Positions 1 through 64,000 of a stretch of DNA of 64,000 bases are shown here, in pieces. The stretch comes from Combretum micranthum. Its lineage: Eukaryota; Streptophyta; Magnoliopsida; Myrtales; Combretaceae. Made by a program: the position numbers and the translations under genes. The DNA is taken from positions 419,554-483,553 of the forward strand of contig JAMXBD010001103.1 in NCBI GenBank assembly GCA_024138025.1, in the 5' to 3' direction. Under the pieces are notes generated by a model that was given only the letters and a program-made list of their open reading frames with translations, was not told the DNA's origin and did not search any database. The stretch's first letter is position 1; each line of letters opens with the position of its first letter.

Positions 1-859
1 ATAATAATGATGCTATGATATCATAAGTAAATTGATTCATGCATACCATGAAGTGAGTCACATTGCATTGGGTTATTATCCTTGGGTGAGAAGGATGGTA
101 GCTCAAGTTGAAAGAACACTTAGCGGTTATGATCGAAAGCGATTGCTTGACAACATGGAATTAAATGCTTGGTGGAAGTCCGAAAGCATGGCTCAAATCA
201 AGTAGACTTAATATGCTTAGCGGTATTGATTGAACGCATAATTTTTAACTAAAACCACTTGTTTTGAGATTACATATCACCAAACCCCGAATGGAGGGTA
301 TAAATCTATTCAACATATAGTTCCTAGAAAACTATATGTCTTGTTTGCCCACGTATATATTGCATTTCATTTGTTTGCTTAAATAACTTGTTTGAATTTC
401 ATTACATAAGAAGTTTACTTATGGAAATAATTCTCATTAATCCTATTAGCTTATACCCCTATAGATATCTTTTGTAGTTTACCTATTTGTGGTTGAGGCC
501 ACGTGGACCCTACAGCCAGGTATTTTCCTTTTTGGTTAAGGAATTTCTAGATGAAGTTTAGTGTTTGATAAGATGTAGACTTCATAGAAATATTCTTGTA
601 ATAGATTATAGATATTTGTGGCTGGGGAATGCCCATAAAGATTTGCAAGACTATTGTTATGAACAAATGAATATTATGAATCCTCTTTTCTTAATTTGTT
701 ATTATATCTTCTTAAGCTTCATAATTCCTTGTATGGTCTTCTAAATTTGTGAGAGCATGCCTTACACTTAATATCAAAGTTTCTGGGGGTTGTCATACTT
801 AAGCTTTAATATTGAGTGTAGCGGACTGTTACGTTTAAGGTACCCCTTGGGGCGTGACA
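1..859 (+). repeat. Element A 5' LTR, 3' part (gypsy, Tekay-like)
   Basis: The segment ends in GGGGCGTGACA at 859. The same terminal block (a motif like GTTACGTTTAAGGTACCCC then GTGACA) ends the 3' LTR at 21136 and solo LTRs C, D and E, so this is the right part of an LTR of that family; the left part lies outside the window. It is the 5' LTR of element A because a plus-strand gypsy pol remnant follows and a matching LTR closes it at 17536-21136. No tRNA-primer site is visible just downstream, which suggests the leader was rearranged. Confidence 0.8.
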
Positions 860-2843
860 GGATTGCCTAGTTTAACCCAGGAGGTAAGGATTGATTTTGA
901 GAATTGATTGGACCCTTCATACATAACCGATATCAGAAGCATCGTATTGGATGACGCTTGTGAACCTGTAGGAGCCGAAAGTTCAATAGCAAGAACATTT
1001 GGATCAGAAACTCATAGGGCTTAGTGTGCCCCCATAAGGCGCACTTATCTTGCCTTGAAGATGAAGTATGAATCATTGGGGCTGTACATCGAATTTATAG
1101 TAAACTCGATGAGTTACAGTCAAGAGTAGATACCATTTCTTTTCCTAGGATCAACGATCTATTTTGATTGGTTGCAAGGAGTTTGCATGTTTCCACGCAT
1201 TGATTTATGCCTTGATTTATCACCTATCGAGGATAGAACCCAAGAATGTACCAAGGTCAACTGTTTGCACCAAGCATGGGCACTATGAATTTTTGGAGAT
1301 GTCTTTTGATTTGATAATGCTCCAACAGCATGCATGAATCTTACGAGTAAAGTGTATGAATCACCCTTAGATAAATATGTAATATTCCTTGTTAATGACT
1401 TCATGATATACCTAAAAAGTGAGGAACAACATTAGGAGCATCTCAGGATGACAAGATAAGCTCTAAGAGAAAATAAGTCGTTTGCCAAATTGTTCAATTA
1501 TGACTTTTGGCTAGAACGGATATCTATTTTAGATAGAATGTGTCAGGAGAAGACTTTTGGATAATCTGAGGAAATCCCAGCCATTGTGGAGTGGAGACAT
1601 CCCTGGATGATGACCTGAATAAGAATCTTTTGGAAGCGAACTAACAACGGATACAGGTTGGTAAAGTAACTATTCTTGTGGAACAATTGCTAGGCTCTAT
1701 ACCCATTTAACACAGAGGAATGAAAATTGTATGGATAGAAGCAAAACAAAAAGCTTTCAAGAATTTAAAATAATAACGATTTTCAACACCGATCTTGATT
1801 TTGCCAGACTCATAAAAATCTCATATGATGCATAGTAATACTCCAGGGAATGGCTTTGAATAGGTATTAATGAAAGAAGGAAAAGTCATTACTTACAAGT
1901 TCTGATAACTGAGACCCCATGAGCAGAACTACCCTATACATGAATAGAAGTTAGCTGCAATTGTCTCTGATTTGAAACATTGGAGGCACTATTTATATTG
2001 ACAAAAAGGGTGAGATATAATTAACAGATCATAAAAGCTCTAGGTATCTGTTTACACAGAAGGAAATTAAATATGAAACAAGGAGGATGGTTATAATTAC
2101 CGAAGATGATGACCTGAAAATTTAACATTGTACAGGAAAAGTGACAGTGTAAGTCATAAGCCGAAAAGAACTAGCAAGTAAATTAGAAGGATTGAGGATT
2201 TAAATTCTCTACGCACGGTAGGGAGTTAGAGATATTCAAATTCATGTTGGAACTACAAGGAAGCTCAAAATATGATGGAGTAATGCAAAAGCTTAAGAAA
2301 GAATTTCAAGAAGTAAAATACTCTAACCCTATAATGGATAAGGAGGATATGGTCGGAAGCAAAGGACGGCTGAATGTAACAGACGACTGAATGTAACAGA
2401 GGATTAAGGAGCCGAGGAATGAAAGTATAAGTGAGGTCACTACTGGTGGGACAGTACAAGGGGAAAGCAGAGCGAAGTGTGCCACGAAATGTACGACATG
2501 GGCGAAAAAAAATACAGAAGGTCATGTGGAATGCTAAGGCTTTTGCCTATCCCTAAATGGGAATAGACCGACTTGCCCTTTCCGCCTATTCACCTAGTGG
2601 TCAAGTGGCATGAATCCTAGCTTGATTGCTTGTTCGATGGGGTCTTACCTCAACGACTTCAAAAGATTGTGATACAGTATGGGTGACCATGGATCGATTT
2701 AATCAAGTCAACACCCTCTTTGCCAATCAACATCACACACCCTAAGAGTAAGCTAGCCAAGTTCTGCATTTGAAGGAAAGTGCAACGACAGGATGCACTC
2801 GCAAGAATTTTTTTTTTCTCGATCGAGACCCAAAGTTTATAAG
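860..2843 (+). pseudogene. Element A pol remnant, left part (RT, RNase H, start of integrase)
   Basis: Heavily decayed Ty3/gypsy polyprotein on the plus strand with many stops and frameshifts. Recognisable pieces, in order: the PLPRIDDLFDQLQG-like start of RT near 1125-1180; an MPFGL..AP-like block followed by a degraded FIDDIL.YS catalytic region near 1299-1430; a TDHKSLKYLF-like RNase H block near 2018-2055; and the integrase start with a SDRDPKF-like block that stops at 2843. The gene is interrupted exactly there by element B and resumes at 16652. Only about 200 bases separate the LTR from RT, so gag and protease are missing. Order and motifs fit a chromovirus of the Tekay clade. Confidence 0.8.
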
Positions 2844-4613
2844 TGATCTGAGTAAAATGTGTATGTAATTTCAGATACTACCAGCAAGTGTATTGGGTCT
2901 TGATCAAGTAATATAAAAGTGAGTTGAGTATCGTTCTCACAAGGACTAAATTAATTACTAGATTGATATTAGTTTATACTAATATTTAGGCAATCAAAAT
3001 GTATCAATCAACTAACTAATTATATCTACTATGAATGCAATGAGATTGTGAGAAGTTATATAAGATAAATGTGGGAAGGAACAGAATCCATCCTAATCTT
3101 TACTAATCATGCTGAATTTATATTATATGAATAATAAGGATTGTGGATATTTATAAAAAATTGTCAAGACCTAAAACTATCAAGTTTTAGTAAACCATAA
3201 AATAATCTATTAGCTTCCGCTATACAAATTATCAATGGAATCTAATTTACAATCATAAATCTTCCAATTCTATAATTGTTTAATATCCTAAATTAACTTC
3301 TCCTAATTCCTTAGTGAGAAATTAAAATAAAATATTGCATGAATTACATGGAACAATTTCTAAATTAAATTAAACTCAACTGCTTTCAAAATTGTTGTTC
3401 AATCTCAATTCATGAATTCCTATGAACCCTAATTCTTTTTCCAAATTATCAAAATTCTTATCAATCCAATTTCAATCAGAAATAAAATAGATAATTAGGA
3501 TTCAATACAAATATTCCATAATTCTAACAATCCTATAATATAAGTTCAAGAATCATTTTAGCAAAATTAGGATTTCATCACTTCTCACAAAGAAAAGTTT
3601 AGCTACTCATGAAAGATGATTCAATAATCAAATAAAAATATGCAATTGGTAACATTATAAACAAAGAATTCAGATAAATGAATTGCATAAGAAAGAGATT
3701 AGATACCACCAATTCAAATATCGCAATATTTAATTACAACTTCTTAAAAGCTCAATTCTCTCACAAATCTCTATGAAATGCTAAAACTATTTGTATACTG
3801 AAGTACTTTATGTGTTTCTTCTATTTATACAACTAGAGGAGGGAGATCCCCTTTATATAGGAAAAATTTCGTGAGAAGCATTAATGGAAAATTTCAATTA
3901 TAACTTGTACACCGGCAGTTACAGATCCTACGCCGGTGGCTTACAGGCGGCGTAAAGGCTTTTTCTTCCTTGCACAGGCAGTGCACTGGCAGCTTTCATC
4001 TTCGGTTACAAGTGTAGGCCGCTGCTACGCTGACTGCTTAGATATAGATCTAGCCGGCATATATTATGAAAAATGAAAGGTTGGACCTACTTATAAGGAA
4101 AGCCGTCCCAACGTCGACAGCTTTGATGCCGGCTTAAACAGTCCATCAAATTTGGTCTTTTCATTTGTCACCGAGCATGTGTTATCTACTTGTGTCTCCT
4201 GATCTTCTATCTACACTGCCTCAACGCCGGCGGCTTAGTATCCGGCGTAGGTTGTAACTCCTTTTGCACTGGCATCGTTTGAATTCTAAGCTGCCAGCCT
4301 TCATTCTACACTGGCCTATTTATCTTCTATGCCGACGGCTTTCAGGCGGCGTATATTTAGTTGAGTCAAGGCTTGTAAAGCTGGCAGTGTAGGCAACGGC
4401 TTTGAATGAGTACATCTTGTAAGTCGTCTCAACGTCGGCGGCTTTGACTTGAGAAAAGCCGACATACCCTTGAGTTTTTCCCATTTTCATTCCAAAGTTT
4501 CTTGTTTTGATTTCTTTGTCCAAATTAGACCTGAAACATGAATTTTAACCAAAACAAGTATCCATTCTAGCTATTTTGAACATCAACAACTTGTATATAA
4601 TATGATCTTATCA
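2844..4613 (-). repeat. Element B 3' LTR (1770 bp)
   Basis: On the minus strand it starts TGATAAGATCATAT at 4613 and ends CAGATCA at 2844. The portion about 3838-4613 is clearly homologous to 15887-16651 at the other end of the element. Internal sequence next to 4613 is a purine-rich tract on the minus strand, as expected for the start of a 3' LTR. The U3 part (about 3910-4460) carries repeated GC-rich motifs of the type GCCGGCGGCTT in otherwise AT-rich DNA. Confidence 0.8.
3851..3860 (-). promoter_or_regulatory. Candidate TATA box of the element B LTR
   Basis: Read on the minus strand this is CTATATAAAG. It lies downstream of the GC-motif-rich U3 and is followed on that strand by a C/T-rich stretch, the usual layout of an LTR core promoter. 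The same block is kept at 15901-15910 in the truncated 5' LTR. Confidence 0.5.
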
Positions 4614-4640
4614 ATTCCCCCACACTTGAACTTTTGCTTG
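4614..4640 (-). other. Element B polypurine tract region
   Basis: On the minus strand the sequence runs AAGTTCAAGTGTGGGGGAAT directly into the LTR start TGATAAG. A G-rich tract ending one or two bases before the 3' LTR is the plus-strand primer for reverse transcription. Its exact abutment on the LTR supports the boundary at 4613. A similar CCCCCACACTT block occurs at about 5752-5762 within the element's 3' non-coding region. Confidence 0.65.
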
Positions 4641-6070
4641 TCCTCAAGCAAAATAATGAAGAACAAAATTAATGAAATCTCTCATAGATAGTACAATTTT
4701 TCTAATTTAATCACAATTTCTTTAACTTGCTTTTGTTGTATCTATTACTCTAACCATACCAGTTTCTTGTAATTAGAGTACTATAATCAAAATTGATAAG
4801 TTAATCTAAACAAAACAAGTTTTAATCTCAATCTTTAACAAAAGAACATTTTATTCAAAAAGCAAATACCCAATCCACTAAGGAAAAAATACTCATTTAA
4901 ACTTCATTGGACTTTTAGCTTATATATATATATATATTCTTAGTAACACTAAATGAAAGCATGTGGTATCTACTTTTTCCTTAGATTTTCTCCTTCTTTA
5001 TTATAAGTCTCCTTTTATTTTCATATTTGCATTCATTTTTTCTTTTCTTTATCAAGCACTTATTTTCTTTTTGGGAGATTTTTGCCTCCATCTTTTTTTT
5101 TTTTTGTTTTTCAAAGTTCATGAATTGAACTTTTGCCTTTCTTCCCTTCTCGTTATAGTGAGTTCATTGAGTTAGCACATCCCAGGCTCATCATCTAAGT
5201 GACCAGGTTTCAAAATGCCCCTAAGAACTCTTCTTCACTTTAACATTCAAGTTCAGATACTCATAACTCAAATTTTAAGTCAAAGACTTATTTTTATAAA
5301 GGATCACTAAGTTTAAAAGTTTCTTCTACCTCTTTCACTAAATGTTATAATTTAAAGAGTATATACAAATTAAAATTTCCTAGAAGTAAACCTGTTTATT
5401 TTTCACAAAAGGACTCGACTAGCTTTTAAATTTCCAATTCCAAAGTTAAAAATAAAGTAAACTTGTTTCTTAAGGATTTTACACCTTAATTCCAACTTAG
5501 TAAACCAATCACAACAGCAGGTGAGTAAGATACTTTTACAAGTTAATTTCATTGCTTACAGTCTTTACTTTTGTACTATCTCCAATTCTTAAGAGATTTT
5601 TGAAAAATTTTGGCATAATTTCCTCATAATTTGCTTTTAAACCAAAAATACAAGGTGGGTGATTACTTAGATAAGTCCTGTCAAATAATCCACAATCTAA
5701 ACAGCTTGTAGATCATACAACTCATTCAATTCATTCAATTCAATGTATCCCTCCCCCACACTTCAACTAAACAGTATCCTCATTGTTTCAAAATTATAGA
5801 ATAGAAGATAAAAGAAACATAAACAGAAACCTTTGTATTTTTCATTTGTGAATCAGAGCAGCAAAATTCAGAGCGGAGAGATTGTTTGTTCAGCCCTGTA
5901 AGCTTTACAAAAGAAAAATAAAAGCAATAGTAAAAACTGAATAAGCAGCACAGACCAAAGTGAGTCTACCCACAAGAACTTGGGTACTCAATATATATAT
6001 ATATATATATTATACGGGCCAATATGAAAAATAAAACTCAATAAAGAACAAATGAGAGCTAGCAAGATCT
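4641..6070 (-). other. Element B 3' non-coding region
   Basis: This is the stretch between the extra ORF and the polypurine tract. It is AT-rich, with TA dinucleotide runs near 4920-4937 and 5994-6010. No conserved coding sequence was seen on either strand; short open frames here are poly-pyrimidine artefacts. Confidence 0.6.
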
Positions 6071-7345
6071 CTAGCTCTCTGGCCCTGGATTAGCTCTGCT
6101 GGTATGCTCAGGACTATGTCTCTGAGTATCTCTTAGGCTGGCTGTATGTGTGTGCTCTAAACTGATTCTAAACTTAGTAGAAGTCTCATATGTCACCTCA
6201 GCCCCTGTTTCTGGGTTCAAACAGCAGATTGCAGTCTTCACTGCCTCAAAAATAGCCTTCCTGAATTTCTTATTCTTCTTCCTCTCCTTTTCTTGAATAT
6301 CTATGAGCTCCTGATTCTACTTCTTCAAATCCTGAATATCCAGCCTAAGCTGGTCCATGTCATAGGCTGAAGTAGTAGCTATAGGAGGAGGAGCAGAGGA
6401 AGATGGGATATCAATAGGCACATCACCAAGAAAGATATCCTGGAACTCAATCTCCTCCAAGACTGGTGGCTGAACTCCTCTGGGGTTTTTAAGCAATCCC
6501 TAGCTTCTAAATGGTGCTGATGAGATCTTTTTTCTTTCAAATATCTCATCTCCTTAAGGAGCTTCAAAAATTCCCATTCCCTTCAGCTAATTGGTGATAT
6601 AGCCACCACAAAACAAGAGTCTAGTCCTGGTGTCATCAGCCTGCCTATATATGAAATTGGCTATCTCCACCCCCAAATCAATTCTATAGCCTTTAATAAG
6701 GCTATAGAGATAAAACATATCAAATGTAGTCACCTTGCTGTGACTAGTCTTCTTGCAGCTCAGTGTGTGTGCAAGGATATGGTAGAGCAGCTTGTGCTAA
6801 ACAGCACCAAATGCAGTGGCCAATGATTTGGAGGCAACAAATGGCTAATTTGCTCTCTCAGGAGGAACCAACTGATACCAATAAGCCTCCTGAGTCATCT
6901 GATCTTCTCCCTCAGGCCAATTGTTGGGCAAATTCAAGTTTTCCTCCTCCTCATCTTACAATCCTAGGAGTTTGCCCATCTTTTTCAGCTTGACTTCCCT
7001 GATCTCACCCAATACCTGAAACTGAAATGTGGATTCAGCTCTATCAGGTATGTTCTTCAATGTGGATAAGAACTCAATAGTCAAGTTCTTATATGCTGGC
7101 TCCTTAAAAGCAAATAATCTAATCCAAGTTGGATCTTAGATTATGTTTCTGGTCCTGTCAGTAATCCCATATTCATCCAGTAAACTCCAATCCAAGTATT
7201 GGGTGTTTAGAAAATCCATCTTTAATAGCCTCTTTTTTCTATCTTTGGCATACTGCTGACTAGACAGCAGATTCCTGGTCTGAGAATCAGAAGTAGAGGC
7301 ATCTGTAGTCTTTTTTTTTTTTTTTTTTTTTTGTTTAGGAGCCAT
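6071..7345 (-). pseudogene. Element B extra ORF 3' of pol (Athila ORF/'plant transposon protein'-like)
   Basis: A single minus-strand reading frame runs from ATG at 7345 to a final TAG at 6071, 424 codons. It is interrupted by eight in-frame stops (7136, 6956, 6845, 6797, 6587, 6554, 6500, 6317) but by no frameshift that I could find: every stop lies in the same phase. The N-terminus is basic with a poly-lysine run (residues about 4-12). Further on come a DRTRNII motif, a KNLTIEFLSTLKNIP block and LGEIREVKLKKMGKLLGL. The C-terminal third is charged and helix-like (QEKERKKNKKF). These blocks resemble the putative plant transposon protein/ATHILA ORF families carried by Athila-type elements; function is unknown. 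It lies about 1.5 kb downstream of integrase, the position of the 'env-like' ORF in this clade, but I see no clear signal peptide or membrane segment. Confidence 0.7.
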
Positions 7346-8349
7346 TCTTACAATTTAAATTGAACTTAATTAGAACAGGGAATCAGAATTGAGTGCACAA
7401 TAAAGCTTAAATTACATAAATTATGTTATTGCAAAGCTTTGCACAATTCTAATGAAATTCTTGTTGAATACATTCCTAATTTATGCCTAATTCATTTACA
7501 ACATGATTTCAAATAGATTTGAGATCATAGGCATATTAACTAGTGAATCTACTGACATGGAATTGATTTGAAGATGTACACTTGCTAAACAAAGTCAAAG
7601 CTGGCAGCTTAGCTTGGCCAGCTTAGACTTGAACGTTGGAATTTCAAATGTCACAAATAGCAATGATTTTAAAAAAAATTTCCATTAATAGTCCTGTAAA
7701 CACTTCTAATCCAAATTTATCTTCAAATTTTCTAGAAATTCGAAATCTCAAGTTCAAATTAGAGCATAATTCATCAATTAGAGCTACAGAATAGTATGAA
7801 AGTTCATTTCATGCAACAAATTTCAGTCAATTCAAGAAAGCCCCAAATTCGAAATTAAACATTGCACACGAGCTCAAGAACCCTAATTCTGAATTTGTAC
7901 ACCATTCATGGATCAACTAAGCATAAATTTCAATTAAGCAGGTATTGAACCGGAATTCAACTTCAACAGACTATCAAAAACATCCAAGCTATCAATTCTA
8001 TCAGGATCCGAAGTCAATGTCGCATTCACCAATGTCAACAATCCATTGACGCTAATAGACAGATTGAAAAACAGATACAATGCAATGGATTAAAGCAAAA
8101 AAAAAAAATAAAAATAAAAATAAACTAAGAGCAAAAGTTATGGGAACTTACTTGGGCAAGATGGATCAAACTCAGTTGATAAAGGAATGAGGCAGTAGGG
8201 ATGCATCTATGAGAGTGAGAGAGTGAAATTGAGAAAAATGAGGAAGAGAGAGAGAGACATACCTGCTAAATTGGATTCTGCAGAACAAACAACGACATTT
8301 TTATCAAGTACGTTGGCAGCTTACATGCTAGTGTAACAAAATTAAATTC
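7346..8349 (-). other. Element B spacer upstream of the extra ORF
   Basis: AT-rich, with an A-rich AAAAATAAAAATAAA run near 8097-8125 and a GA microsatellite near 8215-8262. No coding signal was recognised. On the minus strand this would be the 5' leader of the extra ORF. Confidence 0.5.
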
Positions 8350-8665
8350 ATGCCGAGAGCAGATGGCCGGCGGCTTTCTCATGTACACTACCGACGTACA
8401 GGTCTACGTCGGCTTCAAAGCTGGCGGCTTTTAAACCCAGATGCCGGCTTTGATCGGGGTTTTAAAACCCTTGAAGTTTTGGTTTTACACCGCCTCAACA
8501 CCGGCGGCGTAAATAGTAAGGAGTCGGTGTAATTGTTGTTGCATACGCTGGTACTAAGCCGGCAGCTTTGAATTTCCAATTGCCGATTTCTTGTGCGGTG
8601 CTCACCTACTTCTAAAAGTCTTCATTTGACCTTTACTCCGGCTAAAACCTGGCGTCTTCATGCCA
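8350..8665. repeat. GC-rich GCCGGCGGCTT-type motif cluster
   Basis: A local GC island with repeated variants of GCCGGCGGCTT and CCGGCGGCG (near 8362, 8426, 8502 and 8559). The same motif family fills the U3 of the element's LTRs (3910-4460 and 15957-16503). Between integrase and the extra ORF it could be an LTR-derived or promoter-like module; that role is inference. Confidence 0.55.
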
Positions 8666-8825
8666 GCTTTCACTTCTTCTCTCTTTTCTTTTTTTTTTTG
8701 ATCTGTCCACACTAAAAATTAAGTTAGCAAAAACAAAATAAATAAAATTAATCTTAAATTAAACATGGATTGCCTCCCACGAAGTGCTTAGTTTAGAGTC
8801 GCTTAGCCCGACTTTCCTCTTCTGG

Positions 8826-10315
8826 TCATGCTTCTTTAAAATTTATGACAGTGGTAGCACTATTATGATTTTCCCTTTCATAATAATGTTTGAGCAAATG
8901 CCCATTCACCTTGAAAGTCCGATTATCTTTAGTTTTCAATTCTACTGCACCGTAGGGAAAAACTTTTGCAATTTCAAACGATCCTGACCATCTTGATCTC
9001 AACCTTCCTGGAAACAACTTCAAACGAGAATTATAACATAAAACTTTTTGTCCAGGCAAAAACTCCCCTTGATAATGTTTCTATCATGCCATTTCTTTGC
9101 TCGTTCCTTGTAGATGAGAATTCTCATAAGCTTCATTCCTCCATTCATCCAATTGATTCAATTGAAGCAATCTTTTCTCACCTACAGCTTTTTCATCAAA
9201 ATTAAGGAATTTAATGGCCCAATATGCCTTGTGCTCAAGTTCTACAGAAGATGACATGATTTACCAAAAACAATCATAAATGGGGACATTCCAATAGGGT
9301 TTTAAAAGCAGTTCTATAAGCCCATAATGCATCATCTAATTTTAAAGACCAATCTTTTCTAGATGCATTAACAGTTTTTTCCAAAATTCTTTTATTTCCC
9401 TATTGGATACCTCAACTTGTCCACTTGTTTGTGGATGATAGGGGGTAGCAATTTTGTGTGTAACACCATATTTTGACAAAAGTTTTTCAAATTGCTTGTT
9501 ACAAAAATGTGATCCCCCATCACTAATGATAGCTCTAGGCACCCCAAATCTGGTAAAAATATTCTTTTTCAAAAATTTCAAAACTACTCGGGCATCATTT
9601 GTTTGTAAAGCAACAGCTTCCACCCATTTAGAACATAATCAACTGCCACAAGTATATATTTATTTGAAAAAGATGAGGGAAAGGACCCATGAAGTCAATT
9701 CCCCAACATCAAAAAGCTCAATTACCAGATATTGTTTTGTGGTAATTCATGTTTCTTGGAAATATTACCAGTTCTTTGACATTGAGCACAAGACAATAAA
9801 TATTTCCTGCAATCACGAAACAAATTAGGCCAATAAAATCCAGATGATAAGACCTTAGCTGCAGTCCTTTGAAGACCAAAATGACCTCCTGCTTCTTTTG
9901 AATGACAATGCTCAATAATGTTAAGCTGTTCAGATTCAGGCACACAACGTCTAATTACTTGGTCAACACATTTTTTGAACAAATATGGTTCATCCCAAAA
10001 GTAGCTTTTCACATCATGCAAAAACTTTTTCTTTTGTTGATAAGATAAACCATATGGAATGATTTTGCTAACCAAGTAATTGACATAATCAGCATACCAA
10101 GGCAAACTTAGGATCTCTACTGCATGCAATTGTTCATCAGGAAACTTTTCATTGATAGGAATATCTAAACTATCAGATTCTAGTCTAGATAAATGATCAG
10201 CAATCACATTCTCAGTTCCCTTCTTATCCTTAATCTCAAGATCAAATTCTTGCAGCAACAATATCCATCTAATCAACCTTGGCTTTGCATCAGCTTTAGC
10301 AAACAAGTATTTCAA
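8826..10315 (-). pseudogene. Element B integrase (broken)
   Basis: Three open pieces in two frames. 9722-10315 begins with the end of RNase H (a [16 protein letters not shown] block) and continues into the integrase zinc finger: [12 protein letters not shown] followed later by CAQC, an HH-CC arrangement. 9342-9623 holds the core with [10 protein letters not shown] and [12 protein letters not shown], which supply the second Asp and the Glu of the DDE triad; the first Asp is in a disrupted DFMGP block between the pieces. 8826-9059 is the C-terminal domain with [20 protein letters not shown], typical of Athila. A single-base loss near the DVWG/DFMG region explains the frame change before the core. 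Not functional. Confidence 0.85.
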
Positions 10316-10638
10316 AGCAGCATGATCAGTATATATACTATGACTTTAGATCCTATCAGATAAGGTCTAAACTTGTCACAAGCAAATATAACAGCAAGAA
10401 GTTCCTTCTCAGTTGTGGCATAGTTTCTTTGAGCCTCATTCAAAGTCCGACTAGCATAGTATATAACATGAAACAACTTACCTCTTCTTTGACCCAATAC
10501 TGCTCCTACAGCAAAGTCGCTGGCATCACACATAAGTTCAAAAGGCAGCTCCCAATCTGTAATAATCACTGGTGTAGATGTGAGCTTTTCCTTTAATAAG
10601 TTAAATGCCTGCAAACAATTGTCATCAAAATTAAACAT
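10290..10638 (-). pseudogene. Element B RNase H domain
   Basis: The frame 10312-10638 carries an ELMCDASDFAVGAVLGQ block (the catalytic Asp of the DAS motif) and YYASRTLNEAQRNYATTEKE (the catalytic Glu region), a standard gypsy RNase H. The frame is lost near 10330, where the [10 protein letters not shown] block should start, and continues in another phase into the integrase piece. It lies directly downstream of RT on the minus strand. RNase H would degrade the RNA strand during reverse transcription. Confidence 0.85.
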
Positions 10639-10719
10639 TGTATCTTCTCAAGAAGATTGCAAAGGGGTTTAGAAATTTTAGAGAAGTCTTTAATAAATCT
10701 CTATAAAAACCAGCATGTC

Positions 10720-11415
10720 CTAAAAAACTTCTAACTCCCTTAACAGTGGTGGGTGGGTTTTCTCTATGATCTCAATTTTGGCCTTATCAACTTCAATTCC
10801 TCTCACTGAAACTTTATGACCCAAAACAATCCCTTCTCTTACCATGAAATGACATTTTTCCCAGTTTAAAATCAAATTTGTTTCTTTGCATCTTTGAAGA
10901 ACACAAGCTAAGTTTTCTAAACATGCTTCAAAAGACTTTCCAAAAACAGAAAAATCATCCATAAAAATTTCAATAAAATTTTCAAGCATGTCAGAAAAAA
11001 TAGCCATCATACACCTTTGAAAAGTAGCAGGTGCATTGCAAAGACCAAAGGGCATCCTCCTAAAAGCAAAAGTGCCATAGGGACAAGTAAAAGTGGTTTT
11101 TTCTTGGTCATCAGGAGCTATAGAAATTTGATTATAACCAGAATAACCATCTAAAAAGCAATAATAATCATGCCCTGCAAGTTTTTCCAACATCTGATCA
11201 ATGAAAGGAAGGGGAAAGTGATCTTTTCTGGTGGCATCATTTAACTTTCTATAATCAATGCAAACTCTCCACCCAGTTACAGTACGAGTAGGAATCAAGT
11301 GATTTTCTTCATTTTTCACTACAGTCATACCACCTTTCTTTGGTACAACTTGAACTGGACTAACCCACTTACTATCAGAGATAGGATAGATAATACCTGC
11401 ATCAAGTAGTTTCAA
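10720..11415 (-). pseudogene. Element B reverse transcriptase
   Basis: The best preserved part of B: 231 open codons. Visible in order are WVSPVQVVPKKGG, VCIDYRKLNDATRKDHFPLP, CFLDGYSGYNQI, TCPYGTFAFRRMPFGLCNAP and the catalytic FMDDFSVFG motif, in which FMDD replaces the YxDD form. The C-terminal connection reaches KIEIIEK. The DATRKDHFPLPFIDQMLEKL wording is characteristic of the Athila clade rather than the Tat clade. It is separated from protease by a broken linker and from RNase H by about 80 bases without an open frame. Confidence 0.9.
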
Positions 11416-11824
11416 AACTTCCTTTTTTACTACCTCCTTAAGTGTTGGGTTAAGTCTCCTCTGTGGTTGAACTGTGGTTTGTACTCAGCTTCCATCAAAT
11501 TTGTGAGTGCAAATATAGGGCTAATTCCCTTGATATCAGCAATAGTCCAACCAATTGCTTCTTTATGCTTCCTTAGAACTCCAAGCACTGCTGCTCTTGT
11601 TCACCTGTCAAATAAGATGAAACAATTATTGGCAAAGTATCTCCAGTTCCTAGAAAAGCATATTTTAAATGTGAAGGAAGGGGTTTAAGCTCAAGATTTG
11701 GGCTGTATCAATGATGGTACTGGCTTGCTTTCACTAGTGCCTAGCTCCTCATAATATCTGGTTTTAATTTGAGGCACTTGCTCAACTTCTTCTTGCTCAT
11801 CATCACTCCATTCATCAAGATTTC
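11416..11824 (-). pseudogene. Element B protease-RT linker, broken
   Basis: This stretch should encode the end of the protease region and the start of RT. Short acidic peptides and a RRLNPTLKEVVKKEV-like block immediately before the RT frame can be read with frame changes. No single open frame spans it. Confidence 0.6.
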
Positions 11825-12404
11825 TTAAAACAGATTCCACAGTTCTACACCTACATTCTCTTCAACAGACTCAGAAATAAACTCATCAATAGTATAACAG
11901 GAACCTTTATCAAATCTTTTCATTGCATCATAAACATTAAAGGTTACCTGATCATTTTCTACCCTTAAAGTGAGTTTACCTTGTTCCACATCAATTAATG
12001 CTTTACCGGTTGCAAGGAATGGTCTGCCAAGAATCATTGGGACTTCACGATCCTCATCCATTTCCAAGACTATAAAGTCTACAGGAAATATGAACTTGTC
12101 AACTTTCACCAAAACATTTTCAACAATACCACGTGGGTATTTGACACTTCTATCTGCAAGTTGCAAAGTGACATGAGTCTCCTTGCATTCTTCAAGTCCT
12201 AATTTCCTGAAAATGGATAGAGGCATAAGATTAATACTTGCACCAGAATCAATAAGTACTTTATCAAAATGAAATTTTCCTATAGTGCAAGGAACAGTAA
12301 AACTCCCTGATCTCTTTGTTTGGTAGGCAAGTGAGATAGACTTTTCTATAAAATCATGGAGCATTCTCCTGTAAGCATTATTGGTTCATTTCCATTAATC
12401 ATTC
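11825..12404 (-). pseudogene. Element B aspartic protease region
   Basis: The open frame 11825-12364 encodes 179 residues. It carries the retropepsin active-site motif LIDSGASINLM at about residues 36-46 and the flap/second motif MILGRPFLATG at about 110-120, with the usual GSFTVPCTIG lead-in. The protease cleaves the Gag-Pol polyprotein in functional relatives. Bases 12365-12404 continue the region upstream in another frame (a NEPIMLTGECS-like peptide) and stop at the boundary with solo LTR C. The frame change and the loss of upstream gag make it non-functional. Confidence 0.85.
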
Positions 12405-13002
12405 TGTCACGCCCCATAGGGTACCCTAAACGTAACAGTCTGCCACATGCCATATAAGATTCCCGAATTACCACCTTAGTCTTTCGAGAGTCTCATATAG
12501 ATGTAAGGCGTACCTTTACACAATAGAGTACAAGTCCGAATGGAGATAAAAGCTTAATTTGGCATGCATAGGCAATAGGATATAATTCATGAAACATAAT
12601 AAATTTTTCTAAGGGGCATTCCCCCGCAAAAGAATATTTAACGGTCCATTACAGTCATCTAAGTCTTAGAAGTTTTCTATGGAAGTCTAATACAGAAATT
12701 ACAACTTCTAGGGAAAACTCCTAGCTTCGGTACCTGTTCAGCGGGTCTCGTCGCCTAAGCCATAAATGTGTAAGCTGCAAAAGGAATGGACTGTAGGGAC
12801 GTAAGCTAACTAGCTTAGTGAGTGTAATCTCCCACAAAAACATTTATGCCATAGCAATTCAAACAAGTTATTAATCAAGCAAGTGTATGCATCAAACACA
12901 TGAGTTCAACATACATATGACCAACCGGAAATCATATGTGGATGGAATTGCCCTCCATCCCGGGTTAGCAGATTAACGACTACTGCGGTACTAACAATAT
13001 CC

Positions 13003-13141
13003 CGTTTATGGTTCACGGCTAACCTACGATTATTCGATGTCGTTTATGGTTCACGACTAACCTACGATTATTCGATGTCGTTTATGGTTCACGACTAACC
13101 TACGATTATTCGATGTCGTTTATGGTTCACGACTAACCTAC
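13003..13141 (-). repeat. 38-bp tandem repeat, about 3.7 copies, inside LTR C
   Basis: The unit CGTTTATGGTTCACGACTAA plus 18 further bases begins at 13003, 13041, 13079 and 13117; the last copy is partial. Copies are nearly identical (one ACGG/ACGA difference in the first), so the expansion is recent relative to the decay of the rest of the LTR. I did not see the array in the other LTRs of the family. Confidence 0.92.
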
Positions 13142-15137
13142 AAATGCTAATGCTCCTTCCCCTTGTGATATGCACATGTCAATTTAGCATTAGTCCAAGT
13201 AGTAGATTAAGCCAATTTACTTAGGCGATCAATCAATTTATCAGACAATCCATCATAGCTAACTATACAATCAAAGTTTATCACCCGGTTTCGATATTCT
13301 TAATTTGAATTCTCACATCATCATCAACATATAATTTCCCATCATTCCCCATTATTCATATTCCATTCATTTGTCCTACATTCTAGTGCACTACTTTACA
13401 AGCACATACAATAAATGAATCGGGAAGAAAAACTCACTCCGCCATTGGTACTCCGTTCTTCTAGTAATAATAGTCCGGAGGCAAATAGTCACCGTCCACG
13501 GGTTCACCTATATAAGAAAATCCCTAATAAGTATTCTACCAACTTAAGACACTAAAACTCTAAGAAAACTTAGTGAAACCGAAATCGCGTCATTTTCGAA
13601 GTTCCGTTTTAAAATGGCCATAACTTGGTCGTTTTAAGTCGGAATTTCGCAAATTTTATACCGATTTCTATCATCGGAAGAGCTTTCTAAATATGAAGTT
13701 TAAATCAAGTTTTGAAAATATCTAAGCCTCGGAATTGAGGGATCAGATCTGTACAGTGGGTTTCTTGATTCCAAAAATGCGGTTTTCATGAATGCATTTG
13801 AGATTCTTAAGTATGAAATGATACTAAATGCAATGGTAATGGTTTTCCCTATCATGAATGTCATGATGTGAACTTTAATGAGTCTATGTTCTTATAACTT
13901 TTTAGATTTAAAGAATTTTAAAAATAAACTTTTCTTAGAAACCATTTTATACCAATGTTTAGTAAGTGAATTTTCTACACTTGACACACCTACATATTAC
14001 AAGGATTTTCTTTAGAAAAACTTATTTTGTTTAAAGAAATTTTGACCCTTATATTAGTTATATCCTAAGGCCTTTATTTCTTTAATAAAATCCACATTTA
14101 TAAACTTTTAAGTGGGTCTTTTACTATGGGGTTTCCAAAAATCCGAATTTACAAAAGTCCATTTTCAAGTTGATTCCTTTAGGAAAAATATATTTTGTAC
14201 TTAAAACTTTAAGTATTTATTATACTTATATCCTAAGGACTTCATTTGTTTAAGAAAATATCATTTTTGAAGTTGGAAAAATAGTGTTTTCTAACCCTAC
14301 ATCCATTATTACGAATTTTGTCTACATGACTTTTAACTCAAAACTCCTATGGACTTTATTTCTTGTTTCCAACATTTTCTTTAGTAAAAACTCATTTAGA
14401 CTCATGAAAAATATTACCAAACCTTATCTATTACCCATAGGCTTCATTTCTCTTATAAAACATATGTTTAGAAGTTGATAAAAGTGTTTTTGACCTAGGT
14501 TTTCAAAGTCATCCGAATTTTCATAAGTCTTTTTCTTGCAAAGTACTTTTCTTTTTGACTTCATGGACTCATCTATCTATAGATCTATATACTAGGAAAG
14601 TCATTTACTAAAGACAAAAGTATTCAAGACTATTAATGCACATAAAACAAAATAATAATGAAACTTTAAATGCCTACATGATCATGAGTGATAAAGTGAT
14701 GGATCTACTTTATCAAATGCTTAAATGAGTTTTGAAAACATAAAAACTATATTTTTATAAAAGATCTTTTGTTTAAAAAATACTTTTTGATGGAGAAAAA
14801 GTAAAGCTTTTGGCATGAAAGTTTCTTTAAGTGATAGATCTACTTTGTAATGGTTCGGTATTCTTGTTTTGATCTTTCCTTGACCCTAGCAAAGCTCATG
14901 GGGTCCTTTGGTTGGAAATATCCAAGAATCACTTAGCCATAACAAAGTTTTATGATTGGAAGGAGTGAAACTTTACTTACTTGAAGATAAATAGAGGATG
15001 AAAAGAAGAAATGGGAGTTGTGTGTGTGGGGGGAGCCTCAAAGTTTCGGCCAAGGAGGAAAAATAAGAGGTTTTTGAGAGTTTTTCACTTTCCAAAAGTT
15101 GAGAATGAAAGAATGAAGAGAGAGAGAGAAAAAGTAG

Positions 15138-15146
15138 TATATATAG
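15138..15146 (-). promoter_or_regulatory. Candidate TATA box of LTR C
   Basis: On the minus strand CTATATATAC, followed downstream by a C/T-rich tract. It corresponds in position to TATA-like blocks of the sister LTRs D (39994-40003) and E (56121-56130). Confidence 0.4.
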
Positions 15147-15856
15147 GAGTTGGAATTAGGTTAAAGAAGTAAAAAATTTTCAAAAGGAGCATGGATGGGG
15201 GGGGAGGGGGGTGGGGTGATTGGCGCCGGTTTGGAAGCTAAAGGGGGGGGAGTTGTCTTTGATTTGCCTTTGATTTGATTCTTGCATCACTTGTCATAAT
15301 TGTATTAAAGATGAAGGGACAAAAGTTATGGAAGAAAGGAAGGGATTTGATTGATGGTAAGAGTTAGATTTGTAGGTGTGGTAATAGGTAGTGTAGGTGG
15401 TACTTTATGAATAGTAGTGAATAGTTGACAAGACAATTTAATTCCGGTAGTAATGAAATACGAATAAAAAGGCTATAACTGTATTTTTCATAAACCGGAA
15501 AATTATGAAAAATATATTTTTGAAATCCTTATTTTATTTCGGTTCAAATGAGTACTCATAAGTATATTTTTGAAATTCTAGTTCCGAGGCACGTTTTTCT
15601 ATAATGGGTCTCGGGATGACCCGGAATTGAAATTTTCTTAAAATCTGATATTTTCTTAGTTTGAAATATAATCAAGAACTATAATCAAATTAAATTTTTT
15701 AGAAAAGTTTATTAATTGGAAACCGAGGAAAAGCCGGAATTAGGGTTCCTAGTTCTCACTCCAGACTTGAGCTATTCCGGTTTAGGGTTTTGGTTTCCGG
15801 TTCTAGGGGGTTAACTTGGCTACTTGAAAAACCGGGGTGGGGGGATTTACAAATTC

Positions 15857-15886
15857 TCTTCTTAGTAAGCAATTCCTTGATAACCA
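15857..15886 (-). pseudogene. Element B trace of late gag / pre-protease
   Basis: Thirty bases between LTR C and the truncated 5' LTR read ELLTKKRE on the minus strand, matching the lysine-rich motif just upstream of protease in Athila. It is all that remains of the gag side; it then joins directly to LTR sequence, marking a large internal deletion. Confidence 0.5.
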
Positions 15887-16651
15887 GGGAGGGGAGATCC
15901 CTTTATATAGGAAAAATTTCATGAGAAGCATTAATGGAAAATTTCAATTTCAACTTGTACGCGGTAATTACAGATCCTAGCCGGCGGCTTATAGGCGGGA
16001 GTAAAGGCTTTTCCTTCCTTGCATAGGCAGTACACTGGCAGCTTTCATCTTCGATTACAAGTGTAGGCCGCTGCTACGCCGACAGCTTAGATATAAATCT
16101 AGCCGGCGTATATTATGAAAAATGAAAGGTTTGACCTATTTATAAGGAAAGCCGTTGGCTTTGATGCCGGCTTAGACAGTCCATCAAATTTGGTCTTTTC
16201 ATTTGTCACCGAGCATGTGTTATCTACTTGTGTCTCCTAATCTTCTATCTACACTGCCTCAACGCCGGCGGCTTAGTATCCGGAGTAGGTTGTAACTCCT
16301 TTTGCACTGGCATCGTTTGAATTCTGAGCTACCAGCCTTCATTCTATACTGGCCTATTCATCTTCTATGCCGGCGGCTTTCAGGTGGCATATATTTAGTT
16401 GAGTCAAGGCTTGTAAAGCTGGCAGTGTAGGCAACGGCTTTGAATGAGTACATCTTGTAAGCCGTCTCAACGTTGGCGGCTTTGACTTGAGAAAAGCCGA
16501 CGCACCCCTGAGTTTTTCCTATTTTTATTCCAAATTTTCTTGTTTTGATTTCTTTGTCCAATTTAGACCTGAAACATGAATTTTAACCAAAACAAGTATC
16601 CATTCTAGCTATTTTGAACATCAACAACTTGTATATAATATGATCTTATTA
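15887..16651 (-). repeat. Element B 5' LTR, truncated (about 765 of 1770 bp)
   Basis: Homologous to 3838-4613 with scattered substitutions and small indels. On the minus strand it keeps the LTR start and the U3 with the GC-rich motifs. It ends just past the TATA block at 15901-15910, so R, U5, the primer site and gag are deleted. The right end is followed by target duplication ATAGG. Confidence 0.82.
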
Positions 16652-17535
16652 ATAGGTTCTGAATAAGGTTACGAAAGAGTTTGGACTCAAGATATAGCTT
16701 AGCATCGCTTATCACTTTCGGACCGATGGACAGTGTGAGTGGACAATTCAAACCTTAGAAAGCATGTTGAGGACATGTGTTTCGAAAATTCAAGGGGAAT
16801 TAAAATAATCACATACTGCCAAGTGAGACTTGCTTGCAATGACAGCTATCACCAACCATTTGGATGCCACTCTATGAAACCTTATATGGACAGTATCATG
16901 AGACACCCCTGTTTTAGAACGACATAGAAAAGCTTAACAATGAGTCATGCTTAAGACATCAAGGCAGTTAATAAAGTAGGAACGTCTCAGAAAAAGGAGG
17001 AAGAAACTTGGGATAGGTGAAGAAGATAGGCAAATTGGAAAAGAAACAAGCTCATGAAATTCAAGTGGGTAACCACGTGAGCTTGAAAGTGAATTCCACT
17101 AAGAAGGCACGAAGGGTAAGTACCCTAAAAGGGTCAAGCTCGAGATACCCTGAACCTTTGAGATGCTAAGAAAGATTGGAGATCTAGCGTATTGGTTGGT
17201 CCTATATCCCAAATTTCATAAGAAACATACCGTATCTCCTATGATTATGTACAAAGGAAATATGTACCAGGCCCGGAAGTAATCATGGAATTAACACCAT
17301 TCAGTCCAAAGAAACCTTGCTCAAGAGGCACATCTAGTGATAGACATGGATGCGAGGGCGCAAGGATTGCTTACACAAGAGGCTAGATAAGTGAAGATAT
17401 TAAAGAAGAACCATGCAACTGAGGAGACAATTTCAAAAACCAGAGAGTAAATCCAAAGTAAGTATTTTGAGTTGATCAAAAAGGGATATGTAAGTTTCAA
17501 TTTTGCAAACAAAACTCTATTTAAGGGGGGTACGT
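16652..17535 (+). pseudogene. Element A pol remnant, right part (integrase end)
   Basis: Continues A's integrase after the B insertion. A KVTKEFGLKI-like block precedes RTDGQCEWTIQ (HPQTDGQSERTIQ in intact relatives, holding the catalytic Glu) near 16700-16755. The C-terminal domain reads VGNHVSLKV near 17070 and FEMLRKIGDLAYWLVLYP near 17160-17210, then MLRKYVPGPE-like sequence. A final VKILKKNHATEE-like segment near 17390-17425 matches the tail found in Tekay elements. Many stops and small indels. A G-rich tract at 17523-17530 is the likely polypurine tract before the 3' LTR. Confidence 0.78.
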
Positions 17536-20500
17536 TGTAAACCCTTGTTTCTTAAGTAAACCTGAGTTCTATTACGGGAAAGATTTAAAACCAGAAACTA
17601 AAATCCTATAGGAATATCTTTGGACCAATTAGACCTAGGAATCCTAAGTCCGGTGATATCAAGAAGGAAACCCCGAAGGAATAAAAACGAGTTAACTCCG
17701 AAGTAAGACTCTAAATCGAAAAGTCAACCGAAAATCCTAAGTCAACAAAATCTCAGAAAACCCTAGCGGTTTAGATCTAGCAATCCCGAGTTCTCAAACT
17801 AAGGAGTCAAATTACGAGTGGCAAGTGTAGAATGGCTCGTGTTAAAATTAGAATGCTAAGTAATACCTGATTAGTAAATTTTCGACCAATCTCAAGCCCG
17901 ATCGGATACAAGTCTCGAAAAGCATGTCTCGGGGCTCGAGATATTAAATATATATGATATTAGTACCGTTAGATTCGTAATTTCATTTCAGTTATATAAT
18001 TTTTCGGGTTATAAAAGTTACAGTTATAATCTTTTTATTGTATTTTCATTACTACCGATAAATTAAGTGTCTAATCAACTTTTGTTTTTCTTTTACACTA
18101 TTCATCAAGTAATACCACCCATACCCTATTCTTACAATTGTACATCATTTCCTTACAAATTTACTTTTCCAATATTTTATACACAAAACTAATCATTAAG
18201 TTGGAAAGTTATTACACAAAAAAAATAAATAAATAAATAAAACACTCTCCTTCTCTCTCTCAATACCTGTGCATACCCCCACCCCCCCCCAACACACTCA
18301 CACACACACAGGCACACACACACACAAAATTTTTTTCTTCAAGTTTCCTTCACTAAAATACTAAATAGGTGATAGATCTTAACCCTACCACTTTAGAAAC
18401 ATGTAATGATAAGTTTATACATGTGCGGATCCACCAAAATCTCCATGAGCTTTATGCTAGGGATGTGGAAAATACTAGAACATGATATTTTTGTCATCAC
18501 AATGTGTAGATCTTGATTGGAGTTGAAATATTATCATTTGCTATATCATTTTCTATCTATTATTTTATGGAAACTTTGAGCTATATTTTCGTTTCTTTCT
18601 CATCTACATATTTTTTCATGATGCAATTACATTCATGACTTGAGTAGTATAGTAGATATACTTATTTAGAGTAGTTAAAATAACATAGCTATTTGTTTTA
18701 TATGTATGAAAGATTTGCTACATGTTTTTATTAAGGAATGAGTTGATCAAAACTCAAGATCCAATTTGTTTCTATCAAAAAGTTACTTTTAAAATTCGGA
18801 TCTTGAAGAAGACCCATTTAGAAAACATATTTTCCAACTTCAAAATGAAGATTTTACATGTAAAATGAAGGGCTTAGGTAATGAGTATCATAAAGTATCA
18901 ATTTTTATAAGTTGTTCTTGGTTTTACTAAGAGAAATTTTCAAAACAAGAAAATGATTTCAAAAGTCAGTTAGATCTATGATTCAACTCCAACAAAAATG
19001 TTGAAATTCATAACTCAAGAGAAATGCCAAGAAAATCTATTTTCCAACCTTAAAACAAGAGTTTTATTAAAGAAATGAAAGCCTTAGGAAGTAGATTTGA
19101 TTAGAACTTAATTTTAGAAAGAATAAATGAGTTTTTCACAAGAAACAATCTCAAAAACAATTTTCCAAATTCGAATCTAAAAATGATCCTTATTTAAACA
19201 CCTATTTCCAAATGCCAAAATGAGTATTTTAATAAAAAAAATATAAATATTAGGGAATAGATATAATAAAAACTCAATTTTTATAAGAGCAAATGTGTTT
19301 TATTAAAGTAGAAATATAAAACAAAAGAAAAGTTTTCCAACTAAGATCAAACCATATTTTCCTTTCTGAAAACTTTGCAAAATTAGTCACTAGGTAAAAC
19401 TCACCTTTAAGCATCTATTTTTCCAACCCTTAAATGAGGAAATTCATTAAGATAATGACAGTATTAGGTATATAAGTTATCAAGGCTTCATCATAATAAA
19501 AATATGCATGATTTTCAAAGGGATAGAGCTAGTTTTCCCAAACTAGTGTTCATGACCCTATTACAAGGTGTAAGTCTTTGCAAAATTCTTTTTAATAAAA
19601 AATCATTAAGGAATTACATGTAGATAACTCATATCATGGCATTCATGATTATAACTTGTAGATATTACACGTACATATAATATACTTGATAGAAATGATG
19701 TAAATTTCACAAAACAATTTCGAAAATTCAACTTGTAGTTACTGATCAGATCTGATCCGAACATTCTAACACCTAAACATTTTCAAAATTTAGTAATAAT
19801 ATCATAAATAGATAGATCTTTCGAAGTAGATAGAAATTGATAGCTTATTTGTGAAATTCCGAGTTAAAATGATCAAGTTATGGCCGTTTTAAGTTGGAAT
19901 TTCCAATTACTACGAAAATTACGAATTCAAAGAGTTTTATTTGAAAAGTTTGGAGTTAGTTATGGTATGAAGTACTCATAAGGGTATTTCTTTCGTTTAG
20001 GTGATTTTGAATTCGGGAAAAAATTCTTGTTTCTGGATCACTACCATTAGAAACCAGAGACCATGACTGAGTGAGTTCATTATCTTTAAATTTTATGCTT
20101 GTGCTTGTGCTTGTAATATTAGTGGCATTAGAATTATGAAAAGATAAGATTGATTCTATGAATATGATTTCTACATGGGTGAATTGACGATAGGAATATC
20201 GAAATGAGCTTATTGTAATTATTTGTATGATTTAGTATAGAATTGATATGCCTACAATCTCTATGATCACCCATAAATTGTTAAATTAATATGCCATGAT
20301 CTTATAATCAAATTGACCATGCAGACCATATGTGAGTCACAATATATAGGTTATTATACCTTTATGGAAAGAAGGCATAATAGCTGGGCAACGAGGGGCT
20401 TGTAAACTCGAATGTTGGCGTAATAGACGAAAACTAAATGTTGGCATATGGGTCGGAATTGAAAATGTGTGTGGGTGGGCACCTATATCAACCACAATAA

Positions 20501-21136
20501 AAAGTGAGAAAAATTGAAATCGTTGGTTATATGAGCCTGAAACACCTAACCCAAATGGAGAGCATAAATCCATTCAACATAAGACTTCCGGTTGGTCTTA
20601 TGTATTGTATGCTCACGTGTTTTTGCATTTATATGATTGTTAATAACTTGTATGTTATATATTACTGTTGAGCATTTAATTTTGGAAGTTAAACTCACTA
20701 AGCTAGCGTAACTTATACCCCTACACTTTCTTTCTAATGCAGTTCCCGTACTTATAGCTGCGTCCCTGGACCTAGCCAAATCAGGTAATGAGAGACTAAG
20801 AGTTATCTCCCTAGAAGTTCACAATTAGTTTCTATAGTTTTCAGTAGTGAACTTAGAAAGATCAATGGTTACCAAAAAGGATAATACTTAATCTTATGTA
20901 TAGCAGGGGAATGCCCCTTAATACTTTGTAACTGATCCTAAGATATCTATGATTTATATTTTATGCTTATCTTACCAAATTAAACTATTTGTCTCCAATT
21001 GTTTATGTATTCTATTATCGTAAAGGAACGCCTTTCACACTAACACAAGACTTATGAATGAGTGTGGTAGTGATTCTTAAGCCTTGATTAGCATGCAGCA
21101 GACTGTTATATTTAGGGTATCCTTTGGGGGGTGACA
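17536..21136 (+). repeat. Element A 3' LTR (3601 bp)
   Basis: Begins TGTAAACCC at 17536 after a G-rich tract and ends GGGGGGTGACA at 21136. It shares with the family the TCTCGAAAAGCATGTCTCGG block (17915; also 39559) and the ATGATCAAGTTATGGCCGTT block (19868). The flanking pentamer on the right is GACAT; its partner lies outside the window. Long-LTR architecture and the pol it closes place it with Tekay-type chromoviruses. Confidence 0.85.
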
Positions 21137-22080
21137 GACATATTGTTGGTCAAGATACGTGTGAGATTAAGATCTTTGTTCTTGTAAGATGTTCTGTTGG
21201 TAGATTTGAGTTGGAGCAATACCAAGTATGACCTTACCATGTTTGATTGTATGTGCTTGTAGGATTAGTTGTTAAATTAACTTAATAATTATTAGACCTT
21301 AATTGAACGAGTGTTGCTTGTGCTTGGCTACGGTTAGTAAAGACTATGATAGTAGTGTGATAATAATGCTGGCAACCTGATGATCCTTGTGTAGCAGTGT
21401 CCCAAGTGAAGTTGCACCTGGATATGATTCTAGTAGATTAGGAGTCATTACCAGCTTAATTATGGAACACATCTATATATGTATATATTATTATAATATG
21501 GTTTTTCATCGGGGTCATGAGTTACTCTGGGTTTAGGATTATTGATCAATAGTCCTAAACTAAGTTGTTTGCAATCTAATGAAAAGATAATTAAATTGTG
21601 CTTGTTGCATTAGAATATAAGTTATATGTGATATTGTGATTTGCATGTTCATGTGCATGTGGTTTCGGTTTGGCGTACTGGGCATTTTTCGCTCAATCTT
21701 ATTTTTCCCACAAGTACAGGTGAAGATTCTATGATTAATGACTTGACGAGCTATGATATATTTGTCGATGATGGAGAAAGCGATAGCGGTTATGACCATT
21801 TTGCTGATAATTGAGATTAATTATTAGTAATTTGAGAAGAAGAAACATATGTTGATTTATTTAGTTTCTTTTAGAGACATTTTACATGTAAGGATTTATC
21901 ATTTTTGTTTTAGATTGGATTTTTAAGTTATGCTAGTTAATGTTGAGAACAAATTATTTTGATATGAAAAGTTTTAAAAGTTACCCTTTATGTGAGTGAT
22001 TGGTGATATTTAAAATACATATTTGTGGTTTTAGAAATCTATAGCCTTAGCATGTCTATTCTTCTAAGGACATGTGGTGG
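21137..22080 (+). repeat. LTR 'X' fragment of another gypsy family, part 1
   Basis: Reads like the 3' half of a gypsy LTR: a TGGGCATTTTTCGCTC block near 21680, CACAAGTACAGGTGA near 21710, and the CTTAGCATGTCTATTCTTCTAAGGACATG approach to the end. It is interrupted at 22080 by the CACTA element and completed at 29301-29331. Its left part was probably separated by insertion of element A. Assignment rests on resemblance to known Tekay-like LTR ends. Confidence 0.55.
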
Positions 22081-22099
22081 CACTACAACAAAATGGGCC

Positions 22100-22672
22100 T
22101 TTGGCTACGTCTAATAAACGTGGCTAAACATCAATTAAACGTGACCAAAGATTTTTTGTCACGTTTTTTTACACGTGGCCTATAGACGTCGCCAAAGGTC
22201 TGTCGCAGATTTGATAAGTAACGTTAAAAATTGAAACGTCGCCAATGGTAGTTTGACAGCCAAATACACTTTGTTAGGCCACGTTTAAACATGGCTTATT
22301 ATCATGTTTTGGTCATACTTATGTGTGGCTAAATATGACTAATATCCATCCCACCAAATATAAAAGGAGGGAAACTTGTGATCGGCGACGTTTAAACGTG
22401 GGTAAACATTTTTATTAGTAACGTGTAAACGTAAGTAAATTACATAATTGGCGATGTTTAACCGTGACCATACACAGGTTGAATAAGCTTCGTATATGTA
22501 TGTTGGACCACAATATGATTTATTTAGCGACGTTTACACGTGACTATGCTAATACATTGGCGACGTCTGATTGTTATTTTGGTTTAGCGACGTTTACACG
22601 TGGCTATTCTAATGCATTGGCGACGTCTACTTGTGTGGTTGTTATTTTATTTAGCGCGTTTAAACGTGGCTA
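22100..22672. repeat. CACTA left subterminal motif array
   Basis: About a dozen variants of GGCGACGTTTAAACGTGGC occur, for example near 22280, 22385, 22451, 22528, 22586 and 22651. Many contain the self-complementary CGTTTAAACG core. Subterminal repeats of this kind bind the small transposition protein (TNPA) in studied CACTA elements; binding here is inference. Confidence 0.8.
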
Positions 22673-23093
22673 TTCTTGTTAAGAAGATGTTAATACTCAA
22701 ATTGGTTTATTTGGCAATATATATTTGTTTAGTGTAACATATGCACAATTAACAATATAAACCTGTTTGCTCACAATATAATTGATACCTGCTACTACTT
22801 CAGCACATGAAAATTTATATATGAAAAATGTCACTAATACATTTTGGAGCATACAATGTGCTCGATATGTAATAAAAACTAATAATATAAAATTACTTAA
22901 AGATCACCATGACCATCGTTGCATTAAAGGGAAAAAAAAACAAAAACTAATATGCTTTAGTGTCCTTACAAGAAACGTTAGCGTAAAATCCAAATTACAT
23001 CAAAATGGGCATATGTACACACTTTATCGCATTGATTTGACCCCATTCATGTCAGTTGCTTCAGCCAAAAAACAAAAAACAAAAACTGAGTAC

Positions 23094-23435
23094 TTAATTT
23101 TCTTCCTCACTATTGACATCATCATCTCCAAGCGATGGATTTGATGAAGTATGTCTTGCACTTGCAGAAGTATTTTCCATTCGTGTCAATTTGTTCGGTA
23201 AAAAAAAAAAAATAAGAATAAAAAAACTTAGTCTTTAATTTTTTTCCTCACTATCGTCACCATGCAACAGACTTGGAGAAGGATCTCTTTCATTTGGATT
23301 TGCTACCATGCAATATATAGATACAATTATTGCAAGATTGAAAATCGTTAATAAGTCTATGGGAAAAAACGCAAAACTAACCTGAACTCTTGCCTTGCAT
23401 AGTTGCATGCTTTAAAGATGTACCTGTGATGAATA
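23094..23435 (-). pseudogene. Possible terminal exons with duplicated acidic C-tail, inside CACTA
   Basis: A minus-strand frame 23180-23094 encodes a 28-residue peptide ending in GDDDVNSEEEN and a stop. About 130 bases upstream, at roughly 23310-23235, a related tail reads NERDPSPSLLHGDDSEEKK. Further upstream, at about 23386-23427, a 42-base segment with splice-like edges (CACAG before it, GTTAGT after it) would encode TSLKHATMQGKSS. These may be the last exons of a captured gene or of the element's own TNPA-type gene, with the last exon duplicated. No family recognised. Confidence 0.3.
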
Positions 23436-24442
23436 TAATGGATAATACTAAGTTTTTTTTTTTTTAAAGCTAATAAATTAAGGAATAATGCATTAAAACC
23501 AAATAGGAAATGTACACACACGCCAATAATATTAACCAGAATTATTAGTAACTAGCAACTTGATTGGACAATAGAGATTATTTAATGCTCACTCATTTTC
23601 ATGCGACTTTTAAGGAATTAAATCTCTTCCACCATGGAGGATTTTTAGCATAAGTGCAGACATTTCAAGCATAATAACACCTTGTACAGACATTTCATTG
23701 TGCAGTGGCAAATAAAAACCAGGGCAGTGCCTATTTCATAGTCCCATCATATGTGTATTCAGTTGTATGTTGTCTACAACTCAATTCTAATTAAAATGAA
23801 AAATGTACTAAAAACTTAATGACACCAATACATTAAAAATTGAACTTACAAAGGAAAAGGATTATTGCAAGTTGAACAAAAGAATAAATACATTTTATGA
23901 GAGGTAACTACTTAGCACTATGAAAGAGAGCAGTTCTCTTCATCTTAGTGGCAAACATATTGACCCTACTAGCAAATACAACAACTAACAAGTATTTTCA
24001 ACCAAAGCTACATATATGAGCTACTTTATCAAATCAAAATATAATCATTCAACTTCATAGTTCCCTCAAAATATATTCCAGATATTAACAGAGTATAGCA
24101 TGATCAATAGTCCATAAATTTCCCACAGATAAAGTACAATTGTAAAAAATGAAAAACAAGAGCCAATTAAGCAAAACTAATAATATAGAAACAGATTATT
24201 AGATAACATAGAGGGTAAATAGAGTTGCTCGTGACTGAAATCATTATAATCAACATTGTCGGAAAAGTATGGTCATGAGAGACTATCAACCAAAGCTATG
24301 CACCCTACCTACATTCAGTGCCCCCATTTTGACCCACAACCAAAAGTTTTGACTCCTTTGTAGACTTCTCTTTGATACATGCCCATTCAAATAAATCATA
24401 TGTGGAAGATAGCTAATTAATCAAAGAAAGATAGATACTAAC

Positions 24443-25029
24443 CTTAGCTTTCTCCATTCTCTTTACACTTCCATTAACATCATTTTTCAATACCATACCT
24501 CTAACCACGCTAGAGTTATGCAAACTACCTCCAAGAAGCTTGGCAACTCTTAGATTATCCATATTAAAATTTATAGGATTCTTTGAGAAAACTTGAATGC
24601 AAGCCTTTTGAAAAGAGATAAAGAATTCAATTGTAACATTAAAACATGTTATATAAACTACCATTAAGGCAAACTTGACTGGTGATACATATATCGGTGA
24701 CAAGAGAACACAACAAGTCTTATTGTCTAAATTGTTTCCTAGCAATAATAGCTTTCATACTACATACCACTTTGCTCTTTATTTCTCACATCTATTGTTT
24801 CAAAACAATTCTTTCAATATCTCAATTGTCTACAATTTTCAAGAAAGCAAATAGTCAAAATTTCCCCCATTTAATAATTCGTAAACACATCTCGATTATA
24901 ATAAATGTAAAACACTTTACCTTATTGATACCTTTAGAGTAGCCACTAATAATTTCACTTGGATGCAAACTAGTTCTAATAGGCTTCTTTGCATTCGGGA
25001 GGAGTTCAAAAGCAATAAGGAAAAGCTAA
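24443..25029 (-). pseudogene. CCT8: Captured fragment of chaperonin CCT subunit theta (TCP-1 theta)
   Basis: Three exons with introns retained on the minus strand. Exon 24921-25029 has AG/GT splice edges and encodes the block ELLPNAKK...SLHPSEIISGYSKGINK. Exon about 24693-24829 contains TIEILKEL, VRNKEQ, then KAIIARKQFRQ and LLCSLVTD, with stops and frame changes. Exon 24443-24604 encodes ACIQVFSKNPINFNMDNLRV and then AKLLGGSLHNSSVVRGMVLK, ending at a GTTAGT donor. These match consecutive segments of the theta subunit of the cytosolic chaperonin that folds actin and tubulin. Only a part of the N-terminal half is present and exon 2 is disrupted, so it is a gene fragment. Intron retention shows capture at the DNA level. 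Confidence 0.85.
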
Positions 25030-26445
25030 CTACAACATTAAATGAAAGAATAAATACATTTTATGAGAGGCACCGTCTTGATAAAAAACCAAGTTAATGC
25101 AAGTTAACCAAAAGCTTAATTACATTTTAACCATTATTACCCTACATGCTAAAGACAAAATCATGATTAGTGGTATTATGTATAGCAACAACTCTCAAGC
25201 CTCATGTCGATAAAAATGGTTTAGCTATATAGTCTATACCAACAAAAAAAAAAAAAAGAAAAAATCACAATTGATCTTGTAAGATTGATTCTAGCAGTAG
25301 CCATTATATGGTAAATTACACTTATTTTGATTGCTATATTCTCTATTAAGTCTCCTCTATATTGCCTATAAATTAAATACCTTTGGCAGTACTTTTATTC
25401 TCTCAAAGTAACTTCAATATCTTATGCTTATGATCACTTTCGGTCTATACATCATGGTGACAAGTTAACATTTTGTATAGAACTAACATATAAGAAATAG
25501 AATATGGAAGATATCAAGATACACCAAAAACCCAAAACCTTAACAAACTATGTTTATTATGGGCAATTAATTAAGAAATAGAATACAAAGATATCAAGAA
25601 CTAACATTTTGTAACAGTTCCCATGACATGACCTTAACCGCAAAATTAAGTAATTATTTTGTTAAATTCTTTAAATATAATAGGAATGGATTTTTTTATT
25701 CCTTCGCCCATTCCATTGCATTCCTTAAATTTCAATCATTTTATTTCAAATAATTTAATTATTCCAAACATCAAATAATGATATAAAAAAGATCATTATT
25801 ACAATTTACATTAATTTTGTGATTAAACAAAAGTAAATTGCACCATAGATATCTTATATAGTACCAATTGTGTTCCTATATACCACAACTTTCTATTAGT
25901 TAATGAATTATCCTAATTTGACCCCCTATGAAATAGAGTCTAAACTTCATAGACACAAACTAATCAACATGAATTTGATATTCTCTTCCCAACGATGACG
26001 GCAAAAAAATACTAATGTCCCCTCCTCTTAATTATCACAGTATAAAACTAAAAATTAAAAGAAATAGAGGGAGCTCCTCTTTTCCCCCTCTCTTCACTTT
26101 CTATCTTTTTTAATCAATCTTTACTCCTCATTCCTTCTAATGAAGACTATCAAATTTTTTAATCATAATACTTCCATTAGACCGAAGAGATTAACTAGAT
26201 CCTAACAAAAAAGTTTTCTTACATGTACAGTGACAAAACAAAACTAAACATAAATCATAATGCAGTTTATCCAAAATTAAACAACTCCATCAGATTTTAA
26301 TAAACTTTAATGCATAAAAACAATAATAGTCGACAGATCCATAAGAATCAATATAACATGAACATCCACATGCATTCAAACCACAAGAACAAAACATAAA
26401 TCATAATAAAACATCATAAAAATGAATAAATAGGTAAACAGGTAC
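25030..26445. other. CACTA interior without recognised gene
   Basis: AT-rich sequence between the CCT-theta exons and the E2 exon. It could hold intron or flanking DNA carried along with either capture. I looked for the second E2 exon (a VAEDMFHW-type block) and did not find it. Confidence 0.4.
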
Positions 26446-26790
26446 CGGCACTGCAAGATGTAGGCGGATCCTTCTGTAAATCCTTGAGTTCCTTCAAGAT
26501 CCTCTTCGATGCCATCACCAAAACCTAACAAAAAAAAAAAAAAGCAACAACAGCAACATAATTAAATCAAACGAAAATCCTATCCAAGACCAAATCGAGC
26601 AACGCAACATTGCAGGCACAGATCGGTGATTACGTACCTAGGAACGAAGAAGAAATGGGAGGTTCGATCCGATTTAGCTGAGGATGAGATTAGACGGAGA
26701 TTGCTGTTGTAGGAAATGAGAAAATATTGCTTTCCCTTTTACCGTCACCTCCGAGCTCTTCAGATCTGGCTCTGCTGATTCCACCCCTAT
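26446..26790 (-). pseudogene. Captured 5' end of a ubiquitin-conjugating enzyme E2 gene (UBC8/10/28 group)
   Basis: The first coding exon, 26515 down to 26446, encodes MASKRILKELKDLQKDPPTS followed by CSA and the first base of Gly, then a GTAC donor at 26445. The protein start and the phase-1 intron position match the highly conserved UBC8/UBC10/UBC28 class of E2, which transfers ubiquitin from E1 to E3-bound substrates. A 5'UTR intron is kept: donor TAG|GTACGTAATC at 26638/26637, acceptor TTTGTTAG|GTTTTGGTG at 26525/26524, then ATG. An upstream UTR exon reaches about 26780, with a TTTATTATAG-like promoter element near 26787-26796. The catalytic Cys lies in exons that are absent, so no enzyme can be made from this copy. 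Confidence 0.9.
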
Positions 26791-27369
26791 AATAAAAATT
26801 AAAACCCGCATCTTTATTAGCATTAATGTTCCTGTTGCGAAACAAACAAATAAAGTGTGGGGCTGGGAAATTCTGTCTTAACTATGCAATTTCATAATCT
26901 CAAGAATTTTGAGAATCTCATACTTTATTATTATTTTTCCACATAGATGAGGGAATATGCTGATTCAGTGACAGATTATAAAAAGAGCAGTCCCCCTTTT
27001 TCCAAAAGATTCAAAGAAGTAAAATAAACTTTAAAAAAAGTAGAATAACATTTAGATTTGTTCCCTTGTTCTAAACGAAAAGAGGGGAAAAAATAAAAAC
27101 GTCCCGGTACAGGCCTTTCGTCGAAAACAGAATTTAGAACAACAATTGCATGAATAAGAATTCAAATGTAAGAAGACCATGAATAAGAATTCAAATGTAA
27201 GCCAAAATTTTGATGAAGTGAAATTCCATATTTGAGCTATGCAACTATTAATTTCACTAAAACCATTACCTAAGATCTTTTGAGCGCAACAAAGGGGCAT
27301 TTGAACCATCAATCCTATCGAAAGAATCATAGCCATGCCTAACAGGAGAAGTCAACATCAGGCTATGGT
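26791..27369. other. CACTA interior between E2 promoter and small-gene stop
   Basis: Contains the presumed 3'UTR side of the upstream small gene and the promoter side of the E2 piece. A direct repeat of about 23 bases (GACCATGAATAAGAATTCAAATGTAAG-like) occurs at about 27146-27168 and 27175-27198. Confidence 0.35.
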
Positions 27370-28896
27370 TTAATCTTTAGGCACATTTCCAATGAAGCTC
27401 TGCAGTATTAAAATAAAAAATGTCAATGATGAGATTCATTAAGGCATTACCTTTTTCAATGGATATTCTTTTTTCAAGATATCAGCATGAAAAAGAAAAG
27501 AAAGATTAAAATTAGCATCATGGGAGCATAGAATGGTCTTCTCTTATGCTCTTCGGTTGAGTCATTACATAGAGACAAGAAAAAAATAAAATATATTAAA
27601 ATTATAATTTCTATATATATATATATATATATTCACATAACTTATTTTTTAAGCAAATTAAACTAATAGTAAATAATTAAATGCAGCAATTATACACGTA
27701 AGTGCTTACAAGACTGTGTATGAGATTTCTGTTTATCTCTTCAGCATTTCTAACCTGCATTAACAATTGACAATCCAGAAAGCAATAGGGAATTTAACTT
27801 GAATTATAGCATAACAAAAAGGATAGGCATTGTTAGATGAATTGATTGTAACTTGCTTACCTTTTTCTTCCTGGTGTCAATCTGACCATTGAGAACCTTG
27901 TACTGTTGTCAATATATATATATATATATATAATTTAGTCACTTGATTCAGATTTCATTTAATTGAACCAAGTCCTTAACAATTCAAAATGTGAAATAAC
28001 CTACAGCAACCATTTTTCAAATGAGTCTTCTCCACTTTCAAACCACCAAAAAATAAATTGGTCATAAACTTAAGGAAAATACATGTTACCAACAACTATA
28101 TTTTGAATAATCAATATACCTAGTATATTTAACTTGAAATTTCAATTTCAATTTAAAAAAAAAAAAGAGTGCGAACTAACAAGTTATTCATATTTATTTA
28201 AAACAAAGAGCAACCGGCTTACATGTGAAAAAATTACACAATCTGATACTTGAAATTTCAATTTAAACATTTAAGATTAAAACAAGTGAATTCAAAATTA
28301 AAACACTATGAATCGGAAAAAAAAATCAAAAAATAAATTTATAGAACATGTTGAACCCTAACCATGAAAAAAGATAACAACTTTACAAAAGGATCTCTTT
28401 TTTAAAAGTAAAAAAAGATCTGAACTTTAAGGAGATGAAGAGATAACACAATTTCAAGATTAGATCAAGATAACCAAACTAGTTTAAGATTCTGTTACAC
28501 ACTAGGTACACACACATATAGTGGTAGTAGTGTTAGTGTTGTACAATCGATACATCAGATATCAAGCCAATACTCCCATTCGCAAACCCATATTCGATTG
28601 AACAAAGAAAAACAAGAAACCCACTAAAAGAAAGTAATTCACGAGAAAAAAAGATCTCCCATTTGATTGAAATTCAAATATCAAATACAAAACAAGCTAA
28701 AATATAAAAAAAAGTTGAGTTTTTGGCTAAGGAAAGTGAAAAAGCATACTTTCTTGTGAGGTCTGGCAGGACAAATGGGGAAGGGTTTGCTCTGACCAAA
28801 GGAAGAGCTTGGGAGACGGCTGCGGCGTTGTGGTAGAATGAACTGTGAATGGGCTAGGGCTCTGGAGTGGGTATGCAATAAATGTTTTATGACCAT
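27370..28896 (-). CDS. Candidate four-exon small gene (87 codons) inside CACTA, unknown product
   Basis: Proposed exons on the minus strand: 28750-28896 (ATG at 28896; 49 codons), 27861-27902 (14 codons), 27710-27754 (15 codons) and 27370-27399 (9 codons plus TAA). Splice edges are AAA|GTATGC, ACAG|TAC, AAG|GTAAGC, GCAG|GTT, CTT|GTAAGC and GCAG|AGC. Every exon boundary is phase 0 and both internal exon lengths are multiples of three, so the frame stays open throughout. The peptide starts MVIKHLLHTHSRALAHSQF, is rich in Arg, Ser and Pro (organelle-transit-like composition), contains YKVLNGQIDTRKKK and ends SFIGNVPKD. I do not recognise the family. It could be a captured host gene, a truncated one, or a chance run of splice-like sites. 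It lies just inside the right subterminal region. Confidence 0.4.
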
Positions 28897-29104
28897 CTCG
28901 TTATGTACGAGTAATGATCTTTCGGGGGGAAAAGCAATCCTATCAATATTATCTTTTATTATATAATTTATATCAAGTTATAAGTTTTAATTTGTAATTT
29001 TTTTTCAAGGAATAAGTTTTTTTTTTCTTTTCAAATTTAGTTATTTTTTTCCTACGTGGAATGGATTTTATAAAAAATAAAATTTATTTTATTTTATTTC
29101 ATAG

Positions 29105-29297
29105 TGAGAATAGGTAACGTTTGTTTTTTATAAAAGTGTTACAAATTTAATAATAATTCAATGTAATCTAAATTTTGTTTACAAACGTGACTAATAGTAT
29201 ATATTTACTTATGTTTAATAAGAATGACTAGAGTATAAATGAAAGGCGACGTTTACAAAATCTATAGACGTCGCCAAATGTCAAAATTCTTGTAGTG
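29105..29297. repeat. CACTA right subterminal region
   Basis: Holds fewer copies of the same motif family than the left end (AACGTTTGTT, AAACGTGACTAATAG, GGCGACGTTTACAAAATC and TAGACGTCGCC). It finishes in TTCTTGTAGTG. The asymmetry in motif number between the two ends is typical of CACTA elements. Confidence 0.7.
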
Positions 29298-29300
29298 TGG

Positions 29301-29331
29301 ACTGATAATGCCTTTAGGTTAGGGCATTACA
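29301..29331 (+). repeat. LTR 'X' 3' end (part 2)
   Basis: ACTGATAATGCCTTTAGG and GGGCATTACA complete the LTR broken at 22080. Removing the CACTA element and one TGG rejoins ...GGACATGTGGTGG to ACTGATAATG, which reads as a normal gypsy LTR end. Sequence 29332-29429 that follows was not recognised. Confidence 0.55.
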
Positions 29332-29429
29332 GATCCTGTAGGTTTATTTAATGTTAGTAGTGTGCCTAAATCTGACTTCAGACACACAAGTCATAAACGC
29401 TCTCTAGCGAGACATTTTGACTACCACAT

Positions 29430-31220
29430 AACCTTACTCATAACTTATGTCATAATCCTTTTGTCATATGGTATTTGGATTGAACTTGAGGCATGGATAA
29501 TGTCATCCTTATATTGTCCAATCTTATCTTTTCTTGATCTCTAAGTAAACTGATAAAACAAATGATATTAATCATACTATCAATTCATTTGAGTATAACC
29601 ATACATTTCTCAATCTCACTTACTAAGAGGCTTAGAGATATTTCTTTCATAATTGGAGGGACAAATCCTATCTTTATCACTCATCTTCCTTTACATGATT
29701 CATGCTATGGTTAATCAAAACCTTTATAATTATTTGATGAAAGATAACATTTGATAATGCTAAATCATAATGATACTCATGTTGGAATCTAGGTCTAAGG
29801 TTTTGGCGACATAGTTATTATGAGAATCACTTATAACATTAACCATGTAGCCATCTTATAGTGGGTCAATTTGGTACTTAGTTCTCCAATATGTACTTAT
29901 GAGTCTGATTCGTATCTCCACACAAATAAACATCTCATAATTATCAATTAAATCTTATACTTGATTTAATTCATTATTATTCCGATAATAATGACTTTCT
30001 AGGGCATTTAGAGTAATTACATGATTATTTATGGACATTATTATAAATAAATATGCAAACAATATAATAAAATGTATCTTAGAAAAATTATAGGATAACA
30101 ATATCTGATGATTGGCCTAGGACACAATCACTAATACACCACAACATAGCATTCGAATACTAGCTACAATTCACATGATTAGACTTTTGATTATGCTAGT
30201 CCAATTGCTATGCCTTGAGGTATGTCCAACATCTAGATGCTCGCTAAATAGTTGTAAAGTCCTACAACTTCATAGCAAAACAAAAACACAACATATAACT
30301 CACATAAACATAATCTCATCGTGTCACAAACACATTTTATCAATTAAGTCTAATTTAACTCTATTGTTTGAGTAATTAGGTAGTGCATTTCCTAATCAAA
30401 ACCCAATTTGAATAATCTAGTTCAACATGTGGTACAAGGTAGGTTCCGAGTACAAATTTCAATACCCTATATTTTATAAGGCATGGCATAGGTGAGACAT
30501 TGTACTATTATTGATTGTGCCCTAGGCCAATTACTGGATATTGTCATTTTATACGTATTAATAAAGGACATTCAATATCATATTGTTTACATGTGTACTT
30601 TATAATGATACCCTTGAATAATCATGTAACTATTCTAAATGTTGTTGGATGCTCATTATTAAGGAAACAATAATGAATTAAATCTAGTACGAGTTTTGAT
30701 TGATAATGTGATATTTATTTGTATGGAGATACAAATTAAACTCATAGGTACGTGTTATAGAACTAAGTATCAGACGGACTCACTACAAGATCGCTACATG
30801 ATTAGAGTCCCAAGTGATTCTCACAATAACAATATCATCATATTTTTGCATCTGAAATCACCATGGATTCCAACACGTGAGACATTGTGATTCTACTCAA
30901 TCAAATGTCACCTTTAACCAGATAATTACAAAGGTTGTGATAGAATACAATGTGAATCATGTAGAGAAAGATAAGTGATTGAGATAGGATTTGTCCCTTT
31001 CGTTATGAAAGAGACATCTCTAGGTCCCTCGATAAGTGAAACCAAGACATGCATGGTCGTGCTCAAATGAATTGATGGTATGATCAATGTCATTTGTCTT
31101 ATCAGTCCACTTGAAGATCGAGAAATGATAAAATTGAACAATATAAATGTGACACTATCCATGCCTTATGTTCAATCTAGATATTATGTGACTAAAGGAT
31201 CATGGCATAAATTATAGATC
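29430..31220. repeat. Large imperfect inverted repeat (arms about 700 bp)
   Basis: The left arm, about 29430-30145, matches the reverse complement of the right arm, about 30490-31220, along its whole length with scattered differences. Anchors: GGGACAAATCCTATCT (about 29658 and, inverted, about 30986), TTAATTCATTATT (about 29963 and, inverted, about 30672) and GGCCTAGG (30114 and, inverted, about 30508). The spacer is about 345 bases. The right arm runs into LTR-like sequence ending at 31901, so the arms may be two LTR copies in opposite orientation. No coding sequence seen. Confidence 0.75.
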
Positions 31221-31901
31221 AGGTAAAGATGGATCAATGATCTTTACTTAATTTAGGTAAAGATAATATCTTACTAGAGGCTACTTATATTTCATGGGCC
31301 AAAATAGTTTTTGGTTGTATTGCTAACATTAAGTGAACCTATAGTGTAAGAATGAACCAAAAAGATCATGGGTTTAATTTAAATAAATCCAATGGAATTA
31401 TTAAATTATTTATTAATCTTAATTTGGTAAGAATAATAAATAATAATTATCGGGAACCCTAATTGGATTTGGGATATTAATATCTTTATTCATGAGAAAT
31501 TTTGACATTAGTATAAATAGAACATAATAGTTGTCATGTAGGTTTAACGGTGCATGTTGTCACATTAGACCTATGGAAAAAATTATGCACTCTCTGAAAG
31601 ATAAAACACGAGAAATTGTGTGAGTTTCCTAAAGTGGACCTATAATTGTTCCAGTATGCTGGCACACGACTACCTTGTAATCCGTCCATTCATGTGTATA
31701 CCATAGAGGGGGCTTGCAAGATTGCAGCACTTACAAATCCTCTTCATCAACAAGCTTCAAAAATCACTTGAGGTAAATTCTATACTCCTTTTGATTTAAT
31801 TGAAACAAATAGATCCATTTGGGAATTTAGGGTTTTATTTAAAAAATATATATATATTTCTACTATAGGTCTATGATTTAGATCACTAAATTCCCAACAC
31901 A
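31221..31901 (+). repeat. Copia-like LTR 3' part
   Basis: Contains a TATA-type block (AGTATAAATAG near 31511-31521) and ends ...AAATTCCCAACA at 31901. Termini of the TGTTGG...CCAACA type are typical of Ty1/copia LTRs. No complete start was found, so the orientation (plus, from the TATA position) and family are tentative. Confidence 0.4.
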
Positions 31902-32519
31902 TACTCTACCCACCCTATAACCTACTCACCCATATTAATTAAAATTAATCATCAGTTCATATCCGATTGTAATGAATTACTATTCTTTATTTCTAATTTT
32001 GTATACTTTTTACTCAATTCCATGAACATCCTTAAATAAAATACTTTTTTATTGGAAATTACATAATATCATTGTAACGCCCCCAAAAATTTAATTCGAT
32101 TAATTAAATAACTTAAGGCGCTACCGCCATGTATAATACTCTAAGGTATTACACGCTCAGGCTATCTTTAAAAAGATTTTGTTTATGTTGAACATTGTTA
32201 CTCGATTTTAAGTTATGAAATAGTTTAATTAGATTTTTAAATACTGGATTTAGCAGTGGAACAACTTGAAATAAAGACATTTCAAAACTTCCATTCTCTC
32301 AAGTGGAAAATTATTCGATTAAATAAAGCTTTGCAAATTACAAAACATGGGCTCCACTATGCCTTTTAAGGAATATAACAAGTTTAAATCATAAATCCAG
32401 CTCTCACTAATACAAAACAAAAAGAAATAAAATAACTAAACTACATCCACGCTCCTACTCACTTCATTCATCCACAAATCCTCTCCAAATCATCACAAAT
32501 GCCCAAAATCCAAGTCAAG

Positions 32520-32680
32520 CATCATCACATCAATCATCATCAACAACAACTCCATCATCAACAACATCATCATCAAAAAGGAACACCATCATCATCTTCA
32601 TCAAATCATCATTAACATCATCATCACCAACATTATCATCATCAATCATTATCATCATCCTCAATATATGGCCAGGAGAA
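32520..32680. repeat. ATC/AAC-rich microsatellite in family G LTR
   Basis: Runs of CATCAT and AACAAC triplets. Copy F has a comparable tract near 56890-57010, so the instability is a family property. Confidence 0.85.
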
Positions 32681-34944
32681 AAGAACAATAACAACAATAA
32701 TGAGCCGAAACTCAGTACACAGTAACATAAGCACATGCAGTGTGACACACGGTTTAACTAAATGCAATGCATCAATCCACAAGTTATTATCTTTCCATTA
32801 AAATAAACAAATCAACAATAGAGCACTCACACTCTGGAACAAAGCCAATAGGAATCTGGGGGTCTTGAGTAACAGCAGCTGCTCAGGGAGTTGATATAGA
32901 TAGCCTAGATACCTATCTCCAAACCTAACCGAAAAGATTAGTAATCTCATTTAGGTTATAGTCGTTACTCAACTTTACTTAACTTAATCCATAATACAAA
33001 TAATTCACATGCTCCATAAACATTGAATTAAATCATATTATTTCCTCTTAAGATAAATAAATGTTATACCGTTACTACATTCCCTATCGATTACCCGCTT
33101 AACCATTTAAAAAGAAGTCACCATATATCATGGTATGAAGTCATTGCCTCATGACAAAATGGCCTAAGTGCTAATTCTAACATGTTATTACATCATGACA
33201 TTTGCCACTCCTTGGACCAGATTTAAAGGTGAACAACACAATCAACACTCATTATTAACTAAGCCGTGCTTAAGTTTTAATTCATTTTAGATGCCTATCC
33301 TAATATCCAACACACAAGTTACTGCGTACCTCTCATATGAAATCCAAATAGGGTCTCAGAAGTTAAATAGAAGCCATCTCAAAGATATACTAAATATCCA
33401 TATCCGTTCAAAAATTAAATTCATATAGAACTTAAATCAATAATCCAATTATATAACAAACTCATATAAGAACTTATATCAATCATCCACTCATCTTAAA
33501 CTTCTTTTTATAAACCCTATTTGATCAGACACTAATTGGAACCCCACTATCTGCAAGATCGCCCCACCAAAAATCAACATTTCTCCTTTATCTGTCAAAG
33601 AATTTTCTTTTTCTCTTTATTTATAGTGTTTTATTACAAAAGTATCAACAAAGAATTCATATACCAAAACATTCATTTCCAAGTAAACAACACATTTGAA
33701 ACTACGTATTCACTATATCAATCTAAGATTATCCTATCTCATTAACTTAAACTTAGCCATATTAATTAACCTTATCATTTAATTAAAAATAAGTCAAATA
33801 TGGTTAAACTAACTCAATCTAATTCATTTTAACCCATTCAAGTCTACTTAATCAAGTTGAACCTAAGTTTGATTTTAAGTTCATTTTATAACTAACTTCT
33901 ATATTTGATCTAATTATTTGTTAAATCTATAATTCTGCTTAACTCATGTTTAATTACATCAATTAACTCACATAACACACCAAATATCACTTATCTATCT
34001 CATTTTAGCTCAAAAAGATCCATTTCCTAAGCAAAAACACATTCAACAACCAAAACATAAGTTTTTGACTTAGTTTGAAAAACACAATAACTGGAAAGAA
34101 CTGAAATTTAAGTATATATAATTTTCGAATTTGTAACAACTCAAAACATAAAAGTTGTAGATCTATTTTTAAATTTTCAATGCAACTTGAATCACCTTAA
34201 TCGGAGGTCGGATGAAAAGGTTATTGACAAATTACTCACAAGTTGCGAAACAGGGGAAAGTACACAACCTGGTACATGGCCATGCTCGGGGCCGTGTAGA
34301 GCACTAAAAAGTGACCCGATAGGAGTTTTTCAAGGTTTTATGACCTACACAACCACATACACACCCGTGTACAAGGTGGGGCAAAGGTTAAAAAAGTGAT
34401 CCAAGAGCTTATTTTGATCAGTACAAGCTCGTGCACGCTTATGCACAAGGTAATACTGATATGAGAAAATTTTTTTAACAGCCATACATGCATTTTCCAT
34501 GTTTCTTTTACACAATATATCAACTTTTACATGTTCTAATACAACCTAAACATCATAAAAACTTCATATAACATGTTATATACTTCAAACAACATCAAAA
34601 GCACAAATTCCCCTCATCATATACATCAAACATCAAATCATTCCAACAAACCCCAACTTCACTATTCATCATCTTCTTCATCACAATCCCAACTTCCATC
34701 AACCATAGATCTAATAAATACATATATAAACAACACTTTAAACTTATTTCAACATCTATATATCAAGTACATAAGTAAACAATAAAGAAAACAAGGAAAT
34801 AACAACTTATCTTGTCAAGGACACATGCTCACTTGATTTCTCTATTCTTCTAGCTTTGATTCTTCTTTCTATCCTCTTTCCTAGCCATGATTTAGCTTCT
34901 AGATGATATGGGACTTGAGATTTCTTGAATAATTTGAACAAAAG

Positions 34945-35010
34945 AGGAAGAAGAAGAAGAAGAAGAAGAAGAAGGAGGAGGAGGAGGAGGAGGAGGAAGA
35001 GGAGGAGGAG
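34945..35010. repeat. GAA/GGA microsatellite
   Basis: A purine-only tract, (GAA)n passing into (GGA)n. Copy F has the complementary CTCCTC tract near 59250, in inverse strand sense. Confidence 0.9.
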
Positions 35011-35542
35011 ATATGGGAAAGAGAGAACAAAAGAGAGAGAGAAGGAAAGAATAGGTAGGTGAAGAAAAAAGAAACGAGAGGATAATTACAAAACTTAGGA
35101 TATTTTAGAATTTAGGTATAGGTTTAGAACTATTAGATCTATATCTATAGTTCTATAAGTATTTAAAAAATAATTTTAGAATCGATAGGTTAGAATTTAA
35201 GAACTCTAGATAATAACTTAATTTAGAAATTTACTTTAGATAAAAAGATATTTAATTTGAGTTCAGGTTTAAGAACTGATATTTTTATACAAGCACATAA
35301 ACTCAAATTTTGTAAAGATTTAGGAATTAATGTTTAGGCTAGTAATCAAGAGTTTAAGAATCCTCTAAACATTTTAATGACTTGGTCAGAGAATTTATAT
35401 TTCAAATCTCAAATTCGACTTAGTTAATTATTAATCTAGTTATGTCAACTTGTCTAATTATATCCTATAATTCATTTAACTTATCCAAATCTATCTAAAC
35501 TTAATTTCTAATATATATAGAGATTTGGGTCATTTCAATCAT

Positions 35543-36198
35543 TCAAAATAAGCTAGTAAGTACAAAAGAGCTCATGGCCTAATTTAACTTAGGCTAAAAG
35601 CAAAATCATAGTGTGAATGTGTGTGCTATCAATTTAGAATGTGATAATCTAAGGAGACCTTTAATATGCAAATCGAAAGCATCAAATATATCAAATGATA
35701 TACTATCAAAACATAGGAAGTCTTGGCTTGCTTAACATTTAGACTGTGCAATATCATGTGAGGCGTCCAAAACAACTGGACTAAGGGGATCATTCAGACC
35801 TGTTGCCTGCATGATATAATGAAATTTGATAGATAATCTATAAATTTATCTTGTGTAGTTAACCATTTAATAGCTTATATGGAGTTTATTCAATTATTAG
35901 TATCTCGTCAAGGATATTTGAGAAACAATTTAAGCCTCAATATATACTCTAAATCTTAGTTTGTTAGGGGGAGCTCATGTGTATTTCTTTCCAAATAGCC
36001 TTGAGCATATACCATCCACACCTTTGACACATCCTGCAACTGTAGCCCATCTTTGTCCATTGTTGACAATATCATCCACATTGATTCTTATCTAGTTATT
36101 AGTAGTATCTATACGCATATTTATTAGTTACTCATTATATATTTCAACTTAACTTTTAAGGGCATCCAAGTAATTTTAATTGTTGATAAGATTGTGGA
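35543..36198. other. Intergenic, nothing recognised
   Basis: AT-rich single-copy-looking DNA between the G-family solo LTR and the candidate MITE. No coding or repeat signal stands out. Confidence 0.4.
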
Positions 36199-36206
36199 GT
36201 CAAGAC

Positions 36207-36657
36207 TAGTGTTGCTATAACTAAACCGAGGGTTTGACATAGATATTCTTGGGGGTCAGGGGTCGAGAGGTCGAACCGCTGGCAATAAAAAGTAAAAATA
36301 TAAGACACATTTTAAGTTTAAAAGACAATTATATATGGCATCACTCAATTTAATCCATATTTGGATCAAATCCATCAATTAGCTATTAAATCCATACAAG
36401 ATATATATATCTTAAAACGAGAAGAAAGCATAATATAATGATTAAATTTTATAAATTTATAATATAGTACGGATATATATTTAAAATTTAATAAGTCTTT
36501 TTTTTTTTTTTATAAATTGCGCTTCAAAACTGAGTTGAATTGACTAGTCGTGGTCTAAGTGCTTGGTTGACTAGGTCAATCTCGACTAAATGCATGGCCA
36601 AGCTTTTGTCATGGTCGGTTTTGGTTAAGTCTGGTCGATCCAGGTTTGACAATATTA
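36207..36657. mobile_element. Candidate old hAT-type MITE (451 bp)
   Basis: Ends TAGTGTTG and CAATATTA are inverted repeats with two mismatches. Near the ends GGGTTTGAC and GGTTTGAC recur. The flanking octamers are GTCAAGAC and ATCAAAAC, equal at six of eight positions, with both differences G to A. An 8-bp duplication fits hAT. No ORF. Confidence 0.4.
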
Positions 36658-36665
36658 ATCAAAAC

Positions 36666-38437
36666 TATCAATATTATCTTAATAATGTACATAGTAATTA
36701 ACACTATACATGCGTTGAAAGTGACAAAAGAACAATAAAAGAAAAGTTATTTTTCAATGTATTAAATCATTAATATTTACTTATCTATTTTATGTTTGCA
36801 AATTTGAAATCAAAAGAGACAAGTGGGTTGGTTTTTAGTTTTTAATCAATGAAATGTGTGAAGATTACAATTAGCGGAGTATGAAGTAGTTGTGAGGGTA
36901 TTTTGTAATGATAATTTTTTTATAATTATAATTACTATATAAGTGGTTATTTATTTAGAGCACAATAGTTAAATTTACAAATTCATTATGCAAAAATTAA
37001 AGATTTTAAATAGGTGTTATTGGCTCTAATAATGTAGAATATATAAGGGAAAATTTCAGTTTTTGCATTAATGCTTTCACACTTTTTCATAGTGTGTGCG
37101 CGTGCATGCATGCGTGTTTCAATTAAGCGACTAGTGTTTTACAAAATTGAAAAAAATAGATATTAATTAATGTCCAGTGGAACAACTAATTCTTAAAAGA
37201 ATCAAAATAAGAAAAGAAAGGAAGATTTAAGCAGAAGATTTAAGCCCAATTTTCAAATGAATCCTCTCCCAAATGCCAAAACCCTAGGTAAAAACAATAG
37301 AAAGAGGAGCAAATCAATTCTTTTCTGAATCCCAAAACCCTAAATCACAACCCTAGAAAGATGAAGAACAACAAACACTAGCCTTCTCTCTTAATTTTGA
37401 TTGTTATTAGCATTAATATGTCTAGAGAATTAGTCGAAGTATAGGAAATTTAGATTTAGACCATCAGATAAAGCTGATAATCTTTTGCATTTTTTATCAA
37501 ATTTCTTGTGAAACTCTTATATATTCTAAATGTAAATATATCCAAATTTTCTCTAGTTTTGTTTACCTTTTCAATTTACTATCATTCATTATTCATATCA
37601 AGTTTAAACACTTAAGCCTTTATAATTCATTGATTGCACAATGGAATTGCTTCAGGATAGAGATTGCCATCATCTTAACTTATTGATTTTTGCTTTTTTG
37701 AACTTAACTTATTGAGTTGAGTTGTTAGTCATTTTCAATTGTTGTGTCTACAAGTAGTTCGCACATATTGTGTTCCATATTATATTTATTGATAAATTTT
37801 AAATAATTAAATTCAGGATTTAAAGGCATTTTTCTAGGAAAATAGTTAAAATAATGATTATGTATGTAATATGGAATTTTTTTTATTTTTGAAATTAATT
37901 TCCTATTTTTAATAATTAGTCACTTAAACAATGTCATTTATAGGTAAATTTTGATCTAACAAGCTAAACCGGATTTCAAAGTTTAAATCTATAAACTAAA
38001 ATAATAATGAATTTTGAAAAAATATAATTTATTTAGATAAAAAAATCATGAATTTAAATTAATAATTGCTAATTAAGTGTAATTTAGGGTAAATTTTACC
38101 ATTTTGCAAGAAATTGGAAAAATTGGATTTTAATAGTAAACCTTAGGTTCATTAGCTTGATCCTAATCCAATTAGCCTATTTTAATCTTAATTAGACATT
38201 TCTAAATTAATTTGGGCTTAACTAGTTATTTTAGGGATTATTGTCTAATTCTACACTTAAAATAAAATATATAGAATTAAATTAAGCTTTAAAATCTAAA
38301 ATGGACTTAGTTAAAATCTTTAGGTCTATTAACCTATTTCTAGCCTATTTGGCTTATTTACACTTAAATGGGTCTATTCTTATTAATCTTCTTATGGCCT
38401 TTTTAACTAAAAATCTACTCATACATTAAATTAGCAA
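36666..38437. other. Intergenic, nothing recognised; short Z-DNA-prone tract
   Basis: AT-rich. One strictly alternating purine-pyrimidine run of 26 bases lies at 37092-37117 (GTGTGTGCGCG then TGCATGCATGCGTGT). No gene found. Confidence 0.45.
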
Positions 38438-39993
38438 TTTATGAGTAGGGGTATGAAAAAAAACCGAATGTTTAGGATAACCGAACCAAAACAAAAAATA
38501 ACGATTAACCGATCCATCAGTTTCGATTTAGGATTAAAATTTTTAATTTTTTCGGTTTCGGTTTCGATTTTTAGATACCAGAAGCCGTAGATTCAATTAA
38601 CCGATCTGTAATTATAAATATATATAATTTATAATATACCCATATAATTATTTTTTTAGTGTTATCAATATGAATTATGTTAAAATGAATTATTCATATA
38701 AAAAGAAACAAATGCATATATGTTTGAAAATTGGAATGATAGTGTTTAATTGAGATTTTGTATTGAGCTCAATCGATCAAGGTTGATAAGAACATATGAG
38801 TAAAAAGCTATTGTGATGATTATCTTGATGACATCGATATATATTAACAATTATTTGACATGTCTTACATTCTTAATTTATAGTTTTTAATATAATTATA
38901 GAAAAAATAATCTAATTTTTTACGGACATATTGAAAAATATGGTTAACTGCAAAATTTGCATAACCATTATGTTAAACAGTTAAAAACCGAAAATAGAAA
39001 AAATTAATCGAAAAAAGGGTAAACTGTTAAGGTGGTTAAAGGCTAAGGCAGTTAACTATTCATAATGGATCAGTTTAGGATCAGGATATTGAAAATCCAA
39101 TCATTACGGTTAGGATAAAAAATAGGTATAAGCCACCGAAATTTTTCAATAATAGTTTTGGAATACCAAATCGAAACCCTAAAGTCTAACCCAAGTTGAA
39201 ACCGAACCTTAAACAATTTCGATCACAGGATTTCATAAGAGAATTTTCAAAAACAAAAAATAGAGAGTTCAATAATCGATTAATTTGAAAACCCAAACAT
39301 GAGAAGGACCACCTACTCGATCCCTGAGTTAAACCCCTCAATTTCTAGGGTAAAGTTGGATTAGACCCTAACCCTAGTCAAATCGGAGTTTCAAAAGTCA
39401 ACAAAGGTCAAGACAATCAAGTAATTTCAACTCCGGCAATCCCACGTTCTTAAACCCTAGAAAACAAAATTGAGTTAATGGCTTATAATAGTTCGTAATA
39501 ATATAGGATAATATAAAAGTATCAGATTCGCGAATTTTGAGTATCCTTCAGACTAAAACGGGATCAGTTCTCGAAAAGCATGTCTCGGAGCTCGGAATAA
39601 TAAAAATATTCCAATAACACCAAAAGACTTGTCATTAAACAAGGATTTCAAAAATATCAGTTATAGCTTATATACACGTATTTTTATCCATACCAGTAAC
39701 TTATTTTGATATTTTTCTATTATTATTTGTTGTCTTTTATTATTAATTTTGTAGCAAACATAGCTGATATATTTTTCTTAACTTTATATATTTATTTCCT
39801 ATAGATTATAACCTAAAACATATATTTACCATTTATGATGCATAGAGGTGTAATGTCACTTCATATTTGGATTTTTTTTTTTTCTTTTCTTCTTTCTCCT
39901 TTGGCTTGCTTTTCACGCTGCACACACCTCCACTTTGCAGCTGTTGTTTGTTTCATTTTTTTTTAAATCACTCTCTAAAACTCTCCTTCATCT

Positions 39994-40003
39994 CTATATA
40001 TAC
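39994..40003 (+). promoter_or_regulatory. Candidate TATA box of LTR D
   Basis: CTATATATAC is followed by a long pyrimidine-rich stretch (40004-40260), the expected core promoter layout of the LTR. It is the counterpart of the block at 15138-15146 in LTR C. Confidence 0.45.
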
Positions 40004-40082
40004 CCCTTCATATCATCACATTACAACCCCTACTTCTCCTCTCATTTTCTCTCATTTCTTGTTCTTTTCTTCCTCAATTTTT

Positions 40083-40360
40083 GCTGGGCGTCCCAAAAAT
40101 TGCAGCTACCTCCCCCATTTTTTCAATCAAAAACTCCTCTTCTACTTCATCTCTTAAGGCATATTCATCTCCCATAAATACCCTTTCAAGATACCAAGCT
40201 TACACCTTGCATCTCCTTTTTTTTTCTCTCTTTCTTTTTCTCATTTTTCCTCTGCTGGGTGTGAACTTCGGGCTAGTACTGTTCACCCATTATTCTTCAT
40301 CAAAAACTCCTCTTTTGCTTCATTTTTCAAGGTATATTCGCTTCCTATCTTATCTAGTAA
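40083..40360 (+). repeat. Two-copy tandem duplication downstream of the LTR D TATA
   Basis: GCTGGG(C/T)GT...CAAAAACTCCTCTT...AAGG(C/T)ATATTCG-type sequence occurs at 40083-40180 and again, diverged, at 40253-40350, a period of about 170 bases. A second local pair (CAAGTCTCGGGAGCCTTGAT) is at about 40880 and 40977. Confidence 0.7.
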
Positions 40361-43287
40361 TTGTAAGGATGATTTCAAGCTTCTTTTCTCACAAAATATC
40401 ACTTTATCATGCCCAAAACTTTGAAGCTTCTATTAGCACGAATTTTTATCATGTCAAGTGTGTAGTTTTACTAATATCTTATTTATCATGTTCCATGCTT
40501 TCATCTAATCTAATTTTCTATGTTTATGTCTCTAGTTATGGTTTATGCCTTTTCTTTCATCAAAACCTTTCTATTTTGCTTTCAAACTTTGAAGTTCATG
40601 ATTGATCCAAACCAATATCATGCCAAATTTATGAATCTTATCAATGTCTTGTTTATGTTGCTTCTTATTATCATCTAATCTAACTTCTATCTTAATATCT
40701 ATACCTATAAGAGCATAAAGCTCACTAACCCAAATATTATTTATGTTCTTATTACTAACTAATCTAACTTTTATTTACTTGTTCTTTTATTTTTGTATCA
40801 AAAGATAAGTCTAGTCCCTAGCTAGACTTGGACTGGTTATATATCAAGTCCATAAGAGATTGGTCGTATATCAAGTCTCGGGAGCCTTGATATAGTCTAA
40901 GACTCCCAATACTTGTTTTTCTTATTTTTGTTTCTCCAATTATTCATGGGACTGGAATACTTCAAGTCTCGGGAGCCTTGATTTAAAAGCTAAGACTCGC
41001 AATACTTGACCTTTTATTATCTTGTTATCTTACTTATTATTTTGATGTTATCTAATATTTTTGCTTGCCACTATCCTCATATTCATGTAAGCTAAAGGTT
41101 GTTGTCTAAACCATAAAGTTTAAACTACACTTTTTGCAAATAAATTTTTGTCACTTAGGAAAAGTCTTAAATGAAACTTAGAATTTTTGAATCAAAGAAA
41201 TCCATTATTCTCAAGCTTTAGAAAGAACTTACTATAATTTTGAAACACCATTACTTTGAAAAGCTTTTTCTAAAACCATAACTATATTAGTATTATTGTT
41301 ATTTTCTAAATTTAATGTTGATAATTATTTGTTATAAAAAAAGGGGTCTTTCTTATAAACACAATATAAAGGAAAATCCCATAAACAACCAAAGGAGATA
41401 TAAGTTTTTGAATCAAGGTTTAAAAATATCAAAATAACAATAATAATATAAAAAAAACATAGGGAATTAATAGTAAAAATGACACCAGTGTTAAATATTT
41501 CAAAAGGAGAAATATAGAAATTCATTTTAGGAAAACGGTAAGTTAAACATAAAATACTCCTTGAAAACAAAAGAATCAAAGTTTCATTTTCAAAGAATTT
41601 ACAAAAGGAATTTTTGTAACTTTGTTCTTTTTTTTTTTTCCCAAACTTTCAAAAGACATTGTTTTTACTAAAGAATTTTAATTTGGACAACAAACACTTG
41701 AATCATGAATGAAATATTAGTTATATATGTATGTAAAGGAATTTTTCAACTATATAGATAACTGAGTATTTATCAAATGATTTTTGGATAATTTGAAGTT
41801 TGAAATTTATTTTCAAAGGAAGGGAATTTTCATAATATATCTGATGGCCTTTGTTTTGTAACCCAAATGACCTAACTTAATACAAATAACCTTAGAAATG
41901 GATAGATCTTTTCGAGTAGGTAGAAAACGGTATATTGTTTGCGCAATTCTGAGTTAAAATGACCAAGTTATGACCATTTTAAATTGGAATTTCCTTCTAT
42001 ATGAATTTTAACGATGTTATGACTTAGTTTTTGATAAGTACCACAGAATCAATAAGAAATACTCATTATGGGTATTCTTCTTGATTAGGTGATCTCGAGA
42101 AGGAGTATTCATACCCGGAGGATTATTTTGATTAGTGGATTTATCGATTAACTCATCCATAAGAAAGATAGATCCTCATGGCCAAGTGAGTTTATTTCCT
42201 ACTTTTTTTGTACTTGGTTGTGCTTGTAGCTAAAGGCACTAGAAGTAGGAAAAGATGAAAATGAATTATGTATGATAATATTGGTTGAGAGAATGTTAAG
42301 CATACCGAGGCATGAATCATTCTTAATTAACTTATGTGTTACTATTATTCTATTGGATTGTGTGCAAATTCTATGATCACCTTTAAATAACTCTAATCAT
42401 ATACTATGAATTATATTAATTGATTCATGCATATCACGTAGTTAGTTTCATTGCATGAGTTGTTATTCTCGATGGAACAAGAGTTTAGTAGCTGGGTATG
42501 CAGTAGCCAGAAATCTGCAAGATGGGCGATAGGAGCATGAAAGAACTATTTTGTGATGGGCTAGTAGGAGCCTGAAATAAACTACATGAGTTGGATTTAA
42601 AGATGGGTTTTAAAGAGCCTGGAACACCTAACCGGAATGGAGGGGTAAATCCATTCAAACATATGATTTCCAGTAGATCATATGTATTGCTTGATCACTT
42701 GCTTGATGCATTCATATGCTTGTTAATAACTTGCTTGAAATTATTTATACAAGTACGTTGATTCAGGAATATTCTCACTAAGCTAGTTATGCTTATACTC
42801 CAATAGACCTTTGTTGTACAGGACTAATATCTTTCATGAACAAGGACTACATATACCGGGTGGAATTATGATTTAAGGAGCTTCTGGGAATCTTTTGAAG
42901 ATCTTAGGTTAAATATCTTTAATGTCTTTTGGTATTAGTATTATTCTGTTGTGAGAAAGATTAAGTTGTTATTATGATTGTTTGGAGAATTATAAGGGAA
43001 AACCCCTAAGATGATGTAAGAATTGTATTCTCTTAATGATAAATTTGATGTTTATATAGATTCTTGTATGTTGTATTTACTATCTCAAACTATACATCCC
43101 ACCGGCGTCTCCTATTGTTGTGATAGACGCCTTACATATGGTGTTGAAAATTTTTGCGTGACTTCGGGAAGTCATTCCTAAGTTTTAATACCGCATGTGG
43201 CGGATTGCCACGTTTAGGGTACCCTTCGGGACGTGACAATAGGGACATAGACCGGTTAACCGAACCATGAACACCCCTATTTATGAG

Positions 43288-45285
43288 CTCAAATTGCAAA
43301 ATATAGGCCTAATAAACAACAAAATTCTAATTAAGCCTAATTACAAAATATTTAACTCCATTATCAATTTCTAGGTATTGAATTACCCATTTTGCTCAAA
43401 TATAAATTCTTGAGTCTAAAAGCCTTAAAATACAATTAGAGAGTAATTACGCCTATTTAGGAGTCACCAAGGCTCAAAAGCCTAAATAAAATATAATTCT
43501 ATTTTGTTGCCCTTAAATCCAAAATATTGAGTTCAATGTACAATTCTACTCTAAATAGCTCAATTCCAATATCTAACTCTAGTTCCACCTAATTAATGAA
43601 TTATAATTCCTAATGGGATTATGTCCAATTCCTTAAGTCGATGAACCTAAACAATATAATAATTATACATATTTCTACCAGGCTTGATTTAAGATTCTTA
43701 GAATTCCAATACTTCCTAATACTTCTAAATAATAAACTCAATATCAAATCAAGTGGGCTTAACCAAAATCTCTAAAACCCAATACCATAATTGATTTCAC
43801 TTTAAATAAGTTCATAGGTCTTATACTAGGACCTATTTCCCAATTACTTTATCAACTGTGATTTAATAATTAAATTGATTCCTATATGAGATCAATTTTC
43901 TTAAGAAAATATTGTTGGCTTCCGAGTTTATCTTCTAATATTTCTCAGACTCTAGTGTTTACATTAGGTACATAGTGATTCGTGTAATGCTTTTATAAGA
44001 TATGCATCCTAAAAAATTTAATATTCAAAGATGGCTTAATGAATGATTGATTGATTGTGCATAGTTGTTACTTGACCTAAGCCAGAGGGTGACAACTTTC
44101 TTAGGTGATGCCAGTGCAAAAGTTAGGTGCTTAGGCCATTGAAGATGGCTTAGTAGGTAGCCAATGGGGAAAACAGTAGCAGGCTAACGTTGACTTGCTC
44201 GTGAGAAGTAATATAGTTTAGTTCACATTTATAAGACTATTTTGATTTCGTTATATTATGGACTGAAGTAAGTAAAGATGTATAATAGTTGTGATCTTTA
44301 GACGAAACTATTACTTAGATTCAGAAAGGAGGTAAAGGTATTCAACCTATCTTTACCAACTCTTTGAGCAGTAAATACTACTCAAGACTCCTAGGTTTCT
44401 AACATCCTACCAAAGTATGAGTACTCCACTATTGCTTTACCACACTTGATTTAAAGATATAAATTGTTGATTATTACATTTTATTTAGGCTATAAGCGTG
44501 TAATCATATCGTGTGTGCTTGTGTTGTTGTTGTATTAGGTCATCTCACGTTTACCTTTTTTAGGTGTTGATCTAGATGCTTATGATTATCTCAAGTATGG
44601 AGCGAACTTAAACGAGCTTATTGACTAATAGAGTGGCTAGGATCACAAAATTTTATATATTCTTAATGGAATTTACTGTTTATATTTCCAAACTTATATC
44701 TTTTCAAGAGCCTAGTTTTGAGCCCATGGTTGTATTATTTTTTCACGCTACTTAGATTTGTTACTTTGCATTTGATGGTTGTTCTACTGCAATACAAAAT
44801 GTTAGAAAGAAAGAATCTAAATTAAACGATTTCAAAATTCTAAAACTATAATAAATGATCATGATAAACAAATAATTTACGTTAATCTTTGCATATAATG
44901 CCTGAGCATTATACTTGGCAAATTAAATATGCCTCGACCCTATTCGGGGCTGACATATCCCAAGTGAAATTTACCCATTATATAAATATATATTCATAAT
45001 ACAATATTTTTAATTTTCAAGAAACTAAGAGTATATTCACTGGACAAATATGAATTTATACTAATGATTCGATTCTATATATTCTCAAACCAACAAAACT
45101 AATGGTTTGGGATTATGATCCACTTCTTTCCAAACAAATGAATAGGATTTCATTCTCTTATGATCCCACTCTTCCAAACCATCTAAGTTCTTAACCACTC
45201 CAATATACATATGCAACACAAAAATTCATATAGTAATTTTCATATAATCCAATTTTCATGCTAACTTAAATTTTGAGTGAGCAAT
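43288..45285. other. Intergenic, nothing recognised
   Basis: AT-rich sequence with a repetitive texture (many CCTAATT and CTTAAAT words), matching the texture left of the hAT insertion. No coding signal. An LTR origin is possible but not demonstrable by eye. Confidence 0.35.
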
Positions 45286-45290
45286 ATACA

Positions 45291-45849
45291 TGTAATATCT
45301 TCCAAATATGGATGGTGAAACTCCAATCATAAAGGCGTCTTTTAGTGTAATGGCTTGGAGTTTATTGAAACTCTAAAGTTAAGCATGCTCTGAGAAGAGG
45401 AATCCTAGGAAGGGTAACCCCCTCAGAAGTGTTGGCACTAAAATGACGAAATAGTATGGCTTGTGGCTAAAACGAACAATACCTCGGTAGGTGGAGTTCC
45501 GAAATGTTACAAGTGGTATTAGAGCAGTTCATCAGACGGAAGTGGATGAGTGTGTCCTTAATGTCTGGTGTGGTTTTGGACCTGTGTAAGAAACTGATGA
45601 GGATGTCAATTCTATAAGTGGGGGAGTATGTGATACTCCTCAAATATAGATGGTGGAACTCTAATTATAGAGACGTATGTTGTGTAATGACTTAGAGTTT
45701 ATCGAAACTATAAAATTAAGTATACTCTAGGTGGAGTAATCCCATGATAGATGGCCCCTTAAAAAGCACTGGCACCATAAAAACAAAACTGTATAATATG
45801 CGGTCAAAGTGGATAATATCTCGATCGGTGGAGTTTTAAAGTATTACAA
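45291..45849 (+). mobile_element. Cassandra-type TRIM retrotransposon (559 bp, complete)
   Basis: Two 221-bp LTRs, 45291-45511 and 45629-45849, start TGTAATATC/TGTGATACT and end TGTTACA/TATTACA. Directly after the first is a primer site TGGTATTAGAGC (45514-45525; initiator Met-tRNA type). A polypurine tract AAGTGGGGGAG (45617-45626) precedes the second. Flanking pentamers are ATACA and ATACT. Each LTR contains a 5S rRNA-like stretch. Size, primer site and embedded 5S identify the Cassandra family. No coding capacity, as expected; it moves with proteins supplied by other elements. Confidence 0.9.
45345..45440 (+). ncRNA. 5S rRNA-derived segment in Cassandra 5' LTR
   Basis: AAACTCTAAAGTTAAGCATG and the following ATCCTAGGAAGGGTAACCCC match the internal promoter region of plant 5S rRNA. 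AGTTAAGC (45377-45384) is the A-box and GGGTAACCC (45412-45420) the C-box region. The copy in the 3' LTR at about 45683-45778 is more diverged. In Cassandra these provide RNA polymerase III promoter elements; activity here is not shown. Confidence 0.8.
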
Positions 45850-47440
45850 TACTGGTGCAAATATCCAACATGATCTTAATTGTGCATATTTCATTACCAT
45901 TTTAACTTTTTCTCAATTAATTAGTTCCATTTACGGAAGAAAGAAAACAACGAAACAAAATATTGGCTTTCCCACATACGACTTTGATATGAATAGTCAT
46001 TCTATCTATAAAAGCAGGCAAAAATTGGAATTATTGATGCTTGAAGAGCAAGTAGTATTAATTTATAGTATTTACATTGATAAGGAGAAGCTTTAATTTT
46101 GCATTGAACTAATTTCATGATGATGAAGAAATGCGTGGAATGCTTTCTGTCCCATCAAAAGGAATCTTTATGGATTTTTAGGCACCCTTACGATGCCATG
46201 CCCTAACTTTTTCCAAAAGAAAACAAAAGATTTTGTCTTTTCTTCAAAATCTCTTTTAGAATAATTTGCCTTGGAGAAAACTAATGAAATTGTTTGTCAG
46301 ATTTTATCACCGCTTTTATTGGGTCAACGGACCTTGAAATGTCTTTAAAAAAAAAAAAAAAGAAAAACCTTTAAGTGTCCTATAAGCTAAGATCTCCATG
46401 CATGGTCAAGAGGTGTAAATATTCTTTACATTTGTTAGCATGTATTTAACGTTATCATTATCTAAATGAGTGTTTAAATTATTAAAATTGTACAAAAAGT
46501 GTATTTAGACAGTAATTATTTTGTTTTTAGATAAACGATGAAGAAAATAATTATCAAATAAATACATAAAATCATAAATAAAATGATTGTGCAAATGTGT
46601 AAAGCATAGTTTGCAAGAAGGTTCGGTCTGAATGTTCAATCCTTGTGTTTGTAATTTACTCTAATAAACTATAGTTAAATTAAGGCTTCATCACAAAGCA
46701 AACATATAAAAGCAACCATTACCATCTTTCCTAATTTAGCTTTGTATTTGGTTAAAAATAATCATAAAATTACCTAGATCCTTGGTGAATCCTCAGCAAA
46801 TTTCGAATATCCTTGGATCTTGGAAGCTTTATATAAAAACTCCATCCCGGTTGATTGCTTAAATTTCACTCTTACTAATATATTTGACTAAAGCTGTTGT
46901 TATATAATTTTCTAGGTTTCAAATAGATCCTTTTTCCTATTTATCCTCTTTAGTCTTTGTTATTGTTTTTTTTTCCTTGCATAAACCTTACAAAATTATT
47001 AAGTAAACAAATAAAATTATTATATTTGTACACTTAGATCATATATGTGCTTATTGATAAATGTTTTAATATTTCATTTTTGTCATTACCCTAAAAGAAG
47101 CCTAGTAAAATTACCTTGAAGCCATCATATCACGTGTACATTTGTAATATGAGAATCATTTTACAAGGTAGACTTTGCGAGACTCTAATTAATGATATAA
47201 TCACTATGTTATGCATAATAATATACATTTATGAAAATAGTTATGAATACCGATATTCCATAGATCACAAGGACTGTAGAGCATTGGATACCCTACCAAA
47301 TAACAAGATAAGGAGAACCTAGGTTTAAGAGAAATATTGACTATGTTTAAGAAAGAAAACTTTAGTTTCAAATTACATCTCTCAGACTAGGTTCAGCATT
47401 ACAAGTTTTAATCCATTGCTTAACTTGTGGAACATTATAT
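45850..47440. other. Intergenic, nothing recognised
   Basis: AT-rich; an A-run near 46345-46361. A short open frame at 45809-46096 overlaps the Cassandra LTR end and has no recognisable product. Confidence 0.4.
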
Positions 47441-47449
47441 TTAGCATGC

Positions 47450-48330
47450 TCTGTGCTTAAATCCTAGCTCATTCCCAACTTTCAACCAACCTATAGAAAC
47501 AAACTGTTAAGGGGTGGTGAGCAACTATAGCTCGGTGAAGTATAATCCTCCTACTATACTATTCAAACAATAACAAGCTAGTTATCGGGATAGGCATATG
47601 TAATGCAGGCAATCAAATGAATAAATACATACGATCTACTAGTAACCGCATGTAGATTAGATTTACGCCCTTCTTACAAGGGTTGGTGGGAACTCTAATA
47701 CCATCAATTCCTAGGTAATCTTGTGCTTCGGGACATAAGCTACCAAAAACCATATTTATTGTAGTATATGAAAATAGTATTTTATATATATATATATACA
47801 TTTATATATATTCCCAAAGTGGTTGTAATCCCTAAGCAAATGACAATAATGTGGCTCTATACAATAGGCCATACCCTTAAGTACGACTTAGTTCCTACTT
47901 GCCAGGATAAAGCCCTTGGTCCATGCTCGCACTCCATGATAGAAGCCCATTTGGTTCATTACGGATGGTAATGGCCTTCGACAATGCAGTATGCCAATAT
48001 GCTATGCATGATTCATTTATCAATTTTAGCTAAATACAGTTTAAGTTCATTCATACTTCATGACCACTCATTTTTACAAATACCCACAATAATCACTATA
48101 CTACTTAATCACACATTTAGCTCATTATGATAAATTAGAGTATTTTGACATTGCAATTCAGACACAATGTAGGCACAAACACAACTCAACCACGCATGCA
48201 TTTCAAACTTTTAATATAATCACAATTGCACTACATTATAAGCACAAGAAAATATAAAGATCATTGGATGTATACTCACCCTGTCATTTCCTTAGGCGTC
48301 ATAGTAGTCTTTAGGTAGGTTACTGTCAAA
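47450..48330 (-). repeat. Probable degraded gypsy LTR fragment
   Basis: Contains phrases typical of Tekay-like LTRs read in reverse: GGTGAGCAACTATAGCTCGG near 47516, TTTACGCCCTTCTTACAAGG near 47662, and TATACTCACCCTGTCATTTCC near 48272. Both ends are undefined, with no terminal motif or target duplication found. Confidence 0.35.
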
Positions 48331-49469
48331 GTTAGATTCACTTGAATGTATTAAAAATTCAAAGATTGTATAAGAAAATAGCTTGATGAGCTATTTGAGT
48401 AACTAATTGCAAAACCTTCAAGTTTTTTTATTTTTATTTTTGTAATTCTAAGGCCTAAATTTTAGTTGCCTATAATTTTTTCATTTCTAATTTGTTTTAA
48501 GCAAGTGAATAGTTGATTCCACTCAGTTTTTTGAGTACTTTTTTATGGTATTATTGGTTTTTCTTAATTGGGAGGTCAAGGAATTAGATTAGGTATGTTA
48601 GATTACGAAATTCAATGTTTCTTTAGAAAACTTGCTAATGTGGAATCGATTAAGATATTGCTTGTGTCCATTTGTCTCTATCATACCATTTAGATGCAAG
48701 ACGGCTAATAGTGTGACAAGTTTCTTACCTATGAAATGTGGTATTAGATAGTAATCCTTCCCTTGTCTCCTTTCTCTTTGACCTGAAGGAATTGAGAGTA
48801 CACAGGCTAGGATTAAGTGATTGTATAATTTGAAAGTTAAGCGCTATGGTGATGGCCGATATGTTGTCGTAAGGGAATGGTGGGTGTGCAGATTTTGTTG
48901 AGTTTGTTGATGGATTACAGGTGATTAGTCAAGAGGGACCGAAAGAGAAATTACAGAGTTTGCAAGGCATAGATTGGTTAAGGATCCAAAATGGGAAATT
49001 TGTGAAGCAAAAGTAGATTTATAGGTGAGGAAGTTAGTGAGCTCACTAAAGCGTGTATGAGAGTCAATATTGCATTATTTTCATCGATTCCTAAGCCAAT
49101 TGTTACAACTTAGTTCACATCCTTACTATCGTGGTTGTTTAGGAAACTTTGATTTATTGCTACTTAAAAAATATCAATAAGATCAGTTTAAAAAAATATT
49201 GGGAAAAATAGCAGTAACAGAGGTTAGCTGGCTTTTGTTCCTAAAAATTTGTCGAGATTCTTTAGCATTGTTCTTGTTGGGGTATATTGTGGGAATAAGG
49301 GCAACTAAATTCAACAATGGTTCTTAGAATTACACCTAGACTAGCTGTCAATCCTCACATATGCTACTATTAAGTCGGTGCAACATGCCTATAATGTAGA
49401 AGAAAATTTGGCAATCAATTTATAATAAGTCTTAAAGTATCTTCCATTGAAGATTGATAAAGAAATATA
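48331..49469. other. Intergenic, nothing recognised
   Basis: A stretch near 48860-49020 is less AT-rich and looks coding-like (short frames with DFVEFVDGLQVISQEGP), but stops and frame changes prevent assignment. Confidence 0.3.
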
Positions 49470-49700
49470 GGTTCTGTTTGTTTTAGCTTTTTTTCGGCAG
49501 ATACAGACACTTTTTCAAACATTTTGCTAACAAATTATTTATCAAGAAATAGATATAGATAAAAAAAAGTTGACAGTTCTCATCAAAAGATCAAATAGAA
49601 CAAATATAGATAAAATTTAGATGCAAATCGGATATATTTACACATATCATTTTTAAAAAGATATAAATACAGATGAAAAACAGACAATCCAAACAGACCC
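49470..49700. mobile_element. Small MITE (231 bp)
   Basis: Ends GGTTCTGTTTGTTTT and AATCCAAACAGACCC form imperfect inverted repeats of the GGGTCTGTTTGG type common in plant MITEs. It is flanked by ATA on both sides (49467-49469 and 49701-49703). The superfamily is uncertain: a 3-bp duplication would suit a PIF/Harbinger-like origin. Confidence 0.6.
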
Positions 49701-49769
49701 ATAAATGCAATCGATTTGAAAGGGGTTGGTGCATCAATAATTAGATTTGAGGCCAATTGTCCATGACAA

Positions 49770-51020
49770 TGGTTCATGTCTAGTTTTACACATCATGAAA
49801 TTCTAAGCTGACCTATGTCTAAGATATTGAAGGAAACAATAGCGAATGAGCAAAGTACTATGATTTAATGGAGGTTGATGCACTCAGGTCTTAGTTTAAA
49901 ACCAGCTGTCAAGGAGTCTAATTCTTCTCTTGTTACACCTAGGATAGATAAGAAAATATAGGGTGATTTATCCATGAAATTTTGAGGGAGAAAAGAACTA
50001 TAATATGCTAAATTAATACCAAAAGTCAGTGTGATTTGATTGAGGTAAAGGAGAGAATCACTTCTAGGTTGACACCCAAGTCCACATGTCAAGGAGTTGT
50101 AGGGTTCTTTCTTTAACGTAATCTGTTATAGCTTTCCCATGTAGACACCTAGCAACCAGCTATCAATGAGAAAGGCCTATGTCCAGTTTTCCATGTGAAT
50201 TTCATATAGGTTAACTTGTGTTGAAGATATTGAGGGAGACAACAATGATGAGCAGGCGAAAAATTTATGGCTCCTACGCTAGCCAAGTTGACATCAGAAA
50301 TGAAAGAATTTATTGGACAATGCCACTTGTTGATTAAGTTAACTCCTTTACCTATCTCAATTGTGTTTGATCAAGGACAAACTTTGAGAATGACAAATTA
50401 TTTCCTAAGGAAAAGAAATTGGACATGAAAAATTTGCTAGAATGACACGATCTACACAACTATTGTCACTTACACATTTTGCTCCATTTTATTCCTAAAT
50501 TATTGTGTTATACTAGGGATATATCAATTAGTTTGTTAATACATGAGGAATTAATAGAAGAAAGATCAAATAGCAAATCTTAGGAAGGGTGATAGGCATG
50601 ATTTGACAAGGGTAGAAGTAAGGCATTACTCTTAAATTGATACCTATACACACATGTCAAGGAGCTGAATTTTCCCTTTTACTTTGACATAGGTTAGAGG
50701 AGGCAAGAGAAGTTAATTAATTAACAGTGATGGAAATTGGTGGCAGCTGGTTTGATTTTGGAAACCATAATTTTGCTGTTGCTTTTGGGAAGAAAATAAC
50801 AGCTATAACGCTACCTTGCTATTGTATTATCCGTGGCTTCCCCCACTGAAACCCGGATTATTCATTCAAGAATAGCAAAAAAAATCTGCAAACACTTAAT
50901 TTCATAGGTAGACATGATTTAATAGGGATAAGGAGGAAGGCTTGCTCCCAATTCGACACCTATGCACACCTTTCAAAGATTTAAAATTCCTCTTCATTTT
51001 ACCATGATACTTCCATTGTA
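49770..51020 (+). repeat. Field of diverged repeats of about 100 bp
   Basis: The pattern TGATTT(A/G)A...GG...(A/C)TGTCAAGGAG(T/C)T...TCTT recurs at about 49861, 50031, 50600 and 50917, strongly diverged and unevenly spaced. A second pair, (C/T)ATGTC(T/C)AGTTTT...AAGATATTGA(A/G)GGA, lies at about 49787 and 50190. Together they suggest an old, broken tandem or interspersed array. No coding signal. Confidence 0.55.
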
Positions 51021-52050
51021 CAGCAAGCACCTATAGCTTTTTAAAAATATCAAATCAGGCGTGGAGATGTTTGAACCAAGAAAGGAGGTTTAGTATGCAG
51101 GTTTGAAATAACACTATGTTATTGGTTGCATAACAAGATTGCTTTGCTATAAAGAACATATCAAGACAACTGTAATTTAACTTGATTTGTATCTTAATTT
51201 CACTATAGTGAACTAGTAAGATTTATCACATTTAAACAGCTGTCTTAGTGCTTTGTTTTACTAAGTTTTAGTGCACATGCCAAGGAAACTAAGGATGCTT
51301 TATTAATGTAACTACTAAGAAAACTGCAACAACTTAATATGTAAAAGGGTTGGTGAACAGGGCAATGAGGGCTACTATCCTGGGTGCTCTTGATTGTTTC
51401 CATGTTGGTCCTATTAGGTGCTCATGGGTGCTTCTCCGTTGGCGCTAAAAAAAGGCGATGTTAGCTCCATGAAGGGACACAGTCTTTTGCTACCCTATTG
51501 CAGCTCCTACATTGACTCCTATAAGTGCCTGTGTTACCTCTGCTCGTGCTGAGGGGCTACTATCTTGAGCGTTCATGAGTGGCTCCAATTTGGTTTGTGT
51601 CTAGCAACACTTCAGCTGTATATATTGACATGATATTGTCCCGAATTTATTAAATTGTTAAGTCAAAATAGGGAAAGAAAGGAAGAAATGGAATAGTTTT
51701 TGGCTAATTCAATGTCAAGTTAAAGTTTCTCATGTCCCATTTCTATATAGATAATTGTAGAGAAGAATTAGGAAGAGAAAGGAAGAAATAGATTAAATTA
51801 ATCTAATTAAGTATTAACTAAAGGTTTTAAGTTTTATTTGAGTTTTTAATTACTTAAATCATAGTTGTTATCTAAAAAACTAATGAGTTTAACTACTTGA
51901 TTCTAAGGTTATCTATAGCACAACACCCATTCCTAAATAATTAATATGGCTCTCACCATGATTTATGGAATTATTAGGTTGATAAATTGAATCGAAGTTC
52001 ATTGACTCCAGCTTAGAAGTGCCAAGTGAATTTTTTATTAAGTCAGGTTC
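51021..52050. other. Intergenic; one less AT-rich patch
   Basis: Around 51360-51600 base composition rises and a phrase GGGCTACTATC(C/T)TG appears twice (about 51370 and 51555). No open frame or known family identified. Confidence 0.3.
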
Positions 52051-52956
52051 GTGGATTAATGATAAAAAATTCAATGGTTTACATTATATTATAATACACA
52101 CATTATCACACATTATATATAATTTGTTCATTTTACGTAACAAAATGAGTTATAACATACCGATTATTTATTTATAACCTCTAAATTATATTTATATATT
52201 AATATATACACATATATTATAAACGTTGTCATATACATTATGCAGTATATATATATATATATATATATGTAATGATATAGAAGTTATATTTAAACTTAGT
52301 AGCACATGTCAATTTATGTATAGGTCTTATTACCTTATCTCCCAGTTTATAAATGTTATTATAATAATTACACCAATGTGATGTTGAAAATTTCTGTTAA
52401 TATAACAACATTGTTATTATAATATTATAATGCGATTATACAATTACATAATATTTTATATATTCCCTGTTACATGTTATAATGATCACTAAATGTTTAT
52501 TATGCTAAATGCTATGTGACGTATCATTATAATAGCATACTCATTTATAGTAGTATGTTATTATTTTATAATGTTATAGTAATAAGATTATTATACATTC
52601 ATTAATAATATCTGTTATCATCAAATATTAAATTATAATGTTACCATAATAATAGTTAATTGGTATTATGATAGTTATAATGTAACTATAATATAATAAT
52701 TTATAATCATAATAACATAGTTACCTTATATGTAAATTATTAACACATCTAAAGTAGTTTATCATATGGAGATAAAACTTATTCAACATTGAGTATTACC
52801 TAACTATAATAGTACTATATGACAAAATAGTCCTATTTTTTATATACTGTCATATATATCAAGATAATATTGATTATTAAGATATGATATCACTATTACT
52901 ATTATTATTATTGTTGTAAATCTTTATAACAAATTGTTATATATAGATATATATAT
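52051..52956. repeat. Very AT-rich low-complexity block
   Basis: Dominated by TTATAAT/ATTATAA words and TA runs (for example 52249-52268), with almost no G or C over 900 bases. No gene. Such blocks can act as matrix-attachment or recombination-prone DNA, which is inference. Confidence 0.7.
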
Positions 52957-53374
52957 TGTAACGCCTTAAATTTAATTAAGACATTACCGTCACATATAAT
53001 ATTTTATATACTACACACTCAGGCTTCCTAGAATGTTATGTTTATTGTGAACATTTGCTACTCGCTTTTATATTATGAAATCGTTTAGCTAGATTTACAA
53101 AACAACTGGATTAAAACTTTCAAAATAAATTTTACAAAACATCATTTACAAAACAGGGGTCTCTCTACTGCTACCAGAGCATATCAACTTTTAAAGAAAC
53201 AAAACTTTGCAAAACATTTTATAATCTACTTTCAAAAGTAGATCAAATTTCACAAAAACAAAGCTTTTAAATATATTACAAGACATACGAGCTTTTCAAC
53301 TAAGCCCTGAAAATAATATTACAAACTCAAAATATAAATGCAGCTCTTTAAAAGTAAACATCCACGGTCCTATC

Positions 53375-56300
53375 TGTCACACCCCAAGGGGTACCCTAAA
53401 CGTAACAGTCCACCATACTCAACATTAAAGTTTAAGTGTGATAACCTTAGCCATTCCCAAAAGCTTTGATATTAAGTGTAAGGCGTGCTCTCACAAATTT
53501 AGAGGTTCGTACATTGAATTATGAAGCTTAAAAAGATATAATAACAAATTAAGAAAAGAGGATTCATAACATTCATTGATTCGTAACAATGATCTTACAA
53601 AGCTTAGGGACATTCCTTATTCACAAATCTATTACAAGAGTATTTCTACAGCTTATCAAACACTAACTTTATCTTGAAATTCCTTAACTAAAAGGGAAAT
53701 ACCTGGCTGCAGGGTCCACGCGGCCTCAACCACAAATATGTGAACTGTAAAAGATATCTATGGGGGTATAAGCTAATAGGCTTAGTGAGAACTATTTCCA
53801 TAAATAACTTCTTGTAATAAAAATTCAAACAAGTTATTTAAGCAATCAAATGAAATGCAACATACACGTGGGCAAACAAGACATATTGTTTTTCGGGAAC
53901 TATATGTTGAATGGATTTACGCCCTCCATTCGGAATTTGGTGATACGTAACCTCAAAACAAATAGTTTTAGTTAAAAAAGATTTATGCTTTCGATCAATA
54001 TCGCCAAGCATATGAAGTCCACTTGAATTGAGCCTTGCTTTCGGATCTTCTGCAAAGCATTTCCTTCATGTCGCCAAGCAATCGCTTTCGATCACTCCGC
54101 CAAGTGTTGCTTTTGACCTGAGCTACAATCCTTCTTACCCAAGGATAATAACCCAATGTAATGTGACTCACTTCATGGTATGCATGAATCTATTTATTTA
54201 TGATATCATAACATTATTATTATCAGATTTAAGGTGATCAACGAATTTCATACAAATCAAGTGTTATACTAAAATAACCATTAAATTAATTCCAGCCTCG
54301 ATATTCTTAGGATTATTTCAAAGGATTATTTTACATACATATCAATTTGTCTTTTCTTAATTCTAATGCAACTAAATTATAAGCACAAACAAGTAAAGCA
54401 TTTTAAGGAAATAAACTCACAATGCCATGTCGACTATTCTTCTACACGAATGAGTCGCTCATACAATCCTCTTAATTGAAATAGTCCTTGGGATATAGGT
54501 ATTCTTCCTCGGAATCACCTATCCAAAAAAAAAAAAATCCAAAATGAGTATTTCTTGATGATATTCTTGAATTTTTGACAAAAAATGTCATGAGAACGTC
54601 AAAGTTCGTATAAAGGAGAGTTCCAATTTAAAATGGCCATAACTTGGTCATTTTAACTCGGAATCATGCATATAATATATCGATTTTACCTACTCGAAAA
54701 GATCTATCCATTTCTAAAACTATTTTTGTCAAACTAAACCATTTAGGCCCCGAAACAGTGGTGATCAGATTCATCACAAATTTTCTATCTCAAAAACAAT
54801 TTTGCTTCAAACTTTAATTCATTCAAGACTTGATTGATAAATACTTAGTTATCTATATAGTTAAAAAATCCTCTTTTTATAGCTACTTAGCTCATAATTA
54901 TTATGCTCAAGTGTTTGTTGTCCATCCATGTTTCTTAAGTAAAGCGATGACAATTTGGTGTTTTAGAAATCTATAGTTTACAAGAAATTCATTTTTGTAA
55001 ATCTTTTAAAATGAATACTTCGATTCTTTTGTTTTCAAAGAATTTCTTTATGTTTGGTTTATATTTTTCCTAGATGACTTTTTCGAAAAGCAATTTTCTT
55101 CTTTCTAAATTCTCTATATTAGTGCTACTTTTCTTGTTTACTTTGTACAATTTTTTTGTTTGAAAAGATTTTAGTTTGAAAATTCCATTCCTTTCTTATG
55201 TTATGTTTTTCATAGAAATAATTTTTGTATCAAAAATCATTTTCTTTTTGAAAAACAAAGTGGGATCACGAATGATTTAAAAAGCTTTTCTTAATAAAAA
55301 TAGTTTCTAAAATTGTAGTGAGTTCTTCTAATAACTTGAAAAGGAATGACTTTATTTTTGTTAAACCATAGATTTTATACTTCATATAAACTTATTCCTA
55401 AGTGATAAAATCTTCTTTTTGTCAATTATTTTTAGAACTTGAAAAATTTGGACAACAATCTTAATGAACATGATTTATGAGAAATAATAGTAAGCAAAAA
55501 TAACATAAATAATAAATAAAGTTAAGTATTGGGAGTTTTAGCTTCTTCAAGGCTTCCAGGACTAAGAAGTAGACTAGTCCAAAAAAATAAAATAAATAAA
55601 ATGAAAGAAAGAAATTTTTTTTTTTTTTTGACTTGATGAGGATAAGTCTAAGATTAGAGACTAGTCTTAAAATAACAAGAATTAAATAAATTGCAACGAA
55701 ATAAATAAATTGCTTTGCATGAAATTAAATAAATTGTAGTGAGCTTATATTCTCTAAATAATATGTATATATATAGCTACATAATAATACTTAGACATAA
55801 TAATAATAACATGAACAAAATAAAACAATATATACATAAATGGATTTTATGAACAAGAACAATACATGAACATAGTGTAGCTTCCATGGTCATGTAAAGT
55901 TACATGACATGAGGAAAGAAAATAATAAGAAAAGTTTACCTAAAGAAGGTTTTTGGAGTGTTATGTGGTTATGAGTTTTGTACAGGTAGAAATTGGTTTT
56001 GGGATTATTTTGAAAGAGTTTTGGGAGGATATTTGAAGAGAGTTTTGAGAGGAGAATTTGAGAGAGTTTTTGCAGAGAAATTTTTGAGTAGTAATTGGTG
56101 AAAGTGAAAGAGGAGGGGGGTATTTATAGAAATGAGGAGTGAATTTTGTGTGATTTAAATAAAAGAAAATTGAAACAAAAATTGAGAGGGATGAATTGGG
56201 TGGGGTGGGGGGCACCAGCCATACTTTAAGAGGGGAAGAGAGTATTTTATTTTGTATTTTGTTAAATAAATGTAATATAAATAAGGTAGATGTGAAATAA

Positions 56301-56838
56301 AGTATAGAAAAGGTAAAAAGTAAAGATTATAGGTTATGGAGTTTGTAAAGTAGGTATAAGAAAAAGTAAAGATAAAATAATAGTGTAGAATAGCAGTGAA
56401 TAGTGTAATGTAAAGTAGATATGACCAATAAAGTACCGATAGTAAAAAAATATGCGTATAATTGTAATATATGTTATTTTTTACTTACCGAAAAATTATA
56501 AAATTGATATTTTTTAAATCCTCATATTTTTATGAGTTAACGGTATATTCGGAATATTTTTACTATTCCGAGCCTTGAGACACGTTTTACAAGAACTGTA
56601 TCCCATCGGGTTCAAAACGATTTGCGGTTTTACTAATCTGATCTTTTTAAAAAGCTTTCTTAGGTAATTACGCACTATTCTACATTCTAAACCCTTACTT
56701 ACTTTCTTCGAGTTGCTTATACGGGATTATCGGACTTAAGCTATTACGTCTAACTAGGGTTTTGTTAACTTTAGGGTTTCGTTGACTTCCAGATTAGGGT
56801 TTTAAGCTAAACTGATTCTAAAAATTTGGGGGTTTACA
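53375..56838 (-). repeat. Solo LTR 'E' (element A family), 3464 bp, nested in F
   Basis: Starts TGTCACACCCCAAGGGGTACC at 53375 and ends GGGGGTTTACA at 56838, minus orientation relative to element A. Perfect 5-bp duplication CTATC (53370-53374 and 56839-56843). Removing it restores host sequence matching the intact family G copy at about 32444-32474. Family anchor AAAATGGCCATAACTTGGTC near 54631. No coding region. Confidence 0.9.
56121..56130 (-). promoter_or_regulatory. Candidate TATA box of LTR E
   Basis: On the minus strand TCTATAAATA, followed by CCCCCC and C/T-rich sequence; the counterpart of the TATA blocks in LTRs C and D. Confidence 0.4.
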
Positions 56839-59800
56839 CTATCTCCCTTCACTCATCCAGCATCGCCCAAAATCTGAGCCAAGCATGATCAGCCATCAAC
56901 AACACCATAATCATCATCATCATCTTCATTAACTCAACATCATCAACAGTATCATCATCTTCATCATTCTTAACACAAAACCTGGAAAAAGAAGAAGAAG
57001 AACAACAACAACGATGATGAGCTAAAGCTCAGTACATAATAACACGGACACACACGAAATGACACACAAGCCTAACTAAATGCAATACACCAAATAGTAA
57101 GATATTATCTTCAATTTAAATAAAGCATCACAGGAGCACTTACACTTCAGAATAAGCTACTAGGTATCTAGGAGTCCTGAGTAACCAGACAACACTTAAG
57201 GGGTTGATATAGGCAGCTAGGATACCTATATCTCCTAGATGATATAACCAGAAAGGAATAGAAGCCTCATCTAGGGTTCAAAACCATTACACTAACTCTA
57301 CCCATCTTAGTCCATATTGTAAAAAGGTTCAACTGGTCCCATAAATATGAGCTCCAATATATTACTTCTCACTGACCAAGATAAATGTTACATCAATGCT
57401 GTTTATCCCATCAGCTACCCACAAAGTCACATATAAATCAACTATTGCATCATGGTGTATTTGTCATTGCATCATGACATTTCAATGCCTGATTACCAGG
57501 CCATTGCATCATGACAAGGTTGCTGCTCCCTGGACCAGATGCAATGGTACAAGCACAAGCAGCATTCATTTATAATGGCCATCTTTAAGTTTTAATTTAT
57601 CTTAGAATGCCTATCCTAACAATCATTACATAAGTTACTATGTATCTTTTTAATTCAGAGTCCAAATAGAAATAGAAGATAGGGTAGAATCCATTTCAAA
57701 AGATAAATCAGGTATCCAAATCTATAGGTTCAAGAATTAAACACATCTAACAAATTATACTCATTATCCATTTATCTCAAACCTTTATTAAAATCATATT
57801 TGATCAAACACTAAATAGGAACCCCGCTATATCCTGTGAAAGTATTTCTTTTCACTTTGATTATAGTATTTTATTACAAATGAATCATCACATCATTTAT
57901 ACTCAAAAACATTTATTTCCCAAGAAAACACACATTTGAAACAACATATTTCCCATGTTATTCTCGGTTTATCCTAGCATATCATTATAATCCAATTATT
58001 AGCTATAAAACCATTTTAACTTAATTTTAGCCAAATTGAATAAAGTTAATCATTTAAACTAATTACTAAGTCATTTGGATTAAACTTAGTCGATCTAACT
58101 CATTTTAGCTTATCAAAGTCTATTTAGTTAAGTTGGACTAAGAGTGATTAACTAAGCTCATTTATATATAAGATTCATATTAACTTATGTCTATATTAAC
58201 TTAATCTTAGCAAAGTTGATTACACTGAATTAATCCAATTCATTTTAGTTCATTCAAATTCATTTAGCCAAGTTGAACCTAGTTTTATTTGGTGAGTTCA
58301 TTTTTCACTTAATTACACACATTTAACAAGCAAACATAAGTTTTTAACTTTTTTGGAAAATGTAGCAGCTAGAATTAATCAAAATTTAGGCTTTGATACT
58401 TTTATAATTTTTGAAAACTTAAAGCATAAAAGTTCCATATCTTTTTTTAAGCTTTCTATAGCATTTTGAATCACCTAAATTCCAGGTTGGATGAAAAAGT
58501 TATGATCAAATTACAAAACATTGTCATAGTAGGGAATTATATACCTAAGGCTAGTAAGGAATGGATTAGGGCCATGATTTTTGGAAAGCTGATATTAAAT
58601 AGCCTCTAAGATAAAAATCACAACCGTGATTGAGTTTCAAAGTTTTTTTACCAACTCGAGGCTACTAAGGGATGGATCACAGCCATGATTGATGGAAAGT
58701 TTTCAAAATAACATCTCTGGGTCAAAAATCATGCCCATGATTACCTAAAATTGTCTAACTCGAGCCTACCAAGGCCTCAATCACGCCCATGGTTCATCAA
58801 ATTTTACAAAACCGAGCCCACTAAGGGCTAATTCATGCTTGTGATCTTTAGTTTCCCCCGAGTTACGAATTTCCCTGCTTTTCAAACTTTGTTTTATCAA
58901 ACTTTACACATTCTACTTCAACTAAAACTCTATAAAAGCAACATACAACTCATCACACTTACTTAACAACACCAAATGACAAAAATCTCCACAGCCCTAA
59001 CATCATAAAACTCCCATAACTTCATTTCCAACATTTGAACATTTCATGACTTCATCAACTCACTCATCTACTAATTTATCATAAACTCTACTTATAACTA
59101 ACATCAATTTATCAACTTTAATCATAAACTCTGCATAATTCTAGCTCCATTTCATCACATATATGCATATTCAACAATTAAAACAACATAAAACTATTAT
59201 ACTTAGCTTTTTGTCAAGAACATGAAATCAATTCTTCTTCCCTACACTTCCTCCTCCTCCTCCTCTTCTTCTTCTAACTTGATTTCTCATTTAATCCCTC
59301 TTGAAATTGGCATTTTAAGGATGATAGAGGAGAGAAAAGAGAAGACAGAGAAGAGAAAGAAAAGAGGGGGAGAGAGAAATGAAAATGAAAAGAAAAAGGA
59401 GGCAAGGAAAAGAATAAAAGGAAGGATAAGGATAAAATTAGGATATTTTAGAATAAAGGTATTATATTTAGAACTTTCATATCAATATCTTTAGTTTTAG
59501 AAATATTAGAAGATGATTTTAGAATCAATAGGTTAGGAATTAAGATCTTAAAATAAAAACTTAATTTAGGAATTTATTTTAAATCAAATTGATATTTAAT
59601 TTGAGTTTTAGTTTAAAAACTGATATTTTTATATAAGCAGATGAACACAAATTTTATGAGGATCAAGGAATTATAATTTAGGTTAAAGTTTAAGGGTTTA
59701 GGAATCCACTAAACATTTAATAACATGTTTAGGTGTTTAGGAATTGGAAATCTCAAAGTTCATCTTAATTAATTATTAACCTAATTATATCAACTTGTCT

Positions 59801-59903
59801 AATTATATTCCTATAATGCATTTGATTTATTTAATTTATCTAAAATTAATTTCTAACTTTATTTGTTATTCATTTTCACTACATATAATTGATACTTAAG
59901 TTT

Positions 59904-59906
<3 letters not shown>

Positions 59907-59944
<38 letters not shown>
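59907..59944. repeat. Poly(A) tract (38 bases)
   Basis: An uninterrupted A run in a segment of about 200 bases near the end of LTR F that has no counterpart in the solo LTR at 32073-35537. It could mark a small insertion or simple slippage. Confidence 0.85.
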
Positions 59945-59948
<4 letters not shown>

Positions 59949-60052
59949 AAAAACTAGGGTAATTTTTAAACATGTTCTAATACTTATTAGATTTTGGTAT
60001 ATATTTTAATAATTATTACAAATTACATTCATGTAAAATTTAGGGGATTACA

Positions 60053-61744
60053 TTTTTCTTTTTTATTAAAAAAGGATATGGTAGGGTTACTGCAATTGGC
60101 CGATCATATGCGATAGGTGTGTTGGTTGGCCTGAGAGAAGTCTTAAACTGATGATATGTATACAGATGTCGTAGAGAGAGGTGTAGGAGGATGAATAGGC
60201 AAACTCGGTTTCTCTAGTGCATGAGTATGACATAATATCAAATCGAATAGATTTGATTGTTCTTCACTCATTTTTCGCATAGTGGTTACTTAGATCCTTT
60301 TTGGAGATATTTCAACAAAGTTTCCACATTGATCTCAACTTAGCAATACATAGAATGACCGTCCATAAGAAGAGGAGCCTCTTATTTTTTGATTTTATAG
60401 GCTAATATTAGTCATTGGATGACATCCGAATGAACGAATAAGATCAAGCATGGTTGATCACCGTTAGATTATATCCAAACGATCTGATAACTACTATTAA
60501 AGCCTTCTTTTCTAAAGTAGTTGTAATATCCTGAATCATACATTTACCTAATTTTTGGTAGTTACTGAATGGATAATAATGTCTCATGGAAGTCTTAGAA
60601 AATGTCTAAAAAATCATGTCTTTTTTTTTGTGAATTTAAATTTCAGTAATTACCAAATATGTTAATAAAAGACATAACCAAAATAAAAATATATATGCAT
60701 ATACAAGATCTATATCAAAGAACCATTTTCAACAAGATATAACAATAATAGTATGGTTAATATATAAATTATGGACTAAAAGCAATAAGTATGATGGTGA
60801 ACAAGGTCCCAATAATAATTCAAAAAGTATGAACAAAAGATAAACCTCATAAATTTATAATAATAAAATGAATGGTATAACCCCTCTTAATTTTTCTTAA
60901 CTTCAATAATCTTATTCTAATTAGGAATTAGCAGGAGACAATGTAGTTAATAAAACTCTAAAATATTTATAGTGATTCTAATTTAATATCAAAAATTCTA
61001 ATATAAATTTTTATAAATAAAGCCCCCCAAAGTCACTCCTATTTTATATATTGACATTTACCAAAATATTTTGTAGTGTTTTGCAATACCATAAAGAGTA
61101 TAGATGTCAAATATAACATCCGACTCGTAAGATAAATACATATACCAATGCGACTATGCAAATAAATGACATTATAGGAACATCATTATCTTTTATCTCC
61201 CTAAAACCTCAAACGCAAGAGAGAAAAGTATGATTGGAGCTTATTTCATAACTTAAAGGAAAACTCTTTTAACAGGAAAAAATATATGTATACACACACA
61301 CGCACACACATTAAAATATTATCTCATGTTAAGTAATGTGAACTGCAAGATATTATTTCCCTTTAGAAACCTTCCTCCTTGTAGCAACTGAAAAGAAAAT
61401 AATAATAATAATAATAATAACGACGAAGGCCCCAAAGAAGCCCTAAAGAATTGTCTGTCCAATAGTATAACAAAGGAAGGAGCCATCCATTTTCTCTCCC
61501 CACGTCATTAACCCTACTTACACACAACTACACTGAACAACCTTTTTCTGAATTAAATATATAATTTTGTTCCCTCGCCCATAGAATTGGTCATTGCGCT
61601 TACCATATAAATTTTCTTCCTGGAGAATTAATAAGTAAACAAGGAAATTCCAAGACTAAAGTCCTTGTCTATTCCACACTGCCCATATAAGTTTCTTGTT
61701 TCCAACATAGTACAACTAAACAAATTGATGATAATAATAATAAT

Positions 61745-61786
<42 letters not shown>

Positions 61787-62764
61787 CAAAGAGCCCTTAA
61801 CTTGATGATCAGATGATAAAACAAACCTAAGTGTGTTAGGACTAGACAAAAATAATAATAACAATAATAAATGATTATAACAATTGTAATATCCTAGGAT
61901 AACTTATAAATACAAATTCAATGTATGATAACATAAGTTGAACAAATGCATACGCACACACTTATAATCTAGCTACTTAAAAATATTAACCTTGAGGAGA
62001 AAATCCAATTCTCTTCTATAAGATTCGGTTTTGATAAAGATAGGAGGCTCTCTTCTTATGAACTCCACAAGCATTGAGGTAATGATCTTTTCCTTTATTT
62101 TATTATTTATTTTAGGTGGAAATCAGTAAATAAATCAACAAGATATGTAAATAATGATGGTGTGCATGGCTGGAATTAATAGATGCTACACTTAGTTTTA
62201 TATTTGATGAATATAGAAGTGATGAATTATGTTTAAATAATTTATTGAAGTGATTAATTAGAGTAAATTGATTAATTGTAAGAAAGAATTTCAATTTATC
62301 CGAGAAACAAGAGGGAACCATAACCAAAAGGGTGCGAGATTAATGGATACACTATTGAAGAATGGAGTTGATGAATGAAATCAATGGTCTAAAGAGATGA
62401 TATAGATGGCATTAATACACTAAAATGTTGGTTTAGCTAAGATAGGTAACAAGGGAAACAAGATTCGATCCACCATTAAGTATATATATACATATATTTT
62501 TTGATAATTGCAATTGAATTGTATAATAAAGTTATTACGGTGTCATTATGGCAACTCAAGTCGTGGTTCAAATAAGGGAACCATTAATTAAAATTTACAT
62601 AGGCATAATGATGCATTAGTTCATGATGGCATGCATATACAAATTTTGAACTAAATGTAACAAATGACATAGATTTTGGATTATTCAATTTAGAAATGTT
62701 TAATGTTGGAATTGAATTTAAAAAATAGAGATTTAGGTGTTGTAATATATGTCTTGGTCAATAG
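60053..62764. other. Intergenic, no gene recognised; microsatellites
   Basis: AT-rich DNA with TA-, CA- and AAT-type microsatellites (AAT at about 61399-61420). The 60080-60500 part has more balanced composition but no open frame. The short frames here are low-complexity artefacts. Confidence 0.4.
61729..61785. repeat. Compound AAT/AAC microsatellite
   Basis: (AAT)n about 61729-61745 passes into (AAC)n 61745-61785 without interruption. The array looks pure and hence likely length-variable. Confidence 0.92.
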
Positions 62765-64000
62765 TGTAATGCCCCAAAACAAATGGATCTAAGTATGTAT
62801 AGTTGCCACGTATAATACTTTATGTATTATATGCATAGGCTTCCTTAAAAGATATGTTTATCATGAATCTTTGCTATCAAATTTTAAATTCTGAAATTGT
62901 TTAGTTAGATTTTAGAAACAAATAAATTTAGCAGTAGTAAAAACCTATTTATAAAAAACGTTCCTCATTCTACTCACAAGAGTAGAATCAACTTTCACAA
63001 ATGAAACTATACTATTAGGTATCTCATATATCTTTCTTGATGATAAAACAAAGCTTATTAAAAACATGTGGAATCCATGAGGACCTTAAGGAAATATACA
63101 ACTTCAAAAGATAAATCTAACATTAATATTAAAATAAAATATAATCAAATGATCCGACTCTCTTCACTCTTCATCAAATCTTTCCAAAGTTATCCCATAC
63201 CCAAGCAATCATCAAGCAATCAACACCTAGAAAGAAGAGAATAATGAGTCGAAAGCCTAGTACAACAGTAACATAAACACACATGAGATAGGCATACATG
63301 CTTAATTTAATGCAATGCAATAGCTAATAGATTTTATCTTTAATTAAAGTGAAACAAGAAATGCTGGAGTACTCACACTTGGAAACAAGCCTATGAGAAT
63401 CTAAGGGCCCTAAGTAACAACAACTACTTAGTGGGTTGATATTGGCAGCGCAAATACCTATATCTTTTATATGATATACCAGAAAAGGAAAAATAGCATC
63501 CTCTAAGGTTGACAGCTGTTATACATCTTTACTTATCTCGGTTCATAATATCACTTAATTCAACCAGTCCCATAAATGTAAATTCAATCATATTGCTTCC
63601 TTCCAAGCTTAAATAAATGTTATACCGATACCATTTGCCCTATCAGCTACTTGTTGAGCCACTTATCAATTGTCATTGCTCATGATAAGGGGATAACCTA
63701 AGCCTAACTACCGTGTTAGCATCACTAATAAGATTGTCAATCCCCAAACTAAATTCAACAACACAAGCATAAGCAACAATCATTAATTAAGCCTTCTTTA
63801 GTTTTAGTTCGTTTATGATGCCTATCCTAACGTACAACACGTAAGTCACTACATACCTTATCTAAAATCTTGGAGAGATCAAAAGATAGTCCAGAAGATA
63901 AATTAGAGGGTTCGATCAATGCAAACCCTAGATTTCTTTTTCGACAATTCTTAAGTTCAAACCCTAGAACAGGAAGTCAATTGAAAAACCCTAAAGTCAA
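62765..64000 (+). repeat. Family G LTR 'H', truncated by window end
   Basis: Starts TGTAATGCCCC at 62765 and aligns with the start of the other two copies: a GTATAATAC...TATT...AGGCTTCCT block, then a GAAAT(T/C)GTTTAG(T/C)TAGATTT block. The shared later phrase CCTATCCTAACGTACAACAC...TAAGTCACTAC is near 63822. The remaining two thirds lie beyond the window. Confidence 0.8.

Follow-up and report, generated by a model that had tools for sequence, protein, structure and literature searches.

Pieces of four host genes in a CACTA transposon of Combretum micranthum and the probable two-half history of the element

A transposon carrying pieces of four host genes occupies positions 22081-29297 of the window, i.e. 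the whole stretch of 64,000 nt of Combretum micranthum DNA analysed here (GCA_024138025.1, contig JAMXBD010001103.1, 419,554-483,553, forward strand). We consider it, at a probability of about 0.8, to be a non-autonomous and recently mobile CACTA element (En/Spm superfamily) of the gene-capturing Pack-CACTA/Tgm-Express type, whose two halves would have evolved apart before being joined. The observations behind this reading are the ends of the element, target duplications, the absence of a transposase, three donor loci, and relatives holding subsets of the captured pieces.

Ends, copies and a relative with transposase domains

The element begins with CACTACAA at 22081 and ends with TTGTAGTG at 29297, with CACTA terminal inverted repeats (CACTACAAC... 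on the left, ...TTGTAGTG on the right) and a 3-bp target-site duplication, TGG, at 22078-22080 and 29298-29300. Behind the left terminus, CACTACAACAAAATGGGCC, motif counts outlined a subterminal array on the plus strand (22081-22700; GCGACGT, ACGTTTAAACGTGG), and all nine occurrences of GCGACGT in the window lie inside the element ends, compared with 0.33 expected and a maximum of two in 100 shuffles. Subterminal repeat arrays of the CACTA type are thus present, and together with the ends and the TGG duplication they bear out the initial annotation, which had described a CACTA element with no visible transposase. The latter point was also upheld, as a Pfam scan of 115 stop-to-stop open reading frames of at least 30 aa found no transposase family, TNPD-type included, at E up to 0.1 in the interior. 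Neither tRNAs nor RNA families at gathering score were detected in the window.

The left terminus has at least 40 long genomic matches, window included, at 92-100% identity (40 scored of 796 candidates). The host plant genome measures 1.86 Gb. We fetched the 20 copies with the most similar left ends, which are not a random set, and six of these had their own matching 3 bp at the correct right end (GGG, AGA, AGG, TCA, AAT and AAT). One copy (L026) has a right end but lacks a matching target duplication, and in the remaining 13 no right end was found or it coincided with, or fell outside, the limit of the fetched sequence. Three copies of the window's form are only 0.21-0.37% apart and have different target duplications.

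The left module (22081-23181, minus strand) includes a stretch (about 23092-23180) taken to be the terminal exon of the gene belonging to the family itself, and is 96-97% identical to L014, L026 and L028. Among these, L014 has the same left 1.1 kb at 97% identity, followed 5-9 kb from its left end by transposase domains: Transposase_21 (1.1e-69, 4.5e-21), Transpos_assoc, DUF4218 and DUF4216. The tnp2 domain of L014 is distributed across two reading frames, and as the right end lies beyond the sequence read, the transposase domains may or may not belong to the same element. Relatives of this sort presumably mobilise the window's element in trans. Next to the left module is a second copy of the CACTA terminal-exon region (23177-23450, minus strand; about 75% similar, matched over about 23177-23330), which marks either the meeting point of two CACTA lineages or a tandem duplication of old date. 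The possible duplicated terminal exon noted initially is most likely CACTA sequence: the outer copy belongs to the left module common to the transposase-domain relative, and the inner copy is the roughly 75% similar version of it.

The opposite end is a module of an older CACTA lineage (28572-29297, minus strand; terminus TTCTTGTAGTG), including an exon-like block at 28.75-28.9 kb, and is 88% similar to C95 (read over 28819-29297) and 75% to C1929, both of which reach the CACTA end. Between forms of the family the left ends are 97-99% similar, but the right ends only 70.5-73.3%.

The captured pieces and their donors

Four host-gene pieces were identified, from genes for a UBC8-type E2, an HMA/HIPP-type protein, DEF/AP3 and CCT-theta, and all four are on the minus strand, in agreement with the single direction initially described. 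The genome search proposed for donors and copies located donors on other contigs for three of the pieces (E2, HIPP and DEF), as well as eight elements with E2, HIPP and DEF together. Three of the four pieces are thus duplicated copies of host segments, as had been claimed, with a donor elsewhere that holds more of the gene.

The E2 fragment (26254-26725, minus strand; donor C216, locus L058) comprises the 5' region, the first coding exon (26515-26444) and the start of intron 1, and 457 of 472 gap-free aligned bases are identical to the donor (96.8%; 3.2% substitutions). At 24/24 aa the exon is identical to two PDB chains, 7xed_A and 4x57_A (the second is titled 'Ubiquitin-conjugating enzyme E2 8'), and to AtUBC8, confirming the 5' end of an E2 gene. 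It encodes the same 24 aa in all seven copies read. Only one silent base separates it from the donor exon, and the idea of selection on the exon inside the element was dropped for this reason. Several other loci were rejected as donors: the start codon is lost in 6/6 and stops are present in 5/6 of L044-L049, L052-L054 are similar, L051 has a stop, and L050 is an intact paralogous exon (62/72).

Separated from the E2 piece by a 9-bp filler, the HMA/HIPP fragment (26735-27185, minus strand; donor C386, locus L059) consists of an intron and the start of an exon, with 437 of 447 gap-free aligned bases identical to the donor (97.8%; 2.2% substitutions). This fragment was absent from the initial annotation, and the first Pfam scan had hinted at it only through a weak match to HMA (0.015). 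A repeat search found a 24-bp perfect direct repeat at its edge (27149-27172 and 27178-27201). In the donor a single complete repeat unit precedes a partial one, just the initial 8 bases of the repeat (CATGAATA), and hence 16 bases at this edge were copied twice.

The fragment of DEF/AP3, a B-class MADS gene (27535-27983, minus strand; donor C37/C3575, loci L042/L041), contains exon 5 (27902-27861, 42 nt), exon 6 (27754-27710, 45 nt), introns and the first bases of exon 7. Splice sites are kept, the exons were copied together with the introns, and 410 of 445 gap-free aligned bases are identical to the donor (92.1%), the 7.9% substitutions lying partly in AT repeats. The identification of this fragment dissolves a candidate four-exon small gene: its middle exons (27861-27902 and 27710-27754) are DEF exons 5 and 6, respectively, its exon 1 (28.75-28.9 kb) is inside the right-end module common to older CACTA elements, and its last exon is inside a spacer (27190-27530) common to the older relatives C1835, C621, C376, C92 and C95 at 87-93% identity. 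A protein search with the four exons joined (87 aa) returned two candidates, none scored, and comparison with PDB and Pfam gave just a weak K-box hint, pointing to DEF. Two frames of candidate exon 1 had no match in PDB.

The CCT-theta (CCT8) fragment (23911-25021, minus strand) was recognised by protein comparison as four colinear exons, and the first 10 of 39 sequences listed were theta sequences, which substantiates the CCT-theta exons of the initial annotation. The first exon (25021-24920) is followed by one at about 24832-24692 with stops, frameshifts and AT instead of GT at its inferred end, by an open exon with both splice sites kept (24604-24443), and by one that is weak alone (23985-23911; E 0.14) yet colinear with the others. 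The piece is decayed. It has 17 genomic copies at 99-100%, in three of which the third exon is frameshifted. A repeat search showed it to be bracketed by 26-bp perfect direct repeats (23879-23904 and 25045-25070).

Relatives, order of capture and competing explanations

The E2 and HIPP pieces occur in the same eight elements; the HIPP search had nine matches, namely these elements and the donor. The eight represent several mobilised copies, and the target duplication could be determined for four of them (TGG, GGG, AGA and AAT). The 29 matches of the DEF search included the same eight elements, C198 and two host loci, the other 18 being at most 80 bp long. CCT-theta was matched in six of the eight, and in one search list (24/24 candidates scored) there was no match for L020, C482 or C198; for C482 and C198 the absence is that seen in this list. 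C198 has DEF (96%) with both DEF flanks (98% and 97%) and is absent from the HIPP and UBC match lists. Both flanks are also found at 85-95% in C1835, C621, C376, C92 and C95, which have no DEF match in the 29-match genome list, and in C1835, the only one of the five read, the slot of DEF holds 1.33 kb without match to the window or the donors. Conversely, 11 of the 20 fetched copies have CCT-theta with other sequence in place of the right half.

Because relatives hold such differing subsets (CCT-theta without the rest, the right half without CCT-theta, DEF flanks without DEF), the most likely course is a separate origin of the two halves and their later joining. The left end and the decayed CCT-theta piece would have evolved in one element and the right half in another, where DEF may first have replaced an inner stretch, with E2 and HIPP probably added beside it next. 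Joining of the halves would have given a 9.0-kb form (L011, L012 and L015), from which a 1.8-kb internal deletion, with its junction at 25451-25452 at a 5-bp ATACA repeat, would have produced the window's form, which then spread. The divergences are consistent with this order: 7.9% for DEF, 3.2% for UBC, 2.2% for HIPP and 0.21-0.37% among copies of the window's form. The DEF and HIPP pieces may have entered by template switching during repair inside the element; among five edges read, only the HIPP right edge has a clear mark of this, and the others show little microhomology. The halves may have been joined by fusion or end exchange between CACTA elements. For the host, the element is most likely a parasite whose captured pieces are filler, although chimeric transcripts might arise from it.

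A single lineage could instead have gathered all four pieces in a row, with CCT-theta lost by deletion from L020, C482 and C198 and no fusion at all. C1929 fits this course: its CCT-theta piece (82%) is followed at a distance of 3.6 kb by a comparable right end (75%), and the two may therefore have been together early. In L020 the left end meets the right half at five shared bases, TTAAA, as a deletion would give, and this copy can be read either as derived by deletion from the 9.0-kb element or as a right-half element never fused. Yet a separate loss would be needed in each of the three right-half elements, and the 11 fetched copies share the CCT-theta half with other sequence on the right, the right ends of L013 and L019, where compared, being 72-73% similar to that of the window. 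We regard such a course as possible but rather improbable, and prefer separate origins of the two halves.

That the captured exons form a working chimeric gene kept by selection is very unlikely. The E2 exon is constant among copies, one of the CCT-theta exons is open and retains its two splice sites, and the DEF exons keep theirs, but CCT-theta has stops and frameshifts, a further frameshift is found in three of its 17 copies, and one silent base in the E2 exon is too little to see selection. Slighter still are the prospects of a single uptake as in the published Pack-CACTA model (PMC8903248), in which two adjacent CACTA insertions fuse and enclose the host DNA between them. The second terminal exon at 23177-23450 and the differing divergence of the lineages behind the two ends would suit fusion, which may account for the joined halves but not for a one-step capture of four genes, given that three donors sit on different contigs at differing divergence and relatives hold subsets. 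Finally, the caution raised initially, that the segments might be the host locus itself, has no observation in its favour; like chance similarity, it is refuted for E2, HIPP and DEF by donor genes with further exons on other contigs and by at least eight element copies, and has a negligible probability overall.

Gene capture in the CACTA family

How DNA transposons acquire host genes is debated, with fusion of neighbours and template switching as the opposing models, and here both seem to be needed. Pack-CACTA and Pack-TYPE elements, as described in PMC8903248 and PMC13317346, likewise have CACTACAA ends, a target duplication and host coding DNA without transposase, and their groups A, B and AB resemble the present family in added pieces and fused elements. 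The cases detailed there, however, are short Pack-PIF and Pack-Mariner elements, whereas here pieces from four donor genes lie in 7.2 kb and an internal slot was replaced besides the joining of halves; the target duplication is 3 bp, compared with 5 nt in the sets of PMC8903248. Five unrelated host genes have likewise contributed exonic and intronic stretches to the soybean CACTA element Tgm-Express1 (5.7 kb), and there splicing joins these to transcripts of the surrounding F3H gene, which become chimeric (PMC1947982). For the present element, part of the capture order can be read from donors and relatives within a single genome. A Chenopodium CACTA element also captured a piece of a flower-development gene, there APETALA2, but that piece measures 80 bp and has a transposase-associated domain downstream of it (PMC8978399). 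In animal Pack-TIRs, capture is attributed to template switching where an element has broken internally, and many of the breakpoints show microhomology; these are TIR elements with gap filling inferred mostly for single-copy cases, unlike the mobile plant CACTA described here (PMC8277862).

The kind of element is already known, and a record this clear of its captures is unusual. One genome holds three donors, the four-capture element, elements with fewer pieces, the same slot without DEF, and a relative with transposase domains; the capture steps can be ordered and each junction read, as related copies with different subsets show part of the order. A more far-reaching and doubtful proposal is that one inner stretch receives host DNA again and again in this family, that lineages exchange halves, and that pieces are retained in the direction in which the element itself is transcribed, each capture adding exons to a growing chimeric pre-mRNA. 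The transposase reading frames of L014 run in the direction of all four captured pieces; the co-orientation is weak evidence because four of four has a chance of 1 in 16. If the proposal were true, capture direction would be non-random and the family would constitute a natural exon-shuffling series with datable steps. At least nine elements carry a piece of the floral identity gene DEF/AP3, which makes it feasible to test for effects of small RNAs on a developmental gene.

Structure and coding content of the element

The CACTA element at 22081-29297 starts with CACTACAACAAAATGGGCC at 22081, ends with TTCTTGTAGTG at 29297 and carries a copy of TGG on each side. The 7-mer GCGACGT occurs nine times in the window (0.33 expected; maximum of 2 across 100 shuffles), and all nine occurrences lie inside the two ends of the element. 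With up to three mismatches, ACGTTTANACGTGG has 22 sites against 8.8 expected, palindromic sites being scored on both strands, including 15 in the left end. The element's 115 stop-to-stop open reading frames (ORFs; at least 30 aa) gave no transposase match with an E value of 0.1 or below, and the best family match was TCP-1 (5e-8). The termini, target duplication, motif-rich ends and lack of a visible transposase reported in the initial annotation were thus all recovered.

An inverted repeat of ~700 bp (29440-31215; 29440-30136 versus 30506-31215, 76%) adjoins the element. The window also includes a Gypsy-type LTR retrotransposon at 3831-16653, with direct repeats of ~785 bp (3831-4615 and 15882-16653, 92.8% alike) enclosing ORFs with protease, reverse transcriptase, RNase H and integrase domains, as well as dispersed repeats of 72-84% (1-860/53374-54223, 41545-42469/54142-55055 and 35032-35511/59373-59856).

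The E2 ubiquitin-conjugating exon (26515-26444, minus strand) encodes 24 residues identical to those of AtUBC8. All 24 are also identical to PDB chains 7xed_A and 4x57_A, a perfect match explained by recent capture. Protein similarity places CCT-theta exons at 25021-24920, ~24832-24692, 24604-24443 and 23985-23911 on the minus strand, the last being weak alone (E 0.14), yet colinear with the other three. When joined with X at stops, these exons matched the theta subunit best, with the ten theta sequences at ranks 1-10 of 39. The second CCT-theta exon has stops, frameshifts and AT in place of GT at its inferred end. In its present state the CCT-theta part cannot encode a working segment, and 3 of 17 copies of it carry a further frameshift. 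A 26-bp perfect direct repeat (23879-23904 and 25045-25070) lies on either side of this piece, and a second CACTA terminal-exon copy, ~75% similar, is found at 23177-23450.

The candidate four-exon small gene proved not to be a gene: the pair of exons in its middle, of 42 and 45 nt with AG/GT borders, match exons 5 and 6 of the MADS gene DEF/AP3, both at the donor locus and in 19 of 26 residues of the DEF sequence. The Antirrhinum DEF record has these same DEF residues at the compared positions, and a database search with a query containing the two exons returned four DEF records; the Pfam K-box match (0.015) was under the cut-off.

Donor loci and distribution of the captured pieces

The search for donor loci succeeded for three of the four pieces, CCT-theta being the exception. 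Positions 27535-27983 correspond to a stretch of a DEF gene on contigs C37 and C3575 that takes in exons 5 and 6, introns and the very start of exon 7 (410 of 445 aligned bases identical); these loci are 99.2% alike and are perhaps two alleles. The E2 piece (26254-26725) matches C216 at 457 of 472 bases, and the donor's next coding exon, 2.3 kb further, is absent from the element. Positions 26735-27185 match C386 (437 of 447). The gene at that locus ends in CSVM and gives three matches to HMA, of which one exceeds the Pfam cut-off; such genes are called HIPP. The spacer at 27190-27530, also present on C1457, C508, C2 and C626 as two pieces ~480-520 bp apart, may be a further, older capture.

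The nine HIPP matches are eight elements and the donor. The same eight are among 24 UBC matches, with the remaining 16 being the UBC donor, a piece of the HIPP donor, and copies or paralogues of lower similarity, and also among 29 DEF matches, together with C198, two host loci and 18 short matches. Of 24 CCT-theta matches, 17 are at 99-100%, two at 93-96%, two at 84-85% and three are short at 75-82%; one of the short ones (C1929, partly read) has a right end 3.6 kb on, 75% like the window's. This list includes six of the eight elements; the other two, L020 and C482, are missing from it, as is C198, and the absence was confirmed separately for L020. C198 matches at 98% and 97% on either side of DEF and is not among the UBC or HIPP matches. 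Both DEF flanks are present on C1835, C621, C376, C92 and C95, none of which is among the 29 DEF matches; in the one slot read (C1835:108900-110300), 1.33 kb of different sequence matched neither window nor donors.

Nine degenerate UBC8 exon-1 copies (L044-L049, L052-L054) have all lost the start codon and eight have stops; another repeat family perhaps spread this exon.

Copies in the genome and probable order of captures

The left 620 bp of the element, which sits on G000:C1103 of the 1.86-Gb assembly, has at least 40 long matches at 92-100%, window included, a lower bound since 40 of 796 candidates were scored. We compared 9.5 kb each of the best 20 after the window, and the resulting 21 copies fall into five forms. 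Form C (7.2 kb) comprises the window, L009 and L010, and form B (~9.0 kb; L011, L012 and L015, the last without its first 14 bp) is form C plus 1.8 kb at 25451. In form D (5.7 kb; L020) the left 818 bp are connected to the right half, namely the E2, HIPP and DEF pieces with the right end. Form A shares 22081-25451 (11 copies: L013, L016-L019, L021-L025 and L027), and form E shares 22081-23181 (L014, L026 and L028). Matching target duplications were found at the right ends of L009, L010, L013, L019, L020 and L028, leaving out L011, whose right-end match is internal; L026 has a right end but no matching duplication. L014, fetched to a point before its right end, encodes Transposase_21 (1.1e-69 and 4.5e-21, two frames), Transpos_assoc, DUF4218 and DUF4216, and all four captured pieces run in the same direction as these transposase ORFs (chance 1 in 16).

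Substitutions relative to the donors amount to 7.9% for DEF, 3.2% for UBC and 2.2% for HIPP, an order of divergence by which DEF would have entered the right half first and UBC and HIPP afterwards. If substitutions accumulate at 7e-9 to 1.3e-8 per site each year, rough dates would be ~3-6 My for DEF, 0.9-2.3 My for UBC/HIPP and 0.1-0.3 My for the three form-C copies, which differ among themselves by 0.21-0.37%.

As an alternative, a single lineage could have held all pieces, with copies lacking some representing losses. The two halves are found apart, since all 11 form-A copies contain CCT-theta and lack the right half, and form B tracks form A to ~3988 before switching to the right half. Because of this, the left half, with CCT-theta, and the right half were most likely joined from separate elements.

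Proposed capture mechanism and comparison with known elements

DEF would have taken the place of an inner stretch, both flanks of which continue in elements without DEF; this favours a repair event in which a second template was copied. A 24-bp sequence is repeated in the element at the edge of the HIPP piece; the donor has this sequence once, followed by the first 8 of its bases, so that 16 bases were read twice. A 9-bp filler marks the UBC-HIPP junction, the window's 1.8-kb deletion is joined at ATACA and the halves of L020 at TTAAA, with little microhomology at the remaining edges.

Left ends are 97-99% alike between forms (87-92% for L020, as its junction falls inside the compared 1000 bp), compared with 70.5-73.3% for right ends of different forms; the visible right ends of forms A and E bear a weak likeness to the window's. 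Together with the second terminal exon at 23177-23450, this fits a putative fusion or exchange between CACTA lineages.

Among the literature matches listed, with subscription journals mostly outside coverage, there was no CACTA element with DEF, HIPP, UBC8 and CCT-theta pieces. The closest described case among these matches is Tgm-Express1 of soybean (PMC1947982), followed by Pack-CACTA elements (PMC8903248) and by CACTA elements of Chenopodium that carry fragments of APETALA2 (PMC8978399). Fusion or exchange of CACTA lineages would agree with the published Pack-CACTA model (PMC8903248).
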